Notes: generated by a model from the letters alone, not told the origin. 64,000 bases of DNA from Clostridiaceae bacterium BRH_c20a (GCA_000961765.1 LADT01000006.1:1-64000), one strand, 5' to 3'; counted from the first letter of the stretch, positions 1-64,000 are shown. Numbers and translations are program-made.

Positions 1-346
1 TGGAAATATCTTTACAAATTTTATGTAGTCCTAATTGGTGATAGAGTTGCTGCAGGAATAGATAACCGCCATTAAAGGAACGTTGTTTATCTTTATCGAT
101 TAATTTTGATTGATTATATTTAACAATAACTTCACGTTTGAGTTCTTTTTCCATTTGATTCAATTCATTAATGTAGTTTTTAGCCCATTCATAAGGATCC
201 TGTCCATTTAACTTTTCCCTGAGTTCGGCTTCGGTTCCGAGTTTCTCTACAATCACTGAAGAATTTGACTGAGTCTTACTGTTGTAAACAGATTTTATTA
301 CATAAAGTGAAGCTGCATTTTTAGACCTGGTCACCTTGAGTCTCAT
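1..346 (-). mobile_element. IS1634-type transposase, N-terminal part (cut by window edge)
   Basis: An open frame runs from an ATG at 346 leftwards to the edge without a stop, giving about 115 residues. The product starts MRLKVTRSKNAASLYVIKS and continues with VEKLGTEAELREKLNGQDP and FNGGYLFLQQLYHQLGLHKI. I recognise this as the N-terminus of IS1634-family (DDE, IS4-like) transposases common in Firmicutes. The catalytic DDE residues would lie beyond the edge, so intactness cannot be judged. A TATAAT-like box sits about 30 bases upstream on the same strand (near 372-378). The family assignment is from memory of the family's conserved start. Confidence 0.82.
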
Positions 347-706
347 TACAAATATCGCCCCCTTTCCCCTATATTATAACACAGTGCGACAAAGTGCGAT
401 ACACAAAAAAAGAAAAAACAAAAAAAATAAGCCTATATCAAGGCTTTCTGGGATTTTTCCTTATGCAACTGTCAAAGACCCGAATCTATGCCCTTCTTTC
501 GACATAGGTGGAGTTATTTCCTCTTTACTTTTTGTGGAATTTCTTAAATTTCGGCAAAAAATTACTAAAATAATTAGGCATAACCTATTGTGTCGTATAA
601 TGCAAAAAGGTAAAATATGTAAAGGTATTAATTGCTAAAGCTAAATCACATGGGATAAGAAAATATTTACTAAATTTGCATATAGATAAAAGTGGAGGTG
701 GGCTAA
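347..706. other. Gene-free stretch next to the IS
   Basis: This stretch probably holds the IS promoter and terminal sequence; I could not fix the terminal inverted repeat. It is very A-rich at 405-430. A 100-codon frame at 336-638 has poor amino-acid composition, no ribosome binding site and overlaps the IS leader, so I do not call it. The next gene's ribosome binding site (GGAGG at 694-698) closes the gap. Confidence 0.5.
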
Positions 707-1609
707 TTGATAACTAGTACTGCAAAGGAATGGAACATACAAGACATAAGGTTGATTGTACATAATAATGTGTTGGAAAATAAAGAATTGGAATATAAGG
801 CTTGTGGTGGACTACAGGATGAACATAAAGATGAAATAAGCAAAGATGTTTCTAGTTTCGCAAATTCGGCAGGGGGAGTTATCATTTATGGTATAAAGGA
901 AATAGAAGAAGATAAAACGATAAGATTAGAGTTAGATGAAGGTTTTGATATAAATGACAGGATTAATAAGGAATGGCTGGAAAATGTTATATACTCTCGT
1001 ATTAGTCCTAAAATCGATGGTATCTATATAAACCCGATAGAAATAAATAATGGTAAAGTTATTTATGTGGTAGTAATTCCACAAAGTACAACTGCCCATA
1101 TGGCCGGTAACTATAGATATTATAAAAGAAGAAATTTTAAATCAGAACCTATGGAAGATTATGAAGTAAGGGATGTTATGAACAGGCAAAATCAGCCTGA
1201 TTTACAAATTCGTTTAACTGCACCCAGGGAAATATTTATTGAAAATAGCTATACTTTTAGAGTTTTAGTAAGAAATACCGGGGAAATAATGGTTAAATAT
1301 TTTGCAGTGAGGATAAGTATTCCTGAAGAGTTGATTTATAATCAAAAATATAAAAATGGCAGAAGAACAATTATAAATGGTGTCCCATATCGAGAGTATG
1401 CAAAACAAGGCGGCTATCGGCAGTTTGTTTTTCCAGGATTCCATGTTTTTCTAGATAATAATTTTCTTCCTCCTTTATCGCCAGAGAAAAGTATAGTTCA
1501 AAAAAATTTACTAATATATTGGACTATTTATATGGACTATAACAATCCGATAAAGGGTAGGGTAAATCTAGAAAAAATTATTGGAAACAGAATAATAAAA
1601 CATCAATAA
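707..1609 (+). CDS. AlbA_2 (Schlafen-type) domain protein
   Basis: The 300-residue product begins at TTG 707, preceded by GGAGGTGG at good spacing. Residues about 22-150 match the AlbA_2/Schlafen nucleic-acid-associated domain: an acidic ELEYKAC start, the conserved SFANSAGGVIIYGIKE segment, and a later GNYRYYKRR segment. Proteins with this domain are often annotated as putative DNA-binding or ATP-binding regulators and occur next to mobile or defence genes. The C-terminal half (about 165-300) is beta-rich and I do not recognise it. The gene stands alone beside an IS and ends at a terminator shared with the convergent Q/N-rich gene. The domain call is fairly firm, the role unknown. Confidence 0.75.
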   Translation: MITSTAKEWNIQDIRLIVHNNVLENKELEYKACGGLQDEHKDEISKDVSSFANSAGGVIIYGIKEIEEDKTIRLELDEGFDINDRINKEWLENVIYSRISPKIDGIYINPIEINNGKVIYVVVIPQSTTAHMAGNYRYYKRRNFKSEPMEDYEVRDVMNRQNQPDLQIRLTAPREIFIENSYTFRVLVRNTGEIMVKYFAVRISIPEELIYNQKYKNGRRTIINGVPYREYAKQGGYRQFVFPGFHVFLDNNFLPPLSPEKSIVQKNLLIYWTIYMDYNNPIKGRVNLEKIIGNRIIKHQ

Positions 1610-1618
1610 ATGAAAAAT

Positions 1619-1662
1619 AAAAAACCAAAGCAATAATAAAGCTGCTTTGGGTTTTCGTTTTT
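1619..1662. terminator. Bidirectional terminator between convergent genes
   Basis: An AAAACC-AAAGCA arm pairs with TGCTTTGGGTTTT (one bulged base), followed by T-rich sequence. It lies between the AlbA_2 gene and the convergent Q/N-rich gene. Confidence 0.6.
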
Positions 1663-1686
1663 TCCATTACCCTAAAATTTTTAGTA

Positions 1687-2613
1687 TTATTGTATAGTTC
1701 TATTTTGGGATATCTGATATTGATTACCTAACTGCTGGCGAACATTCTGCAGGTAATTTTGCTCCTGCTGCTGTTGATTCATTTGTTGATTAGGCCCACC
1801 CATTTGATAGCCTGATTGTGTGTATGGGCTGTTTTGGAAAGTATCAGGACCCATGGTAGCAATGGACGCATTAGGTATATTTCTTTGTTGCATGGATTGC
1901 TGGGGCTGACCCATCATAGTCCTATGCTGTTGTTGAAAAGCTTGGAAGTTTTGATATGTTGAAGGGTCCATACTAGCTAGTGAGCTACTTTGGTTAAACG
2001 TTGGTTGAAACTGGGACATTTGCTGTATAGGTTGTTGACCATACGTAGTTTGCCCAAATTGATTACCCAACTGCTGGCGGACATTTTGCAGGTAATTTTG
2101 TTCCTGCTGCTGTTGGTTAATTTGTTGATTGGACCCGCCCATTTGATAGCCTGATTGTGTGTATGGGCTATTTTGGAAAGTATCAGGACCCATGGTAGCA
2201 ATAGATGCATTAGGTATATTACCTTGTTGCATTGACTGTTGAGGCTGAGCCATCATAGTCCCATGCTGCCGCTGTTGGAAAGCCTGGAAGTTTTGGTATG
2301 TTGAAGGGTCCATGCTAGCTAGAGAACTGCTTTGATTAAACGTTGGTTGAATCTGGGACATTTGCTGCATAGGTTGTTGATTATACATTCCTTGCCCGAA
2401 TTGGTTTCCTAGCTGTTGGCGAACATTTTGCAGGTAGTTTTGTTCCTGCTGCTGTTGATTCATTTGTTGATTAGGAATACCCATTTGATAGCCCGATTGT
2501 GTGTATGGGCTGTTTTGGAAAGTATCGGGACCCATGGTAGCAATGGATGCATTTGGAGCATTTCTTTGCATAGTTTGTTGATTTAGTCCCATAATTCTTT
2601 GATAGTTTTGCAT
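1687..2613 (-). CDS. Q/N-rich tandem-repeat protein, possibly spore- or surface-associated
   Basis: This 308-residue protein is dominated by Gln, Asn, Met, Ser and Tyr, with few charges, no Cys and no signal peptide. An AAGGAGG site lies 9 bases before the ATG. It consists of a 21-residue start, a 114-residue repeat (22-135), a 113-residue repeat (136-248) and a truncated third copy (249-308). Inside the repeats a 12-residue motif, SIATMGPDTFQN or its variant SLASMDPSTYQN, recurs five times at residues 23, 97, 137, 211 and 250, so spacing alternates near 74 and 40. Repeats also carry a QNVRQQLGNQ block. The composition recalls gamma-type small acid-soluble spore proteins and prion-like proteins, but I do not recognise the family. 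The function is not assigned. Confidence 0.72.
   Translation of the reverse strand: MQNYQRIMGLNQQTMQRNAPNASIATMGPDTFQNSPYTQSGYQMGIPNQQMNQQQQEQNYLQNVRQQLGNQFGQGMYNQQPMQQMSQIQPTFNQSSSLASMDPSTYQNFQAFQQRQHGTMMAQPQQSMQQGNIPNASIATMGPDTFQNSPYTQSGYQMGGSNQQINQQQQEQNYLQNVRQQLGNQFGQTTYGQQPIQQMSQFQPTFNQSSSLASMDPSTYQNFQAFQQQHRTMMGQPQQSMQQRNIPNASIATMGPDTFQNSPYTQSGYQMGGPNQQMNQQQQEQNYLQNVRQQLGNQYQISQNRTIQ
1690..2550 (-). repeat. Two and a half tandem 342/339-bp coding repeats
   Basis: Copies lie at 2209-2550, 1870-2208 and 1690-1869 (partial). Copies are nearly identical in the SIATMGPDTFQN and QNVRQQLGNQ blocks and differ by small changes elsewhere, which points to recent duplication inside the gene. Confidence 0.85.
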
Positions 2614-2848
2614 TTTTAATAACCTCCTTGGATTAATTGTTGAGATTTCGTGTCCATTTAACTAAAGGATTATTGTATGAACGAAATACATACCTCCTTT
2701 AAACAATTACTGTATTTATTAGTTTCCTAATTTAGAAAAATTATAACTGTAAATTTATGCCAATTTAAAAAAGGGTTGTAATGGAGTTTAACAAGATTTT
2801 ATTTAAAATATATTTTGAGTTACTGAATATAAATATAAAAGGAGAGAA

Positions 2849-3181
2849 ATGGATAGGAGGGAGGCCATGAAGGGGTTCTTGATATTTTTGGGATTGATTT
2901 TATTAATTATCTTTGTTATGTTTTCTTATTTTACTATAGTTGATGAGGGTAATAAAATATTGTTTATTTATCAAGGAGATAACTTTATTCCCGCTGGGGC
3001 AATGGAAAGGATGCCTAGAGAGTTTGCGGGATTATTGAAGCCTACGTCTTGGGTTTTTCTAGGTATATTAGTACTTGTATATTTTAAAATTTTATGGAAA
3101 TTGGTTAGCCTTAATTGGAAAAGTAAAAACAATTTTAAGAAAAAAGATAGTAAAATAAGAATAAGACAGCGATTTAACTAA
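2849..3181 (+). CDS. Small two-helix membrane protein, unknown
   Basis: A 110-residue product with a hydrophobic helix at about 9-28, a short outside segment, a second helix at about 67-88 and a strongly basic tail (KSKNNFKKKDSKIRIRQR). AAGGAGAG precedes ATG 2849, while GGAGGGAGG precedes an internal ATG at 2867, so the shorter 104-residue form is also possible. I do not recognise the family. It ends just before a terminator shared with the convergent UPF0182 gene. Confidence 0.6.
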   Translation: MDRREAMKGFLIFLGLILLIIFVMFSYFTIVDEGNKILFIYQGDNFIPAGAMERMPREFAGLLKPTSWVFLGILVLVYFKILWKLVSLNWKSKNNFKKKDSKIRIRQRFN

Positions 3182-3182
3182 T

Positions 3183-3212
3183 AAAACCGGAGGATTATCC
3201 CCCGGTTTTTTT
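3183..3212. terminator. Terminator between convergent genes
   Basis: AACCGG and CCGGTT arms around a short loop are followed by a T run, serving the small membrane protein and possibly the convergent UPF0182 gene. Confidence 0.7.
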
Positions 3213-3215
3213 GCT

Positions 3216-5957
3216 TTATTCATCTACAGAAAGGCTTTGTTCATGAGCTTTATTTTCATCTAAAGGGTTCTCTTCGTTAACCTGGTTTTCAATTTGTGAA
3301 ATAATATTTTCTAATTCCTGTAATGCTGAACCATAAAGTGACCAATTGCCTGCTTGAGCTGCTGACTTTGCCTTTTCATAGGCTTCTCTAGCCTGGCGGG
3401 CTAATATTTTAATCCCAAACTCTGTTTCGGGTTCACCATCAAGTACTTCCGTTTGCTGTGTATTTTTAAATATCTGATATAAGGCCTCCTCTAGTGTTTC
3501 CTCCATGACAATATTTTCCTGGTAAGCGACGATAATCCGTTTTACTTCAGGCAGACTGTTGGTATTATCAGATTGAATATACAAAGGCTCTATATATATA
3601 AGCGAATCCTTGATAGGGATTACCAAGAGATTACCTCTGATGACAGAAGACCCGCTCTGACCCCATAGAGTTAAATCCCGGGAAATAGTAGAGTCTTGAT
3701 TTATTCTGGATTCAATTTGCATAGGACCATAGACTAGTCTTTGCTTGGGAAATTTAAAAAGTATTAACTGCCCATATTCTTCTTCATCATTTCGTGCAGC
3801 TAACCAGGCAATCATATTATCTTTTTTAATTGGAGTAAAAGGGCGCATCATAAGAAATTCTAATTTATCGGAGCCTGGTAATTTCATATTGATAAAATAA
3901 GGATTAACAGTTTGAATATTTTCCTGGTACTGTTCTTTAGCTATACTCCAGGAGTCCTCGCGGTTGTAAAAAACTCTGGGATTTTTCATATGAAAGTCTT
4001 GAAAGACCTGAGTTTGAAGGTCAAAAAGGTCAATTGGATAACGTATATGTTCCTTTATACCTTTTGGCATATCACTAAAGGGTTTAAATAAATCCGGAAA
4101 AACCTTAGCATAGCTTAGCGCAATAGGATCTTTTTCATCAACTAAGTAATAAATAACAGAGCCATTATAAGCATCAACAACTACTTTAACAGAGTTACGG
4201 ATATAATTTACTCCTAGATACCTATCGTCAGTGAGGGGCTCTGAATATGGGTATTTAGCACTGATGGTGTAAGCATCAATAATCCAGTATAGTTTTCCCT
4301 CGCTAATTACTAAGTAGGGATCTTGATCATAGCTAAGAAATGGAGCAATTTTCTCGACTCTTTCCTGGATATTTCTGTATAATAAAATTTTACTTTCATT
4401 AGTAAGTGCCCCTGAGACCAATATTTTAAAACTGCCTTTATTTAAAGCAAAGATTATCTTATTAAGTCCTTTTAAGGGAATTCCTGCTGTTCCTTCATAG
4501 GTAGTTTCAGCATTATCATTACCAACGGGGTAATCAAATTCTTTTTCTGTGGTATTTACAATAACAAAATCATTTGTCAATTGGCCATAATAGATTTCTG
4601 GTCTAGAGATATTCAATTCAGATTCTTGGGAAACCGGAGGAATATCCTTAACTAATAATAAGGGCTGTCCTTGAGGTGTAATCTTATTTACGGGTGCTAC
4701 TACTACTCCATAACCATGAGTATATTTTAGATATTTATTTATCCAGGTTTGACCTTGGGCTGGAATATTATTTTGATTTAATTCTCTAGCTGATAGAAAA
4801 ACTTGGGTAGATTGTCCACTTAAAGTGTATCTATCAACATCGACTTCCCAAAAGTCATAATAGGGACGCATGCTTTGCAATTGATTGAAGATAGTCCTAG
4901 CAGGCCGGAAGTCATTTATTCGTACATTATTTAGTGTTTCTGATGCTTCTTCTAGATCATTAAAGGTTAGACTTGTTGCAGCGGGAAATTCGATCTCTTC
5001 AATTTTATCTAATCCGAAGGCTTGGTTAGTCATGGTAATACTTCTAGAAATATAATCTATTTCTTTATTAATTTCATTAGGGTTAACAATAAAACTTTGC
5101 ACTAAATTTTGGGCAACACCACCTACAATGACAACAATTACAAGCAAAATAGGTCCTACTGTAACAAGCTTAATATTCTTTTTACGGATACCTATAAAGA
5201 TAAGAAGGGCAGATAACAGGCAAGCCGCAGATGCTATGTAATAGTAAGGTAAAGTAACCATTAAATCGGTATATGCCGCTCCAAAGGCTGCCCCCCTTGG
5301 AGAATACAATAAGTTAGCCAGTTTTAATTGGTAACCAAGTATCAATAGAAGAAAAAAAGCAATAGCAAAATAACCCAGGCGATTAACCGCAGTTTTAACC
5401 GGATTGTTTCCCAAACCTTGGAGATATACCGTAAAGACAAAATTTAATATAGCAATTACTAATAAAAAAAGCGTAGTGAGGGCAAAAATAGTTTCATATA
5501 AAGATAAGTTGAAAAAATAAAAGCTTAAATCACGATTAAAAACTGGTTCACTCACACCAAAGGGAACCTGATTTAAAAATAATAATATATTTTCCCATAA
5601 TGCAGTGGCGGCTAGTAATCCAGCTAATACACCAAGTAATAAAGAGGGTAATATTATTAGAAGTTTTGTCCCTCCTTTTTTAGTAGTTAAATCAATTAGG
5701 TTATCGTCCTTTATTTTCAAAGGCTGTTTAAGATTTAAGGTAAGATATAATGTCAAAAAGGCTAGAAGTGTTACCAATAGGAAAGTAAAAACACCAATTG
5801 TTAGCTTAGCTAGTAGAGTTTTAATAAATAGTGCCTGGTATCCTAACTCCTTAAACCAAAGGAAATCACCATATAAGTTTACTAGCTGAGGAAAGGCAAA
5901 AAAAAGCAGCAGGATTAGCGGAGTTAATAAGAAAATCTTTAATTTATTTAGGTTCAT
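3216..5957 (-). CDS. UPF0182 family membrane protein
   Basis: A 913-residue protein with seven or so hydrophobic segments in the first 290 residues and a large hydrophilic C-terminal domain that should face outside. Segments such as RTIFNQLQSMRPYYDFWEVD, YTHGYGVVVAPVN, PEIYYGQ and NREDSWSIA are typical of the UPF0182/COG1615 family, whose function is unknown. Length agrees with the family. An upstream in-frame ATG at 5972 exists, but GGGAGG sits correctly only before ATG 5957, so I use the latter. The C-terminus is acidic and low-complexity (NENKAHEQSLSVDE). It stands alone between two terminators. Confidence 0.88.
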   Translation of the reverse strand: MNLNKLKIFLLTPLILLLFFAFPQLVNLYGDFLWFKELGYQALFIKTLLAKLTIGVFTFLLVTLLAFLTLYLTLNLKQPLKIKDDNLIDLTTKKGGTKLLIILPSLLLGVLAGLLAATALWENILLFLNQVPFGVSEPVFNRDLSFYFFNLSLYETIFALTTLFLLVIAILNFVFTVYLQGLGNNPVKTAVNRLGYFAIAFFLLLILGYQLKLANLLYSPRGAAFGAAYTDLMVTLPYYYIASAACLLSALLIFIGIRKKNIKLVTVGPILLVIVVIVGGVAQNLVQSFIVNPNEINKEIDYISRSITMTNQAFGLDKIEEIEFPAATSLTFNDLEEASETLNNVRINDFRPARTIFNQLQSMRPYYDFWEVDVDRYTLSGQSTQVFLSARELNQNNIPAQGQTWINKYLKYTHGYGVVVAPVNKITPQGQPLLLVKDIPPVSQESELNISRPEIYYGQLTNDFVIVNTTEKEFDYPVGNDNAETTYEGTAGIPLKGLNKIIFALNKGSFKILVSGALTNESKILLYRNIQERVEKIAPFLSYDQDPYLVISEGKLYWIIDAYTISAKYPYSEPLTDDRYLGVNYIRNSVKVVVDAYNGSVIYYLVDEKDPIALSYAKVFPDLFKPFSDMPKGIKEHIRYPIDLFDLQTQVFQDFHMKNPRVFYNREDSWSIAKEQYQENIQTVNPYFINMKLPGSDKLEFLMMRPFTPIKKDNMIAWLAARNDEEEYGQLILFKFPKQRLVYGPMQIESRINQDSTISRDLTLWGQSGSSVIRGNLLVIPIKDSLIYIEPLYIQSDNTNSLPEVKRIIVAYQENIVMEETLEEALYQIFKNTQQTEVLDGEPETEFGIKILARQAREAYEKAKSAAQAGNWSLYGSALQELENIISQIENQVNEENPLDENKAHEQSLSVDE

Positions 5958-5999
5958 AAGGATTCCTCCCATTTCTAGGATAACCTATTTTAAAAGTAT

Positions 6000-6042
6000 T
6001 AATAAATTATAAGCCAGCATCTGCTGGCTTATAATTTATTGG
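6000..6042 (-). terminator. Long hairpin after the tautomerase gene
   Basis: The arms AATAAATTATAAGCCAGC pair perfectly around a 4-base loop and include the stop codon of the minus-strand tautomerase gene. It separates that gene from the UPF0182 gene downstream. Confidence 0.65.
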
Positions 6043-6221
6043 TCACATTTAAGTATTCCCGCTTTTGCTGAATGCTCTTTAGACATTTCCCTAATGATGA
6101 TTGAAACATTTTCTTTGGGGCAATCAACTGATTCACAGATGGCTGCGGTGACGTTTTTGACAAGATTTCTCTTCTGTTCTAATGTTCTTCCTTCTATCAT
6201 TTCAATTTGGACGATAGGCAT
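6036..6221 (-). CDS. 4-oxalocrotonate tautomerase family protein
   Basis: A 61-residue protein starting MPIVQIEMIEGRTLEQKR, with a strong AAGGAGG site. After Met removal Pro becomes the N-terminal residue, the catalytic base of the tautomerase superfamily. The Arg in GRTLEQKR and the VSIIIREM strand fit the family, and the size is the usual 60-63 residues. It probably acts on a small keto/enol acid; the substrate is unknown. It is monocistronic, with its own hairpin terminator. Confidence 0.88.
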   Translation of the reverse strand: MPIVQIEMIEGRTLEQKRNLVKNVTAAICESVDCPKENVSIIIREMSKEHSAKAGILKCDQ

Positions 6222-6396
6222 TTAAAAACCTCCTTTTGTTAATATTTATAAATTTATTCGCCAAATTTTACAAGATACCTCCATCTAGCGGGAAAGAATT
6301 CTAAATAAACATGGTTTAGATTTGTGATTTATTAATTATTTTACGGGCAAAATAAATATTATATTCTAGCAAAATTAAATGAAAAGAGGGAATAAA

Positions 6397-6588
6397 ATGG
6401 ATGAAAAGAGATATACAGATATAGTGCCCAGTGACCAGGAAATAAATGCAAGTTCTCCCGGAGTTCTTGCCCTTGAGCGGTTTAAATTAGCTATGGCCCT
6501 TGGTGATGATGAAAGTGAAATGGCTGAAGAATTAAAGGATTTTTTAATGGAGAATGCCCATGGCGAGAAAAACAGTGAAAATAAATAA
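6397..6588 (+). CDS. Small acidic hypothetical protein
   Basis: 63 residues starting MDEKRYTDIVPSDQEINASS. GAGGGA lies 6 bases before ATG 6397; an earlier in-frame ATG at 6379 lacks such a site. The middle (VLALERFKLAMALGDDESEM, then AEELKDFLMEN) should form helices. It has no Cys, no signal peptide and no membrane segment. I do not recognise it. It lies alone, upstream of glutamate dehydrogenase. Confidence 0.55.
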   Translation: MDEKRYTDIVPSDQEINASSPGVLALERFKLAMALGDDESEMAEELKDFLMENAHGEKNSENK

Positions 6589-6684
6589 AGACTTATATAA
6601 TGTTTGCTATGGTTATCTAAATTGTTATAACTAAATTTTTTAAAAAAAGCATTAAAATTATTAAAAAAAAGAAGGAATTGTTTT

Positions 6685-6708
6685 TTGTATACAGAATACT
6701 ATATACAG
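6685..6708 (+). promoter_or_regulatory. GTATAC-type operator candidate before glutamate dehydrogenase
   Basis: TTGTATACAG at 6685-6694 is followed by CTATATACAG at 6699-6708. TTGTATACA resembles GntR-family half-sites. The same sequence occurs twice upstream of the class V aminotransferase at 11335-11359. The regulator is not in the window. Confidence 0.4.
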
Positions 6709-6762
6709 AAATGGAGTGGAGTTAATTTAAAAAATTGTACAAGTGAAGAAAGAGGTGTATTT

Positions 6763-8001
6763 ATGAATTTTTTTGAACAAACTCAAATTTTTATCAAAGA
6801 GTGTGTAGAGGAATTAGGAGTAGAACCTGAGATTTATGATTTTTTAAAAGAGCCCAGAAAAACAGTCATTGTCAATATTCCGGTTCGGATGGATGATGGG
6901 AAGATAAAAACCTTCATTGGTTACAGAGTACAGCATAATAATGCCTTAGGGCCCTATAAAGGTGGAATCAGATTTCATCCTGATGTTAATTTAGATGAAG
7001 TGAAGGCACTAGCTACACTAATGACTTTAAAAACTGCAATTATCGATGGTGTGCCATTTGGAGGCGGTAAAGGTGGAGTAGCGGTAGATCCTGGACAGCT
7101 TTCCAAAGGTGAATTGCAAAGACTCAGCCGTGGTTATATGAGAGCTATCGCTTGGTTTATCAGTCCTAAAAAAGATATCCCAGCCCCTGATGTTGGAACT
7201 AACCCGCAAATTATGGCTTGGATGGCTGATGAATATAGTTATATTAGAAGGCAAGCAGAACATGAAGTAATCACCGGAAAACCTATTGAAATTGGTGGTT
7301 CAAAAGGAAGAACTCAAGCAACTTCTAGAGGCTGTATGTTTGTAGCTCAGAAAGCCTGTGAAAAAGCAGGTCTAAACTTTGTAGGTTCAAAAGTAGTGGT
7401 ACAGGGTTTTGGAAATGTAGGTGGGAATGCTGCACTTCTTTTTGAAGAGGCGGGAGCCAAAGTAATTGCCGTAAGTGACGTATTTGGGGCAATATATAAT
7501 GAAGATGGTTTAGATGTTAAAGAATTAATGGATTATACTAAAGAACATGGTACAATTGCTAAATATCCTAAGGCGAAAGTAATAAATAATGATGAACTGT
7601 TAGAATTAGAATGCGATATTCTTGTACCGGCCGCATTAGAAAATCAGATTACCAAAGAAAATGCTTCCCGTGTTAAGTGTAAAATTTTGGTAGAGGGAGC
7701 TAATGGTCCAACTACAGCTGAGGCTGATGAAATACTTGTTAAAAAAGGTGTCCTGATCTGTCCTGATGTATTAGCTAATGCTGGTGGTGTTGTCGTAAGT
7801 TACTTAGAATGGGTACAGGGTAATTATCATTTCCAATGGAAAGAAGAAACAGTAAATGCCGAGCTAAAAGAAAAAATGGAGAATGCTTTTGACAGAATAT
7901 ATGAATTCGCCCAGGAAAGGGATATGCCAATGCGTAGGGCAGCCTTTATGGTGGGTATAAAGAGATTAGCTGATGTTATGAGAATTAGGGGTTGGATTTA
8001 A
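6763..8001 (+). CDS. gdhA: Glutamate dehydrogenase (Glu/Leu/Phe/Val dehydrogenase family)
   Basis: Reversibly deaminates glutamate to 2-oxoglutarate, probably catabolic and NAD-linked by length. The 412-residue frame from ATG 6763 has AGAGGTG just upstream; a longer frame from 6685 lacks one. The dimerisation/substrate domain carries YKGGIRFHPDV and the GVPFGGGKGGV segment with the catalytic Lys. The PAPDVGT motif follows, and the nucleotide-binding domain begins with VQGFGNVGGNAA. The C-terminal VSYLEWVQG is also typical. Monocistronic; a hairpin terminator lies about 160 bases downstream after a repeat element. A GTATAC-type operator candidate precedes it. Confidence 0.93.
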   Translation: MNFFEQTQIFIKECVEELGVEPEIYDFLKEPRKTVIVNIPVRMDDGKIKTFIGYRVQHNNALGPYKGGIRFHPDVNLDEVKALATLMTLKTAIIDGVPFGGGKGGVAVDPGQLSKGELQRLSRGYMRAIAWFISPKKDIPAPDVGTNPQIMAWMADEYSYIRRQAEHEVITGKPIEIGGSKGRTQATSRGCMFVAQKACEKAGLNFVGSKVVVQGFGNVGGNAALLFEEAGAKVIAVSDVFGAIYNEDGLDVKELMDYTKEHGTIAKYPKAKVINNDELLELECDILVPAALENQITKENASRVKCKILVEGANGPTTAEADEILVKKGVLICPDVLANAGGVVVSYLEWVQGNYHFQWKEETVNAELKEKMENAFDRIYEFAQERDMPMRRAAFMVGIKRLADVMRIRGWI

Positions 8002-8137
8002 GAGGGAAGGCGACACACCTCATTTGAAGATTCATTCTGGGAAGAGGAATGTCCCCAACGAATAAACGGCGACACACCTGCTGAAGCTTGGGATAGTTTT
8101 GGGGGAACAGGAATGTCCCCAACGAATGGGACACACC
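8002..8137. repeat. REP-like intergenic repeats (GGCGACACACC / AATGTCCCCAACGAA)
   Basis: Two units lie in tandem directly after the glutamate dehydrogenase stop. GGCGACACACCT begins at 8009 and again at 8068, and GGAATGTCCCCAACGAAT closes each unit near 8065 and 8127. A third partial start, GGGACACACC, follows. Short GGGGACA/TGTCCCC repeats of this kind occur in clostridial genomes and resemble REP elements mobilised by Y1 (RAYT) transposases; that link is inference. No transposase is present here. Confidence 0.6.
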
Positions 8138-8160
8138 CTCCTTATAAAAGAAGATACAGA

Positions 8161-8203
8161 TAAGAAATAGACCGGTGAATTTCAATGCCGGTCTATTTCT
8201 TAT
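8161..8203 (+). terminator. Hairpin after glutamate dehydrogenase region
   Basis: AAGAAATAGACCGG pairs with CCGGTCTATTTCTT around a 12-base loop. The remaining sequence up to 8320 contains no gene, only the next gene's ribosome binding site (AAGGAG near 8306). Confidence 0.6.
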
Positions 8204-8320
8204 TTATTCGTCCTATAAAGATGTTCTCAAGAGAGGAGATATGCTTCAGGGGGGGAACATTAAAGACTTCCTTTCATATAATGTGTAGAGAAAATATTTA
8301 TATAAGGAAGGAGTGAGAGG

Positions 8321-9394
8321 ATGACTTACGTTGTAAGGACTGGTGATACATTATTTACAATTGCCCAAAGATTTAATACTACAGTTGAAAGATTAATTGC
8401 TTTGAATAATATTACCAATCCAAATATGATTTTGGTTGGCATGGTATTGACTATTTCTTCTGACCAGCCTGCTCCTCAACCGCCGCTGGATTCTGAATGG
8501 TGTCCTCGGTTGACACTAGGTTCGAGAGGCAGTGCTGTTAGGGAAGTACAACAGTTATTACGGGATAGAGGCTATGACTTGGGTGGTATTGATGGAGTTT
8601 TTGGCTCACGCACAAGGGCAGCGGTAGTTAATTTTCAGCGTTCAAGAAATCTAAGTGTTACAGGTATTGTGGATACTGCTACCTGGCAAGCATTAGGCAG
8701 GCAGTGTCAGGGCCCTGGTATTTCTGTATGCCCTACTATTCGCCCAGGAGACAGGGGAAGTGCGGTCAGATTCTTGCAAAGCTTACTGCAGCGGCTTAAT
8801 TATGCTCCAGGGCCTATTGATGGAATATTTGGAGCTGATACAAGAGCAGCTGTGATAGCTTTTCAGGCAAATAATAATATTCCAACAACCGGGCTCGTTG
8901 ATCAGGCTACCTGGAATGCTCTTGGAGTTACCTGTGTTCCTACATTTCCTGATCAAGATGGTGGAGTAGTTATTCCTGGTCAACCTGATGAAGGAGATGG
9001 ACTAAACTATACATGGCAGGAAATTGAGGGGTTTAGATATCTACTGGCTACTAATGAAAGTCGTTATTACCGCGGTCAATCAGTTAGGATAACATTCCGC
9101 AAACGTAATATTACAGATCAAAGCGTTACCCTCGAATACTCTTCAAGTCAGTTATTCGATTTCTATATTTCTAATCAAAATGGCAGAGAAATATGGCGGT
9201 GGTCCGAAGATCACGCATTTCTGCCTGTTATCAGAGAAATGATACTGGCACCGGGAGAATCTGAAACAATCGATATTGTATGGGATCAAAGAAATAAAAG
9301 TGGAAATTTAGTAAACCCTCAAAATTTAACTCTATGGGGAACTAACAAAGCAACAGGAGAGAGTGTTTCGGTGCAATTTGAAGTTTATGAATAA
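8321..9394 (+). CDS. LysM / double peptidoglycan-binding / BsuPI-like domain protein
   Basis: 357 residues, ATG with GGAAGGAG upstream. Domains in order: one LysM (about 2-46, YVVRTGDTLFTIAQRF), two peptidoglycan_binding_1 repeats (about 60-127 and 135-203, each with GSRGSAV or GDRGSAV and IDGVFG or IDGIFG), a short linker, and a C-terminal beta domain (about 225-357, with WRWSEDHAF and LAPGESE) resembling the BsuPI intracellular proteinase-inhibitor fold. There is no signal peptide, so it may act inside the mother cell, for instance on the forespore coat or cortex, or leave by another route. No catalytic domain is present. Monocistronic, ending at a terminator shared with the convergent small gene. 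Confidence 0.85.
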   Translation: MTYVVRTGDTLFTIAQRFNTTVERLIALNNITNPNMILVGMVLTISSDQPAPQPPLDSEWCPRLTLGSRGSAVREVQQLLRDRGYDLGGIDGVFGSRTRAAVVNFQRSRNLSVTGIVDTATWQALGRQCQGPGISVCPTIRPGDRGSAVRFLQSLLQRLNYAPGPIDGIFGADTRAAVIAFQANNNIPTTGLVDQATWNALGVTCVPTFPDQDGGVVIPGQPDEGDGLNYTWQEIEGFRYLLATNESRYYRGQSVRITFRKRNITDQSVTLEYSSSQLFDFYISNQNGREIWRWSEDHAFLPVIREMILAPGESETIDIVWDQRNKSGNLVNPQNLTLWGTNKATGESVSVQFEVYE

Positions 9395-9413
9395 AAACTC
9401 TATTGGTATTATA

Positions 9414-9436
9414 AAGCCCGGATTAAATCCGGGCTT
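9414..9436. terminator. Bidirectional terminator
   Basis: AAGCCCGGA pairs with TCCGGGCTT around a 5-base loop. It serves the LysM gene and overlaps the stop of the convergent small gene. Confidence 0.75.
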
Positions 9437-9620
9437 CACGCTTAAAGATGGCCACCAGGCATGAATCTGAATTATAACAGGAGTGGGTGAAAATAGTAAA
9501 TAACTCCCAGCCTTCTATACTTTCTCTATCCAAGCTTAAATCTATTAACCGTTGGGTCACCATACATCCTTCCGAAGCCTTAATCCTAATCGATTTATAT
9601 TCAAAGTTTTTTTCAGTCAT
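9423..9620 (-). CDS. Small DUF4177-like protein
   Basis: 65 residues, TAGGAGGAGG upstream. The order EYKSIRIKASEG, a central LDRES stretch and GWELFTIF followed by LVAIFKRE recalls DUF4177-type small proteins, where a GWEL motif precedes the last strand. Function is unknown for that family. Monocistronic. The assignment is moderate because the motif is short. Confidence 0.6.
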   Translation of the reverse strand: MTEKNFEYKSIRIKASEGCMVTQRLIDLSLDRESIEGWELFTIFTHSCYNSDSCLVAIFKREARI

Positions 9621-9759
9621 TTAAAAAACCTCCTCCTAATGTAATATATGACTCGAAAATTCATTTGGTAAAAAATAAATACTAGGGAAAAAATGAAACT
9701 AAACAATGTATTTTTTCGTCTTTATATTGCAAGGGAAAATAGCAAAGGGAGGTTTTAAA

Positions 9760-9996
9760 ATGTTAGAAATCAAAAAAATAGAAGAAGAATATAAATGCTC
9801 TAAGTGTAATTCTATTGGTGCTCAAGTAAGTGAGGTAGCTATGACTGGTACAGGCTTAAGCAGGCTCTTTGATATTCAGCATAATGAATTTTTATTTATT
9901 TCCTGTAAACATTGTGGATTTACTGAAGTTTTTAATTTACATATACTTGATAAGAGACCCAAATCATTTTTAATGGATATATTAATTGGCAACTAA
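9760..9996 (+). CDS. Zinc-ribbon protein
   Basis: 78 residues from ATG 9760, which has GGGAGG at the right distance; a longer frame from 9706 has none. CSKCN near residue 14 and SCKHCGF near residue 50 give the two CxxC knuckles of a zinc ribbon, separated by about 35 residues containing a GTGLSR loop. It resembles small clostridial zinc-finger nucleic-acid-binding-type proteins of unknown role (COG3478-like). Followed by its own terminator. Confidence 0.72.
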   Translation: MLEIKKIEEEYKCSKCNSIGAQVSEVAMTGTGLSRLFDIQHNEFLFISCKHCGFTEVFNLHILDKRPKSFLMDILIGN

Positions 9997-10001
9997 AAAA
10001 A

Positions 10002-10026
10002 CACCTCACTGTTGAAGTGAGGCGAT
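10002..10026 (+). terminator. Terminator after zinc-ribbon gene
   Basis: CCTCACT pairs with AGTGAGG around a GTTGA-type loop, with an AT-rich tail. Confidence 0.65.
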
Positions 10027-10051
10027 TAATTTTTATACAAATATTTTTTAC

Positions 10052-10107
10052 CTTAACCTAGCGCAATATAGTGAAGCGAAACCTTAACCTAACGAAGTGA
10101 AATCTTA
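10052..10107. repeat. 56-bp dispersed repeat, copy 1
   Basis: Begins CTTAACCTAGCG and contains GTGAAGCGAAACCTTAACC. A second copy of the same length lies at 12880-12935. Both are followed within a few bases by a terminator hairpin. Confidence 0.7.
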
Positions 10108-10108
10108 A

Positions 10109-10131
10109 AAAGGGTCTACTGACCCTTTTTT
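10109..10131 (-). terminator. Terminator overlapping the aminotransferase stop
   Basis: AAAAGGGTC pairs with GACCCTTTT around TACT. On the minus strand it overlaps the stop codon of the class V aminotransferase gene. Confidence 0.7.
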
Positions 10132-11300
10132 GCATAAACCGCCATAGCAGTGGCAGCACCAATTCCTGCTTCTATTTTGTAGCCTTGGGCTTTTAAAGCA
10201 CTTTCCAAAGATGTTAGGAATAACAAAACATTTTTTTCATTACATGTGTATCCCATAGTACCTATTCTCCAGACTTTACCCTTACCCTCACCTAAACCTC
10301 CACCAATCTCAATGCCGAATCTCTCTAATAAGTATTTACGTACTGTTACATCATCGACTCCATCAGGAATTACAGCAGAAGTAAGCATGGGCAGACGGTG
10401 TCCTTCTTGTGCCCACATTTTCATACCCATCGCTTCTAGACCCGATTTTAATGCTTGGGAATTCAGCTCATGGCGGGTAAAACGGTTTTCAAGACCTTCT
10501 TCATAAATTAACCGTAAGGCTTCCCTTAATGCATAATTCATATTAATTGGTGCAGTATGGTGATAAGCTCTTTGTTGACCCCAATAGTTTTGAATCATAG
10601 TTAAGTCTAAATACCAAATAGGAACTTTTGTTTTTCTATTATTGATTACTTGTTGAGCCCTTTCATTAAATGTGACAGGTGCAAGTCCAGGCGGGCAGCT
10701 AATACACTTTTGCGTTCCACTATAGGCAGCATCTATTCCCCACTCATCAATTTTGAGTTCACAACCGGCTAATGAAGTAACACAGTCAACTAATAGCATC
10801 GCATCATATTGTTTGCAGAGTTTGGAGACTTCCTCTATTGGTTGTAAAACACCGGTAGATGTTTCAGCATGAACAATTGCTACATATTTTGCACCAGTTT
10901 TGTCTAAAGCATCTTTTATATCATCAAGCTCAATTATTTTTCCAAAAGGTGCAGAAATTGTGGTTACATCTGCCTTTAAACGTTGGCAAATGTCCTGCAT
11001 ACGACCACCAAAAACACCGTTTACACAAACGATTACTTTATCTCCCTCTTCAATCATATTAGCTAATACTGTTTCCATACCTGCACTACCTGTGCCGGGC
11101 ATAGCCATTGTTAATTGGTTCTTTGTTTGGAATACATAGCGCATTAATTCCATTGTGTCATTCATAATAACTAAAAACTCTGGATCTAAGTGGCCTAAGA
11201 TAGGAGCAGACATTGCCCTTAATACCACTGGATCAACATTGCTAGGACCAGGACCCATTAAGATTCTTTCAGAAGGTTTTAATTCACCATACTGTTTCAT
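10116..11300 (-). CDS. Class V aminotransferase (alanine/serine-glyoxylate type)
   Basis: 394 residues from ATG 11300, with AAAGGGTG upstream; a longer frame to 11435 would run through the promoter. PLP-dependent class V enzymes of this group transfer the amino group of alanine or serine to glyoxylate or another keto acid. Visible family features are LMGPGPSNVDP near the start, GTGSAGMET, HAETSTGVL, LLVDCVTSLAG and SGTQKCISCPPGLAP with the PLP Lys. The window also has a glycolate-oxidase-like GlcDEF set, so a glyoxylate link is plausible but unproven. Two GTATAC-type sites overlap its probable promoter. Confidence 0.88.
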   Translation of the reverse strand: MKQYGELKPSERILMGPGPSNVDPVVLRAMSAPILGHLDPEFLVIMNDTMELMRYVFQTKNQLTMAMPGTGSAGMETVLANMIEEGDKVIVCVNGVFGGRMQDICQRLKADVTTISAPFGKIIELDDIKDALDKTGAKYVAIVHAETSTGVLQPIEEVSKLCKQYDAMLLVDCVTSLAGCELKIDEWGIDAAYSGTQKCISCPPGLAPVTFNERAQQVINNRKTKVPIWYLDLTMIQNYWGQQRAYHHTAPINMNYALREALRLIYEEGLENRFTRHELNSQALKSGLEAMGMKMWAQEGHRLPMLTSAVIPDGVDDVTVRKYLLERFGIEIGGGLGEGKGKVWRIGTMGYTCNEKNVLLFLTSLESALKAQGYKIEAGIGAATAMAVYAKKGQ

Positions 11301-11603
11301 TCTAAGACACCCTTTCTTTAATAAGTTATATGTATTGTATACATTCATATTTGTATACTTTGACATAAAATTAAAAAATCCTATGTAGAATAGAGTAATT
11401 TTTAAATTTTTATTGTTTTTAATAGTAGTATGCAATAAATAAAAGTTTATCCTATTGCATTGCTCATAAACTTATTGAAAATAACCAGACTATATAAAGA
11501 AAAATATAAAACTATTTTATATTCTTTACATTGCAATAACCCTGGCCCTATGTTAAGTTATTTGTGATTAATATTTGTAATTAGTAATTTCAGGAGGATT
11601 AAG
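11301..11603. promoter_or_regulatory. Divergent promoter region with paired GTATAC operators
   Basis: TTGTATACA at 11335-11343 and TTGTATACT at 11351-11359 are 16 bp apart. Read on the minus strand they overlap a TATACAAT -10-like box of the aminotransferase. A related pair precedes glutamate dehydrogenase at 6685-6708. The rest of this 303-bp gap is AT-rich, with the ribosome binding site of ychF (AGGAGG) at its end; no small gene is visible. Confidence 0.45.
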
Positions 11604-12671
11604 ATGAAAATAGGAATAATTGGACTATCAAGTGTAGGAAAAACTACTATATTTAACCTTTTAACAAATACTAAAGCGACAACTGGGGCCTATGGGGCTA
11701 AAGATGTTAATATTGGTATGGCCAAGGTACCGGATAAAAGAATGGATTATTTAATAGACCTTTATAAACCAAAAAAGACAAGCTATGCTCAGATTGAATT
11801 TATTGATATAGCTGGAATTGTTCCAGAAGGGGGAACTAGAAAGTTTCTAGACGAAGTTAGGGATTGTGATGCTATTGTCCATGTAGTCAGGACATTTGAT
11901 AACAAAGATGTTCCCCATGTTACTGAGATTATCAATCCAGTTAAAGATTTAGAGACTGTTGATATGGAACTATTATTTGCTGACTTAGAACTTATTGATA
12001 AACGAATAGAAAGAATAAAGGCTGGAAAAAAGATAAAAAAAGAACAACAAGATGAATTTGAACTTCTTGAAAGACTTTATAGTCATTTAGAAGAGGGTGG
12101 AGATATTCGGCAAGTTGAACTTACGGAAGAGGAAGAAAAACAACTTAGGGCATATAGTTTTCTAACCGAAAAGCCAAAGCTTGTTGTGGTGAATATTGAT
12201 GAGGAACAATTCGAGAGTAATTCTTATCCTTTAAAATCTGAGCTGCAAGCTCTGTGTAACAATAAAGAAATGCCCCTTCTAGATATATGCGGCCAGATTG
12301 AGTCAGAAATAGGTGAATTAAGTGAAGAGGATAAAAAAATATTTACGGAAGACATGGGTATTATCGAAACAGGTATAGAAAGATTAGCACGGGCTGTATT
12401 TGAACATTTAGGATTAATTTCATTCTTTACAGTTGGTGAAGATGAAGTTAAGGCTTGGACCATTAATAAAGGTACACCAGCTAAAAAGGCAGCAAGTAAA
12501 ATCCATTCTGATATCGAGAGGGGCTTTATCCGTGCTGAAGTTGTAAAATATCAGGATCTAAATAAATTAGGTTCTATGGTTAAAGTTAAAGAACAGGGTT
12601 TATTTAGATTAGAGGGCAAAGAACATATTGTTGAAGATGGGGATATAATTAACTTCCGCTTCAACGTATAA
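11604..12671 (+). CDS. ychF: YchF/Obg-family P-loop ATPase/GTPase
   Basis: 355 residues, AGGAGG upstream. The P-loop GLSSVGKTTIF, IEFIDIAGIV (switch/Walker B) and VVNIDEE in place of the usual NKxD motif fit the YchF subfamily, which prefers ATP and associates with ribosomes. A helical middle domain (about 125-200) and a C-terminal TGS-like domain (about 270-355) complete the usual architecture. KAWTINKGTPAKKAA and HSDIERGFIRAEV are strongly conserved in YchF. Monocistronic. Confidence 0.93.
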   Translation: MKIGIIGLSSVGKTTIFNLLTNTKATTGAYGAKDVNIGMAKVPDKRMDYLIDLYKPKKTSYAQIEFIDIAGIVPEGGTRKFLDEVRDCDAIVHVVRTFDNKDVPHVTEIINPVKDLETVDMELLFADLELIDKRIERIKAGKKIKKEQQDEFELLERLYSHLEEGGDIRQVELTEEEEKQLRAYSFLTEKPKLVVVNIDEEQFESNSYPLKSELQALCNNKEMPLLDICGQIESEIGELSEEDKKIFTEDMGIIETGIERLARAVFEHLGLISFFTVGEDEVKAWTINKGTPAKKAASKIHSDIERGFIRAEVVKYQDLNKLGSMVKVKEQGLFRLEGKEHIVEDGDIINFRFNV

Positions 12672-12806
12672 ACGAAAATGGCTGCCATAAAGCAGTGCCT
12701 AGCTATCCGCTACTTTCCGACAGCCAAAGTAATTGTAATAATCACTATGGCACAGATTATTTTCATGCTCACTGCAAATATTAACAGTAAATACTAATAG
12801 ACGAAT

Positions 12807-12871
12807 AAAAAGAGTTAGTTACATAAAATGGACCCTGAGTCAAGGACATTTTAACATTAGCTAGCTCTTTT
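12807..12871. mobile_element. MITE-like or IS-end remnant
   Basis: AAAAGAGTTAGTTA at the left is an imperfect inverted match of TTAGCTAGCTCTTTT at the right. The centre reads AAATGGACCCTGAGTC then AAGGACATTTTAACA, resembling IS3-type ends (TGGACC / GGACATT) brought together. It is only about 65 bp, with no coding capacity. Confidence 0.4.
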
Positions 12872-12879
12872 ATTTATTT

Positions 12880-12935
12880 CTTAACCTAGCGGAACATAGT
12901 GGAGCGAAACCTTAATCTAGCGAAGCGGAACCTCA
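12880..12935. repeat. 56-bp dispersed repeat, copy 2
   Basis: Begins CTTAACCTAGCG and contains GTGGAGCGAAACCTTAATC, matching copy 1 at 10052-10107 with about a dozen differences and no gaps. Confidence 0.7.
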
Positions 12936-12938
12936 AAA

Positions 12939-12961
12939 AACGGGCTGTGCCCGTTTTTTTA
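12939..12961 (+). terminator. Strong intrinsic terminator
   Basis: ACGGGC pairs with GCCCGT around TGT and is followed by seven T. It is far from ychF (about 270 bases) and directly follows repeat copy 2. Confidence 0.75.
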
Positions 12962-13014
12962 TGTATGTATATTTTTTAAAAAGGAAAGAATAGGAACAAA
13001 AAGGGAGTGAATTT

Positions 13015-13197
13015 ATGCAAAGGGAATTTTCTTATAATCGAATTGCATACAGCTGCCCAAAGTTTGAGTCTATACAACAGGCCCAAGGATTTGGAATAAG
13101 TCTAGCTAATTGTAGCAGACCTCATGGACCTAGATGTGATCAATGTACCCATTGGAATGGTGGCTCTTGCGAACTATTTTTGGCTAGAGGCAAATAA
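13015..13197 (+). CDS. Small Cys-rich protein, unknown
   Basis: 60 residues, AAAGGGAGTG upstream of the ATG. Five cysteines lie at 14, 33, 41, 44 and 52; the last four form a C-x7-CDQC-x7-C pattern that could bind zinc or an iron-sulfur cluster. His 37 and His 46 are near them. No signal peptide. I do not recognise the family. Confidence 0.6.
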   Translation: MQREFSYNRIAYSCPKFESIQQAQGFGISLANCSRPHGPRCDQCTHWNGGSCELFLARGK

Positions 13198-13301
13198 TTC
13201 TTTAATGAATTTTATAATTATCAGGCAGGAGAACAAGCACTATGCGTCGAAGCAATAATAAAATATTAATAAATTAATTATATATTAGGGAGGGGTCTTT
13301 T

Positions 13302-13748
13302 ATGCTTGTGAGACAATGTGCAGGTGGTGTTGTCTTTAGTGGAGAGTCCGTTTTCTTATTGCAAAATGATAAGGGTGAATGGGTTTTACCCAAGGGAGCA
13401 ATAAAAAACGGTAAAATCGCAAATGAAGTAGCAATTACTCGGGTTAGATACGAGGGTGGAGTAAACGGTCAGATAATTTCTTCTGCCGGCGAAACAAGTT
13501 ATGAATTTTTCTCCTTCTCTCGTAAACGTCCTGTGTGCAACCGGATAAACTGGTTTGTCATGGAGGCGTCTGAACCCGAGTTTTCTATTAATCGCATGGA
13601 AGGTTTTAAAAATGGGGGTTTTTTTAAAATGGATGAAGCCTTGAGTAAAATAACTTATAGCCAAGACCAAGCCCTAGTGAGATATGCATATAGAAAATAC
13701 CAAGAGTACTTGGAAGAAGTAGATTCTCAGCGAGCTTTGAGTAGTTAG
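13302..13748 (+). CDS. Nudix-fold protein with degenerate Nudix box
   Basis: 148 residues, GGGAGGGG upstream. The start (VRQCAGGVVF, then GEWVLPKGAIKNGK) matches the Nudix fold, which normally hydrolyses nucleoside diphosphate derivatives. The box G-x5-E-x7-REUxEExGU is damaged: from Gly 33 it reads GAIKNGKIANEV then AITRVRYEGGV, so the first Glu is Lys and the REU and first EE positions are Thr-Arg and Tyr; one Glu and the GV end remain. Residues that bind the catalytic metal are therefore mostly lost. It may be a ligand-sensing or structural relative. A possible regulatory element (GCAGGAGAA then GCGTCGAAG, 13225-13255) lies upstream. The fold call is firm, activity doubtful. Confidence 0.75.
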   Translation: MLVRQCAGGVVFSGESVFLLQNDKGEWVLPKGAIKNGKIANEVAITRVRYEGGVNGQIISSAGETSYEFFSFSRKRPVCNRINWFVMEASEPEFSINRMEGFKNGGFFKMDEALSKITYSQDQALVRYAYRKYQEYLEEVDSQRALSS

Positions 13749-13778
13749 TTACTAAAGTTACTCCTAAAATAAATAAAT

Positions 13779-13818
13779 AAACAGGCTTTTCTTATCTTAT
13801 TTAAGAAAGTCTGTTTTT
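13779..13818 (+). terminator. Terminator after the Nudix gene
   Basis: AACAGGCTTT pairs with AAAGTCTGTT (one G-T pair) and is followed by a T run. Confidence 0.6.
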
Positions 13819-13905
13819 TTATTTTATTTTAAGTAAAAGTAGTAAACATTTGCACCATTTAAACATAAATTAAATATTAAACTAGAAACGACAGGAGGTA
13901 TTGGC

Positions 13906-14199
13906 GTGGAAGGACTAAAATGTCCCATTTGTAAGGCCATTAGTTTAGTGAATACAATTAAGGATGGTGAAATGTTTACTTGTCCCTTCTGTAATTATCG
14001 TTTTACCGTAACTTATGTAAGAAGATATTTTTTGCAACCCCAATTTAATATTAGAGACATGAATCAAAACAATTTTGAAAAGTATTTGGAGAACTTGGAG
14101 CATTTTCAACTCTTAGAAATTATGCAAAAAATTTTGAAAGAACTGGGTCAGAGGTTTCCAGACAAAGCTGAATATAGTCTAATTAATAAAGGCTGCTAA
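13906..14199 (+). CDS. Small zinc-ribbon protein, unknown
   Basis: 97 residues from GTG 13906, with AGGAGG 8 bases upstream. CPICKA at residue 6 and CPFCNYRF at residue 26 form a two-knuckle zinc ribbon. A helical C-terminal half (about 50-90, FEKYLENLEHFQLLEIMQKI) follows. The ribbon resembles IBR/TFIIS-like small zinc fingers; no function is known to me. Two terminators follow in series. Confidence 0.6.
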   Translation: MEGLKCPICKAISLVNTIKDGEMFTCPFCNYRFTVTYVRRYFLQPQFNIRDMNQNNFEKYLENLEHFQLLEIMQKILKELGQRFPDKAEYSLINKGC

Positions 14200-14214
14200 G
14201 GCAGCTTTTATTAT
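14188..14214 (+). terminator. Terminator overlapping the zinc-ribbon stop codon
   Basis: AAAGGCTGC pairs with GCAGCTTT around the stop codon, followed by an AT-rich tail. Confidence 0.6.
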
Positions 14215-14284
14215 GTAAAAGTGTGCAAACTGAGCATGGATTGAAAATTTGAATAATAAAAATAATATTAAAAATGATTTAGTA

Positions 14285-14310
14285 AAAAAGCCGGAGGTCC
14301 GGCTTTTTTT
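14285..14310 (+). terminator. Second, strong terminator
   Basis: AAAGCCGGA pairs with TCCGGCTTT around GG, with seven T. Confidence 0.75.
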
Positions 14311-14436
14311 ATCTTTGTAATGCAATTGACAACTAACTTCGATTTAAATAATATTTTCCTTAAATTCTCTAGGGATTATAACGCTAATTATTGGGTAATC
14401 TAATTACATGAAAATTGGGGAGGCGAAATATTTAAC

Positions 14437-14619
14437 ATGAAAGAAACAGAAAAAAAAGATAAATGTATCAGGAATGGCCTAAATATTACAGATCAAGAAA
14501 TATCAGAAGCATTAGCAATAGATTTGGAGGATTTAAAAAAGGATAAAAACAATGGCGAACTTACTACTTCCTTAGGAACAATTACTTCTGGATGGTGGTC
14601 AAATAATTGGTGTGAATAA
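14437..14619 (+). CDS. Small peptide gene with leader-like acidic part and Ser/Thr/Trp/Cys-rich end
   Basis: 60 residues, GGGGAGG upstream of the ATG (spacing 14, rather long). The first 41 residues are charged and helical (EISEALAIDLEDLKKD), and the last part reads GELTTSLGTITSG then WWSNNWCE. This leader-plus-core look resembles precursors of ribosomally made, modified peptides, but no modifying enzyme is adjacent; the polyamine operon follows 68 bases later. I do not recognise it and cannot exclude an ordinary small protein. Confidence 0.45.
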   Translation: MKETEKKDKCIRNGLNITDQEISEALAIDLEDLKKDKNNGELTTSLGTITSGWWSNNWCE

Positions 14620-14687
14620 AAAGCTGATGAAAAAATTTCCTTATTAAGATATAATAAACACTGTTAAAATAAGAAAGGAGGATGAAT

Positions 14688-15146
14688 ATGCTACCTACCC
14701 CTAAAAAGTATTTTTTAACCAGTGGCAGTTCTGAGGGTGATACAGAGTTAACAGCTTTTGATGGTGCTTTATTGGATGCAGGTATTGGAAATATTAATTT
14801 GCTAAAAGTAAGCAGCATTCTCCCTCCCCAAGCAGAGCACGCTCCGGGCTTAAAGTTACCCTTTGGAGCTTTAGTTCCAACTGCATATGGAACAATTATT
14901 TGTGAGGAGCCGGGTGCACTCATTTCAGCGGCGGTTGCTGTAGGTACTAGTGAAGATAGTTTTGGAGTAATTATGGAGCTTTCTGATAAGTGCTCTAAGG
15001 AAGAAGTAGAAAGACAAATCGAGCAGATGGTTAGAGAGTCGTTTGCCATGAGAAAAATGAATTTAAAAGAAATCAAAATTTCCGCAGTAGAACATAAAGT
15101 AAAAAAGATAGGGTGTTGTGTGGCTGCTGTTCCCTTGTGGTATTAA
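14688..15146 (+). CDS. pdaD: Pyruvoyl-dependent arginine decarboxylase
   Basis: Converts arginine to agmatine, the first step of this polyamine operon. 152 residues, as usual for the family. AAAGGAGG lies 6 bases before ATG 14688; an ATG at 14682 is too close. Self-cleavage at the Ser-Ser pair in LLKVSSILPP (residues 42-43) would make the beta chain and the pyruvoyl group on the alpha chain. The later FGVIMEL segment with its Glu and the GALVPTAYG segment are typical. It is first in the order pdaD-speE-speB, with short gaps. Confidence 0.93.
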   Translation: MLPTPKKYFLTSGSSEGDTELTAFDGALLDAGIGNINLLKVSSILPPQAEHAPGLKLPFGALVPTAYGTIICEEPGALISAAVAVGTSEDSFGVIMELSDKCSKEEVERQIEQMVRESFAMRKMNLKEIKISAVEHKVKKIGCCVAAVPLWY

Positions 15147-15170
15147 GAAGAACGGAAAAGGAGTGTAGAT

Positions 15171-16001
15171 ATGAAAGGGCTATGGTTTACTGAGTTACAG
15201 ACAAAACAATTAGCGTTATCATTAAAAATCAAACAGAGTTTACACCACGAAGTTAGTGAATTTCAAGAAATTAGTATGGTAGATACATATGATTTTGGCA
15301 GAATGCTATTGTTAGATGGGATTGTAATGACTACTATTAAAGATGAGTTTGTTTATCATGAAATGATATGTTTACCAGCTTTAAATACCCATCCTAATCC
15401 CGTAAATGTTCTTGTTATAGGTGGGGGAGATGGCGGTGTAATCAGGGAAATAATCAAGCACCCAAAAGTGGAAAGAGCAACATTGTGTGAAATTGACGGA
15501 CGAGTTATTGAGGTAAGCAAAAAATATTTGCCCGAAATTTCCGGTGCTTTGGATGACCCCAAGGTAGAAATTTTAGTTGCCGACGGTATAAAACATATTC
15601 AAGAAAGTAAAAACAGATATGATGTTATCTGTGTCGACTCAACTGATCCTATTGGTCCTGCAGTAGGACTCTTTGCTAAAGATTTTTATCAAGGGATATA
15701 TGAAGCTTTAAAAGATGATGGGTTATTTGTTGCTCAAACAGAGTCACCCTGGGTTAATGAGGATCTGATCAAAAGAATTTATGGTGATATTAGTGATATT
15801 TTCCCCATTACTAAGCTTTACTTGGCAAGCATTCCAACATACCCTACCGGATTGTGGTCTTTCACAATGGGCTCAAAGAAATATGATCCGACAAAAGTAG
15901 ATAAGGCATCTATCCTTGATACTAATACTAAATACTATACGTCTGATATCCATTTTAGTTCCTTTAATTTACCTGCTTTTGTTCAAAATATTTTAGGATA
16001 A
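15171..16001 (+). CDS. speE: Spermidine synthase (polyamine aminopropyltransferase)
   Basis: 276 residues, AAGGAGTG upstream. Transfers an aminopropyl group from decarboxylated S-adenosylmethionine to putrescine. The [15 protein letters not shown] nucleotide-type loop, [10 protein letters not shown] with the catalytic Asp region, and QTESPWV are hallmarks. The N-terminal beta domain ([11 protein letters not shown], then FGRMLLLDG) is intact. The needed adenosylmethionine decarboxylase (speD) is not in the window. Lies 24 bases after pdaD and 14 before speB. Confidence 0.95.
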
Positions 16002-16015
16002 TTGGAGGGGCAGTT

Positions 16016-16885
16016 TTGTACGAATTTTTGGAAAAAATTACAGGCTTTATTTCAAGTACGGAAAGATATGAAGAAGCGGATACAGTGATCATTGGAATAC
16101 CAATGGATTTTACTGTTAGTTATCGCCCGGGAACAAGAATGGGACCACAACAAATCCGTACTGTTTCTTATGGGATAGAAGAATACAGCTTTCTTTGCAA
16201 TAAGGACCTAAGGGATTACTCATTTTTCGATGGCGGTGACCTATCTCTACCCTTTGGCAATGTCCCCCGCAGCTTGGAAATAATAGAAAAGGCTGCAAAA
16301 AAAGTTATCATGGATAAGAAGTTTGCCATTTATTTAGGGGGAGAGCATCTTGGGAGTTGGCCTTTAATCAAGGCTTATGCTGAAAATTATTCAGATTTGG
16401 CTATTCTACACTTTGATGCCCATGCTGATTTGAGAGAAAATTATGCCGGAGAAAGCAATTCACATGCTACCGTTATCCGTAAAGTCTGTGAAAAAATTGG
16501 TGGAAAAAATGTTTATCAGTTTGGTATCCGTTCTGGTGATAAAGAGGAATACGAGTATGCAATAAGTAATACAAATATGTATATAAACGAGGTCTTAGAT
16601 CCTCTTGGTAAAGTGATTAAATTATTAGGTCAGAGACCGGTATATATAACTTTGGATATTGATATTGTTGATCCTGCTTTTGCACCGGGCACAGGTACAC
16701 CTGAGCCAGGAGGCTGCACTTCACAGGAGATACTAAAGGCAATACTTGAGATGACTGCATTGAATGTAGTTGGAATGGATATTGTTGAGGTGTCACCTCC
16801 TAATGACCACTCGGATAGAACTGCACTATTGGCAGCTAAATTAGTTAGAGAAGCTATCCTAAATTATACTAAACAGCGGCAATAA
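16016..16885 (+). CDS. speB: Agmatinase
   Basis: Hydrolyses agmatine to putrescine and urea, linking PdaD to SpeE. 289 residues from TTG 16016, with GGAGGGG upstream. The ureohydrolase dimanganese ligands are all visible: GGEH (His 111), HFDAHAD (Asp 134, His 136, Asp 138) and LDIDIVDPA with its two Asp. PGTGTPEPGG is the usual substrate loop. Last gene of the operon, followed by a long terminator hairpin. Confidence 0.95.
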   Translation: MYEFLEKITGFISSTERYEEADTVIIGIPMDFTVSYRPGTRMGPQQIRTVSYGIEEYSFLCNKDLRDYSFFDGGDLSLPFGNVPRSLEIIEKAAKKVIMDKKFAIYLGGEHLGSWPLIKAYAENYSDLAILHFDAHADLRENYAGESNSHATVIRKVCEKIGGKNVYQFGIRSGDKEEYEYAISNTNMYINEVLDPLGKVIKLLGQRPVYITLDIDIVDPAFAPGTGTPEPGGCTSQEILKAILEMTALNVVGMDIVEVSPPNDHSDRTALLAAKLVREAILNYTKQRQ

Positions 16886-16886
16886 T

Positions 16887-16945
16887 AAAACAAACCTCGA
16901 AAAGGGTACTGTAAAGGAACTTTTTGAGGTTTGTTATTTTTATTA
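16887..16945 (+). terminator. Terminator of the polyamine operon
   Basis: AACAAACCTC pairs with GAGGTTTGTT, enclosing a second AAAAG/CTTTT pairing, followed by a T-rich tail. Confidence 0.7.
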
Positions 16946-17330
16946 AGTTATATTACTATTATGTTAATACTAATTATTATTTTAACTAAAAATCCATTAT
17001 ATAAATATTTTTTTTAGTTTTGTTTATTTTTAAAAGAAGGATTTTTTAGATTAATAAAGAAAATAATTAATAAATTTATTCTTTAATGAAGAATGATGTC
17101 TGGTAATACCGAACAATGCCGATTATTCTACAAAAAAACAAAAATTTCTCCTATTTATTTACTGAAAATTTGATATTATATTAATTATTATGTCATTGAG
17201 GATGGTGATGTCTTGGTTTAGAAAGGTCTTGCTAAATTTAGCGATTGCTAAAAAGGATAATCCCGTTTAATTAAAAATACTAAAACGATGAAATCTAGTA
17301 AGTAAAATGTATTATATATGGAGGAGTATT
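16946..17330. promoter_or_regulatory. Long regulatory leader of the TRAP/hydroxyacid operon
   Basis: A 385-bp AT-rich region. At 17106-17125 two adjacent 10-base units, ATACCGAACA and ATGCCGATTA, read on the minus strand as TGTTCGGTAT and TAATCGGCAT. Related TTCGG repeats lie before iclR (42453) and the ilvD-like gene (46514). A possible 20-codon ORF at 17208-17270 lies between this site and dctQ. The exact promoter is unclear. Confidence 0.5.
17208..17270 (+). CDS. Possible 20-residue leader peptide
   Basis: The ATG has GAGG 6 bases upstream and the product is MSWFRKVLLNLAIAKKDNPV, hydrophobic then basic. It lies 60 bases before the TRAP operon. It could be a leader or a chance frame; composition is the only support. 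Confidence 0.25.
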   Translation: MSWFRKVLLNLAIAKKDNPV

Positions 17331-17828
17331 ATGGAAAATAAGAAACAGTCTTTATTCTTTTCTTTTCTCGATAAATTTGAAGATTATTCTGTGACTGCGT
17401 TATATTTGGTTATGGTAGTAGTCATCTTTTTGCAGGTATTTTTTCGGTTTGTGATTAAGGCTTCTCTGCCTTGGTCGGAAGAATTAGCCCGCTATATTAT
17501 GGCCTGGGCTGTATTTATAGGTGCCAGTATCGCTGCCAAAGAAGGTGCTCATATAGGCATTGATTCTATCGTGAGCAGATTGCCTAAAAAGGTTGAACAG
17601 TATATTAGAACATTTGCTATGGCTCTTTCTTTTTTATTTTCAGTAGTACTGGTCTATTTAGCAGTTTTAGTTATTCAGTTTTTAATGAAAACAGGGCAAA
17701 AAACGCCGGCTATGATGATTCCCATGTGGATTGCATATTTTTCAGTTTTATTTGGCTCAGTGTTAATGAGTATCCGGTTTTGCCAAGCAACATACTTGAA
17801 ATTTAAAGATGGAAAGGGGCTGCAATAG
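17331..17828 (+). CDS. dctQ: TRAP transporter small permease DctQ
   Basis: 165 residues from ATG 17331 with GGAGGAG upstream (a longer frame from 17307 has none). Four membrane helices, with PWSEELARYIMAWAVFIGAS, the family signature, near residues 50-70. Pairs with DctM for Na+-driven uptake of an organic acid delivered by DctP. The stop is followed at once by the dctM start. Confidence 0.93.
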   Translation: MENKKQSLFFSFLDKFEDYSVTALYLVMVVVIFLQVFFRFVIKASLPWSEELARYIMAWAVFIGASIAAKEGAHIGIDSIVSRLPKKVEQYIRTFAMALSFLFSVVLVYLAVLVIQFLMKTGQKTPAMMIPMWIAYFSVLFGSVLMSIRFCQATYLKFKDGKGLQ

Positions 17829-19112
17829 ATGCTTTCAGCTCTACTTTTTGGATTGTTTGCCCTATTAGTTATCTTAAGTGTACCAATTGCAATCAGTATA
17901 GGTTTGGCAACAGTTCTTGCAATTTATTTTACGGATGTAGTAAAACTTCAGGTAGTAGCTCAGAAAATGTTTACTGCTGTTGATTCCTTTCCACTGATGG
18001 CAGTTCCTTTTTTTATGATTGCGGGTGTAATTATGGAAAAAGGGGGAATTTCCAAAAGATTAATTCGTTTTGCAAATTCCTTAATTGGTACATTGCCTGG
18101 TGGTTTAGCCTTAGTTGCAATATTGGCCTCTATGTTTTTTGCAGCTATATCCGGTTCTTCGCCAGCAACTGTAGTAGCAATAGGCTCTATCATGATTCCA
18201 GCAATGGTCAAAAATGGATATAAAGAGGATTTTGCTACAGCAACCCAAGCTAGTGCTGGATACATAGGGGTAATTATTCCTCCTAGTATCCCAATGATAA
18301 CTTATGGTGTTGTAACCGGGGTTTCTATTGGTGGTTTGTTTATGGGTGGTTTTATTCCAGGAATACTTATTGGTGTTTCACTAGGAATAGTTGCATTTCT
18401 TACTGCCAAGAAAAATAATTACCGTGGACTTGAACAAACAATTTCCCTTAAAGAAGTATGGACTTCATTTAAAGATGCAATATGGGCTATACTAATGCCG
18501 GTTATCATTCTAGGTGGTATATATGGTGGGATATTTACGCCAACAGAGGCCGCTAATATAGCTGTAGTATATGGATTAATAATTGGTTTATTTGTTTATA
18601 AAGAATTAAGCTTTAAGGACCTTCCTGCATTAATCCGACAAGCTGCGATAAGCAGTTCCTTAGTTTTGTTAATTGTTTCTACTGCTTCAGCCTTTGGCTT
18701 AATTTTAACGCGGGAAATGATTCCTGTTACAGTTGCTAATTTCCTAATTAGCATCACAGACAATCCCTTATTTTTATTAATGATTCTTAATGTTCTACTG
18801 TTGGTTGTAGGAACATTTATGGAAACAAATGCCGCTATTATTATCCTAGCACCCATTTTATTCCCAGCTATTGTTAAGGTTGGAATAGATCCTTTACATT
18901 TCGGAATAATTATGGTTGTTAACTTAGCTATTGGGATGATTACGCCGCCACTAGGAGTTAATTTATTCGTTGCTGCAAGTATGAGGAAAATGCCAATGGA
19001 GAAAGTTGTTAATGCTAACTGGTGGTATTTAGCTGCATCAATTGCTGCATTAATGGTTATCACTTACTTCCCAGGATTAACACTTTGGTTGCCAAGCTTA
19101 CTATCAAGATAA
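17829..19112 (+). CDS. dctM: TRAP transporter large permease DctM
   Basis: 427 residues, about 12 membrane helices, the usual length. ISGSSPATVVAIGS, PPSIPMITYGVVTG and ITPPLGVNLFVA are conserved DctM stretches. ATG directly follows the dctQ stop, so the two are translationally coupled. The substrate-binding partner DctP lies not beside it but three genes downstream, after the oxidase genes. Confidence 0.95.
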   Translation: MLSALLFGLFALLVILSVPIAISIGLATVLAIYFTDVVKLQVVAQKMFTAVDSFPLMAVPFFMIAGVIMEKGGISKRLIRFANSLIGTLPGGLALVAILASMFFAAISGSSPATVVAIGSIMIPAMVKNGYKEDFATATQASAGYIGVIIPPSIPMITYGVVTGVSIGGLFMGGFIPGILIGVSLGIVAFLTAKKNNYRGLEQTISLKEVWTSFKDAIWAILMPVIILGGIYGGIFTPTEAANIAVVYGLIIGLFVYKELSFKDLPALIRQAAISSSLVLLIVSTASAFGLILTREMIPVTVANFLISITDNPLFLLMILNVLLLVVGTFMETNAAIIILAPILFPAIVKVGIDPLHFGIIMVVNLAIGMITPPLGVNLFVAASMRKMPMEKVVNANWWYLAASIAALMVITYFPGLTLWLPSLLSR

Positions 19113-19137
19113 TTTAATTTAGAAATAGGTGAAAATA

Positions 19138-20529
19138 ATGGTTGATAATAGGCTGATTGATGAACTACGACAAATAGTAGGAAATGAAAATATTTTAACA
19201 AGTAAAATATCATTGGAAACATATTCTTTTGATGCATCTCCTTATTCTGGTCGGCCTAGTGTTGTTGTTTTTCCCACAACTACAGAAATGGTTGCGAATA
19301 TCGTGAATATAGCAAATAAGAACGATATACCTTTAATGCCCAGAGGTGCAGGTTCATGTTTAAGTGGTGGAGCGATTGCCCCTGATGGAAGCATTGTGAT
19401 CTCCCTTACTAAGATGAACAACATTTTGGAGATTGATCCATTATCAAAAATAGTCCTAGTTGAACCTGGAATAACAAATAAACAGGTGCAGTTGGCGGTT
19501 GAACAGTATGGATTAATGTATGCACCTGACCCAGCAAGTCAAAACATATCAACTATTGGTGGAAATATTGCTGAAAATGCGGGCGGAATCCGCGGAGTAA
19601 AATATGGCTCTACGAAGGACCATATTTTAGGGCTAGAAGTAGTTTTACCTACAGGTGATGTAATAACTACTGGAAATATTCATTCTCAGGTGGAGCCTGA
19701 ACTTGATTTAACATATTATTTTTGTGGTTCTGAGGGAACCTTAGGTATAGTAACTAAGGCCTGGTTAGCATTATCACCAATTAATCCTGAAGTAAAAACA
19801 ATGACAGCTATTTTTGGCAGTTTAGAGGATGCTGGCTCTTGTGTGGCTGAGATTATTGCCAAAGGTGTGGTTCCAACAACGATGGAAATCATGGATAATA
19901 CTGTAATTAAAGCGGTGGATGACTACCTTAAACTGGGTTTTCCTAGAGATGCAGAAGCTCTATTGTTATTAGAAATTGATGGTTTTCCATCTGATGTAAA
20001 AACTCAGGTAAATAGTATTATAAATGCCTTCGCCTCTAATCATGCCCTTAGCTATAAAATAGCTGGTAATGAACAGGAAAGGCTAGACTTATGGAAAGCC
20101 CGCAGGTCAGTCAATGGAGCACTAGGAAAACTAAAACCTGCCAATATAGTCCATGATATTGTAGTTCCTAGAGATAGGTTAGCGTTAATGCTGGAAAAAG
20201 TTGCACAGATGGCTAAAAAATATGGAATTATTATTGGACAAGTTGCTCACGCTGGTGATGGCAATTTGCATCCTACCCTTTACTATGATCATCGGATTCC
20301 TGAAGAAGTTGAAATTGTAGAAGAAGCTTGTGATGAAATAATTAAAGAGACAATTGCTCAAGGTGGAACAATTTCCGGTGAACATGGTATTGGTATCGAA
20401 AAATTAAAATATATGCCATTGGCTTTTAGCAAGCCAACTCTAAATTTAATGAAAAATATTAAAGATGCTTTTGATCCCAAAAATATTTGTAATCCGGGTA
20501 AACTTTTACCTCAGATCACAGAGGATTGA
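19138..20529 (+). CDS. glcD: FAD-binding 2-hydroxyacid oxidase/dehydrogenase, GlcD type
   Basis: 463 residues from ATG 19138 (AGGTGA upstream). The FAD-binding PCMH domain shows PRGAGSCLSGGAI and TIGGNIAENAGG, and the C-terminal oxidase domain shows QVAHAGDGNLHPT and GGTISGEHGIGIEKL. GlcD-type proteins oxidise glycolate, lactate or longer 2-hydroxyacids to 2-oxo acids and pass electrons through GlcF. Followed closely by a GlcE-like second FAD protein and GlcF. The LarA-like and PanB-like genes downstream suggest a larger hydroxyacid than glycolate; that is inference. Confidence 0.92.
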   Translation: MVDNRLIDELRQIVGNENILTSKISLETYSFDASPYSGRPSVVVFPTTTEMVANIVNIANKNDIPLMPRGAGSCLSGGAIAPDGSIVISLTKMNNILEIDPLSKIVLVEPGITNKQVQLAVEQYGLMYAPDPASQNISTIGGNIAENAGGIRGVKYGSTKDHILGLEVVLPTGDVITTGNIHSQVEPELDLTYYFCGSEGTLGIVTKAWLALSPINPEVKTMTAIFGSLEDAGSCVAEIIAKGVVPTTMEIMDNTVIKAVDDYLKLGFPRDAEALLLLEIDGFPSDVKTQVNSIINAFASNHALSYKIAGNEQERLDLWKARRSVNGALGKLKPANIVHDIVVPRDRLALMLEKVAQMAKKYGIIIGQVAHAGDGNLHPTLYYDHRIPEEVEIVEEACDEIIKETIAQGGTISGEHGIGIEKLKYMPLAFSKPTLNLMKNIKDAFDPKNICNPGKLLPQITED

Positions 20530-20542
20530 GGAGGTAGTATAT

Positions 20543-21742
20543 ATGGAAAACACAGAGTTTTTACGAAGTTTACGCGCAGAAGTAAATAATATATCTACCG
20601 CTATCAACCCAAGTGATTTGGATATTAATCTTGAACAAAACTATAACCCGCAGTTAGTTCTAACTCCAAATAGTATTGGTGAAATTGTTTCAATTGTGAA
20701 ACTAGCTAATAAATATGGAGTGCCTGTATATCCCATTGGGAGTGGTTCAAAGTTTTCAAAAGGAATATCTCCTTTTGATGAGGGTGTATTAGTTTCTTTA
20801 AAAAACCTCAATAAGGTAATTGAGTACCGTCCAGATAATATGAGTATCGAAGTTGAGGGTGGGTTGCCTATTAATGAATTGCAGAGAATGTTAGCAAAGG
20901 ATAATATCTTCTTTCCTATTGATGCTTCCAACGACTTGCAAACAATTGGAGGTTTAATCGCCACAAATGCTTTTGGACGGAAAAAATACATGTATAAAAC
21001 TACCCGATTTTATGTCATGGGTATGGAATTTATTTCCCCTCAAGGAGAAATTATTAAAGTAGGGGGGAGAACTATTAAAAATGTTAGCAGCTATGATGTG
21101 CACCAATTGCTAGCTGGCTCTTGGGGAACCTTAGGGATAATTACCAAGGCTACATTGCGTGTTAAACCTGTCCCTGAAAAGGGAATAGTTTTAGGGTATG
21201 TTGCCAAGAATGGTAATGAACTCTTAAAGGTTATTGATTCAATTTTATACAAAGAAAAGTTAAGTTTAGCCTCCTTAACCTTTGAACAATTGGATTCTGG
21301 TTTTTTAATCAAGCTAGAATTAGAAGGCTTTGCAGAAACGTTAAAATTACAACAGGAACTGCTTCAGTGTAAATACGGTTTTTCGGAGTCGAGCTATGGC
21401 TTTGCTGATATAGATAATGCACATGGAATAATTGCTCTACCTCTAAAATCCTATTTAAAGGGTCTTGGAAAACTTTTAGAACATAATAGTGGTGATAAAG
21501 ATATAAAGATAAGAGGCAATGCAACCTCTGGTCTATTATCATTTAATACCAATGCCAGTAGGGACATGTTACAAAATATAGCCGACAGTATTAATACTTT
21601 ACAGGGAACTTTCGTTTTTGGGAACCACTCACTAACGGAAAAAAACAGAGGACTTGCTTATAACCATCTAATTAGGAATATTAAAAATAAAATGGATCCT
21701 AATCATATATTAGTTCCTGCAAGTAAGGTAATGAGGGAGTAG
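20543..21742 (+). CDS. glcE: FAD-binding subunit, GlcE type
   Basis: 399 residues from ATG 20543 with GAGGAGG upstream; a longer frame overlapping glcD lacks one. It has the PCMH FAD domain (VYPIGSGSKFSKG, LQTIGGLIATNAFG, SYDVHQLLAGSWGTLG) but a shortened C-terminal part ending KMDPNHILVPA, as in GlcE. It probably forms a complex with the flanking GlcD and GlcF. Start lies 13 bases after glcD; glcF starts 6 bases after its stop. Confidence 0.88.
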   Translation: MENTEFLRSLRAEVNNISTAINPSDLDINLEQNYNPQLVLTPNSIGEIVSIVKLANKYGVPVYPIGSGSKFSKGISPFDEGVLVSLKNLNKVIEYRPDNMSIEVEGGLPINELQRMLAKDNIFFPIDASNDLQTIGGLIATNAFGRKKYMYKTTRFYVMGMEFISPQGEIIKVGGRTIKNVSSYDVHQLLAGSWGTLGIITKATLRVKPVPEKGIVLGYVAKNGNELLKVIDSILYKEKLSLASLTFEQLDSGFLIKLELEGFAETLKLQQELLQCKYGFSESSYGFADIDNAHGIIALPLKSYLKGLGKLLEHNSGDKDIKIRGNATSGLLSFNTNASRDMLQNIADSINTLQGTFVFGNHSLTEKNRGLAYNHLIRNIKNKMDPNHILVPASKVMRE

Positions 21743-21748
21743 GTTGCG

Positions 21749-22999
21749 ATGAAAAAGGATGAACTTTTAAAAATATTAATGAACTGTAACCGTTGTGGTA
21801 TGTGTCAGGAAGTATGTCCTACCTACAGGGTTTCCCATATTGAAGCAAATGTTGCCCGAGGCCGCAACCGCTTAATTCGCCTTGCTTTGGAAAACCAACT
21901 TAACCTGGATAAAGAACCAGAAGTGGAAAAAATTATTAACGAATGTTTGCTTTGTAAGGCTTGTGAGGATAGTTGTCCATCAGGAGTACCAACACCAGAA
22001 ATAATTGCAAGCATACGAGCCCATTACACAAATACTAAAGGGTTACCTCTTGGGAAAAAGATTATGTATAGAGGGGTCTTTTCAAATAATAAAACTATTA
22101 GTTTAGTGAGAAACCTTGCTTGGATCTATCAAAAGTGTGGTATAAATAAATTAGTGAAATTTACTGGCTTATTTAATAAAACTGATGAAATGCTGCCTAA
22201 TCTTCCGCCTAAAAATGTTCGTTCTCAGCTACCTGTATTATTAAAAGTTTTACCCAATGCTGACCATAGAGTGGCATACTTCTTGGGTTGTTCAGTAAAT
22301 AACTTTTTTAGTAGTATAGGGGTAGCTTCTATTAAAGTGCTTCAGGAAAATAATTGTGATGTAATTGTTCCGGAAGTGAACTGCTGTGGTGCTCCTCACC
22401 ATAGTGCTGGAGACATGGAGGAATTTAAAAGGCTGGCAAAAAATAATTTAAGAATGCTAAATGATTTGGATGTAGAAGCTATTATTTTTGATTGTTCTAC
22501 CTGTGGATCTGTAATTAAGGACTACGAAAACCTATTTACTGGTGATGAAGAATACGAAAAAATTGCAGCACAGGTTGCTGAGAAAGTACAAGATATCAGT
22601 TCTTATTTAATTAGTATAGATTTTAATAAAAATATGGGAACCATTTCAAAGAAGGTTACTTATCATGACCCTTGTCATGGTATAAGATTTTTAAAAGTTA
22701 AAGATGCTCCTAGAGAAATATTAAAGAGCATTCCTGGGCTTGAGTTGATTGAAATGCAGGAAGCTGATATGTGTTGCGGAGGTGCTGGCTCTTATGGTAT
22801 TTTTAATCCTAAGCTTTCCAGAGATATTTTAGCTAGAAAGATGGAGAATTTTAAAAATACACAGGCCGATATCCTGGCAACATCCTGTCCTGCATGTACT
22901 ATGCAGCTATCTTTTGGAATGAAGATTCATAACTTAAATTGTTCAGTAAAGCATCCTGTGGAGCTCCTTGTTCAAGCCTATGAAATAAAAAGCCTATAA
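21749..22999 (+). CDS. glcF: Iron-sulfur subunit, GlcF type
   Basis: 416 residues. Two ferredoxin motifs near the start (CNRCGMCQEVCPTYR and CLLCKACEDSCPSG) bind two 4Fe-4S clusters. Two CCG domains follow: NCCGAPHHSAGD, then DPCHGIRF with CCGGAGSYG. Such subunits pass electrons from the flavin subunits to a quinone or another carrier. Sixth-frame alternatives are shadows. Gene order glcD-glcE-glcF with tiny gaps supports one complex. Confidence 0.93.
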   Translation: MKKDELLKILMNCNRCGMCQEVCPTYRVSHIEANVARGRNRLIRLALENQLNLDKEPEVEKIINECLLCKACEDSCPSGVPTPEIIASIRAHYTNTKGLPLGKKIMYRGVFSNNKTISLVRNLAWIYQKCGINKLVKFTGLFNKTDEMLPNLPPKNVRSQLPVLLKVLPNADHRVAYFLGCSVNNFFSSIGVASIKVLQENNCDVIVPEVNCCGAPHHSAGDMEEFKRLAKNNLRMLNDLDVEAIIFDCSTCGSVIKDYENLFTGDEEYEKIAAQVAEKVQDISSYLISIDFNKNMGTISKKVTYHDPCHGIRFLKVKDAPREILKSIPGLELIEMQEADMCCGGAGSYGIFNPKLSRDILARKMENFKNTQADILATSCPACTMQLSFGMKIHNLNCSVKHPVELLVQAYEIKSL

Positions 23000-23038
23000 A
23001 ATTATAAGCTTTTTATATAAAAAAAAGGGGGAAGAATT

Positions 23039-24079
23039 ATGAAGAAAAGGAATTTAAGAATTCTGGCAGTACTGATTATGGTAATTTTTGCCGTAACACT
23101 CTTTGTCGGTTGTGCCAAGAAAGAAGAACCCAAGCAAGAACCAGGAAAGGAAGCACCAGCACCAAAAGTTGAACAGATTGTCCTAAAAGCTGCTAGTACA
23201 CCACCTGCTGATCATCCTTATAATTTAGGGCTGGTTGAATTTGGTAAGTTATTAACTGAAAGAACTAATGGTAAATATGTGGTAGAAACATTCCCAGCTT
23301 CACAATTAGGTTCAGAGCGGGAAGCTATTGAAGGTGTACAAATGGGTACTATCGACCTGAGTGTTGTTTCTACAGCACCTCTAGCTGGTTTTTCTGATGC
23401 TTTCTTAGTAACAGATCTGCCCTTTATGTTTAAGGATTATAACCATGTCTACAAGGTATTAGATGGTGAAATCGGCCAGGGAATAATGAAAAATCTCGAA
23501 GGCACTGGTTTAGTTGGTATGGCATTTTGGGATAATGGTTTCCGTAACATTACTAATTCCAAAAGAGCTATTATGACACCAGAAGACATGAAAGGTATTA
23601 AGATTAGAACTATGGAAAACCAAATCCATATGGACTCCTTTAAACAAATAGGTGCTGATCCTACTCCAATGGCTTTTGGTGAGCTCTTTACCGCATTACA
23701 GCAAAAAACTGTTGATGGCCAGGAAAATCCCCTGCCAATCATATCTACTTCTAAATTTGACGAAGTACAAGATCATTTAGCACTGACTGGTCATTTCTAC
23801 GCTCCTGCACCACTTTTAATGAGCCAAGCTTTATGGGATAAATTAAGTGCTGAAGAAAAAGTAATTTTCCAAAAAACAGCTAATGATGCTCGCGATATTG
23901 AACGTAAAATGATTACTGATATGAATGAAAAATTGGTTGGTGAATTAAAAGCAAAAGGTATGCAAGTAACAGAGCCAGATAAGGCATTATTTCAAGAAGC
24001 AATGGCTCCTGTGTATGATAAGTGGCAAGATAAAGTTGGTAAAGATTTAATTGATAAAGTTAGAGCAGCTGGTAACTAA
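23039..24079 (+). CDS. dctP: TRAP transporter substrate-binding lipoprotein DctP
   Basis: 346 residues, AAAAGGGGG upstream. A signal peptide ends in the lipobox TLFVGC, then a short charged linker and the DctP fold. LGSEREAIEGVQMGTIDLSV and the Arg-containing KGIKIRTMENQIHMD are family features; the Arg usually pairs with the substrate carboxylate. It should feed DctQM encoded upstream. Its place behind the oxidase genes and before the racemase ties transport and metabolism into one operon. A hairpin after it may lower downstream expression. Confidence 0.93.
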   Translation: MKKRNLRILAVLIMVIFAVTLFVGCAKKEEPKQEPGKEAPAPKVEQIVLKAASTPPADHPYNLGLVEFGKLLTERTNGKYVVETFPASQLGSEREAIEGVQMGTIDLSVVSTAPLAGFSDAFLVTDLPFMFKDYNHVYKVLDGEIGQGIMKNLEGTGLVGMAFWDNGFRNITNSKRAIMTPEDMKGIKIRTMENQIHMDSFKQIGADPTPMAFGELFTALQQKTVDGQENPLPIISTSKFDEVQDHLALTGHFYAPAPLLMSQALWDKLSAEEKVIFQKTANDARDIERKMITDMNEKLVGELKAKGMQVTEPDKALFQEAMAPVYDKWQDKVGKDLIDKVRAAGN

Positions 24080-24097
24080 ACAAATTACAACTTAGAT

Positions 24098-24122
24098 GAG
24101 CAGGGAATAATCCCTGCTCTTC
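24098..24122 (+). terminator. Hairpin after dctP, weak terminator
   Basis: GAGCAGGGA pairs with TCCCTGCTC around ATAA but has only a short T-poor tail, so it may act as a partial terminator or mRNA 3' stabiliser. Confidence 0.5.
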
Positions 24123-24185
24123 TAAAATTATGTTACGGACCAGGGATTCTCAAAATTATAGTTTTGACAAAAGGAGTGATTAATT

Positions 24186-25478
24186 ATGCGGCAATTTACT
24201 CTTAAATACGCCAAAGGAAATGTTTCATTTGAAATTCCTGAGGAACATTTATTACATGAAGTATTAGGTTCTGATTATCCGGCCCTTGATGATTTGCAGG
24301 GTGTATATCAATATGCACTTGACCATCCTATTGATTCTCCGCCACTGAGAGAGATAGTAAAAAAAGGTGAGAGAGTTGCTATTACTGTCAGTGATATTAC
24401 AAGAGCTTGGCAAAAAAATTATTTAACTTTGCCAATTCTTATTAATACTCTTAATGAAGCAGGTGTACCTGACGAAAATATCACAATAATTATTGCTGTA
24501 GGTGGCCATCGTCAAAATACTGAAAAAGAGTTTATTGAGCTTTGTGGTGAAGAGGTTTATAATCGTGTAAAAATTGTTAATCATGATGCTTGGGATACTG
24601 AAAACATGGTTTATTATGGGAAAACCAGTAGAGGGACAGAAGTATCTATAAATAGAATAGTTGCTGAAGCAGATAGAGTTATTTTAACAGGTGGCATTAT
24701 TTATCATTATATGGTTGGCTACGGCGGCGGCCGAAAAAGTATTATGCCCGGTGTTGCTTCAATCAAAACTATTCAACAAAGCCATCTTTGGGCATTAGGA
24801 CCAAATTTAGGGTCAGGCTCTAATCCTAGGTCAGCTTCAAAATACACTAGAGGTAATGAATGCCATGAAGATATGACGGAAGTAGCAGCCTTTGCACAGC
24901 CCGATTTCTTAGTAAATATTGTTCCTAATCCCCAAGGAGATATTTCCGGTGTTTTTGCAGGCAACTGGATATCTGCATGGGTAGAAGGTACCAAATTAAT
25001 TGATAAGATATATGGTATAGAAATTAAAGAAGAGGCTGATATTGTAATTGCTACAGCTGGTGGCTACCCAAAAGACATTAATTTATACCAAACAGGAAAA
25101 ACTATGGATAATGCATTTTATGCTATGAAAAAAGGCGGGGTATCCATAATTATTTCCGAATGCCCTGATATAATGGAACCTCAAGAATTTACCCAATGGT
25201 TTAAGCATGAAACATTCTTTGAACTCGAAAAAGCATTAAGGGAGAACTTTACTATTCCCGGGTGGGTTGCCTTCAAAGAAGTTGAGTGCAGTGAAAAAGG
25301 AACATTTATTCTGCTAACAAAAGAAGAAAACTATGATTTCGCTAGAAAAGCAAAGATGATTCCAGTTTCTAATATGGAAGATGCTTTAAAAATAGCCTAT
25401 GAAAAATGTGGTACAACAAGTCCCAAAATTACTGTAATGCCCCAGGGAGCTAATACCTTCCCCATACTAACCAAATAG
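24186..25478 (+). CDS. larA: LarA-type nickel-dependent 2-hydroxyacid racemase/epimerase (DUF2088)
   Basis: 430 residues, AAAGGAGTG upstream. The key LarA residues are visible at the same numbers as in the lactobacillus enzyme: His 108 in GGHRQNTEKE, His 174 in IIYHYMVGYGGG, Lys 184 in GGGRKSIMPG (covalent link to the nickel-pincer cofactor) and His 200 in QQSHLWALGP. The superfamily racemises or epimerises lactate, malate and other 2-hydroxyacids. The substrate here is probably the TRAP-imported hydroxyacid that GlcDEF oxidises. LarB, LarC and LarE for cofactor synthesis are not in the window. The family call is firm, substrate unknown. Confidence 0.88.
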   Translation: MRQFTLKYAKGNVSFEIPEEHLLHEVLGSDYPALDDLQGVYQYALDHPIDSPPLREIVKKGERVAITVSDITRAWQKNYLTLPILINTLNEAGVPDENITIIIAVGGHRQNTEKEFIELCGEEVYNRVKIVNHDAWDTENMVYYGKTSRGTEVSINRIVAEADRVILTGGIIYHYMVGYGGGRKSIMPGVASIKTIQQSHLWALGPNLGSGSNPRSASKYTRGNECHEDMTEVAAFAQPDFLVNIVPNPQGDISGVFAGNWISAWVEGTKLIDKIYGIEIKEEADIVIATAGGYPKDINLYQTGKTMDNAFYAMKKGGVSIIISECPDIMEPQEFTQWFKHETFFELEKALRENFTIPGWVAFKEVECSEKGTFILLTKEENYDFARKAKMIPVSNMEDALKIAYEKCGTTSPKITVMPQGANTFPILTK

Positions 25479-25514
25479 ATAAATTATATTAAAAAATCCA
25501 GGAGGCTGATTTAA

Positions 25515-26402
25515 ATGAGTACATGGACTAAACCTGCAAAAGAATCTTCACCAAGGAAAAAAGTAACGATTCACACTCTTTTCGAAAAAAAAGCTAAAGG
25601 CGAGAAAATTACATTTTTAACCGCCTATGACTACCCAACAGCTGTTATAGAAGATAAAGTGGGCATTGATTTAATTCTAGTTGGTGATTCATTGGGTATG
25701 TGTGTGTATGGCTTTGACAGTACCTTACCGGTAACAATGGATATGATGGTTAACCACTCAAAAGCAGTGAGAAAAGGAGCACCTAATTCCTTTGTTATTG
25801 GGGATATGCCGTACATGTCTTATCAAATTTCAACTGAAGAAGCAGTTAGAAATGCTGGTAGACTTATGCAGGAAGCTGGCGTTGATGGTGTGAAACTTGA
25901 AGGTGGCGTAGAGATGGTTGACATTATCAAAGCAATAACCCGGGCTGGGGTACCAGTAATGGGTCATATCGGCTTAACACCTCAATCAGTATCGATGTTA
26001 GGCGGCTTTAAAGCCCAAGGTAGAGACGTTTCTGCAGCTCTTAAGTTGATCGATGATGCCAAGGCTTTAGAAGAAGCTGGTTGTTTTGCCATTCTTTTAG
26101 AGGCTATCCCTGCAGAAGTTGGTCAGATTATTACTGAAAGAAGCAATATCCCCATCTTAAGCATAGGTGCTGGTCAATACTGTGATGGTCAAGTTTTGGT
26201 TGTTCATGATGCATTAGGTTTCTTTGGTGGTCATGTTGCTAAGTTTGTTAAGCAATATGCCAATATGAATGAACAAATTGAAGAAGCATTAACTAAGTAT
26301 AAAGAGGAAGTAGAACAGGTAATTTTCCCAGGTCCGGAACATTGCTATAAAATAAAAGAAGATGAATTAGCTAAACTAAAAGAAGCTTTAGAAAATAGAT
26401 AA
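25515..26402 (+). CDS. panB: PanB family (ketopantoate hydroxymethyltransferase-like), copy 1
   Basis: 295 residues with AGGAGG upstream, including a 15-residue extension before the usual start. Classical PanB transfers the one-carbon unit of methylene-tetrahydrofolate to 2-oxoisovalerate. Mg ligands Asp 58 (VGDSLGM) and Asp 97 (IGDMPYMSY), Glu 129 (KLEGG) and catalytic Glu 196 (LLEAIP) are kept, as are GHIGLTPQS and SIGAG. No panC, panD or panE is nearby and it closes a hydroxyacid catabolic operon, like copy 2 at 50639. I therefore suspect reverse aldol cleavage of a 4-hydroxy-2-oxo acid. A normal PanB role remains possible. Confidence 0.88.
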   Translation: MSTWTKPAKESSPRKKVTIHTLFEKKAKGEKITFLTAYDYPTAVIEDKVGIDLILVGDSLGMCVYGFDSTLPVTMDMMVNHSKAVRKGAPNSFVIGDMPYMSYQISTEEAVRNAGRLMQEAGVDGVKLEGGVEMVDIIKAITRAGVPVMGHIGLTPQSVSMLGGFKAQGRDVSAALKLIDDAKALEEAGCFAILLEAIPAEVGQIITERSNIPILSIGAGQYCDGQVLVVHDALGFFGGHVAKFVKQYANMNEQIEEALTKYKEEVEQVIFPGPEHCYKIKEDELAKLKEALENR

Positions 26403-26452
26403 ATAAACAAAGCCTCTTATCATTTTATGGTAGGAGGTTTTGTTTATTTTTT
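26400..26452 (+). terminator. Terminator of catabolic operon 1
   Basis: AATAAACAAAGCCTC pairs with GAGGTTTTGTTTATT, followed by T-rich sequence. Confidence 0.75.
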
Positions 26453-26572
26453 AAAAAAGAATTTTGAGAAACATATTCTTTTTCTACAAAATTTTTAGTA
26501 AAGAATTATTATAGACAAAATTCTGTTATAATTTAAGTGTATAACTTAAAAACTGATGGTAGGAGGCATACT

Positions 26573-27082
26573 ATGAACTTTAAAACAGAGTTGGATATTT
26601 ATAAACTTATAATGAATATTGAAACATATATATTAGAAAGTAAATCTGTGCCCTTTACAAATAAGGTAATGGTAGATAAAGATGAAATTTGTGATTATTT
26701 AGATAGATTAAGAAGTAGGCTACCCAAAGAAATAAAAAAATGTCAAAGAATTATTGAAAAAAAACAATTTGAAGTAGAAAATGAGCAGAATAATAATGAT
26801 TTTAGAATCGACTTAAAACCAGTTTCAGAACAGAAAAGTATGGAATCTGATGATTTCCAAATACTAAACGCAACAAAGCTATATCAAGATAAACAAAAAG
26901 AATGTGAGGAATTGTTAAAAAAAGCGGAGCAACAAGCTCAAGAAATAATTGCAGGTGCTTATGAATATGCTGATAAAATAGTGGCAACATGTCAGAGCCA
27001 GCTAGAAAGACAAATATTAGAAGTTAATGAAGGTCGCAGCCAGATAGCTGATATTACATTGAAGTTAAAAAAAGCATATTAA
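26573..27082 (+). CDS. Coiled-coil protein, ATPase-subunit-H-like
   Basis: 169 residues from ATG 26573 with TAGGAGG upstream (a longer frame from 26537 has none). The start MNFKTELDIYKLIMNIETYI followed by PFTNKVMVDKDEICDYLDRL and LPKEIKKCQ matches a clostridial family often labelled ATPase or V-ATPase subunit H-like. The second half (115-169) is a charged coiled coil with KAEQQAQEIIAGAYEYADKI. Function unknown; perhaps membrane or division related by analogy with DivIVA-like coils. Monocistronic, before the tRNA cluster. Confidence 0.65.
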   Translation: MNFKTELDIYKLIMNIETYILESKSVPFTNKVMVDKDEICDYLDRLRSRLPKEIKKCQRIIEKKQFEVENEQNNNDFRIDLKPVSEQKSMESDDFQILNATKLYQDKQKECEELLKKAEQQAQEIIAGAYEYADKIVATCQSQLERQILEVNEGRSQIADITLKLKKAY

Positions 27083-27175
27083 GCAGGAATGCGTGGTGTT
27101 GACAAATCTATAAGTAAGTTTATAATAGTAATTACTCTTTACCTGAATATCAATATCAATTTCCAGAAATATCTT

Positions 27176-27204
27176 TTGACAAGTGTAATAAAATTATGTA
27201 TAAT
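27176..27204 (+). promoter_or_regulatory. Consensus promoter of the tRNA-Val-Asp-Phe-Gly cluster
   Basis: TTGACA at 27176 and TATAAT at 27199 are both perfect, with a 17-bp spacer; the first tRNA starts 24 bases downstream. Confidence 0.9.
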
Positions 27205-27227
27205 GAATTTTGTCGGTAAAAGTACTT

Positions 27228-27303
27228 GGGCGATTAGCTCAGCTGGGAGAGCACCTGCCTTACAAGCAGGGGGTCGGCGGTTCGATCCCGTCATCGCCCA
27301 CCA
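27228..27303 (+). tRNA. tRNA-Val (TAC)
   Basis: 76 bases with encoded CCA, acceptor GGGCGAT/ATCGCCC, anticodon TAC in CCTTACAAG, and GGTTCGATCC T-arm. Confidence 0.96.
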
Positions 27304-27361
27304 TGCAAGAAACAAGAGACAGGAAACAAGAAGCAAGATAAAAGAAAAAACAAACTATCTT

Positions 27362-27437
27362 GGAGCTGTAGTGTAGCGGTTAACATGTCGGCCTGTCACG
27401 CCGAAGATCGCGGGTTCGATTCCCGTCAGCTCCGCCA
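27362..27437 (+). tRNA. tRNA-Asp (GTC)
   Basis: Acceptor GGAGCTG/CAGCTCC, anticodon GTC in CCTGTCACG, T-arm GGTTCGATTCC, CCA encoded. Confidence 0.96.
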
Positions 27438-27442
27438 CATTT

Positions 27443-27518
<76 letters not shown>

Positions 27519-27523
27519 TAATT

Positions 27524-27598
<75 letters not shown>

Positions 27599-27600
27599 TT

Positions 27601-27627
27601 AAAGACTGGTCTTATCAGTCTTTTTTT
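27601..27627 (+). terminator. Terminator of the first tRNA group
   Basis: AAAGACTG pairs with CAGTCTTT around GTCTTAT, followed by seven T. Confidence 0.8.
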
Positions 27628-27676
27628 AAATTATTACAGATTAGCGTACCATATGGTGCTGGTATAGGAGATTAAA

Positions 27677-28582
27677 ATGCAGATATTGAGTATTTTAAAG
27701 AATATCTCAAATGAAGTCAGTAAATATATTCAAGAGAACTATTATACTGCCCAGGCTAAATTTTTAAAACAGGATAATTTTATTAATGTTTCGGGAGACT
27801 TACAAAAAGGGATAGATAATATTGTCAATGATAAAATTATTGACTTGGTTAAGGCCGCAAAATTACCCGTTATTATCATAAGTGAAGAAACAGGGATTAT
27901 AAAGCTGCATACTAATCCTACTCATTTTTTGCTTTTAGACCCTATTGATGGCTCAAATAACGTAAGACCTTGGTTTACACCTCATCCAAACCTTGTTATT
28001 TCAATGGGGTTTGGAGAAATAGGCAAATTAAAAGGATTAGGCTTAGATGCCATAGATGTATGCATAGTAAAAGAGATTTTTTCTGATAATACTTATTACT
28101 CGATTAAAGATCAAGGAGCCTACTTTCAAAATAATTTTCTTAAGTACCAACTGCGGACCTCTAAGAATATAAGCTTAACTGAAGCTCCGATAATAGGGGT
28201 TGATTTGGATAAAAAAGTTGAATTTTCAGCAGACCTAGTAAGTCTTATCACGGGAAATATCATAGTTAGAAGATTGGGTTCTACTATCCTGGATCTATGT
28301 CAGGTAGCAGCAGGCCAATATGATGCATATATTAGTACAGGTAACAGACTGAAGGTAACTGATGTCTGCCAACCCTATGCATTAATAAAACAGTCCGGTG
28401 GAGTTATAGAACTATCTGCCTATTATAAAAATGAATTATTTTCTAATAATTTTCTATATGAATGTTTGAGTAATCAAGACCTTCTTAGAGACATCAGATT
28501 TAAAGTTATTGCTTCCGGTAGTGAAGTATTATTTCAAGATATAAAAGGTTTAGTTGTTCCTTTCCATAATCTTGGTTATTGA
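27677..28582 (+). CDS. Inositol monophosphatase-like phosphatase
   Basis: 301 residues; TAGGAG upstream of the ATG. The Mg-dependent Li-sensitive phosphatase superfamily is shown by IISEETG (metal Glu) near residue 75, LDPIDGSNN near residue 94, and KVTDVCQPYALIKQSGG in the place of the usual WDxAAG motif. That last motif keeps Asp but lacks Trp and the AA pair, so substrate preference may differ from IMPase, FBPase or CysQ. Monocistronic between two tRNA groups; its stop codon lies inside the tRNA-Cys promoter. The fold call is firm, substrate unknown. Confidence 0.8.
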   Translation: MQILSILKNISNEVSKYIQENYYTAQAKFLKQDNFINVSGDLQKGIDNIVNDKIIDLVKAAKLPVIIISEETGIIKLHTNPTHFLLLDPIDGSNNVRPWFTPHPNLVISMGFGEIGKLKGLGLDAIDVCIVKEIFSDNTYYSIKDQGAYFQNNFLKYQLRTSKNISLTEAPIIGVDLDKKVEFSADLVSLITGNIIVRRLGSTILDLCQVAAGQYDAYISTGNRLKVTDVCQPYALIKQSGGVIELSAYYKNELFSNNFLYECLSNQDLLRDIRFKVIASGSEVLFQDIKGLVVPFHNLGY

Positions 28583-28607
28583 CGGTTAGATAGTTGCGTG
28601 ATATAAT
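28579..28607 (+). promoter_or_regulatory. Promoter of tRNA-Cys/tRNA-Leu group
   Basis: TTGACG and TATAAT with a 17-bp spacer, overlapping the stop codon of the phosphatase gene. Confidence 0.85.
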
Positions 28608-28643
28608 AAATTTTGTCGCAGGCAGACAATAATAAAAAAATAT

Positions 28644-28718
28644 GGCGACATAGCCAAGCGGTAAGGCAGAGGACTGCAAATCCTCTATTCCCCGGTTCAA
28701 ATCCGGGTGTCGCCTCCA
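28644..28718 (+). tRNA. tRNA-Cys (GCA)
   Basis: Acceptor GGCGACA/TGTCGCC, anticodon GCA in CTGCAAATC, CCA encoded. Confidence 0.96.
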
Positions 28719-28724
28719 TTGAGT

Positions 28725-28813
28725 GCCGGGGTGGCGGAACTGGCAGACGCACAGGACTTAAAATCCTGCGGGCCTTAAAGCCCGTACCGGTTCGATTCCG
28801 GTCCCCGGCACCA
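28725..28813 (+). tRNA. tRNA-Leu (TAA), copy 1
   Basis: 89 bases with long variable arm (GCGGGCCTTAAAGCCCGT), acceptor GCCGGGG/CCCCGGC, anticodon TAA in ACTTAAAATC, CCA encoded. Six bases after tRNA-Cys. Confidence 0.96.
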
Positions 28814-28846
28814 TAATTTATTATTGCTGAAAATTACTTTTAACTC

Positions 28847-28875
28847 TTGCAGACAAGATATTTCTCTGGTAAAAT
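28847..28875 (+). promoter_or_regulatory. Promoter within the tRNA-Leu spacer (first copy)
   Basis: TTGCAG, 17 bp, TAAAAT; 25 bases later tRNA-Leu copy 2 begins. The same promoter is repeated 176 bp downstream at 29023-29051. Confidence 0.8.
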
Positions 28876-28900
28876 ATTAAAAGTAAATAACAATTGTTTT

Positions 28901-28989
28901 GCCGGGGTGGCGGAACTGGCAGACGCACAGGACTTAAAATCCTGCGGGCCTTAAAGCCCGTACCGGTTCGATTCCGGTCCCCGGCACCA
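28901..28989 (+). tRNA. tRNA-Leu (TAA), copy 2
   Basis: Identical to copy 1 over all 89 bases, CCA included. Confidence 0.96.
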
Positions 28990-29076
28990 TAATTTATTAT
29001 TGCTGAAAATTACTTTTAACTCTTGCAGACAAGATATTTCTCTGGTAAAATATTAAAAGTAAATAACAATTGTTTT

Positions 29077-29165
29077 GCCGGGGTGGCGGAACTGGCAGAC
29101 GCACAGGACTTAAAATCCTGCGGGCCTTAAAGCCCGTACCGGTTCGATTCCGGTCCCCGGCACCA
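29077..29165 (+). tRNA. tRNA-Leu (TAA), copy 3
   Basis: Identical to copies 1 and 2. Its 3' end and the terminator behind it are echoed at 30931 and 33828. Confidence 0.96.
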
Positions 29166-29168
29166 AGA

Positions 29169-29204
29169 AAACACCCAGTACATTGCGTACCGGGTGTTTT
29201 TATT
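29169..29204 (+). terminator. Terminator after tRNA-Leu copy 3
   Basis: ACACCCAGTAC pairs with GTACCGGGTGT (one mismatch), then a T-rich tail. Diverged versions follow both tRNA-Leu remnants downstream. After it come CCACAGATGAACACAGAT, a short intergenic sequence common in many bacteria, and no gene until 29460. Confidence 0.75.
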
Positions 29205-29459
29205 TTTAGCCACAGATGAACACAGATAATAATATTTTTTATATATGAAAGAAAAGAGTTGACTTCGACAATTTGGGTTTTATAGCTTTATAAAATTTGA
29301 ACAACATTTATAAGTTCTTAAGGTTGGGGTGTCAAAGCAGGAAAAGACTATAGCGGAAAGATAGAAGAAAAATGAAATACCTTAAATAATAAAGAGGATT
29401 AAAAATAATTATGGTGAAATATGTAAATAGATAGAAAATATATAAATGAGGTTAATGCT

Positions 29460-29969
29460 ATGCCTTTAATTCTAAGAAAGTTCTCCTATCGTTTTGCCGA
29501 AGAAGTATTGAATAGTAAATTATATTTAAAAAATGAAATTGAAAAAGTATTATTAGATCCTATTATTGATTTTAAAGTACTTTCTAGACCATCCTTTAAT
29601 CAAAGATTAGATGAGAAGTTTGTATCTTTCGGTTGGGAAAGGCAGCCCGCTGTTTTCTCTGAGGAATTAGATCCCGCTGCAAAAATGGATTTTTTAAAAG
29701 AGAGAGTAGGTATTGAAGTTGAATTTGGGCATTCATCATTTATTGGTATTGATCTATTGAAATTTCAAGTTGCATCATATTCAGGATTGGATCGAATTGA
29801 TCTAGGAGTATATATTGTTACAACATTAAATTTCCAAAAAGTGATGTTGAAAAAATACAATCAGAAATGGAATGGGTCCTTAAGTTATGAAAAAGTAGTA
29901 AGATATTTACCACATTTTAAAAGTGCTATTCAGGTTCCAATATATGTTATTGGCATTGATATTTATTAA
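29460..29969 (+). CDS. BglII/BstYI-like restriction endonuclease, no methylase nearby
   Basis: 169 residues. The central block VGIEVEFGHSS then LLKFQVASYSG followed by DRIDLGVYIV resembles the core of the BglII/BstYI nuclease family (PD-type fold, Glu-x-Glu catalytic strand followed by the Gln-containing strand). The protein is shorter than BstYI (about 200 residues). No methyltransferase gene lies beside it, so it may be an orphan, a remnant or a nuclease of another system. No strong ribosome binding site (GAGG about 9 bases upstream). Composition is as AT-rich as the rest of the accessory region. The fold call is moderate. Confidence 0.6.
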   Translation: MPLILRKFSYRFAEEVLNSKLYLKNEIEKVLLDPIIDFKVLSRPSFNQRLDEKFVSFGWERQPAVFSEELDPAAKMDFLKERVGIEVEFGHSSFIGIDLLKFQVASYSGLDRIDLGVYIVTTLNFQKVMLKKYNQKWNGSLSYEKVVRYLPHFKSAIQVPIYVIGIDIY

Positions 29970-29998
29970 TTATTTTTTCTTCAATTTTATAATATAAA

Positions 29999-30022
29999 AA
30001 CCAGGCATAAAACCTGGTCTTA
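29999..30022. terminator. Bidirectional terminator
   Basis: AACCAGG and CCTGGTT arms around CATAAAA, between the convergent BglII-like and Mrr-like genes. Confidence 0.65.
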
Positions 30023-30035
30023 AATTTTGGATTAA

Positions 30036-30617
30036 TCATAATTTTTGGTATTGGCTCTTTACTAGATCTCTTGATAAATTCTGACTGTGTGTCTTATTAA
30101 TTAGGTCTATAAGATCATTTCTATCATATAGTTCAATGCCATTTGCCTTGGCTAATTCATATGCGTTTTCTGTAAAATAATTATTGGTTACAACCATTCC
30201 CTTATCAAGGTTATAGTATTTTATCGATCCTAAAACTTCTTGTACCGCAGTTATTGATACAAGATCATTCCACCTTTTTGTTTGTACAGCTATTTTTCTA
30301 CCATCTATTTCTAGTATAATATCTGCTCCATAGTCAGCAGTTTTAGGTGTTAACTTTCCTTTATAACCTAGTTTTTTGAATAATTCTAATACGAATATTT
30401 CAAAAGTTTGCCCAGACATAAAATCGACATCGTCAATTTGACTAGCCTTTAATTTTCTATAAAATAAATATTTCTTAGTTAATTTATAGGCTATAGACAA
30501 AACAAAATAACTTAAAATGATATAAAAAGAAATTTTGAATTTCCCTCCAGTTATCATTACCAAAATTAAAAATACCAAAATGACAATATCAAATTTATTT
30601 ATTCTTCTTCTTCCCAT
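30036..30617 (-). CDS. Membrane-anchored Mrr-type restriction endonuclease-like protein
   Basis: 193 residues with AAGGAGA upstream of the ATG. Two hydrophobic helices (about 10-27 and 29-45) precede a cytoplasmic Mrr_cat domain (about 60-175). The nuclease core is visible: FEIFVLELFKKLGY, then DYGADIILEIDGRKIAVQTKRW giving the D-x(n)-Q-x-K site, and GMVVTNNYFTENA. Mrr-like nucleases cut modified or foreign DNA; membrane anchoring is known for some relatives. It is convergent with the BglII-like gene. Confidence 0.85.
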   Translation of the reverse strand: MGRRRINKFDIVILVFLILVMITGGKFKISFYIILSYFVLSIAYKLTKKYLFYRKLKASQIDDVDFMSGQTFEIFVLELFKKLGYKGKLTPKTADYGADIILEIDGRKIAVQTKRWNDLVSITAVQEVLGSIKYYNLDKGMVVTNNYFTENAYELAKANGIELYDRNDLIDLINKTHSQNLSRDLVKSQYQKL

Positions 30618-30727
30618 TTTTAAGATCTCCTTCTATATTGGTTTTTATCTTACTTCGGTACTTTAATTAAATAACCTTTTACAGAATAAAACTTTATATA
30701 AAATAGTCCTTTGGACCTATACAAAGA

Positions 30728-30766
30728 ATAAGACTTAAGTAATGGCTTTTCTTACTTAAGTCTTAT
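30728..30766. terminator. Perfect 15-bp hairpin
   Basis: ATAAGACTTAAGTAA pairs with TTACTTAAGTCTTAT around nine bases and is followed by TTTAATT. No gene ends here, so it may be an orphan terminator left by a lost gene. Confidence 0.5.
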
Positions 30767-30918
30767 TTTAATTCTTATTCTTTAAAATGGAGGAATTACT
30801 TTGTTGAGTCGTAGTTACTAACCAACGTATAAACTAGCATTACAATTTTAAAAATTCTTATATATTAAATGTTATATAAAAGTTGGATAGTTTAGTATTG
30901 TTACTGTCCCATTACTAG

Positions 30919-31050
30919 TGCAAACTATATGGTCCCGGTCCCCGGCACCAGAAAACCTAGTATATTATGTACTAGGTTTTTCCCGTTTTTGGCTATTACT
31001 GATAATCAAGATAAACGAAAAACAAGCAAGCTAAGAACCGTACCCAATTG
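30919..31050 (+). repeat. Direct repeat A with tRNA-Leu 3'-end remnant (att-like)
   Basis: Starts TGCAAACTATA, then CGGTCCCCGGCACCA, exactly the 3' end of the tRNA-Leu genes, then a diverged terminator hairpin (ACCTAGTA / TACTAGGT), then GCTAAGAACCGTACCCAATTG. Copy B at 33811-33939 has the same parts in the same order. Confidence 0.75.
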
Positions 31051-31407
31051 CGTATAATTCTATGTGCTTGTAGCTGGTTCAACGATATGATATTATTAAA
31101 AAAATGTAATTTTTTTCATTATGGTAGATTTGCATAGCATTTTTAGTATTTTAGTTTGGAGTGAAGCAACCTGGAAGACTGGGAATTTGAAGTTTAAAAA
31201 GTTAATACAAATCTGAGGAGTTTATATAGAATGTTACAAGATTAAAATCTTATTTAGATTTCAAAGATATAATAATTAATGAGACAGGCAGTTGTTTTTT
31301 CGGGTTTTTAAGGATGTTTTTCGGTTAGGTAATAATTATATTGCCATAACAAATATTATAAAAACAAATTTAAATAATTCATTTTTACAAAATTAAGGAG
31401 AAAAGAT

Positions 31408-32370
31408 ATGTCAGAATTTAAACTATTATTACTTGCTAATCCTGAGCTTTCTTTTATTAAAGAAAATATCTCAAAAACAGATTTGAATAGGTTAATTAAT
31501 TGGTTTAATAAATACTGTACAAATAATAAGTTTAATAAAGACCAGATTATTGAAATTTTCATTTGGCTTTTTACAGAAGCAAGAAGAGTTGCCGACTACA
31601 ACAATCCTGAATTTGATGAAAACTTTGAAAAAAAAGCAGAAGAATTTGGCATAGAAAAAAACAACTTAATAACAATGTTTTTTTATCATAATAATGTTTT
31701 AGAAGATGAAGGGTTTATTAGGAAACCCGAAATGCACAGTATAGACAATAAAAGAGGTTCTTTTATTGTCTTTGAAGGCTTAGATGGCAGCGGTAAAAGC
31801 TCACAGATAAATGAATTATCAAAAAAATTGCGAGCAATTGGTAAAATGGTCAGTGTCACGGCGGAACCCACGAATGGAGCAACTGGCGGACTTATCAGAG
31901 ATACCCTAAGTAATAACTATAAAAGAAATGCAACAGAACTAGCTGCTTTATTTCTCGCCGACAGAATATCACATAATTTAAATCCTATGAATGGTATTCA
32001 AAAATTTTTAAATGAGGGCATAAATGTCATCTGTGATAGATATTATTATTCTTCTTTTGCTTATCAAGGTGTTGAAGCTGATATGAAGTGGATTATGGAA
32101 AGTAATTTAAATTGTAAACATATTACTAAACCGGATTTATGTATTTTCCTTGATGTTGATGTTAATCAATGCAAGGAAAGGGTTGATCAGGAAAGAGCTA
32201 GTCTTGAAATATTTGAATCAAACTACGAGATTATGGCTAAAGTTAGACAAAGTTTTTTTGAAGTATTTAGAATACTAAAAGACTCTGAAAAAATTGAAAT
32301 AATTGATGCTAATAAATCTTTTAGTAATGTTTCTGAAGAGATTTTTAAAAAAGTAATACATTTACTTTAA
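31408..32370 (+). CDS. Thymidylate-kinase-like protein with unknown N-terminal domain
   Basis: 320 residues, AAGGAG upstream. Residues about 117-320 form a thymidylate kinase: P-loop FEGLDGSGKSS at 122-132, CDRYYYSSFAYQG (DRY) at 209-221, and LCIFLDVD. The family phosphorylates dTMP to dTDP and is normally about 205-210 residues. The first 117 residues are helical, without a known motif to me, and are absent from ordinary Tmk. It lies between direct repeats with a membrane protein and thymidine kinase, so it is likely an accessory, phage- or island-type enzyme rather than the housekeeping Tmk. Confidence 0.82.
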   Translation: MSEFKLLLLANPELSFIKENISKTDLNRLINWFNKYCTNNKFNKDQIIEIFIWLFTEARRVADYNNPEFDENFEKKAEEFGIEKNNLITMFFYHNNVLEDEGFIRKPEMHSIDNKRGSFIVFEGLDGSGKSSQINELSKKLRAIGKMVSVTAEPTNGATGGLIRDTLSNNYKRNATELAALFLADRISHNLNPMNGIQKFLNEGINVICDRYYYSSFAYQGVEADMKWIMESNLNCKHITKPDLCIFLDVDVNQCKERVDQERASLEIFESNYEIMAKVRQSFFEVFRILKDSEKIEIIDANKSFSNVSEEIFKKVIHLL

Positions 32371-32466
32371 TAACATACGTCTTAGTTCCAAAATTATGTT
32401 CAGGGCATATGAAATAAGTAAAATATAAAAAATTTTATATCTAACTTGGGGGGACGCCTAAATTTT

Positions 32467-33075
32467 ATGAAAAGATACTTATTCGAAGGACTAAGCATAT
32501 TGGGGTCGTTTGCTTCACTAATAGGTCTTACTATTTTTAATCAGCCTTTAAAATCATGGCAATGGCTAATAGTTGGAATCACCCTTGTTTTTGTAGTTTT
32601 TTCAATAATTATGATTTATTCATCTTATCGAAGAGAGAATCCTAAACCTTTGAACAATGATCAAGAAATCGACAGTTATCTTCATAATTGGTTAAAAAAA
32701 GGTGGAAATTGTGTTATTTTTTCTCGTGACATGAGTTGGGCAGTTAGAAACCATGATATAAAGGAAATGCTTATAAGTAAGGCAAATAGAAACGAATTAC
32801 ATATCTACCTCCCACAAAGAATTCCTTTTTGTGACGAATTAGAAAAGGCAGGAGCACACATTACTTTATATAATTATGAAAGGTATGAGCCTAAATCAAG
32901 ATTTACTATAATTAATAAAGGACATGGGGTCAATGCTAAGTTATCTATTGGTCAAAGAACAAAAGAAGGCCACATAAATATCGAATACGGGCCGGGAGAC
33001 CATGTGTTTGCTGTAGCGAATGACTTGATAGACATAATAACGCAGTTATGTCCGTGCCAGAAAACTGTTAACTAA
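32467..33075 (+). CDS. Two-helix membrane protein with PLD-like C-terminal domain
   Basis: 202 residues from ATG 32467; GGGGGG lies about 14 bases upstream, a longer frame starts at TTG 32446. Two helices (about 5-24 and 30-50) form a membrane hairpin. The cytoplasmic part (60-202) with VIFSRDMSWAV, LHIYLPQRIPFCDELEKAGA and RFTIINKG resembles a half phospholipase-D-like domain, but no HxKxxxxD motif is present, so catalysis is doubtful. Its last 4 bases overlap the convergent tdk gene. The family is uncertain. Confidence 0.6.
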   Translation: MKRYLFEGLSILGSFASLIGLTIFNQPLKSWQWLIVGITLVFVVFSIIMIYSSYRRENPKPLNNDQEIDSYLHNWLKKGGNCVIFSRDMSWAVRNHDIKEMLISKANRNELHIYLPQRIPFCDELEKAGAHITLYNYERYEPKSRFTIINKGHGVNAKLSIGQRTKEGHINIEYGPGDHVFAVANDLIDIITQLCPCQKTVN

Positions 33076-33662
33076 GATTTCTGACTCTTCAACATATTAT
33101 AACAACGCCTACAAACAGGTTTATAGCTTTCGCTTCCTCCAACTAATAATAACTCACCTTCAAAGACCGGATCATTATTATTCATTCTCAGATTTAATAA
33201 TGCCTTTTTGTTACAATACCAGCAATCAATTTCCAATTCCTTTAGAACATCAGAATAAGATAATAACAACGCACTGCTTTCAAAAAGGTTATTCTGGAAG
33301 TCGCATTTTAAGCCGTAACATGTAACAGGAATATCTAGATTATCTACGATTGAAATAATTTTCAAAATAATATCTTTTGTTAAAAATTGCACCTCATCAA
33401 CGAAAATGCAATCAGGTTTCTCGTTTTTTGCCATCTCGTAACAATCAATTCTTTCTATTAACCAAGCAGGTCTTGAATACCCTATTCGTGCTACAACTTT
33501 TCCAATCTTATTATCTCTATGTATAACCCCATTCCTTGTATCCTTTTCTGAGGTGAATATTAATACTTTTTTATTTCTTTCTTCATAGTAATGTGCAGTT
33601 TTAATTAATTCTAAAGTTTTTCCACTATTCATAGTTGAATAGACAAAACATAGTTTTGACAT
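33072..33662 (-). CDS. tdk: Thymidine kinase
   Basis: Phosphorylates thymidine (salvage). 196 residues, AGGAGG upstream. P-loop YSTMNSGKT, Walker B IFVDEVQF, and the zinc-binding pairs CWYC and CRRC are those of TK1-type kinases. Length is normal. The gene is convergent with the membrane-protein gene (4-base overlap) and shares the repeat-bounded segment with the thymidylate-kinase fusion, which could carry out the next phosphorylation step. Confidence 0.92.
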   Translation of the reverse strand: MSKLCFVYSTMNSGKTLELIKTAHYYEERNKKVLIFTSEKDTRNGVIHRDNKIGKVVARIGYSRPAWLIERIDCYEMAKNEKPDCIFVDEVQFLTKDIILKIISIVDNLDIPVTCYGLKCDFQNNLFESSALLLSYSDVLKELEIDCWYCNKKALLNLRMNNNDPVFEGELLLVGGSESYKPVCRRCYNMLKSQKS

Positions 33663-34130
33663 ACTAAAAACCTCCTTATTATGTTTTAATTCAAGTTTAA
33701 TGTAATTATAAGATTATTCAAGATTAATTAAGTTAGTTTTAAATTTCTAGTCCACTATTACATTTACACATAGTCACTGGGTATCTAATTCTAAAAATAT
33801 ACCTTTTTTTTGCAAACTATATAGCCACGGTCCCCGGCCCCAAGAAACCTAGTACATTATGTGCTGGGTTTTCCATTTTTGGTTACTACTGATAAAGATG
33901 AGCTAGAAATAAGCAAGTCAAGAACCGTCCCCGATTGCTCACTGATTGCTCAGCTAAGTGGGTAAAATTAAATCTGACATTTAATAATTATGTAATAGTA
34001 CATAGAATTTACCATCTTGACGGTGGTTAACTAATGCTACTATACTACAATAACGAATTTAATTAGTTGTTATAATACACGTTATTAAATTTGGGTTAAT
34101 TAATATTTTTTATAGATTCAGGAGGAGAAA
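33663..34130. other. 468-bp gene-free stretch holding direct repeat B
   Basis: The region upstream of tdk, repeat copy B (33811-33939), and an AT-rich leader of the threonine ammonia-lyase gene. No small gene, T-box or riboswitch is recognisable. Confidence 0.5.
33811..33939 (+). repeat. Direct repeat B with tRNA-Leu 3'-end remnant (att-like)
   Basis: TGCAAACTATATAGCCACGG, then TCCCCGGCCCC (one base off the tRNA-Leu end), a diverged terminator (ACCTAGTAC / GTGCTGGGTT), and AGTCAAGAACCGTCCCCGAT. Same order as copy A at 30919-31050; about 2.9 kb apart. Confidence 0.75.
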
Positions 34131-35375
34131 ATGACGAATTTAGCAAATTATTCTTTGGAAATTGACAATGAGAAACCAGGTTTATCAGATTTTTTAAAAG
34201 CTCAAGAAGACTTGAAAGGTATTGTGGAAAATACCAATCTTATTTACAGTAGATTTTTTAGTAGTGAATATCACAATCGGATTTATATAAAACCTGAAAA
34301 TCTACAAGTTACAGGTGCTTTTAAAATTCGAGGAGCTTATTATAAACTTAATAAACTTACTGAGCAGGAAAAACAGAAAGGGCTTATCGCTTCTTCGGCG
34401 GGTAATCATGCCCAGGGAGTTGCTTATGCAGCGCACAAACTAGGTATTGGAGCAACAATTGTTATGCCTAAAACAACTCCTTTAATTAAAGTAGAAGCGA
34501 CAAAAAAATATGGAGTAAATGTGGTGTTATATGGGGAGTGTTATGATGACGCCTTTGAGAAAGCAAAAAGTTTACAGAAAGAAAAAGATTATACCTTTAT
34601 CCATCCCTTTAATGATATAGATGTGATTACAGGTCAGGGGACTATCGCTCTGGAGATTATCCAACAGTTAAGTGAAGTAGACTACATAATTGTGCCCATA
34701 GGAGGAGGTGGGCTTATAAGTGGGATAGCAATGGCAGCTAAAATTTTAAAACCTGATATAAAAATTATTGGTGTTGAACCAGAAGGTGCAAATTCCATGA
34801 AAGCATCTTTAGCAATGAATAAAATCATAAATCTTGAAAAGGTAACTACAATCGCCGAAGGAGTGGCTGTAAAAAGACCGGGCGATATTACCTTTCCAAT
34901 TATTAAGAACTATGTTGATGATATTATTACTGTTTCTGATTTTGAATTAATGGAGGCTTTCTTATTGCTTTTGGAAAAAGACAAACTTATTGGAGAAAAT
35001 GCAGGAGTGCTATCGCTTGCAGCACTAAAAAAAATAAAGGAAGCAAATAAGAATATAGCCTGTGTTGTTAGTGGAGGTAATATTGACGTATTAACAATAT
35101 CCTCAATGATTAGTCGAGGGCTTGTTTCACGGGGACGGATTTTTTGTTTCTCTGTTGAATTACCTGATATACCTGGACAATTATTGAGTATTTCGGAAAT
35201 CTTAGCAAAAATGAATGGTAATGTAATAAAACTTGAGCATAACCAATTTAAAACGTTAGATCGGTTCATGCAAGTACAACTTGAGGTAACGGTTGAAACT
35301 AACGGTCATAACCACGTCAAGGAAATTATAAGTGAACTAAATAAAGCCGGATACAATGTAGTTCAGGTAGTATAA
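34131..35375 (+). CDS. ilvA: Threonine ammonia-lyase with C-terminal ACT domain
   Basis: 414 residues, AGGAGG upstream. Deaminates threonine to 2-oxobutanoate. The PLP Lys 65 lies in VTGAFKIRGA; SSAGNHAQGVAYAA and PIGGGGLISG bind the cofactor. The C-terminal ACT domain (about 335-414, FSVELPDIPGQLLSISEIL) is a likely amino-acid sensor. Short single-ACT form, as in biodegradative TdcB-like clostridial enzymes. Monocistronic; terminator at 35478. Confidence 0.93.
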   Translation: MTNLANYSLEIDNEKPGLSDFLKAQEDLKGIVENTNLIYSRFFSSEYHNRIYIKPENLQVTGAFKIRGAYYKLNKLTEQEKQKGLIASSAGNHAQGVAYAAHKLGIGATIVMPKTTPLIKVEATKKYGVNVVLYGECYDDAFEKAKSLQKEKDYTFIHPFNDIDVITGQGTIALEIIQQLSEVDYIIVPIGGGGLISGIAMAAKILKPDIKIIGVEPEGANSMKASLAMNKIINLEKVTTIAEGVAVKRPGDITFPIIKNYVDDIITVSDFELMEAFLLLLEKDKLIGENAGVLSLAALKKIKEANKNIACVVSGGNIDVLTISSMISRGLVSRGRIFCFSVELPDIPGQLLSISEILAKMNGNVIKLEHNQFKTLDRFMQVQLEVTVETNGHNHVKEIISELNKAGYNVVQVV

Positions 35376-35477
35376 AAATATAATACCTATAGAAAACTAT
35401 AGACCTTGGATTTATTTTTCTATTGTTTTGGCTATCTTAGCTTTAATAACTTCATATATTGCAGAAAAATAGTTTTG

Positions 35478-35500
35478 AGCCGGGCAAAGCCCGGTTTTCT
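35478..35500 (+). terminator. Terminator after threonine ammonia-lyase
   Basis: AGCCGGGC pairs with GCCCGGTT around AAA, then a T-rich tail. Confidence 0.75.
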
Positions 35501-35591
35501 TATATCTGTTGATAATAAACATCTCTTTTTTGTATTAAACCTCCCAAATAAGGAAAATAATATGGTAGAAATATAAAAAAGGAGGTTTATT

Positions 35592-37508
35592 ATGGCTAAA
35601 GAAGTACCGCATCGTATTGACGGTCGTGTTAGTTATCATGATTCTGTACAGGAAATGTATGAGAAAAGGCTTGTTCCTGATGGAATGAGCAATGTTTTTG
35701 ACAGGTTTGATCCCCAGGATAAAATCCGCTGTAATTTTTGTGAAGCAGGGGTAAGTTGTCAGCTCTGTAGTAATGGGCCCTGCCGCATATCTGATAAAGC
35801 AGGCGCCGAATTAGGTGTATGTGGTATTACCAGAGATGCTATGGCAATGCGTGATATGCTCCTAAGAAATGTAATGGGGACTTCAACCTATACTCACCAT
35901 GCATTTGAGGCATTTAGTACCTTAAGGTCTACGGCACAGGGAAAAACACCATTTAAAATTACCGATAAAGATAAATTATACTTCATGTGTCAAAAATTAG
36001 GCATTGAAACAACTAATGATGTTAATAAAGATGGAGAAAGCTTAGCGGAGTATTTTATTACTGAATTATCTAATGACTATCAAGAACCAAGCAAAGTTAT
36101 CAAAGCTTTTTCTCCTAAAAGCAGGCAGAAGGTATGGCAGGATTTAGCTATTTTCCCGGCAGGTGTTTTACATGAAATCAAGGATGCAACTGCCAGCTGC
36201 TTAACTAATGTTGATGGTGACTACATATCGTTAGCTCGTAAAGCATTAAGGTTGGGTATTGCTTGTATCTACGGTGCTCAGCTTCCTCTAGAAATGTGTC
36301 AGGATATTTTATTTGGAACACCTATGCCTCATGAAGTTGACATGGACCTAGGGGTAATGGATCCTGACTATGTAAATATGGTATTTAACGGGCATGAACC
36401 ATGGATGGGCATTGCAACTATTTATGAAGCCAAAAAACCCGAATGGCAGGAAAAAGCAAAGCTAATAGGAGCAAAGGGAATTCGAGTTATTGGTTGTATT
36501 GAAACCGGGCAGGAAATCTTACAGCGTTTTCCCATGGATGAAGTTTTTGTAGGACATATTGGTAATTGGTTAGCCATTGAACCACTTTTGGCAACAGGTA
36601 CAGTGGATGTTTTTGCCATGGATGAAAACTGTTCTCCTCCAAACTTAGCTCCTTATGCGGAAAAATATAAGGTTTCTCTAGTTTCAGTAAATGATTTAGT
36701 ACGTATTCCCCTTGTAGATAAGAATTTAGATTATAAGCCGCCTGAAGCAGAAGAAATGGCAAAAAAGCTTTTAGAATGGGGATTAGCTAATTATACGGTT
36801 AGAAAAGCGAGCAATGTACAACCCTATGTACCTAAAAAGAAAATAAAGGCAATTGCAGGTTTTTCTACAGAGGCAATTCTCAAGGCACTAGGAGGTACAC
36901 TAGATCCGTTTCTTGATGTAATAAAATCGGGGAAAATTAAAGGTGTTGTAGCTATTGTGAACTGCAGCACCCTCAAAAATGGACCTCAAGACTGGATGAC
37001 GGTCAATCTCTCTAAAGAGCTTGTTAAAAGAGATATATTAGTACTTGCCGGGGGATGTGGTTGTCATGGCTTAGAAGTAGCCGGCATGTGTAATATGGAT
37101 GCTTTGAATTATGCCGGCAGTGGATTAAAAGAAGTTTGCACCGCCTTAGGAATTCCGCCTGTCCTAGCCTTTGGAACCTGTACCGATACAGGAAGGATAT
37201 CTATGCTGGTAACAGCTATTGCCGATGCTCTAGGTGTAGATCCATCTCAACTGCCGGTAGCGGTTAGTGCGCCAGAGTGGATGGAGCAGAAGGCAACAAT
37301 CGATGGATTGTTTGCACTTGCATATGGGTTATATACCCATTTGTCACCTATACCTCCAGTTACAGGAGGGCCGGAATTGGCTAAATTATTAACCCAGGAT
37401 TTGGAAGGGTTAACTGGTGGGAAAGTAGCTCTAGGTGATGATCCTACCGAAGTTGCAGTGGCTATAGAAGAGCATATCAATAAAAAACGAAAAGAGTTAG
37501 GAATTTAA
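35592..37508 (+). CDS. cooS: Anaerobic Ni-CO dehydrogenase (CooS), variant active site
   Basis: 638 residues, AAGGAGG upstream. Catalyses CO oxidation to CO2 or the reverse with a Ni-Fe-S C-cluster. B-cluster cysteines 56, 59, 64 and 77 (SCQLCSNGPCR) are present. Cys 47 and Cys 50 form a CxxC D-cluster motif rather than the longer spacing. C-cluster ligands by alignment from memory: His 268 (NGHEP), Cys 347, Cys 458, Cys 489 and Cys 530 are kept, but the position of the second Cys of CCTGNE reads Glu 304 (GCIETGQE). No cooF, cooC, hydrogenase or acetyl-CoA synthase gene is adjacent. Monocistronic. Activity may be altered. Confidence 0.9.
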   Translation: MAKEVPHRIDGRVSYHDSVQEMYEKRLVPDGMSNVFDRFDPQDKIRCNFCEAGVSCQLCSNGPCRISDKAGAELGVCGITRDAMAMRDMLLRNVMGTSTYTHHAFEAFSTLRSTAQGKTPFKITDKDKLYFMCQKLGIETTNDVNKDGESLAEYFITELSNDYQEPSKVIKAFSPKSRQKVWQDLAIFPAGVLHEIKDATASCLTNVDGDYISLARKALRLGIACIYGAQLPLEMCQDILFGTPMPHEVDMDLGVMDPDYVNMVFNGHEPWMGIATIYEAKKPEWQEKAKLIGAKGIRVIGCIETGQEILQRFPMDEVFVGHIGNWLAIEPLLATGTVDVFAMDENCSPPNLAPYAEKYKVSLVSVNDLVRIPLVDKNLDYKPPEAEEMAKKLLEWGLANYTVRKASNVQPYVPKKKIKAIAGFSTEAILKALGGTLDPFLDVIKSGKIKGVVAIVNCSTLKNGPQDWMTVNLSKELVKRDILVLAGGCGCHGLEVAGMCNMDALNYAGSGLKEVCTALGIPPVLAFGTCTDTGRISMLVTAIADALGVDPSQLPVAVSAPEWMEQKATIDGLFALAYGLYTHLSPIPPVTGGPELAKLLTQDLEGLTGGKVALGDDPTEVAVAIEEHINKKRKELGI

Positions 37509-37669
37509 ACTATACTGGCTGCCTGCAAAGGTGGCCTGTAATATTTTATGGGAAATTAAGGGATATTTCCTTGCAAAAGAGACAACCTTTGTGTATAATA
37601 TAAGTTGCTTAGAAAATGGGTTTTGGGATATTATAATAAATTTATTGAAAACAAGGAGGTTATTAAACT

Positions 37670-38719
37670 TTGTATATTTTAAGAAATAAAGGGTTATTTA
37701 GAATTTTATTAATATTTTTATTCTTGGCTCTGGTAATGACTTTTTCTGCCTGTAGTAAGGAAGATAGTGACCCGGAGAAAACAGAGCAACCAGTCGAAAA
37801 AGAAAAACCAACTCTGGTCTTTGCTGATGCTGGCTGGGATAGTATCCAGTTTCATAACTATGTTGCACAGCTTATTGTTGAAAATGGCTTCGGCTATAAA
37901 ACCGATACCATGTCGGGTTCTACCCCGATAACTGTGGCAGGACTTATTAAAGGTGACATCGATATATATATGGAAATGTGGACTACTAATGTTGCTGAGA
38001 CATATTATCCAGCCATTGATAGTGGTGAAGTAGTTGAACTTTCTACTAATTTTGATGATAATGCTCAGGGACTTTATGTACCTACCTACATGATTAAAGG
38101 TGATTCCGAAAGAGGTATAGCGCCTATGGCTCCGGAGTTAAAAAATATAATGGATTTACCTAAGTACTGGGAATTATTTAAAGATCCTGAAGGACCATCT
38201 AAGGGACGGATTTTTGGTGCAATTCCTGGTTGGGCAGTAGACGCAATGTTGAGTGAGAAGCTCATTAACTATGGTATAAATGATACTTACAATTATGTTA
38301 GTCCTGGCTCAGATACAGCCTTAGCCACCTCTATGGTTAAAGCTTATGAAAAAGGAGAACCCTGGGTGGGTTACTATTGGGAGCCTACTTGGATAATGGG
38401 AAAATTGGATATGACGCTATTAGAAGATGAAAAATACAGTGATGAATTGTGGAATGATGGGTACAGAAGTGAATTTCCTCCTGTCCCCTGTACGGTAGCT
38501 GTACACAAAGATATTCCTGAAATAGCCCCTGATGTTGTGGATTTTCTCAAAAACTATGAAACAAGCAGTGCTCTGACTAGTGAAGCCTTGGCTTATATGC
38601 AGGATAATGAAGTAACCCCTTTAGAAGCAGCTAAATGGTTTTTGCAGGAGCATGAGGAATTGTGGACAAAATGGGTATCTGCGGAAGTTGCTGATAAAGT
38701 AAAAACAGCAGTTAGGTAA
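37670..38719 (+). CDS. Glycine betaine/choline-type ABC transporter substrate-binding lipoprotein
   Basis: 349 residues from TTG 37670 with AAGGAGG upstream. A signal peptide ends in the lipobox MTFSAC. The mature OpuAC-type domain shows FADAGWDSIQFHNYVAQ, GDIDIYMEMWTTN, PGWAVDAMLSEK and YYWEPTWIMG; the Trp residues probably form the cation-binding aromatic cage. It works with the permease and ATPase genes that follow. Probably brings in a quaternary amine such as glycine betaine for osmoprotection or as a methyl source; the choice is open. Confidence 0.88.
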   Translation: MYILRNKGLFRILLIFLFLALVMTFSACSKEDSDPEKTEQPVEKEKPTLVFADAGWDSIQFHNYVAQLIVENGFGYKTDTMSGSTPITVAGLIKGDIDIYMEMWTTNVAETYYPAIDSGEVVELSTNFDDNAQGLYVPTYMIKGDSERGIAPMAPELKNIMDLPKYWELFKDPEGPSKGRIFGAIPGWAVDAMLSEKLINYGINDTYNYVSPGSDTALATSMVKAYEKGEPWVGYYWEPTWIMGKLDMTLLEDEKYSDELWNDGYRSEFPPVPCTVAVHKDIPEIAPDVVDFLKNYETSSALTSEALAYMQDNEVTPLEAAKWFLQEHEELWTKWVSAEVADKVKTAVR

Positions 38720-38726
38720 AGATTAA

Positions 38727-38764
38727 GTACAAGTAGTTGTTTTTTTCACAACTACTTGTCTGTG
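38727..38764 (+). terminator. Hairpin between binding-protein and permease genes
   Basis: AAGTACAAGTAGTTGT pairs with ACAACTACTTGT, followed by CTGTGTTTT. Probably reduces read-through so that more binding protein than permease is made. Confidence 0.55.
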
Positions 38765-38797
38765 TTTTAAATCATAAAAAGAAATGGTGTGAAATAT

Positions 38798-39649
38798 ATG
38801 AGTGAATTCCCTGATTTTTTAAGATTTGAAATTGGAATTTATGTGGACAATTTTGTAAAGTGGCTGATGCATAACCATGGTGAATTTTTTGATGCAATTT
38901 CTAAGGGGATTTTATGGTTTCTTTTAAATATAGAAAAGTTCTTATTATGGTTACCTTGGTGGTTAGCCTTAGTGCTGATTTTTATAATTGGCTGGAGATC
39001 AAAAAACTTAAGAAATGGTCTAACCTTTACGTTTTTGATATTTATAGTCGGGACCTTTGGGCTTTGGGATTATATGATGATGACCTTAGCTATCGTTTTG
39101 ACATCTGTTTTTATATCCCTTTTATTAGGTATTCCAATGGGGATTTTTATGGCTTATAGTTCCAGGCTAAATATCATAATGCGACCAATTCTAGATGGGA
39201 TGCAGACTATGCCTAGTTTCGTATACTTGATTCCAGCCTTGATGTTATTTGATATGGGGAAGGTTCCGGCGATTTTTGCTACTACGATTTATGCAATTCC
39301 TCCGGTATTAAGATTAACTGATTTAGGAATACGTAGGGTGCCTAAAGAAATGGTAGAAGCCGCCCATTCCTTTGGTTCTTCTAGTTGGCAGACCTTAACT
39401 AAAGTTCAATTACCACAAGCCCTGCCGACTATTATGACAGGTATTAACCAGACTACAATGATGGCGTTAGCCATGGTTGTAATTGCTTCTATGATTGGTG
39501 CTAAAGGACTTGGTTTAGAGGTTTTAAAGGCCATTCAACATATAGATATAGCCCGTGGTTTTGAAGCAGGAATAAGTATCGTTTTCTTAGCAATAATTAT
39601 CGACAGGGTATCCCAGGGGATTGCTAATCGTTTTAAGTATCCTGAATAG
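38798..39649 (+). CDS. Glycine betaine-type ABC transporter permease
   Basis: 283 residues from ATG 38798 (GGTGTG upstream; a GTG at 38789 is possible). Six or so helices and the BPD_transp_1 core with the EAA-type loop VEAAHSFGSSSWQTLTKVQL. PSFVYLIPALMLF is typical of ProW/OpuAB. Twenty-odd bases separate it from the ATPase gene, forming one unit with the upstream lipoprotein. Confidence 0.92.
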   Translation: MSEFPDFLRFEIGIYVDNFVKWLMHNHGEFFDAISKGILWFLLNIEKFLLWLPWWLALVLIFIIGWRSKNLRNGLTFTFLIFIVGTFGLWDYMMMTLAIVLTSVFISLLLGIPMGIFMAYSSRLNIIMRPILDGMQTMPSFVYLIPALMLFDMGKVPAIFATTIYAIPPVLRLTDLGIRRVPKEMVEAAHSFGSSSWQTLTKVQLPQALPTIMTGINQTTMMALAMVVIASMIGAKGLGLEVLKAIQHIDIARGFEAGISIVFLAIIIDRVSQGIANRFKYPE

Positions 39650-39663
39650 GAGATGTATAAAAA

Positions 39664-40836
39664 ATGGGAATAAAAGTTAAAGTTGAAAATGTAACTAAAA
39701 TTTTTGGTAGAAACCCTAAGTCTATACTGCCTAAAATAAAAAAAGGTACTTCAAAAGAAACAATTTTAGCTGAAACAGGTCATGCTGTAGGTGTTAACAA
39801 TGTTTCATTTGAGGTTAATAAGGGAGAAATATTTGTAATTATGGGTTTATCGGGTAGTGGCAAATCTACACTTATTAGATGTTTAAATCTTCTTAATAAG
39901 CCTACTGAAGGAAAGATATTTATTGATGGTGAGAATATTATTGACTACGATAATAAGCAGCTCAAAGAATTTAGACAAAAGAAGGTTGCAATGGTTTTTC
40001 AGCATTTTGGTCTTTTTACCCATAGAACGGTACTAAATAACGTAGTGTATGGCTTGGAGATAAGGGGTATACCTGAAGAGGAAAGATATGAAATTGCTAG
40101 AAAGACTTTAGCTAGTGTAGGGCTCGAAGGCTGGGAAGATAAATATCCTAATCAACTTAGCGGCGGGATGCAGCAAAGGGTGGGCTTGGCTAGGGCCTTA
40201 GCTAATGACCCTGATATTTTATTAATGGATGAACCTTTTAGCGCATTAGACCCCTTAATTAAGAGAGAAATGCAGCAAGAGCTTTTAGATATTCAGTCTA
40301 GGCTTAAAAAAACAATTATTTTTATCACCCATGATATCAATGAGGCATTTAAGTTAGGTGAACGGGTAGCCATCATGAAAGATGGGATTATAGAGCAAAT
40401 TGATACCCCTGATGAAATTCTTGCTGCCCCTAAAAATGAATATATAAAAAACTTTGTCCGAGATATTGATAGATCTAAAATTTTACAAGCTAAAAACATA
40501 ATGTTTAAACCATCTGCTTTAGTATCTATTAAAGACGGATTAAAAATTGCCATCAAGGAGATGGAACAAAGCGGTATATCCAGTATATTTGTCGTAGATA
40601 CTGATCGAAAATTATTAGGGCTTATAACAATTGATGATGCCCTAAAAGCCTTAAAAGAAAATCATAAGTTAAAAGATATTCTAATACATGATTATTTTAC
40701 TACAGGACCGGAAACTTATATTCAAGAATTAATTCCCATGGCAACAGAAAGCAAATACCCTATTGCGGTGATGGATGAGGAAAATAGGCTTTTGGGAATT
40801 ATAGTCAGGGTTTCTGTTCTCTCAAATTTAGTTTAA
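39664..40836 (+). CDS. Glycine betaine-type ABC transporter ATPase with CBS pair
   Basis: 390 residues, AGGAGA upstream. ABC ATPase (about 40-265): P-loop GLSGSGKST, LSGGMQQRVGLARAL, Walker B ILLMDEPFSALDP. Two CBS domains (about 275-390) follow, as in OpuAA/ProV, where they sense ionic strength. IFGRNPKSILP near the start is family specific. A terminator follows. Confidence 0.94.
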   Translation: MGIKVKVENVTKIFGRNPKSILPKIKKGTSKETILAETGHAVGVNNVSFEVNKGEIFVIMGLSGSGKSTLIRCLNLLNKPTEGKIFIDGENIIDYDNKQLKEFRQKKVAMVFQHFGLFTHRTVLNNVVYGLEIRGIPEEERYEIARKTLASVGLEGWEDKYPNQLSGGMQQRVGLARALANDPDILLMDEPFSALDPLIKREMQQELLDIQSRLKKTIIFITHDINEAFKLGERVAIMKDGIIEQIDTPDEILAAPKNEYIKNFVRDIDRSKILQAKNIMFKPSALVSIKDGLKIAIKEMEQSGISSIFVVDTDRKLLGLITIDDALKALKENHKLKDILIHDYFTTGPETYIQELIPMATESKYPIAVMDEENRLLGIIVRVSVLSNLV

Positions 40837-40840
40837 ATTT

Positions 40841-40870
40841 AATGCCTTGGAGTTTATCTCCAAGGCATTA
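40841..40870 (+). terminator. Terminator of the betaine transporter operon
   Basis: AATGCCTTGGAG pairs with CTCCAAGGCATT around TTTAT, with A/T-rich tail but few T. Confidence 0.6.
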
Positions 40871-40958
40871 AAGATTAACAGACATAGTTCCAATCCTAAC
40901 GAGTATAAATTTGTATTATATGGTAAAAAATACCTGAAAGAATAGGAGATGATGGACT

Positions 40959-42323
40959 ATGAATTTGACAACTTTAGAAGAGGCTATAAATTTAACTGAA
41001 AAAGAGGTAAAAGAACTGCATCGAGAATATCTAAATCCAGGTTTAGTTTCCCTAATGAGTCTGATAGGGTTTGATAAAGTTTATTCTTCGGGAGAAGGGT
41101 CTATTGTTCGAGATATAAAGGGCAAAGAATATATTGATTTTTTAGGAGGATATGGATCATTAAATCTTGGACATAATCCTTCAGAGGTCTTTTCAGCACT
41201 AGAAAAAGTAAAAAGTATACCCAATATTTTACAGGCTTCTTTAGGAAGTTTAGCAGCCGTCCTTGCTAAAAATCTAGCTCTAATTGCTCCAGGTGATTTA
41301 AAAAGGTCTTTTTTTTGTAATAGTGGCGCAGAGGCAGTAGAGGGAGCCTTAAAATTAGCTAGGATAGCATCTAAGAAAGAGAAAATTATTTATTGTGAAG
41401 GTTCTTTTCATGGAAAAACTTTAGGGGCCCTATCTGTTACCGGAAGGGAAAAATATAAAAAACATTTTCAACCCTTAATTCCAAACTGTCAAGCTGTTCC
41501 TTTTGGTGATATTAATAGCCTTGAATCAGCAATTAAAAATAAAGATTGCGCAGCCTTTATTATGGAATGCATTCAGGGTGAAGGGGGTATTATTGTACCA
41601 CCGGAAGGATACCTTAAAATGGTTCAAGACCTCTGTCTAAAATATGATGTTTTATTAATTATAGATGAAATTCAAACAGGCTTAGGACGCACAGGTAAAA
41701 TTTTTGCTTGTGAATATGAAGATGTAGTTCCAGATATAATGTGTTTAGCCAAGTCATTAGGAGGCGGCATCATGCCTCTCGGTGCCTATATAACTAATGA
41801 AAGAATTTATAAAAATGCCTATGGGGGGATGGAGAAAGCTCTCTTGCATACATCAACTTTTGGCGGAAACTCCCTAGCCTGTGCAGCCGGTATTGCTGCT
41901 CTAAAGTCTATTATTGATGGCAACCTTACTGCAGAGGCACTAAATAAAGGCAACTATCTTATCAGTGAATTAAAAATATTAAAGAATAATTATGGGCTCA
42001 TCAAGGATGTCAGAGGAAAAGGTCTTATGATTGGTCTTGAATTATCTGGTTCAAATAATAGTTTGCTTAATAGGTTATCAGGTGGTACCTTGGAATCATT
42101 GGCAAATGAATATTTTGCATCTTTTTTGGCAGGCAAACTACTAAATGATTATCAGATAATAACTGCGTATACTTTGAATAATCCCAATGTGATCAGAATT
42201 GAACCTCCTTTAACCATAGAGTATAAACACTTAGACAGGCTCCTTTTAGCTTTGGAGGATATTCTAAAAAATCATCAAAGCTTTATTAAAATGGCTTTTG
42301 CCAATATCAAAAACGTTTTTTGA
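40959..42323 (+). CDS. Class III aminotransferase, putrescine aminotransferase type
   Basis: 454 residues; TAGGAGATG upstream of the ATG. PLP Lys in CLAKSLGGGIMPLGAY; FFCNSGAEAVEGALKLAR, GSFHGKTLGAL and LLIIDEIQTGLGRTG are class III hallmarks. The N-terminal 70-residue extension before DIKGKEYIDFLGGYGSLNLG and the length fit putrescine aminotransferase (YgjG/PatA) rather than ornithine or acetylornithine enzymes. This fits the polyamine operon elsewhere in the window. Alternatives are other omega-amino acid aminotransferases. Confidence 0.85.
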   Translation: MNLTTLEEAINLTEKEVKELHREYLNPGLVSLMSLIGFDKVYSSGEGSIVRDIKGKEYIDFLGGYGSLNLGHNPSEVFSALEKVKSIPNILQASLGSLAAVLAKNLALIAPGDLKRSFFCNSGAEAVEGALKLARIASKKEKIIYCEGSFHGKTLGALSVTGREKYKKHFQPLIPNCQAVPFGDINSLESAIKNKDCAAFIMECIQGEGGIIVPPEGYLKMVQDLCLKYDVLLIIDEIQTGLGRTGKIFACEYEDVVPDIMCLAKSLGGGIMPLGAYITNERIYKNAYGGMEKALLHTSTFGGNSLACAAGIAALKSIIDGNLTAEALNKGNYLISELKILKNNYGLIKDVRGKGLMIGLELSGSNNSLLNRLSGGTLESLANEYFASFLAGKLLNDYQIITAYTLNNPNVIRIEPPLTIEYKHLDRLLLALEDILKNHQSFIKMAFANIKNVF

Positions 42324-42430
42324 AAAATAGAGGGGTTTTTTTGAAAATTATAAAATATTTTAATAAATTATTTATATTTTTTTATAAAAGAAAAAAGGAT
42401 TTTTAAGGGAGAAAAAAGAATAATTAAATA

Positions 42431-42460
42431 TATTCAGCATCAGAAAACGATGTTCGGCAT
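42431..42460 (+). promoter_or_regulatory. IclR-type operator candidate before iclR
   Basis: TTCAGCAT at 42433 and TTCGGCAT at 42453 are direct repeats exactly 20 bp apart. The same arrangement (TTCAGCAA and TTCGGTAA, 20 bp) precedes the ilvD-like gene. Likely autoregulation. Confidence 0.5.
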
Positions 42461-42483
42461 ACAAGAATATGGGATGTGAAATA

Positions 42484-43248
42484 GTGAAAAAAAATAATAA
42501 AGTCATAGTCCAATCAGTAGATAGAGCATTGTCGATTTTGCAGGTTTTTGCTCAGCACGAGGAGTTAGGTGTAACGGAAATTAGTAAACTAATAAATTTA
42601 AATAAAAGTACTACATATGGTTTACTTAGTACTTTGTTTGAAAAAGGATATGTTGATAAAAAGCCTAATGGCAAATACTGCTTAGGCCTTATTTTATTAG
42701 AATTGGGGCAGTATGTACAAAATCGGTTAGATGTTAGAAGTACTGCCAGACCTTTATTAGAAGAATTATGTGAAAAATATGATGAAACCATTCACCTTGT
42801 ATTGTGTAACAGGGGTGAGGTTTATTATGTAGACAAAGTTGAAAGTGCGAGAAGTATTGTTAATATAACTCAGGTTGGTAAAAAGGTAGCTTTGCACGCT
42901 TCCTCAGTTGGCAAAGCTATTCTTGCTTATATGCCTGTGGAAGAGCAGGAGCGAGAGTTAGCATTACCCCTAAAACAATATACAACATATACCATAACTA
43001 ATCCTAACGAATTGCGGGAACACTTAAGCTTAGTTAAGGAAAATGGCTATGCCCTGGATATGGAGGAAATTGAATTAGGTATTAGATGTTTAGGAGTACC
43101 AATAAGAAATTATACCGGCGAAGTGATTGGAGCCTTTAGCTGCTCTGCTCCTGCCACTAGAGTAAGTAGTGAAAAACTTAATGAAATAATTGTGGCAGTA
43201 AAGGATACTGCCACAAATGTATCGAGGAAATTAGGGTATAAAATTTAA
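42484..43248 (+). CDS. IclR family transcriptional regulator
   Basis: About 254 residues from GTG 42484 (weak GGGATGTG upstream); an ATG at 42469 in the same frame lacks a site. The winged HTH is at about 8-65 ([37 protein letters not shown]). The effector domain at about 80-250 shows [19 protein letters not shown] and [17 protein letters not shown]. IclR proteins bind small organic acids. It sits just behind its operator candidate and is followed by fhs 44 bases later, so it may control the flanking catabolic genes. Confidence 0.93.
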
Positions 43249-43292
43249 TTATTGTGTGCCCTTATTATATATTATTTAAGGAGGAAATTAAG

Positions 43293-44972
43293 ATGACATT
43301 TAAGAGTGATATTGAAATTGCCCAGGAGTCTGAGTTGCAGGTTGTTAATGAGATTGCTGATAAGTTGGCAATACCAGACAAGTACGTGGAAAACTACGGT
43401 AAATACAAAGCTAAAATTGATTATAAGATTTTAGAAGACTTAAAAGATAAGCCAAATGGTAAATTGGTATTAGTAACAGCAATAAATCCTACACCAGCTG
43501 GCGAAGGTAAGACTACAACAACTGTTGGATTAGGTGACGCTTTAATGAAATCCGGCAAAAGAACTGTTATTGCTTTAAGAGAACCATCTTTAGGTCCTGT
43601 TTTTGGAGTAAAAGGAGGAGCTGCCGGTGGTGGATATGCCCAGGTAGTTCCTATGGAAGATATTAACCTGCATTTTACCGGTGATCTTCATGCTATGGGT
43701 ACAGCCAATAACCTTTTAGCTGCCCTAATCGATAACCATATCCATCAAGGTAATAGGTTAGGAATTGATGCTAGAAAAATCACCTGGAAACGGGCAGTAG
43801 ATATGAATGATAGACAGCTTAGATATATTGTCAGTGGTTTAAACGGTAAGGCTAATGGAGTACCACGGGAGGATGGCTTTGATATTACTGTAGCCTCCGA
43901 GATAATGGCGATTCTTTGCTTATCTAAAGATATAGATGATCTTAAAGAGAGAATTTCAAGAATAGTAATAGGCTATACATATGATGATAAGCCTGTTACT
44001 GCTGCGGAACTAAATGCACAAGGTGCACTTGCTGCTCTCTTAAAAGATGCTTTAAAGCCAAATCTGGTCCAAACCTTAGAACATACCCCTGCTTTTATCC
44101 ATGGCGGACCTTTTGCTAATATTGCCCATGGATGTAACAGTGTTATGGCTACTAGAATGGCTTTAAAACTCAGTGATTACACTGTAACCGAAGCTGGTTT
44201 TGGTGCTGACTTAGGGGCAGAAAAATTTATTGATATAAAATGTCGGATGGCAGGTTTAGCTCCTGATGTGGTAGTAATTGTTGCTACGATAAGAGCTTTA
44301 AAACATCATGGCGGTTGTCCAAAGGCTGAACTCGGAACAGAAAATCTAGAAGTATTAGAAAAAGGTTTACCTAATCTATTAAAGCATATTCATAATATAA
44401 CTAAAGTATTTGGTTTACCGGCAGTGGTAGCTATTAACAGATTCCCGACTGATACAGAGAAAGAATTAGAATTAGTATACTCTAAGTGTAAAGAATTGGG
44501 CGTAAATGTTGCCTTGTCAGAGGTTTGGAGCAAAGGCGGTGACGGCGGAAAGGAATTAGCCCAAGAAGTAATCCGCCTTGCAGAAGAAAAAACAAATACC
44601 TTCACCTTTAGTTACGAAGCAGAAAATGGTATCAAAGAAAAAATTGAAGCAATTGTAACTAAGGTTTATGGTGGTAATGGAGTACAATATTCCAATAATG
44701 CTCAAAAGGAAATTGCGCAACTAGAAGCTTTAGGTTATGGAAAATTGCCTATCTGTATGGCAAAAACCCAATATTCCTTCTCGGACGATCCCGGAAAATT
44801 GGGGGCGCCTTCAGATTTTAAAGTAAGTATTAGTAAGGTTAAGGTTTCTGCAGGAGCAGGATTTTTGGTAGTATTAACTGGAGATATTATGACTATGCCT
44901 GGTTTACCTAAAGTTCCTTCCGCTGAGAAAATTGATATTGATAATAGCGGAAAGATTTCCGGCTTATTCTAA
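43293..44972 (+). CDS. fhs: Formate-tetrahydrofolate ligase
   Basis: 559 residues from ATG 43293 with AAGGAGG upstream. Joins formate and tetrahydrofolate with ATP, or makes ATP from 10-formyl-THF in reverse. [18 protein letters not shown] is the ATP-binding loop; [20 protein letters not shown] and [17 protein letters not shown] are strongly conserved. Normal length. It lies behind iclR rather than with folD or other folate genes, and in the same region as the ilvD-pdxA2-panB operon, fitting a role in handling one-carbon units from catabolism. Confidence 0.96.
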
Positions 44973-44993
44973 AATTTATCCAATCGTATAAGA

Positions 44994-45085
44994 CTCCCGC
45001 TTCTGTAAGCGGGAGATAAGGAATTAGGATAAGTCTCCCTAAGTTCAGGTGGAACCAAAACTCCATCTGAACAAGTTCGGCTTTA
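44994..45085 (+). ncRNA. IS605-type right end / omega-RNA-like remnant without tnpB
   Basis: A hairpin CTCCCGCTTCTGTAAGCGGG (44994-45013) is followed by AAGTCTCCCTAAG and a second hairpin, GTTCAGGTGGA pairing with TCCATCTGAAC (45043-45072), then AAGTTCGGC. This order closely resembles the 3' ends of IS200/IS605-type elements, where the TnpB guide (omega) RNA scaffold is encoded. No tnpB is present in the 22 kb on either side within this window. It could be a degraded or non-autonomous element. The likeness is from memory. Confidence 0.45.
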
Positions 45086-45087
45086 TA

Positions 45088-45127
45088 ATATGCGTCTATT
45101 CAAACTGAATAGACGCATATTTTTTTG
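45088..45127 (+). terminator. Strong terminator before the aminotransferase
   Basis: ATATGCGTCTATTC pairs with GAATAGACGCATAT around AAACT, then seven T. Confidence 0.8.
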
Positions 45128-45233
45128 TTGCGAAAAGTTTTACTAAATAATCATTTTGCAAATAATTAGTGATATTATAATAAATATATAGAATTGCTAA
45201 TTAAAAACTTATCTAAAGGAGAGGAAAAGAAAA

Positions 45234-46427
45234 ATGAAATTAGCTAAGAGGGTAAGGATTATTGAACCATCAAAAACATTGGAATTGATGGCAAAAGCTA
45301 AAGCTTTAAAGAGTGAGGGGAAAAATGTTTTAGAATTTCAAGTTGGTGAACCTGATTTTAATACTCCAGAGCACATAAAAAAGGCAGGCATAAAAGCTAT
45401 CGAAGAGAACCTTACTAAATATACACCTTCACCGGGTACAATGGAACTTAGAAAGGCTATCGTGGAAAAATTAGAGAAGGAAAATAACTTGAAATACTCA
45501 CCTAGTGAAGTAATGGTTTCAAATGGGGGAAAACATTGCCTTTTTAATGGAATAATGACTTTAGTGGATTCAGGGGATGAGGTAATTATTCCAACACCTT
45601 ATTGGGTTACATACCCAGAAGCAGTAAAAATCGCAGATGGTGTTCCTGTATTTATTGAAACAACTAGTGATAATGATTTCAAAGTTACTCCTGACCAATT
45701 GGAAAAGGCTATTACAGAAAAAACAAAAGTACTAATTCTTTGCAGTCCATCAAATCCAACTGGCTCAGTTTATACAGAAGAAGAATTAAGAGGTATTGCC
45801 CAAGTAGTTGCCAAGCACCAAATATATGTTTTTTCTGATGAAATGTACGAAAAACTAATTTATGACGGATTAAGTTTTGTCAGTTTTGCAAGTTTAGGTG
45901 AGGATGTGAAAAAGCTTACCTTAACCTTTAATGGAGTATCTAAGGCTTATGCTATGACAGGATGGCGTATAGGATATGTGGCGGGCGCATCGGAAATTAT
46001 CAAGGCTATGGACTCCTTACAAAGTCATGCAACTTCAAATCCTAATTCCATCGCTCAAAAAGCTAGCGTAGCGGCTTTATTAGGTCCTACCGATGAATTA
46101 GAAGAAATGCGTAAGGAATTTGATATACGTAGACTTTATATGGTAGATACACTAAATGATATCCCTGGTATAGAGTGCAGAACTCCTAAAGGAGCATTTT
46201 ATGCTTTCCCTGATATATCAAGCTTTATTGGAAAAACCTATAAAGGTGAGAAAATTACAAATGATGATGATTTCGCGAGACTTCTTCTAGAGAACTACTA
46301 TGTAGTTGCTGTGCCGGGCTCTTCCTTTGGAGCTCCAGGGTTTTTGCGGTTTTCTTATGCAACTTCTCTAGAAATAATAAAAGAAGGAATGGAATTATTG
46401 AAAAGGTTTGTGCTGGAAATTAAATAG
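45234..46427 (+). CDS. Class I aminotransferase (aspartate aminotransferase type)
   Basis: 397 residues, AAGGAGAGG upstream. Fold-type I enzyme with VGEPDFNTPEHIKKAG, YTPSPGTMELRKAI, LCSPSNPTGSVY, DEMYEKLIYDG and the PLP Lys in FNGVSKAYAMTGWR. The set resembles AspB-type aspartate aminotransferases of Firmicutes. In this setting it could also transaminate 4-hydroxy-2-oxobutanoate or another keto acid of the neighbouring pathway; that is inference. It lies between a strong terminator and the operator of the ilvD-like gene, so it is probably its own unit. Confidence 0.9.
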   Translation: MKLAKRVRIIEPSKTLELMAKAKALKSEGKNVLEFQVGEPDFNTPEHIKKAGIKAIEENLTKYTPSPGTMELRKAIVEKLEKENNLKYSPSEVMVSNGGKHCLFNGIMTLVDSGDEVIIPTPYWVTYPEAVKIADGVPVFIETTSDNDFKVTPDQLEKAITEKTKVLILCSPSNPTGSVYTEEELRGIAQVVAKHQIYVFSDEMYEKLIYDGLSFVSFASLGEDVKKLTLTFNGVSKAYAMTGWRIGYVAGASEIIKAMDSLQSHATSNPNSIAQKASVAALLGPTDELEEMRKEFDIRRLYMVDTLNDIPGIECRTPKGAFYAFPDISSFIGKTYKGEKITNDDDFARLLLENYYVVAVPGSSFGAPGFLRFSYATSLEIIKEGMELLKRFVLEIK

Positions 46428-46490
46428 TTTATGAAAAAAATAAATTTTTAATGTTTTTTAAAGGATATTCAAAATTGAAAATAGAATTAT

Positions 46491-46522
46491 TTATTCAGCA
46501 ATAAAAATCGTTATTCGGTAAT
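46491..46522 (+). promoter_or_regulatory. IclR-type operator candidate before the ilvD-like operon
   Basis: TTATTCAGCAAT (46491) and TTATTCGGTAAT (46511) are direct repeats spaced 20 bp. They match the pair before iclR and the TTCGGTAT unit before the TRAP operon. Confidence 0.55.
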
Positions 46523-46545
46523 AATGCACAAAAGGAGTGGGATTT

Positions 46546-48219
46546 ATGAGTTTACGTAGTAGCCGCATCCTGAGTCGTCCTGAATGGAGTATTAACAGGG
46601 CTTATTATAAATCAATGGGTTATTCAGATACTGATCTCGAAAAACCGATTATTGGGATTGCTAATGCTTGGAGTACAACGGTGCCTGGTCATTATAATCT
46701 TCGTCAAGTTTCAGAAGCTGTTAAGGAAGGGATCAGAGAAGCTGGCGGAACTCCAGTTGAATTTGGGGTAATAGGTGCCTGTGATGGTATCGCCGAAGGA
46801 CATGAAGGAATGCGTTATATCCTTCCAACTAGGGATATTATAGCCCATAGTATAGAACTGATGGTGCAAGCACACCAATATGATGGTATAGTCTTGCTTG
46901 GATCTTGTGATAAGATTGTTCCAGGTATGTTGATGGCTGCAGCCCGTTTGGATTTACCGGCAATTTTTGTTAATGGTGGGCCAATGCTGGGTGGCCCAGT
47001 TATCCACGGTCGAAAAGCGGATACAACTTCCATTATTGAAGGTGTTGGAAGACTTAAGAAAGGTCAAATAACCGAAGAGGAATTAATTAAAATGGAAGAC
47101 TCCTGCGCTCCCACCTGCGGTTCTTGTTCCTTTTTGGGAACAGCTAATACTATGTGCTGTATTGCAGAGGCTATAGGTATGTCCCTAACAGGTAGTGCAG
47201 TAATTCCTGCTGTATATAATGAACGTTTAAAGACTGCGCAAGAATCAGGTAGAGCTATCGTAAATTTAATTCGTAAGGATATTACGGCCAGACAGATTAT
47301 TAACAAAGAGTCTATCGAAAATGCAGTTAGATTAAATTCTGCCATTGGTGGTTCTACCAACTCAGCTTTACACATTCCGGCTATTGCTTATGAAGCTAAA
47401 GTTGAATTCGACTTGGATATTTTTGATAAACTTAGTAGAACAACACCATTAGTTGCCAAGATGAATCCTGCTGCATCAGCTAATGTGATAGATTTTTATG
47501 AAGCAGGTGGAGTACCGGTAGTTTTAGGGGAAATATCTTCCCTTCTTAAATTAAACGCCCTAACAGTTACAGGCAAAACTATTGGAGAAAATATTAAAGG
47601 ATATAAATCACCAAATAATGAAGTTATCAAAACCTTTGCGGAGCCATTTAGTGCCTTCGGTGGGTTAGCTGTTCTCTATGGCAATCTGGCTCCTAATTCT
47701 GCAGTTACTAAACCGGCAGCAATTAATCCCAACATGCTTTCCTTCCAGGGACCAGCCCGTGTGTTTAATTCTGAAGATGAGGCAAATATCGCTATTTTAA
47801 ATAATGAGGTTAAACCTGGTGAGGTTGTAGTTATAAGATATGAAGGACCTAAGGGAGGTCCGGGAATGCCAGAAATGTTTAAGGCCATGAAGCTGCTTCA
47901 CGGCTTAGGTCTTGCTGATAAAGTAGCATTAGTAACTGATGGTAGATTTTCGGGTACTAATAATGGTTGTTTTGTCGGGCATATTTCCCCTGAAGCTCAA
48001 GAAGGCGGACCTATTGCCTTAGTGCAAGATGGTGACCTTATAGATATTAATATTCCTGAGAGAAAACTTGATATATTAGTAGATTCCCTTGTGCTGGAGG
48101 ACCGCAAAAAACAATTGCAGCCACCCAAAGCAAGGGTAACAGAAGGTTATTTATATTTATACAGTAAGCTGGCGGAATCAGCCGATAAAGGGGCAATCAT
48201 CAAAACTAGAGCTGAGTAA
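46546..48219 (+). CDS. ilvD: IlvD/Edd family dehydratase, probably acting on a sugar acid
   Basis: 557 residues from ATG 46546, with AAGGAGTGGG upstream. The Fe-S cysteines are visible: GSCDKIVPGM (Cys 121) and CAPTCGSCSFLGTANTM (Cys 187, 191, 194). NAWSTTVPGHYNLR and the FLGTANTMCC wording differ from E. coli IlvD. The family dehydrates 2,3-dihydroxy acids to 2-oxo acids: branched-chain precursors or aldonic acids. No ilvB, ilvC or leu genes are near, and a four-carbon-acid kinase and PdxA2 follow, so a tetronate (threonate/erythronate) substrate, giving 4-hydroxy-2-oxobutanoate, is my best guess. True IlvD cannot be excluded. Confidence 0.88.
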   Translation: MSLRSSRILSRPEWSINRAYYKSMGYSDTDLEKPIIGIANAWSTTVPGHYNLRQVSEAVKEGIREAGGTPVEFGVIGACDGIAEGHEGMRYILPTRDIIAHSIELMVQAHQYDGIVLLGSCDKIVPGMLMAAARLDLPAIFVNGGPMLGGPVIHGRKADTTSIIEGVGRLKKGQITEEELIKMEDSCAPTCGSCSFLGTANTMCCIAEAIGMSLTGSAVIPAVYNERLKTAQESGRAIVNLIRKDITARQIINKESIENAVRLNSAIGGSTNSALHIPAIAYEAKVEFDLDIFDKLSRTTPLVAKMNPAASANVIDFYEAGGVPVVLGEISSLLKLNALTVTGKTIGENIKGYKSPNNEVIKTFAEPFSAFGGLAVLYGNLAPNSAVTKPAAINPNMLSFQGPARVFNSEDEANIAILNNEVKPGEVVVIRYEGPKGGPGMPEMFKAMKLLHGLGLADKVALVTDGRFSGTNNGCFVGHISPEAQEGGPIALVQDGDLIDINIPERKLDILVDSLVLEDRKKQLQPPKARVTEGYLYLYSKLAESADKGAIIKTRAE

Positions 48220-48234
48220 CAAGGAGGCGTAAGG

Positions 48235-49518
48235 GTGCCAGAGTTTATTATAATAGCAGATGATTTAAGCGGGGCTTGTGATACAGCAGTACAATTCAGT
48301 AATTCAGGTTATCGAACAATAGTATTAAATAAAATCGATAATCTTTTATCCCTAGGTTCCCGTTTTAATGCAGTTGCTATTACTACTAATTCCCGAGATA
48401 CATCTTCAAGCCAAGCAATAGAAAAGGTAAAAGAGGCATGTCAATTTTTAAAGAACAAAACAAACCCTACTATTTATAAAAAAATTGATTCAACCTGGCG
48501 GGGCAATATTGGAGTTGAGCTAGAGGTGCTAATTAAGGAATTAGACTTAAGTTTTGCTCTTATTTGCTCTGTGTATCCTAAAAATAAAAGGGTCGGTATA
48601 GGTGGGTATTTATTAGTGGATGGTCAGCTCCTCCATCATACACCCATGGCTAAAGACCCTGCTTCTCCAATTAAAGAAGGATATTTGCCTGCTTTACTAA
48701 AAAAACAGACCAACCTCCCTGTGGAGCATATAGATTTGCAGATTATTGAAAAAGGACCTTTAGAGGCAGAAAAATATATTGCAGAAAAAATTAAGAAGAA
48801 TGGGCAGTGCTTTTTCATTGCTGATGCTTTAGAGGAGTCCCATCTTGATACCCTTGCCTTATTAAGTAGGGGAGACTTACCTCCTCATATTTTTGCAGGG
48901 TCTGCAGGATTATCTGCCGCATTATTACGGCAAAAAAAGAACGATTCCAAGGTGAATTTATTACCTGTTTTAACTGTAATTGGCAGTGTTCACCCCAATA
49001 GTAACTTACAGGTAGATGAGATGATAAAAAAACTTGGTATCAAAGAAGTATATATCCCCTGGCAAAATCTTATTAATTATACTGACGGAGGTTTAAACGA
49101 TTTAGCCTTAGCGGCAGTAAATAAGCTAAATAGTGGTGAGGACCTGGTTATTCGCACCTCAAGGACTGTTAATGATGTAGAGTTAGCAAAATCAGAAGGA
49201 ATTAAACTTGGTCTAAGTAGTTTAGAAATTGCTAATACTATCTCCCAGGGCTTACAAAAATTTATGGCTGATATTTTAGGAAAAGTGAGAATTTCCGGGC
49301 TTATGGTTACCGGAGGGGCCACCGCTTTGCAGTTATTAGAAGGCACAAATGCTGAAGGAATTGAAGTGGAAGAAGAGATAGAGCCTGGTGTTCCTATCGG
49401 AAAAATTGTTGGTGGAGTTTTAGATGGTTTAAGTATTATTACTAAAGCCGGAGGTTTTGGCTCCCGAAATGTATTTTGCAATGGAGCAGAGATTTTAAAA
49501 CAAAAGGAGAGAGCATAG
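48235..49518 (+). CDS. Four-carbon acid sugar kinase family protein (DUF1537, OtnK/DtnK type)
   Basis: 427 residues from GTG 48235, AAGGAGG upstream. The N-terminal domain shows IIADDLSGACDTAVQFSNSG and the C-terminal nucleotide domain shows GLMVTGGATALQLL and KAGGFGSRNVF, typical of DUF1537 kinases. Members phosphorylate threonate, erythronate or 2-oxotetronate at C4. Paired with PdxA2, as here, the known route is D-threonate to 4-phosphothreonate and then to dihydroxyacetone phosphate and CO2. The stop codon directly touches the pdxA2 start. Confidence 0.9.
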   Translation: MPEFIIIADDLSGACDTAVQFSNSGYRTIVLNKIDNLLSLGSRFNAVAITTNSRDTSSSQAIEKVKEACQFLKNKTNPTIYKKIDSTWRGNIGVELEVLIKELDLSFALICSVYPKNKRVGIGGYLLVDGQLLHHTPMAKDPASPIKEGYLPALLKKQTNLPVEHIDLQIIEKGPLEAEKYIAEKIKKNGQCFFIADALEESHLDTLALLSRGDLPPHIFAGSAGLSAALLRQKKNDSKVNLLPVLTVIGSVHPNSNLQVDEMIKKLGIKEVYIPWQNLINYTDGGLNDLALAAVNKLNSGEDLVIRTSRTVNDVELAKSEGIKLGLSSLEIANTISQGLQKFMADILGKVRISGLMVTGGATALQLLEGTNAEGIEVEEEIEPGVPIGKIVGGVLDGLSIITKAGGFGSRNVFCNGAEILKQKERA

Positions 49519-50526
49519 ATGAATGATAGACCTTTACTAGCTTTAACAATGGGTGATCCGGCAGGAGTTGGTTCAGAAATTATTGTGAAAACCTTGAGTA
49601 AGAAAGAATACTATGACATGGCTCGACCTTTAGTCATTGGTGATGCTAGGAGGATGGAACAAAGCTTAAAATTTGTTCCTGAACAACTAGAAATAAATGT
49701 AGTGAGTTCAGTTGATGAAGCTAAATTTATCTATGGTATTATTGATGTTCTAGATATCGAGATAGAAGGTGCTAGTGAAGTTCCTTATGGTCAAGTAAAT
49801 GGAGTTGCCGGCAAAGCAGCCATTAGTTATATATTTAAATCTATCGAAATGGCTAACAATAGAGAAGTTGATGCAGTGGTTACCGGGCCAATTAACAAAG
49901 AATCCATGCATCTAGCCGGCTATAAAAACTATCCTGGTCATACGGAAATATTTGCTGAAAAAACAGATACTAAAGATTATGCCATGATGCTCTATACAGA
50001 TGGTTATTATGTTATACATGTAAGTACCCATTGTTCACTGCGGCAAGCATGTGATAGAGCTACTAAAACCAGAGTTAAGAAAATTATCGATCTAGCCCAT
50101 GATATGATAAAAACATATAACATTGAAAACCCAACAATTGCTGTAGCTGGTTTAAATCCCCATTCTGGAGAGAGTGGTGCCTTTGGGGATGAGGAAATTA
50201 AAGAAATTATCCCTGCTATTGAGGAAGCAAAGGCAGAGGGTATAGATGTAATAGGTCCTGTTCCACCGGACAGCATTTTCTTCCGAGCTATGAAAGGACA
50301 GTTCAAGGTAATTGTAGTTATGTATCATGATCAGGGTCATATACCGGTCAAAGTAATAAACTTTGAAGATGGGGTCAATGTTACTTTAGGTCTGCCGATA
50401 ATTCGGACATCTGTAGATCATGGTACTGCTTTTGGTAAAGCAGGTAAAGGTACCGCTTCTCCTGCCAGCTTAGAGGCTGCCTATAAACTAGCAACTGAAA
50501 TGGGTCTAAAAAAATTCTATAATTAA
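49519..50526 (+). CDS. pdxA2: PdxA2-type 4-phosphate-hydroxyacid dehydrogenase
   Basis: 335 residues, starting directly after the kinase stop. TMGDPAGVGSEIIVK, TGPINKESMHLAGY, ISTHCSLRQ-like VSTHCSLRQAC, AGLNPHSGESG and VMYHDQGHIPVKV are PdxA signatures including the metal-binding His. Linkage to DUF1537 marks the PdxA2 group, which oxidises 4-phospho-threonate or -erythronate with decarboxylation to dihydroxyacetone phosphate, rather than pyridoxal synthesis. The last gene before panB copy 2, 112 bases downstream. Confidence 0.92.
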   Translation: MNDRPLLALTMGDPAGVGSEIIVKTLSKKEYYDMARPLVIGDARRMEQSLKFVPEQLEINVVSSVDEAKFIYGIIDVLDIEIEGASEVPYGQVNGVAGKAAISYIFKSIEMANNREVDAVVTGPINKESMHLAGYKNYPGHTEIFAEKTDTKDYAMMLYTDGYYVIHVSTHCSLRQACDRATKTRVKKIIDLAHDMIKTYNIENPTIAVAGLNPHSGESGAFGDEEIKEIIPAIEEAKAEGIDVIGPVPPDSIFFRAMKGQFKVIVVMYHDQGHIPVKVINFEDGVNVTLGLPIIRTSVDHGTAFGKAGKGTASPASLEAAYKLATEMGLKKFYN

Positions 50527-50638
50527 ATTTCGGAGGTGATTGCCCCGCAGAATACTCTTTAGTGTTGAAGTTGCTTGCAACATGCGTATTTTACCTATAT
50601 TGATTAACTATATAAATTAAAAAGGATGGTGCTTTATA

Positions 50639-51499
50639 ATGGCAAAAAAATCTATTCATGATTTTCACAAAATGGTGGCAGAAAAAGAACCAATTACCTA
50701 TTTGACGGCTTATGACTACTTAACCGCTAAAATGGTAGAAAAAGCGGGAATTGACATGATCCTAGTTGGAGACTCCCTAGGTATGGTTGTGTTAGGCTAT
50801 GAAACAACTATTCCTGTTACGCTAGAAGATATGATTCGTCATTGTCAGGCTGTTCGTCGTGGTGCACCTAATACATTCATCGTAGGCGATATGACCTATA
50901 TGTCTTATCAAGTTTCTGATGAGCAAGCTGTAGAGAGTGCTGGCAGAATGGTTAAAGAGGGTTTGTGTGATGCTGTTAAGCTAGAAGGCGGCGGAACACG
51001 GATGGCCAGCAGAATTAAGGCAATAAATGAATCAGGTATTCTTGTGATGGGCCATATTGGCTTAACTCCTCAATCTATGGGTCAACAGGGTGGTTATAAA
51101 GCTCAAGGCAGAAATTCACAGGCTGCAGTAAATATTGTGAAAGAAGCTAAAAGATTAGAAGAAGCAGGTGCTTTCAGTATCCTAGTTGAAGCTGTTCCTT
51201 CTATGGTTGGCAAAGCTATTACTGAAAGAGCAGGTATTCCCATCTTAGGTATAGGTGCAGGCTCTTACACCCATGGTCAGTTATTGATTTTCGCTGATAT
51301 GGTTGGTTTATATGATAACTTTACACCTAAGTTTGTCAAACAGTATGCCAATGTTAATGAAGTTATCTCCAAGGCATTTAAACAGTATCATCAAGATGTA
51401 AAAGATAAAAGCTTCCCCATAGATTCTGAACATACTTATAAAATGAAAGATGAAGAAGTGCAAGATTTCTTAGGATTACTAGAAAAAGAAGATATTTAG
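50639..51499 (+). CDS. panB: PanB family (ketopantoate hydroxymethyltransferase-like), copy 2
   Basis: 286 residues, AAAGGATGG upstream. Metal and catalytic residues are kept: Asp 45 (VGDSLGM), Asp 84 (VGDMTYMSY), Glu 116 (KLEGGG), Glu 184 (LVEAVP), plus GHIGLTPQS and GIGAG. It shares most of its sequence pattern with copy 1 but has GGYKAQGRNS where copy 1 has GGFKAQGRDV. It follows a sugar-acid kinase and PdxA2, with no pantothenate genes near. With IlvD making 4-hydroxy-2-oxobutanoate, PanB acting in reverse would give pyruvate and methylene-THF. Normal ketopantoate synthesis is the alternative. Confidence 0.88.
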   Translation: MAKKSIHDFHKMVAEKEPITYLTAYDYLTAKMVEKAGIDMILVGDSLGMVVLGYETTIPVTLEDMIRHCQAVRRGAPNTFIVGDMTYMSYQVSDEQAVESAGRMVKEGLCDAVKLEGGGTRMASRIKAINESGILVMGHIGLTPQSMGQQGGYKAQGRNSQAAVNIVKEAKRLEEAGAFSILVEAVPSMVGKAITERAGIPILGIGAGSYTHGQLLIFADMVGLYDNFTPKFVKQYANVNEVISKAFKQYHQDVKDKSFPIDSEHTYKMKDEEVQDFLGLLEKEDI

Positions 51500-51517
51500 C
51501 CCCCAATTTATTAACAT

Positions 51518-51554
51518 AAAAGCAATGTGCCCCCAAAGGGGGCACATTGCTTTT
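51518..51554 (+). terminator. Terminator of catabolic operon 2
   Basis: AAAAGCAATGTGCCCCC pairs with GGGGGCACATTGCTTTT around AAA; a long perfect stem. Confidence 0.8.
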
Positions 51555-51716
51555 ATTCTTATCCAATATCCAATTTTTGTGTGCTATAATAAATACCAAC
51601 TTTTAGTTGTTGGAAAAGACTGAACTCTCTGTTATATTGAATAAATAACCATTAGTAATAACTTTTGCCCTCACGGATAGCAAGTATGAAATACGTATGA
51701 ACGGGGGTATTCTGAT

Positions 51717-54113
51717 ATGATTGCTGAGAAAGCCTATTTTTTATCAAAAGTTAAGGACTTATCTGTATTTAAAGAAGAGGAATTAAATCAGCTTGCTGAT
51801 GATTTTCATTGGGAAGAGCACGCCCAGGGGTATGATATCATTAAGCAGGGGCAGGATCGGAATCAGTATTATGTCTTGGTTGAGGGTACGGCTGAAGTTT
51901 TAGACGGCAACAAGGAAATAGGGGAAATCAGGATTAATACCTTTGGCCCCGGGGATGCTTTTGGCGCAAGGTCTTTACTAACCGACGGACAGGCCCCTTT
52001 CACTGTTAGGTGCATAGAAAAGTGTAAGCTTTTAGTTACTTCTCATGAGCAGTTTACTCGTATGTTGATTCGTTGGCCAAAGCTTTACAAAAAACTTATT
52101 GAAAGAATGTCACGTAATTTGGATCAAATAAATAATGGTTTATTTGAGGCCAGGCAAAAGGAATTTTTGCGTATTTCTTTACAGCATTCCCAATATGTAA
52201 ATAAGTTCTATGGCCTTTGGGGAAGTCCCAAAACTACTAAACTTATTGAGGAAAAAATTATAGAATTAACCCAAAGCAAGGAACACCTGTTATTAATTGG
52301 AGAACGTGGTACAGGGCGGCAAATGCTGGCCTGGTACTTGCACAAAAATAAGTTTGGTGCTACAGCACCTTTTGTTGCTATAGACGGACATGATTTAGAA
52401 AAACAATTGGGTGATCGAATCTTTGAAACCGTAGACCAGGCAGGAAAGCCTGCAAAACAGGGTAACCTTCTGGAATTTGTTTCAGGGGGCACTTTGTATA
52501 TTAGTGAAATTAACGAACTTTCCCCCGAGATACAATTTAAATTGGCTAGGTCACTACGGTCAAATATTAATTGTCTTGTGGTCGGGAGTTTACAAAATAA
52601 CCCCGAGGCCCTTAACCTGATTCCTGAGCTGAGGGAATTATTTTCAGACCGGTTTAAGATTACACCATTACGTGAACGTAAAAGGGATATTCCCTTTTTG
52701 GCGCAAGGGATATTAGAAAAACTGGCTAAACAACATAATCGAATAACTCCCAGCTTGGATCATGAAGCTACCAAACTATTACTATCTCATAATTATCGGC
52801 AAGGCAATATCACAGAGCTTATCCAGGTAGTTGAAAGAGCCTTTTTTCTAGCTGAACATGATGTGATCAGTCTTGAACACCTATTTTTTGGTCCAACTTC
52901 TAAAAAAGTTAGTGGAACTTTCGATCTTTTGTCTTTTCCTTGGGTAGAAAAGCTGATTAAAAAGGGTGATTTCGTTCTCTCGCTGCGGAGAGTTACTGCA
53001 ATGGTTTTCATAATTATAACAGCAGCGCTTTTTTTAGTACCTAAAGCGACAATAAATTTGGGTTTATTTGCTTTGGTTTGGGGCCTCTGGTGGCCTATGT
53101 TGGCTATGATCTCTCCACTCTTTGGGAGAATTTGGTGTACAGTTTGCCCCTTTGCATATATTATGGAACTAGTACAACGCAAAATTCACTTGGATCATCC
53201 GGTGCCAGCCTTTATCAAGAAGTATGACTACCTTTTAATTACTTTATTGTTTCTACTTATTTTTTGGATAGAAGTAGTCTTTGATATTCGTTTAAATCCA
53301 ATATCTACGGGAATACTGTTGGCATCTATTTTGGGAGCCGCTATTTTGACCGGGATAATTTTTACACGGCATACTTGGTGTCACCATTTGTGCCCTTTGG
53401 GAGGATTTGTTGGCATGGCTTCCATTGGTGCAATGCTTGAGGTTAGAGCTGATGCTACAATTTGTCTTAACAAGTGTACTACCTATGAATGCTATAAAGG
53501 CAGTAGTGTTGTAGCGGGTTGCCCAATGTTCCAACATGCCCCCTTTGTCGATAATAATCTCGCCTGTAAAAAATGTTTTAATTGTGTACGCAGTTGCAAT
53601 AACGGTGCAGTTCAGTTTAATTTAAGGCTTCCGGGCAGAGAAATATGGCATCTGCTGAGGGTTAATCAGGGGTTTGTAATTTTCATCGGGGTTTCTTTGG
53701 GTATTCTTATTCCCATCAATTATTTTATACCCTTCCGTCAGCTTTGGACAGCGCACAAGTGGGTAATTTGGTTTAGCCTATATTATTGGGGCATTGCTAT
53801 TTTGGCTGGTTTATTTACCTGGCGGATTGCTAAGCCTTTTAAAACTAAGGCTGCTTCTAGGCGTATCAAGTTGATTTTTTCCTTAATTCCAATAGTTATT
53901 GCCGGACATATTATCTATCAGCTAAATTATCTGCCCGGCGCTGATTCCGTATTGGTAGGCTTTGGATATAAAACAGTAGAAGGTAGTATTAGCACAATAA
54001 ACTTTTCAGTTTTGAAAGTCATACAGTTATTGGCTGCCCTAATAGGGGTTATATTGACAGGGCTTACAGTATTCATGGTAATGCGGACAAGTAGGAAAAA
54101 GTCAAATAATTAG
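51717..54113 (+). CDS. CRP-like domain / degenerate AAA+ / membrane 4Fe-4S fusion protein
   Basis: 798 residues. Order: cyclic-nucleotide-binding-like domain (about 8-135, GPGDAFGARSLLTD); AAA+ domain like sigma-54 activators (about 165-395); then about seven membrane helices from 425 on, with NapH/NosR-like cysteines (CTVCP 474, WCHHLCP 555) and a ferredoxin-like region (Cys 583, 587, 592, 602 and CKKCFNCVRSC 617-627). The Walker A reads GERGTGRQ (Lys to Arg), Walker B reads YISEINEL (Asp to Ser) and GAFTGA is missing; no HTH follows. So the AAA+ part is probably a non-hydrolysing scaffold or sensor. It likely links an electron-transfer membrane module to a bound signal. Monocistronic. Confidence 0.88.
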   Translation: MIAEKAYFLSKVKDLSVFKEEELNQLADDFHWEEHAQGYDIIKQGQDRNQYYVLVEGTAEVLDGNKEIGEIRINTFGPGDAFGARSLLTDGQAPFTVRCIEKCKLLVTSHEQFTRMLIRWPKLYKKLIERMSRNLDQINNGLFEARQKEFLRISLQHSQYVNKFYGLWGSPKTTKLIEEKIIELTQSKEHLLLIGERGTGRQMLAWYLHKNKFGATAPFVAIDGHDLEKQLGDRIFETVDQAGKPAKQGNLLEFVSGGTLYISEINELSPEIQFKLARSLRSNINCLVVGSLQNNPEALNLIPELRELFSDRFKITPLRERKRDIPFLAQGILEKLAKQHNRITPSLDHEATKLLLSHNYRQGNITELIQVVERAFFLAEHDVISLEHLFFGPTSKKVSGTFDLLSFPWVEKLIKKGDFVLSLRRVTAMVFIIITAALFLVPKATINLGLFALVWGLWWPMLAMISPLFGRIWCTVCPFAYIMELVQRKIHLDHPVPAFIKKYDYLLITLLFLLIFWIEVVFDIRLNPISTGILLASILGAAILTGIIFTRHTWCHHLCPLGGFVGMASIGAMLEVRADATICLNKCTTYECYKGSSVVAGCPMFQHAPFVDNNLACKKCFNCVRSCNNGAVQFNLRLPGREIWHLLRVNQGFVIFIGVSLGILIPINYFIPFRQLWTAHKWVIWFSLYYWGIAILAGLFTWRIAKPFKTKAASRRIKLIFSLIPIVIAGHIIYQLNYLPGADSVLVGFGYKTVEGSISTINFSVLKVIQLLAALIGVILTGLTVFMVMRTSRKKSNN

Positions 54114-54148
54114 CAATAAATGAATCTGAACAATAATAATATAAAAAA

Positions 54149-54180
54149 AACATCCAGGATACTATCCTGGATGTTTTTTT
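54149..54180. terminator. Bidirectional terminator
   Basis: AACATCCAGGAT pairs with ATCCTGGATGTT around ACT, then seven T; between the fusion gene and the convergent tetR gene. Confidence 0.8.
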
Positions 54181-54221
54181 ATATTACTAGATACATATTA
54201 GCTATCTACATATTAATTTTA

Positions 54222-54845
54222 TTAGCTTTTAATACCTGTCAGAAGTATTTTGAAGTGTTTCTGAGCTTCATCTTTTAAATCAAAATCGGGGTATCTTGTA
54301 CACCATTCATAAGTAAGTCCTCTTATGGCCATAATACAATGCTTGGAAATTATGTCACTAGATAACTCTGTTTTAAATTCTCCTAGCTCTATGCCTTTGC
54401 TAATTATAATATTAAATATTTTGTAGAGATCTCTGTTGTAGCTCATTACAGCATTAGTATTTATTGTTCTGGTTAATTGAGCTTCATATATAAATTTCAT
54501 ATGTTCATAACCTATAGTACAGCTAATAATATCAGAAATTTTCGCCATTAGGTATAGGAGCATATCAGACGCCATTGTATTTGCGGGTAATGATTCGAGA
54601 AAGGATTTATAGTCTAAATCCAATTCACCAACAAAATCAGAAATCAGAGCAGCAATCAGCGAATTTTTTGAATCAAAATGCACGTAGAAAGATCCTTTAG
54701 ATACGCCTGCCATTTCTACTATAGAGTCTACACTTACAGTATCAAAACTATATTTTGTGAATAACTGTTTAGCACTTTGGTATATTTTTATTTTAGTTTC
54801 ACGGGCTTTTGACTTTCTAGTATTCATTTTCCCTTTATTCACCAT
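54222..54845 (-). CDS. TetR/AcrR family transcriptional regulator
   Basis: 207 residues from ATG 54845 (AGGGGG upstream); ATG 54827 with GGGAAA is an alternative. The HTH at about 15-60 shows TKIKIYQSAKQLFTKYSFDTVSVDSIVEMAGVSKGSFYVHFDSK in shortened form TVSVDSIVEMAGVSKGSFYV. The ligand domain is helical and unassigned. It is divergent from the binding-protein/MFS operon, with a large palindrome between them, so it probably represses itself and that operon. Confidence 0.9.
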   Translation of the reverse strand: MVNKGKMNTRKSKARETKIKIYQSAKQLFTKYSFDTVSVDSIVEMAGVSKGSFYVHFDSKNSLIAALISDFVGELDLDYKSFLESLPANTMASDMLLYLMAKISDIISCTIGYEHMKFIYEAQLTRTINTNAVMSYNRDLYKIFNIIISKGIELGEFKTELSSDIISKHCIMAIRGLTYEWCTRYPDFDLKDEAQKHFKILLTGIKS

Positions 54846-54859
54846 TTTCCCCCTAATCT

Positions 54860-54923
54860 TGACAAAAATATTAGATAAATATACAATGACTATAGTATCT
54901 GACTGCAGTCATCGTATATTTAT
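54860..54923 (+). promoter_or_regulatory. Divergent promoter with TetR-type palindrome
   Basis: ATAAATATACAATGACT (54875-54891) is the inverted match, one base off, of AGTCATCGTATATTTAT (54907-54923), 15 bp between arms. TTGACA at 54860 and TACAAT at 54882 (16-bp spacer) form a plus-strand promoter whose -10 box lies inside the left arm, so binding there should block the operon at 55047. Confidence 0.6.
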
Positions 54924-55046
54924 TTTTTATTATATCACATAAATATTTTTTTGTATTGAAGATTAATAATGTTTAAAAGTTAACTAGTGAAAGAAATAAA
55001 TATTCACAGATATTTATTGGAAAATTTGGAAAGAGGTAGATAACTA

Positions 55047-56201
55047 ATGAAAAAATTAGTTAAAGCCTTAATAATATCTATTTTAATAGGCTTAGTTATA
55101 CAATTAGGAGCTTACGGGGATGTTTCTGACAAAATAGAGGTCAAGGAAGTAAAAACTGCACTCACTTTAAATAATGGTCAAAAATGGCGTATTGGCTATT
55201 GTGAGAGTCAGCCATACTTTGAATTTGCTGGGATTCTCCATGGTTTAGTGAATGGTCTTGAGAATATGGGTTGGCTTGAAAACACATCTGAACTTCCCTT
55301 TATTCCATTTCAAGAGGATACTAGTTCAATGTGGCAATGGCTTTCGAGTAATGACTTGGGGCCTTATATAGAATTTGTAGAAGATGCTCATTATGATTTA
55401 AGTGTGGACTCTGGTGATGAGATAATCAAACGATTACAAGAGGATAATGACATTGATTTAATGATAGTAAACGGTACTTTAGCAGGATTGACGCTGGCTA
55501 ATGATAAACATTCTATTCCTTCATTAGTTTTTGGTACCAGTAATGCCGTTAAGTCTGGGATTATTAAATCGGAAGATGATTCAGGCATCAATCATATCTG
55601 GGCTCATGTGGATCCCGGAATTTTTATCCGTCAGGTCGAGGTTTTTTATGATATTTTTCATTTTAAAAAGCTTGGCATTTTGTACATAAATGATTCGTTT
55701 AGAAAGGCTTTTGCAGCGGTTGATGATGTAGAAAGTGTTGCACTAGATAAAGGCTTCGAACTTATTCATCATCATAAAGTATATAATCCAGATGATTTAG
55801 AGGGATACCTAAGGGATGTTTTAGAGGCCCATAAAAAACTTTCCCAGGAAGTTGATGCAATGTATGTAACAAACGGTGCTTGGCAGATTAGTAGGGTATA
55901 TGAGCTCCTAGAGCCCTTTTATGAAAAAAAGATACCGGTTTTTTCCCAGGTTGGGTCGGGAGAAGTAAAGCATGGAGCATTGATGAGTCTTGCCCGTGCC
56001 AATTTTTCCGGCATAGGAAGTTTTGGGGCTCAAACAATAGCAGCAGTTTTTAATGGAACACCTCCCAGAAATTTAAAGCAGCACTATGAAGACGCTCCCA
56101 GTATAGCAATAAACCTAGAGGTTGCAAAAGCCATTGATTATAAACCGCCCTTTGAAATTCTCCTAGTAGCTGATGAAATATATCTTGAGATAGAAAGATA
56201 G
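55047..56201 (+). CDS. ABC-type substrate-binding protein (PF04392-like)
   Basis: 384 residues; AAAGAGGTAG upstream. A signal peptide covers about 1-24 without lipobox Cys. The mature part (WRIGYCESQPYFEFAGILHGL, IDLMIVNGTLAGL, HVDPGIFIRQVEVFYDIF, LGILYINDS, YVTNGAW) follows the two-lobe layout of the ABC_sub_bind (TrpX-like) family, with duplication of the Rossmann-like lobes. No ABC permease or ATPase is next to it. It lies first in the TetR-linked operon, before a sensor-MFS fusion, so it may present a ligand to that protein rather than to an ABC importer. The pairing is inference. Confidence 0.7.
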   Translation: MKKLVKALIISILIGLVIQLGAYGDVSDKIEVKEVKTALTLNNGQKWRIGYCESQPYFEFAGILHGLVNGLENMGWLENTSELPFIPFQEDTSSMWQWLSSNDLGPYIEFVEDAHYDLSVDSGDEIIKRLQEDNDIDLMIVNGTLAGLTLANDKHSIPSLVFGTSNAVKSGIIKSEDDSGINHIWAHVDPGIFIRQVEVFYDIFHFKKLGILYINDSFRKAFAAVDDVESVALDKGFELIHHHKVYNPDDLEGYLRDVLEAHKKLSQEVDAMYVTNGAWQISRVYELLEPFYEKKIPVFSQVGSGEVKHGALMSLARANFSGIGSFGAQTIAAVFNGTPPRNLKQHYEDAPSIAINLEVAKAIDYKPPFEILLVADEIYLEIER

Positions 56202-56243
56202 GGATTGGTGGGGAGTTAATATATATAGAATAGGAGCTATTAG

Positions 56244-58622
56244 ATGGAATTGAGCAAAAATAAGGGCCGTGTAATATTTATTACAATTTCTACTATTTTA
56301 CTTATAATTGTTCTTGGATTTACCGGTGCATTAAATATTATGTCTTTTCAGGAAAACTATTCTGAATCACTCATATCTTCCTATACAGTTCTTGGCGGTG
56401 AGACTGTTGGGAAAATAGAATATGCTATCAAATATGGAAAGCCTTTGGACAGCTTCTGGGGAATGGATAAATTACTTAAAGAAATAATTATAAATTCTCC
56501 TAATATAGACATGGTACAAGTTGTATTAAATAATGGACAGGTAATTTATGATCAAGAAGGTATAGTTTATGACAGGTATATACCAGAAATTATTTTAAAA
56601 AGTGTTAATCTTCAAAATACCGAAGGTGGAAATAATTATGGATATATAGTATATCAAGGAAAATATTATCTATTTATGCCAATTGCTGATAGGGATAATC
56701 AGTGGATAGGCAGTTTAAATATTAAATTTGATGAAAGTGTAATTAATTCTGTTGTTCGTACTTATCTTTTAGACTTAATTATATACCTAGCCATTATGGC
56801 AGTAATTGGTTTTACTGTGCTTGTTCTTATTACAATAAGGGTTTCATTTATTGACCATAATGGAAGGATGAGAAGGAAAGCATTCATAGTTGTTATTCTT
56901 GTTCTTTTGGGGTTTCTACAAATCATTTATGGGTTTCTTAATTATAATATTTTTAGAAAAGCTTATTTGGAGGTTGCTCATAATAACACAATCACAATTT
57001 CTAGAGTAGTTCAAAATGATGTTAATGCTGTTTTAAAAAAAGGTATTTCATACAAAGAGCTTTATGATATCCAAGATTATTTAAAAAGGATAATAACTAC
57101 CATCCCTGAAATAGAAAACATCCACATATATGGGGATGATGAAAAAGTGCTTTATTCTACTCTGGAAAAAGAGTTGTTTCCGGAAAAATCTATAGATTCA
57201 GAATACATATATAGCCAGGAATTAGCAACTGATTTAGATGGAAAACGGGGAAGTGTTTATGTAGAAATATCCTCAAATAGCATTGCAGGTAAGCTGCAAA
57301 ATATACTGTTAGATACTGCTACAGTTCTTATTATTTCTTTTTTATTAATGGTTGAAGTTACTTTATTTGTAATCTTGTTAATTGAGAAAAAGGTTAGTAA
57401 TGGAATAAAAGATATAAATACTGATGTTTGGAGTCGAAAAACTATTCCAATGGTTCGATACTTGGCCTTTCTAGTTTTTACTGCGGCTTTTATGTCCACA
57501 ACCTTTATTCCAATAGTAATGAATAACTTTTATGAACCACTACTTAGTTTGCCTAAAAATGTTATTTTGGGATTACCTATTTCTGTAGAAATGTTTTTCG
57601 GAGCTTTAGCAGCTATTGGAGCAGGCTACAGTATAGATAAAACCGGTTGTAAACCTGTTCTTTTAAGGGGAGTTGTTCTTTTTTGTATTGGGGCTCTTAT
57701 TTCAGCAGTTGCTTGGAATGCAATATCCTTTATTGCTGCAAGGGGGGTAGTGGGAGCAGGATTTGGATTAGCATTAATGGCTTTGCGAACTATAGTCATA
57801 TCCACAGCAGACCCTTTATTGAAAAATAAAGGAATTGCATCAATGAACTCAGGAGCATTTGCTGGTGTAAACTGTGGTGTTATTATCGGAGCAATGCTTG
57901 CAGATAGAATTGGCTATTCCCAAGTTTTTTTTGTTGCTTTTGCACTTATAATGATGTCTTGGTTTGTAGCTAACACTTTTGTAGAAAATGTTATTCCAAT
58001 AGCAGCCCAGAGACAGATTAGTGCTAATAGATCTAATACAAGTAAATTCCTATTAGATAAAAATGTTTTATCCCTTTTTATTTTGGTACTGATACCTATT
58101 TCAATTTGCGGCATGTTTTTACATTATCTGTTCCCGATCTATGCAGAAAGCATGGGGGTCTCATCCTCTAATATCGGTAGAGCCTTTTTAATTAATGGCT
58201 TACTTATAATATATCTTGGTCCAATTCTTAGCAGATATTCGGAAAAACATTTTGGAACAAAAAAATCATTAGTGATAGCATCCTTAATTATGGGTATTTC
58301 AATGTTAATTTTTGCTAGCTTAGGTACACTAGCCGCCGCTTTTGCAGCTGTTATATTGCTGGGACTTTCTGATAGCTTTGGTGTTGCAGCCCAGAGTAAT
58401 TATTATTTAAGCTTAAAAGCAGTTTCAGGTTTAGGTGAAGGTAAAGCCATTGCTTATTTTAGTATTGCAGGAAAGATAGGCCAAATGCTTGGACCAATTG
58501 TATTTGGTTCTGCGGCAGTCTTTGGAATGGTTAAAGGAGCAGGAATTGTTGGGGTTGTTGTTATAACTACCTTTTTAATATTTGCAAAGTTTAGCAAAAA
58601 AGACGTTTCGATTAAGAACTAG
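56244..58622 (+). CDS. Two Cache-like sensor modules fused to an MFS transporter
   Basis: 792 residues. Helix (10-32), extracellular sensor (about 35-170, with IDMVQVVLNNGQVIYD and MPIADRDNQWIGSLNIKF), helix pair, a second helix and second extracellular sensor (about 240-350, IPEIENIHIYGDDEKVLYST and GKRGSVYVEISS), another helix, then twelve-helix MFS (about 400-790, GAGYSIDKTGCKPVLLRG as the loop-2 motif, ARGVVGAGFGLALMALRT). Sensors of this type normally sit on chemoreceptors or kinases; here they precede a transporter. The lipid or solute is unknown. It lies 42 bases after the binding-protein gene and 48 before a GNAT gene. Confidence 0.82.
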   Translation: MELSKNKGRVIFITISTILLIIVLGFTGALNIMSFQENYSESLISSYTVLGGETVGKIEYAIKYGKPLDSFWGMDKLLKEIIINSPNIDMVQVVLNNGQVIYDQEGIVYDRYIPEIILKSVNLQNTEGGNNYGYIVYQGKYYLFMPIADRDNQWIGSLNIKFDESVINSVVRTYLLDLIIYLAIMAVIGFTVLVLITIRVSFIDHNGRMRRKAFIVVILVLLGFLQIIYGFLNYNIFRKAYLEVAHNNTITISRVVQNDVNAVLKKGISYKELYDIQDYLKRIITTIPEIENIHIYGDDEKVLYSTLEKELFPEKSIDSEYIYSQELATDLDGKRGSVYVEISSNSIAGKLQNILLDTATVLIISFLLMVEVTLFVILLIEKKVSNGIKDINTDVWSRKTIPMVRYLAFLVFTAAFMSTTFIPIVMNNFYEPLLSLPKNVILGLPISVEMFFGALAAIGAGYSIDKTGCKPVLLRGVVLFCIGALISAVAWNAISFIAARGVVGAGFGLALMALRTIVISTADPLLKNKGIASMNSGAFAGVNCGVIIGAMLADRIGYSQVFFVAFALIMMSWFVANTFVENVIPIAAQRQISANRSNTSKFLLDKNVLSLFILVLIPISICGMFLHYLFPIYAESMGVSSSNIGRAFLINGLLIIYLGPILSRYSEKHFGTKKSLVIASLIMGISMLIFASLGTLAAAFAAVILLGLSDSFGVAAQSNYYLSLKAVSGLGEGKAIAYFSIAGKIGQMLGPIVFGSAAVFGMVKGAGIVGVVVITTFLIFAKFSKKDVSIKN

Positions 58623-58670
58623 CTAACAAGAAGTGTGGGACGTTATAACGGACAAAAAGGAGTGGGGCTT

Positions 58671-59465
58671 TTGCCTTTGCATTTTTCTTTTAATAAAAAT
58701 TTCCTCAGTGGTAGACAATATTATATTTCTGAAGGTGAAAGAATAGTAATTCGTACTGCCTTTATTACGGATATACCTCAAATAGTTAGCCTTTTACAGT
58801 CTATTCAAATAACGACGGATAACTTAGATGACAAGCTTTCAAAGACCCATAAAGATAGTTTTGAAAGAAGAGGTGGTTTTTTTGTAGTATGGAATGCCGC
58901 CGAACTTGCTAGTTTTATGGAGGATGTAAATAATTTATTTTTAGTTGCTGTGTCCAGGGATAAAGGAAAGGAAGTTATAATTGGTTTTTTGTGGTGTCGG
59001 CTTGATCTTGATAATATATTAGTTTCTGATTGGAAGTTAGAAAATAAGATATTAGGTAATTACCAAACAAAAAAATTCAATATGGCTATGGAAAAAAGGC
59101 AGGTTTTTACTGCTGTAGAATGTGCTGTTCAGCCAAATTATCATGGAATTGGAATTGCTTATAGTATTATCCATGAGATGTATAATTGGTTGTGGGGAAA
59201 AGGATATTTATTTGCAGTCTTGCAAATTTACATAATCCATGGGGAATACCAGAATGAAAACTTTATTAAGCGAGATTTGCCAAACGGAGCTAGTATTAAC
59301 CATATAAAAAAATATGGTGCAATCTGCATTAAAAAAGCCTTATTACCTGATCAAATAGTAGGGCATAGAAGATTTAAGATTGGAGCGGATGTCTTTTTAC
59401 TGGATTTAGAATATGCCATCAAAAAGCTTAAGGAATTAATTACAAATTATGTTGTGGCCAAATGA
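58671..59465 (+). CDS. GNAT family N-acetyltransferase
   Basis: 264 residues from TTG 58671, which has AAGGAG 8 bases upstream; a longer frame from GTG 58635 lacks one. The region about 25-190 has the GNAT layout: IRTAFITDIPQIVSLL, IIGFLWCRL, then ECAVQPNYHGIGIAYSIIHEM in place of the Q/RxxGxG/A acetyl-CoA loop. A C-terminal extension of about 75 residues (VGHRRFKIGADVFLLDLEYA) is unusual. It may modify a peptide or small metabolite of the neighbouring export cluster; unproven. Lies 48 bases after the MFS fusion. Confidence 0.7.
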   Translation: MPLHFSFNKNFLSGRQYYISEGERIVIRTAFITDIPQIVSLLQSIQITTDNLDDKLSKTHKDSFERRGGFFVVWNAAELASFMEDVNNLFLVAVSRDKGKEVIIGFLWCRLDLDNILVSDWKLENKILGNYQTKKFNMAMEKRQVFTAVECAVQPNYHGIGIAYSIIHEMYNWLWGKGYLFAVLQIYIIHGEYQNENFIKRDLPNGASINHIKKYGAICIKKALLPDQIVGHRRFKIGADVFLLDLEYAIKKLKELITNYVVAK

Positions 59466-59489
59466 CAATGTCAGGAGAGGAGGGCATAT

Positions 59490-60641
59490 ATGAGACGAAT
59501 TGCAATAATTTTAATATTATTAATTGGGATTTCAGGATGTGGAGTTCGACAAGATGTTACTAAAGCACGGGAAGTATGGGCTAATAAATCTAAAGACAGT
59601 ATTATTATTGGTGTTGTAGGAACAATGTGGATCATGGCAGACGCCACTAAGTATCTTGATGGTATTAAGCTGGCTGTTGAAGAAATTAACGCAGGTGGTG
59701 GTATTGATAACAGGGATGTGGAAATTTTAGAATTGGATGATAAGGGACAAACAATGGAAGGTATTAATATTGCTCAAGAATTAGTGGAAAATCCTAATTT
59801 AATGGCGGTATTAGGTCATTGGGATTCCCATGTTACTTTACCCGCAGCTAGTATTTATGAAAATGCAGGGGTTTTAATGATAACCGCTATGGCTACAAGT
59901 CCAAAATTAACTCAAAATGACTACAAGTATATTTTCCGCAATGTTCCCAGTGATGAAAAAATGGGTGGAGAGATGGCGGCTTTTGCTAAGGCGCAGGATC
60001 TTAAACGTATGGTTATTTATTATTCTGATACAGACTATGGCAAGGGTTTGGCAAATTCCTTTGAAAAGGTTGCCCGAAGCATTGGTATAAAGATAGTAGA
60101 TAGGGCCACTTTATTTGTTAATGAACATGAATTTGATAGGACCATGGAAAGGTGGAATGCCCTTAATTTTGATGGGGTATTTATAGCCGATTATATGCCA
60201 GATGCCGGTGATATTATTCTTAAAATAAGAGAGGTATACCCTGATATTCCTATAATGGGTACAGACGGGCTTGATTCCCCGGATTTTATAGATGTACTTG
60301 GGGAAGCAGCCGAAGGTATTGTGATCGCTACTTTATTTGACCCAAAAGATAGAAGTTCTGAGCTTTTGCAGTTTATTAACAGGTTTAGAGAGCGTTATGG
60401 CACAGAACCAGACGTGTATGCCGTTCAGGGATATGAAACTTTCAAGCTTTTAGCTACTGCTATGAAAAATGCAGAAAACCCTTCTCCTGAAGAGACTGCA
60501 AAAGCACTAAGGGTAATAAGTCAGTGGTCCGGATTAACGGGTACGTTAAATATAGAAGAAAATGGTGATGTTACTGGAAAAGTGATTCGTAAAAAAGTTG
60601 TGAGAACGGGCAAATTTGAATACTTGCGCATCACACAGTAA
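59490..60641 (+). CDS. Branched-chain amino-acid-type ABC substrate-binding lipoprotein
   Basis: 383 residues, AGGAGAGG upstream. A short signal peptide ends with LIGISGC. The mature protein is a type I periplasmic fold (Peripla_BP_6): LDGIKLAVEEINAGGGIDNR, LMAVLGHWDSHVTLPAASIYENAG, YIFRNVPSDEKMGG, YSDTDYGKGLA, YAVQGYETFKLLA. No LivH/M/G/F genes are adjacent; instead the NHLM exporter genes follow 15 bases later. It may sense an amino acid or peptide for this cluster. Confidence 0.87.
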   Translation: MRRIAIILILLIGISGCGVRQDVTKAREVWANKSKDSIIIGVVGTMWIMADATKYLDGIKLAVEEINAGGGIDNRDVEILELDDKGQTMEGINIAQELVENPNLMAVLGHWDSHVTLPAASIYENAGVLMITAMATSPKLTQNDYKYIFRNVPSDEKMGGEMAAFAKAQDLKRMVIYYSDTDYGKGLANSFEKVARSIGIKIVDRATLFVNEHEFDRTMERWNALNFDGVFIADYMPDAGDIILKIREVYPDIPIMGTDGLDSPDFIDVLGEAAEGIVIATLFDPKDRSSELLQFINRFRERYGTEPDVYAVQGYETFKLLATAMKNAENPSPEETAKALRVISQWSGLTGTLNIEENGDVTGKVIRKKVVRTGKFEYLRITQ

Positions 60642-60656
60642 TGAGGAGGATTGTTT

Positions 60657-62009
60657 ATGAAAAACAGCATATTTCGTGAAGTATCATTAGAACGACTATC
60701 TTCTCCTGAACAACTTGACCAGATGATGTCAGTTACATCACCCAGGGCTTGGTTTGCTTTAATTGGAATATCAGCAATCCTATTAACTGCCATACTTTGG
60801 GGTATTTTTGGCAGCATACCCTATAAAACAAATGGTGAGGGAATCTTGATAAAAAGTGAAGGTGTTTATAATATTACTCATACAAAAGGCGGGAAAATTA
60901 TTGACATTAGTATAGAAGCAGGCGATACAGTAAGAAAAGGTGATATTATAGCAAGGATTGAGCAATCTGAATTGGTGGAACAGATAGTTGATTTAGAAAA
61001 ACAATTGAAACAGATTAAGAATTTTAATATTGACATGTTTGATGGGTATACAGAAAAACCTTCACCCGCATTATCTCAATTGTATGAACTGGCTAGAAGC
61101 ATAAGAGAGGCTAAGTCAGCAGTTGAGATTAATAGAGCTGAGTATAATGGAGTACGATTACAATTAGAACAAGCTAAGCTTAATGTGACTACTCAAGAGC
61201 AAGATGTTGGGAGACTCGCGGTATTATTGGAGCATGGTGCAATTGCTAGAGTTGAATTTGAGGCAGCTTCTGCTAATTTAGAACAGTCAAAGTTACAGGC
61301 GAAAGCCCTTGAAGCATCGATAGCTGAATTAAATACAGGAGAGAGTGCTGCTTTACATAGTGCTAAATTGGAACAAGCCCAGTTAACAGTAAAGCTCTTA
61401 GAAGAACAATTGTCTGAAGCAAAGCAGATAAATGAAATTCAGCTTGAAGAGCAAATTCTAAAATTAAAAAGAGAATTAGAGTTTGGTTCTAATATAGTTG
61501 CTACTGAAGATGGTAGAGTATTAGAGGTAAAAATGCGTAAAGGTGGACTTATTCAACCCGGAATGGAGCTTATTGGTGTAGAACGAGAAGGAAAAACCAT
61601 AAGAGATATAGAGGTGGAATTATATGTGCCCGCTGAAGACGGTAAGCAAATATCGCCAGGCATGGAAGCCCAGATATCTCCAACTATTGTTAAAAAAGAA
61701 GAATATGGATTTATGCTTGGCAGGGTTATTTCAGTTTCGGAGTTTCCTGCAACTTCCCAAGGTATGATGACTACCCTTGGCAGCCAGGAACTGGTTTCTC
61801 GGCTATCCAAGGGCAGTGCACCTATTGAGGTGCGTATTGAATTAATTACTGACAGCAATACAATAAGCGGTTATAAATGGTCTTCACCAAATGGACCGCC
61901 TATAACAATAGATAGTGGCACCCTATGTGACGGCACAATTACAGTAAGCAGCCAGCCACCAATAAGAATGGTTATTCCTAAAGTCAGGAAATTTGTTATG
62001 GGGTATTAA
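60657..62009 (+). CDS. HlyD-type adaptor of an NHLM-type peptide export system
   Basis: 450 residues from ATG 60657, GAGGAGG upstream. It starts SIFREVSLERLSSPEQLDQM, then a single helix (about 31-53), a lipoyl/HlyD barrel (ITHTKGGKIIDISIEAGD), a long coiled coil (about 105-280, many Gln/Glu/Leu heptads) and a C-terminal beta part. The SSPEQLD start and length fit the NHLM bacteriocin secretion protein family (TIGR03794 as I recall). It should bridge the C39 exporter encoded next to the cell surface. Gap to the ABC gene is 31 bases. Confidence 0.87.
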   Translation: MKNSIFREVSLERLSSPEQLDQMMSVTSPRAWFALIGISAILLTAILWGIFGSIPYKTNGEGILIKSEGVYNITHTKGGKIIDISIEAGDTVRKGDIIARIEQSELVEQIVDLEKQLKQIKNFNIDMFDGYTEKPSPALSQLYELARSIREAKSAVEINRAEYNGVRLQLEQAKLNVTTQEQDVGRLAVLLEHGAIARVEFEAASANLEQSKLQAKALEASIAELNTGESAALHSAKLEQAQLTVKLLEEQLSEAKQINEIQLEEQILKLKRELEFGSNIVATEDGRVLEVKMRKGGLIQPGMELIGVEREGKTIRDIEVELYVPAEDGKQISPGMEAQISPTIVKKEEYGFMLGRVISVSEFPATSQGMMTTLGSQELVSRLSKGSAPIEVRIELITDSNTISGYKWSSPNGPPITIDSGTLCDGTITVSSQPPIRMVIPKVRKFVMGY

Positions 62010-62040
62010 CCCTCCTGTCTCCAGAAAGGGGTGATGGTTT

Positions 62041-64000
62041 TTGCAAAAAGATAATAATCGAAAGAGGTATAAAGTTCCCACTGTCTTACAAATGGAAGCG
62101 GTTGAATGTGGTGCGGCTTCATTAGCTATGGTTTTGGGATACTATGGAAAGTTTATTCCCCTTGAAGAGCTTCGCATTACTTGTGGAGTTTCCAGAGATG
62201 GGAGTAAAGCTAGTAATATTGTAAAAGCAGCTAAAAGGTATGGGTTAGATGCCAGGGGTTTTAAGAAAGAACCAAATGACTTAAAACAGATACAGGGACC
62301 AGTGATTATACATTGGAACTTTAATCATTTTCTAGTAGTAGAAGGCTTTAAAAAAGGCAAGGTCTATCTTAATGATCCCGCTAGCGGACCCAGAATAGTT
62401 ACGGAAGAAGAATTTGACCAATCCTTTACCGGAGTAGTTCTTACATTTGAAGAAGGCGAGGATTTTGAAAAAAGTGGTGGCAAACCAAGTATTATTGCAG
62501 CTTTAAGAAGACGTTTAAAAGGTTCGGAGGTTCCCCTTGCTTTTATAATACTCTTGGGAACTGCATTGGTTATTCCAGGATTGGTTATACCTGTTTTTTC
62601 GAAAATATTCATTGATGAAATTTTACTAGGTAGTAGAGATAATTGGTTGAGACCTTTATTAATAGGTATGGGAATTACTGCTTTACTGCGGGGGATTATG
62701 ACTTGGCTGCAGCAATATTACTTATTAAAGCTAGACACCAAGATTTCATTGAGTGCTTCCGGTCAATTTCTATGGCACTTACTGCGGCTTCCTGCGGAAT
62801 TTTTTACACAGCGGCAAAGTGGAGATATCAGCTCCCGTATGCAGAGTAATAACAGAGTAGCATCCCTTTTATCAGGTCAACTTGCTACAACTGCAATTGA
62901 TTTTGTTATGATAGTATTCTATTTCATCTTAATGACTCGCTATAGTTTAACCTTAGCCTTGGTAGGTGTGACTATGGCTATTATTAATATGCTGTATTTA
63001 AAGTATGTTGCTGCAAAAAGAGTGGACCAAAATCGCAAGCTTTTACAGGACAGAGGCAAACTCCAAGCAAATGCCATGTCCGGGCTGCAGGTTATTGAAA
63101 CCCTTAAAGCCACAGGCTCGGAAGGTGACTTTTTTGCTAAATGGTCAGGCTATCAAGCAAAGGCTCTAAATAACGAACAAAAAATGGGTGTATCAACTCA
63201 ATTTTTATCAGCTATTCCCGCATTTTTAACTGCTTTAACCAATGCAATTGTGCTGGTTTTGGGAGGATTTATTATCTTAAACGGCCAGATGACAATAGGT
63301 ATGCTGGTTGCCTTTCAGAGCTTAATGACCAGTTTTATGACACCTGTAAATAACATGGTAAGCTTGGGCAGTAAACTGCAGGAGCTTGAAGGTGATATGA
63401 ATCGTTTAGATGATGTTTTAAAGTATCCCGTTGATGAAATAAACAAAGGTGAAAAGGATGATTACTCAGATTTTCACCAGGGAAAATTACAAGAAAAGCT
63501 ATCGGGATCAATAAATATATACGATTTAAACTTTGGATACAGCATATTGGAGCCCCCCCTTATAGAAAATGTTAATCTCTGCCTAAGACCAGGTTCGCGG
63601 GTTGCTTTAATTGGTGGCTCGGGTAGTGGAAAGTCTACTATTGCAAAGTTGATTTCGGGAGTTTATAAGCCATGGTCGGGAGAAATATTATTTGATGGTT
63701 TGCCAAGGGAACAACTTCCTAAAAGCATCATTACAAATTCCTTAGCAGTTGTAGATCAGGATATTTGCATGTTTAGCGGTACTATAAGAGAAAATCTAAC
63801 CTTATGGGATAATACTATTTCTGAATTTGAAGTAATACGTGCTACAAAGGATGCATGTATACATGATGATATTACTGTCAGGTCAGGTGGTTATGATCAC
63901 CGTCTTGATGAGGGTGGCAGTAACTTTAGCGGCGGTCAAAGACAAAGGTTGGAGATTGCAAGGGCTTTAGTATCCAATCCAACAATTATGATTTTAGATG
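62041..64000 (+). CDS. C39-peptidase ABC exporter, NHLM type (cut by window edge)
   Basis: Starts at TTG 62041 (AAGGGGTG upstream) and runs open to the edge, giving 653 residues. The C39 domain (about 10-130) has Gln 17, Cys 23 (VECGAASLA), His 96 (NFNHFLVVEG) and Asp 112 (LNDPASG), so it should cleave leader peptides after a double-Gly-type motif. Then come six helices (about 160-450), and the ATPase with Walker A GGSGSGKST (525-533), signature FSGGQRQR (629-636) and Walker B reaching the last base. Together with the HlyD protein it forms the maturation and export machine of a modified peptide. No precursor gene is inside the window. Confidence 0.9.
   Translation, partial: MQKDNNRKRYKVPTVLQMEAVECGAASLAMVLGYYGKFIPLEELRITCGVSRDGSKASNIVKAAKRYGLDARGFKKEPNDLKQIQGPVIIHWNFNHFLVVEGFKKGKVYLNDPASGPRIVTEEEFDQSFTGVVLTFEEGEDFEKSGGKPSIIAALRRRLKGSEVPLAFIILLGTALVIPGLVIPVFSKIFIDEILLGSRDNWLRPLLIGMGITALLRGIMTWLQQYYLLKLDTKISLSASGQFLWHLLRLPAEFFTQRQSGDISSRMQSNNRVASLLSGQLATTAIDFVMIVFYFILMTRYSLTLALVGVTMAIINMLYLKYVAAKRVDQNRKLLQDRGKLQANAMSGLQVIETLKATGSEGDFFAKWSGYQAKALNNEQKMGVSTQFLSAIPAFLTALTNAIVLVLGGFIILNGQMTIGMLVAFQSLMTSFMTPVNNMVSLGSKLQELEGDMNRLDDVLKYPVDEINKGEKDDYSDFHQGKLQEKLSGSINIYDLNFGYSILEPPLIENVNLCLRPGSRVALIGGSGSGKSTIAKLISGVYKPWSGEILFDGLPREQLPKSIITNSLAVVDQDICMFSGTIRENLTLWDNTISEFEVIRATKDACIHDDITVRSGGYDHRLDEGGSNFSGGQRQRLEIARALVSNPTIMILD

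Follow-up and report, generated by a model that had tools for sequence, protein, structure and literature searches.

Operon 1 of Clostridiaceae bacterium BRH_c20a, an eight-gene run at 17331-26402 of the 64,000-nucleotide stretch analysed (the window), probably enables a 2,4-dihydroxy acid to be degraded anaerobically, and the last step would be retro transfer of a hydroxymethyl group to folate by a PanB-family protein; judging from sequence, the probability of this is put at about 0.55. The gene neighbourhoods considered below support a role for PanB other than pantothenate synthesis, of which retro action is the simplest form. A hydroxyacid route had been read here in the first-pass annotation, and comparative genomics upholds, of that reading, a LarA-containing module that takes up and oxidises a 2-hydroxy acid, and a PanB with a role other than pantothenate synthesis, support that stops short of substrate and activity. 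In the open-access literature searched, no description of natural retro-PanB catabolism was found, in agreement with the earlier statement that no pathway with this gene set had been described. The features are:

17331..17828, + strand: dctQ, small TRAP permease (Pfam DctQ, 5.6e-35); an in-frame ATG at 17307 is a possible alternative start
17829..19112, + strand: dctM, large TRAP permease (TIGR00786 above cut-off)
19129..20529, + strand: glcD-type FAD subunit, 2-hydroxy-acid dehydrogenase (TIGR00387, 480.7 bits)
20546..21742, + strand: glcE-type FAD subunit (Pfam FAD_binding_4; top family scores below equivalog cut-offs)
21749..22999, + strand: glcF-type iron-sulfur/CCG subunit (best match LdhH C-terminal part, 6.5e-90)
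23039..24079, + strand: dctP, TRAP solute-binding lipoprotein (TIGR00787 above cut-off)
24186..25478, + strand: larA, nickel-pincer 2-hydroxy-acid racemase of the LarAH10 family (NF052525, 633.9 bits, cut-off 540)
25515..26402, + strand: panB1, PanB-family hydroxymethyltransferase (TIGR00222 and PF02548 above cut-off)
26403..26447, + strand: terminator-like hairpin ending operon 1 (20-pair stem and T-run)

Coordinates and family calls bear out the order given earlier, dctQ-dctM-glcD-glcE-glcF-dctP-larA-panB on one strand with panB last, and dctP does lie amid the metabolic genes, between glcF and larA. Intergenic gaps are 0-106 bp, and the hairpin with its T-run is directly 3′ of panB1. As had also been claimed, no pantothenate genes are in the run; panC and panD are together on another contig, with no panB there. 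Matches in a promoter scan of the window were no commoner than in shuffled sequence, and an Rfam search of it for a THF or other riboswitch gave tRNAs only. Seven related loci, searched with Rfam at their PanB clusters, also gave no riboswitch, the matches being a T-box leader far from panB (L053), tRNAs and group II intron pieces.

Judged by gene order, the grouping in operon 1 is not by chance. The search for larA-panB-glcD neighbours that had been suggested earlier shows that a genome of the same family (L052/L099) has its genes in identical order, with panB 92% and larA 84% identical, that larA-panB adjacency recurs in Clostridia (L064, L067, L076, L100-L104), and that the reverse order, panB-larA, is found in Desulfobacterota (L109, L118, L123, L124, L131). 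Many anaerobes have gene sets of a related kind.

In the first proposed step the DctPQM TRAP transporter, of which family searches find all three subunits encoded, would import the acid, its presumed ligand. The closest solved relatives of DctP (PDB sequence search and Foldseek) are 4pdd, 4p9k/4pak, 4pdh and 4nq8, with bound ligands that we take to be D-erythronate for 4pdd, 4pdh and 4p9k, and pantoate for 4pak and 4nq8. DctP keeps the putative ligand-binding residues Arg169, Arg190, Asn230 and Glu93. The TRAP binding-protein group to which these relatives probably belong has pantoate or D-erythronate as its described ligands (PMC5812351; PMC11668362). In the second step LarA, with its nickel-pincer cofactor, would invert C2, making both isomers usable. 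The protein passes the equivalog for LarAH10 (hydrophobic 2-hydroxy-acid racemase), the NPN-site residues His108, His174, Lys184 and His200 are all four present, as the first-pass annotation had it, and LarC (PF01969), for cofactor synthesis, is found at C74 of the same genome (476 bits). Megasphaera elsdenii LarAH10 racemises 2,4-dihydroxybutyrate, and LarAH10-type enzymes show weak acceptance of 2-hydroxy-3,3-dimethylbutyrate (PMC11770544). The window LarA passes the NCBIfam cut-off for the family of the M. elsdenii enzyme, and differs in being tied to PanB.

Third, the C2 hydroxyl would be turned into a 2-oxo group by an enzyme whose scores make it a GlcDEF-like oxidase, short of glycolate-oxidase identity, with GlcD, GlcE and GlcF all below the corresponding equivalog cut-offs (480.7 against 567.9, 106.1 against 284, and 180.8 against 333 respectively); after the LdhH C-terminal part, the next matches of the GlcF-type subunit are GlpC and GlcF, all below cut-off. 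Fourth, PanB1 would move the terminal hydroxymethyl of the 2-oxo-4-hydroxy acid to THF, leaving a shorter 2-oxo acid and 5,10-methylene-THF, which in a fifth step may flow into the Wood-Ljungdahl pathway or be oxidised to formate, Fhs then yielding ATP. A C4 acid is the leading candidate for the substrate, passing through 4-hydroxy-2-oxobutanoate (HOB) and yielding pyruvate.

PanB1 is above both family cut-offs (TIGR00222, 333.5 bits against 207.6; PF02548, 377.8 against 28.7), and alignments show it to retain the counterparts of E. coli D45, S46, D84, K112, E114, H136 and E181, so that the metal and catalytic residues are intact, as had been asserted. Its acceptor pocket, I202/V212/V214, is of the canonical ketopantoate type, I/V/V, by a test on residues I202, I/V212 and V214. 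None of the three PanBs encoded in the window genome adjoins panC/panD; the other two are panB2 (50639-51499; aligned pocket I/L/I) and panB3 on contig C81 (C/N/N). Neither of these two was mentioned in the first-pass annotation. Of 133 PanBs lacking a panCD link, all have intact catalytic residues and 103 differ from I/V/V in the acceptor pocket. Sporomusa malonica DSM 5090 also has several PanBs, as well as one linked to panC.

A second window operon, at 42469-51499, may arrive at the same intermediate, HOB, either by transamination or by dehydrating a tetronate, whether erythronate or threonate:

42469..43248, + strand: IclR-type regulator (sequence read; homologues precede panB in L059 and L079)
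43254..44972, + strand: fhs, formate-THF ligase (NF010030 above cut-off)
45234..46427, + strand: class I aminotransferase (NCBIfam matches, none above equivalog cut-off)
46537..48219, + strand: IlvD/Edd-family dehydratase (TIGR00110, 689 bits, cut-off 618)
48235..49518, + strand: DUF1537 acid-sugar kinase, nearest D-threonate kinase (NF047819, 258.8 bits, below the cut-off of 450)
49519..50526, + strand: PdxA-family dehydrogenase (TIGR00557 above cut-off)
50639..51499, + strand: panB2 (TIGR00222 above cut-off)

This fhs is the genome's only copy, five IlvD homologues are encoded in all, the dehydratase among them, and the nearest named models for the PdxA-family protein are PdxA and D-threonate 4-phosphate dehydrogenase. 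The acetyl-CoA synthase (ACS) gene is present, as is the bacterium's Wood-Ljungdahl C1 pathway. The second operon has its kinase and PdxA homologues in common with DUF1537 kinase-PdxA2 pathways for D-threonate and D-erythronate, and probably acts on these C4 sugar acids as well. The known route proceeds by phosphorylation, oxidation and decarboxylation, and to our knowledge PanB and an IlvD-type dehydratase have no part in it.

HOB is the likeliest substrate for PanB cleavage, since orthologous panB1-larA pairs (L067, L076, L100-L102; PanB 82-85% identical) sit with IlvD and/or UxaA dehydratases, and dehydratases cannot act on pantoate because its C3 is quaternary. Those neighbours also weigh against the foremost, still unlikely, alternative: pantoate degradation, with D- or L-pantoate imported, the enantiomers interconverted by LarA and oxidation by GlcDEF giving ketopantoate, which PanB1 would split to 2-oxoisovalerate and methylene-THF. 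The I/V/V pocket of PanB1, the pantoate/D-erythronate ligand class of the binding protein (PMC5812351) and the weak acceptance of a dimethylated acid by LarAH10-type enzymes (PMC11770544) would suit pantoate; the changed, bulkier pocket of panB2 would not.

It is rather improbable that PanB1 is instead the lineage's pantothenate PanB, moved behind a glycolate/lactate-type TRAP-GlcDEF-LarA operon, with its placement a regulatory convenience or an accident. PanB1 is canonical in active site and pocket, panC and panD are present without an adjoining panB, and neither the window genome nor relatives with PanB1-type larA-panB, which themselves have panC/panD, yielded a canonical-clade PanB; in one of these genomes (L105) a single PanB, of the larA-panB type, is alongside PanC. 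However, each of the three PanBs of one genome lies in a cluster of catabolic appearance, the link to hydroxy-acid genes is kept across two phyla and in both gene orders, and no PanC match was found in three genomes (L109, L118, L131) that have panB-larA. PanB without PanC occurs in 12 of 150 relatives, most of them at least 95% complete, and PanB1 and PanB2 fall within a 111-sequence clade almost without panC/panD (SH-aLRT 87). Within 7.5 kb, TRAP, GlcDEF, LarA or sugar-acid dehydratases are near 28 of 38 extra PanBs and none of 21 panBCD-linked ones, and TRAP/TTT alone near 20 of 38 against 0 of 21 (p=2e-5); the 38 loci were drawn from multi-PanB genomes, so that their absence of panC is partly by construction. 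As the window genome yielded no canonical-clade PanB, one of its three PanBs probably also makes ketopantoate, and in view of the single PanB in L105 this may be PanB1, which would then have a double role that includes pantothenate synthesis.

It is very improbable that GlcDEF oxidises erythronate or threonate directly to 3,4-dihydroxy-2-oxobutanoate and that PanB1 cleaves this, yielding hydroxypyruvate and methylene-THF: operon 1 does have an oxidase and no dehydratase, and D-erythronate is a ligand class among DctP relatives, but relatives with orthologous PanB use dehydratases, with which the 3-hydroxyl would be gone before cleavage, and no hydroxypyruvate enzyme was noticed adjoining operon 1. 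Scarcely credible is forward PanB action as a C1 sink, methylene-THF and a 2-oxo acid giving a 4-hydroxy-2-oxo acid for reduction and export, for though some PanBs are in MttB/corrinoid methyltransferase clusters of anaerobes, Sporomusa malonica and Ca. Formimonas among them, breakdown is the better fit for the operon 1 uptake system, with its binding protein, and FAD/FeS oxidase, as it is for relatives' dehydratases and Fhs-FchA-FolD-formate transporter set. Proximity of Fhs was rejected as stand-alone proof of PanB direction: Fhs/FolD-type genes are within 7.5 kb in 9 of 21 canonical panBCD loci too, and so only full Fhs-FchA-FolD-formate-transporter sets were used as evidence, as in L056, where TRAP-GlcDEF-PanB-Fhs-FchA-FolD-FocA-FolT form one run (FocA being a formate and FolT a folate transporter).

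There is perhaps an even chance that retro use extends well beyond operon 1, with PanB paralogues of many anaerobes acting naturally in the reverse direction as C-C lyases that charge folate, chiefly on HOB to give pyruvate and methylene-THF. Dihydroxy, trihydroxy and amino acids would be converted to 2-oxo-4-hydroxy acids by oxidation (GlcDEF, Ldh_2), dehydration (IlvD, UxaA) or deamination, and the methylene-THF would serve acetogenesis or yield formate and ATP. With the PanB of pantothenate synthesis (ketopantoate hydroxymethyltransferase, EC 2.1.2.11) the window PanBs share fold family and all catalytic residues, and PanB1 the acceptor pocket as well; they differ in lacking a panC/panD link, in their catabolic operons and extra copies, and in the direction proposed. 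A closer parallel is synthetic: according to Bouzon 2017, as cited in PMC6966089, PanB in an engineered E. coli strain cleaves HOB to pyruvate with transfer to THF, and where PMC6966089 treats that engineered pathway HOB is called non-natural. Movement of the C4 hydroxymethyl of HOB to THF, leaving pyruvate, is what is proposed here also, in natural operons with transport, racemase, and oxidase or dehydratase. As with serine hydroxymethyltransferase and the glycine cleavage system, a carbon skeleton would be split and its C1 passed to THF to feed Wood-Ljungdahl, from hydroxy acids instead of amino acids, and by a metal-dependent class II-aldolase-like PanB where those are PLP or lipoate enzymes.

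Annotations everywhere make PanB a vitamin-B5 enzyme; most copies in the anaerobes sampled look catabolic, so that automatic annotation would label them wrongly and it would be an error to predict pantothenate synthesis from PanB only. If the proposal is true, the folate C1 pool has, in addition to serine and glycine, a direct entry from hydroxy acids, LarAH10 racemases gain a physiological setting, and one-carbon engineering, in which E. coli PanB was forced into the role, gains natural enzymes. On the broader reading, an intermediate considered ‘non-natural’ in the engineering literature would be a common natural one.

The sister genome has an additional, normal, upstream dctP; loss of a counterpart from the window was considered and rejected, tblastn there showing no remnant. 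Plain 2-oxoisovalerate-to-ketopantoate biosynthesis was likewise rejected as a general account of ilvD-panB pairs, relatives of the C81 copy (L065, L069, L078) adjoining TRAP genes and sensor kinases, and the C81 pocket being C/N/N; the C81 pair itself may serve that biosynthesis.

On gene context and controls, the best reading is that PanB is used catabolically, in the retro direction (2-oxo-4-hydroxy acid plus THF to 2-oxo acid plus methylene-THF), with a probability of perhaps 0.55, and in this form the hydroxyacid route of the first-pass annotation is partly supported. The relevant gene clusters are as follows.

17331-26402, + strand: dctQ, dctM, glcD, glcE, glcF, dctP, larA and panB (panB1, 25515-26402), from gene calls and families
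42469-51499: IclR-type regulator, fhs, aminotransferase, IlvD-type dehydratase, DUF1537 kinase, PdxA homologue and panB2 (50639-51499)

Gene calls bear out the first cluster as eight genes on one strand, and Pfam and NCBIfam concur with the earlier gene names, with two refinements: LarA is above the curated NCBIfam cut-off of the LarAH10 racemase family, and all three Glc subunits score below the NCBIfam glycolate-oxidase cut-offs, so the best name is GlcDEF-like 2-hydroxy-acid dehydrogenase. Since intergenic gaps are 0-106 bp and a hairpin of 20 pairs, with its T-run, comes directly after panB1, this gene is, as earlier placed, the final one of the unit. Also present are three tandem tRNA-Leu (TAA) genes with a 176-bp period (28725-29165). 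The interval that separates the PanB operons has glycine-betaine-type ABC transporter genes and, after them, one for a class III aminotransferase (37670-42323).

The likeliest PanB substrate, from sequence, is 4-hydroxy-2-oxobutanoate. Pantoate and D-erythronate are both 2,4-dihydroxybutanoates. The solved structures nearest to DctP (4pdd, 4pdh, 4p9k/4pak and 4nq8) appear to fall in a group of TRAP binding proteins for which these two acids are the described ligands (PMC5812351, PMC11668362), and 2,4-dihydroxybutyrate is one of the acids that the LarAH10 enzyme from Megasphaera racemises (PMC11770544). The window operon has oxidase genes and no dehydratase gene, and its oxidase would convert 2,4-dihydroxybutanoate to 4-hydroxy-2-oxobutanoate without dehydration. 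With the second cluster, whose DUF1537 kinase is nearest to D-threonate kinase, 2,3-dehydration of erythronate or threonate would give the same product, as would homoserine transamination, both routes reaching a 2-oxo-4-hydroxy acid of the type splittable by PanB. (In the sister genome, the counterpart of this cluster additionally encodes a folate transporter and a LarA homologue.) Pantoate, the first-pass example, is possible and comes second; with its quaternary C3 it is not dehydratable and dehydratases would be useless on it, so clusters in which IlvD or UxaA accompanies orthologous panB1 and larA speak for C4 sugar acids and for 4-hydroxy-2-oxobutanoate. Two Clostridiaceae MAG loci (L101, L102) have a UxaA-type dehydratase, TRAP, larA, panB1 and IlvD in one cluster, this IlvD and its counterpart in the second window cluster sharing 81% identity.

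Ranked third is PanB1 as the housekeeping vitamin enzyme, given that PanC occurs without a canonical-clade PanB in the window genome and in its closest relatives and that the genome of relative locus L105 has a single PanB, of PanB1 type; against it, PanB occurs without PanC in 12 of 150 related genomes, most at least 95% complete, and in those of L109, L118 and L131, all with panB-larA, where, unless panC falls in an assembly gap, PanB cannot feed PanC. Because of the former two observations a double role, extending to pantothenate synthesis, is likely enough to be stated for PanB1 or the copy on contig C81.

That copy (within L013, 8912-11439), preceded by an IlvD-type dehydratase gene and followed by two permease-like genes, with PocR/AraC-type regulators nearby, is the third PanB of the 4.5-Mb draft genome, where panC-panD is a separate pair without adjoining panB. 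LarC, for the nickel-pincer cofactor, an acetyl-CoA synthase subunit (Wood-Ljungdahl pathway), five IlvD homologues and a single Fhs, that of the second cluster, are also encoded. There are eight LarA/Lar_N homologues, only the window copy being assigned to a named LarA group.

A tree of 154 PanB sequences groups 19 panC/D-linked PanBs together and places 111 others, panB1 and panB2 among them, in a clade (SH-aLRT 87) with panC within 7.5 kb at one locus only, seen twice. Seven catalytic residues are kept in 133/133 PanBs not panCD-linked. The three acceptor-pocket positions known through engineered E. coli PanB (I202, I212, V214; PMC7610986, PMC7611260) are I/V/V or I/I/V in 21/21 canonical PanBs and other than I/V/V in 103 of those 133 (I/L/I, L/L/I, I/C/I, C/N/N as in the C81 copy, and others), which look like working enzymes with changed 2-oxo-acid preference. 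PanB1 is an exception, its pocket staying I/V/V.

TRAP/hydroxy-acid genes lie within 7.5 kb of none of 21 canonical panBCD control loci (20 with long flanks plus one more) versus 28/38 extra PanBs of relatives, and of 29 of the 80 GTDB-genome homologues closest to PanB1. Absence of panC from the extra-PanB set is partly built in, the set being taken from multi-PanB genomes; the uptake/hydroxy-acid enrichment is not a product of that choice. Within loci, larA accounts for 16/515 genes at 0-3 kb from PanB versus 2/393 at 6-10 kb (p=0.004), and TRAP genes are likewise commoner at the shorter distance (p=4e-7). Fhs/FolD-type genes are also near 9/21 canonical loci, so their proximity alone proves nothing and was discarded as stand-alone evidence.

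A genome search of the kind suggested at first pass found larA-panB neighbours in Clostridia (L064, L067, L076, L100-L104), in the opposite order in Desulfobacterota (L109, L118, L123, L124, L131), and with GlcDEF in a same-family genome (dctP-dctQ-dctM-glcD-glcE-glcF-dctP-larA-panB; panB 92% identical to panB1). Locus L056 runs TRAP-GlcDEF-PanB-Fhs-FchA-FolD-formate transporter-folate transporter, and L084 combines PanB and the same C1 set with a TTT transporter. The chemistry is not new: an engineered E. coli strain drew C1 units from 4-hydroxy-2-oxobutanoate via its own PanB (Bouzon 2017, reviewed in PMC6966089), the retro-cleavage proposed for step 4 of the operon. The difference from that strain, and what appears novel, is the natural, widespread operon context; no paper describing one was found in the open-access literature searched, in agreement with the first-pass remark that no such pathway is known to be described, and a 2026 paper still terms 4-hydroxy-2-oxobutanoate non-natural (PMC13279387).

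Other PanB neighbours include MttB-family methyltransferases and corrinoid proteins, in Sporomusa malonica (L111), Acididesulfobacillus acetoxydans (L113) and Ca. Formimonas warabiya DCMF (L127, L141), the last with eight PanBs. At L112 and L116 panB1-like and panB2-like genes are directly adjacent. A 316-residue protein family that matches nothing in Pfam, with a weak likeness to peptidase U32 in one member, adjoins PanB in Clostridia, Bipolaricaulota and Anaerolineae (L074 8452-9402, L083, L087, L136, L143, L171 and others), at some loci accompanied by a Glu/Leu dehydrogenase homologue.
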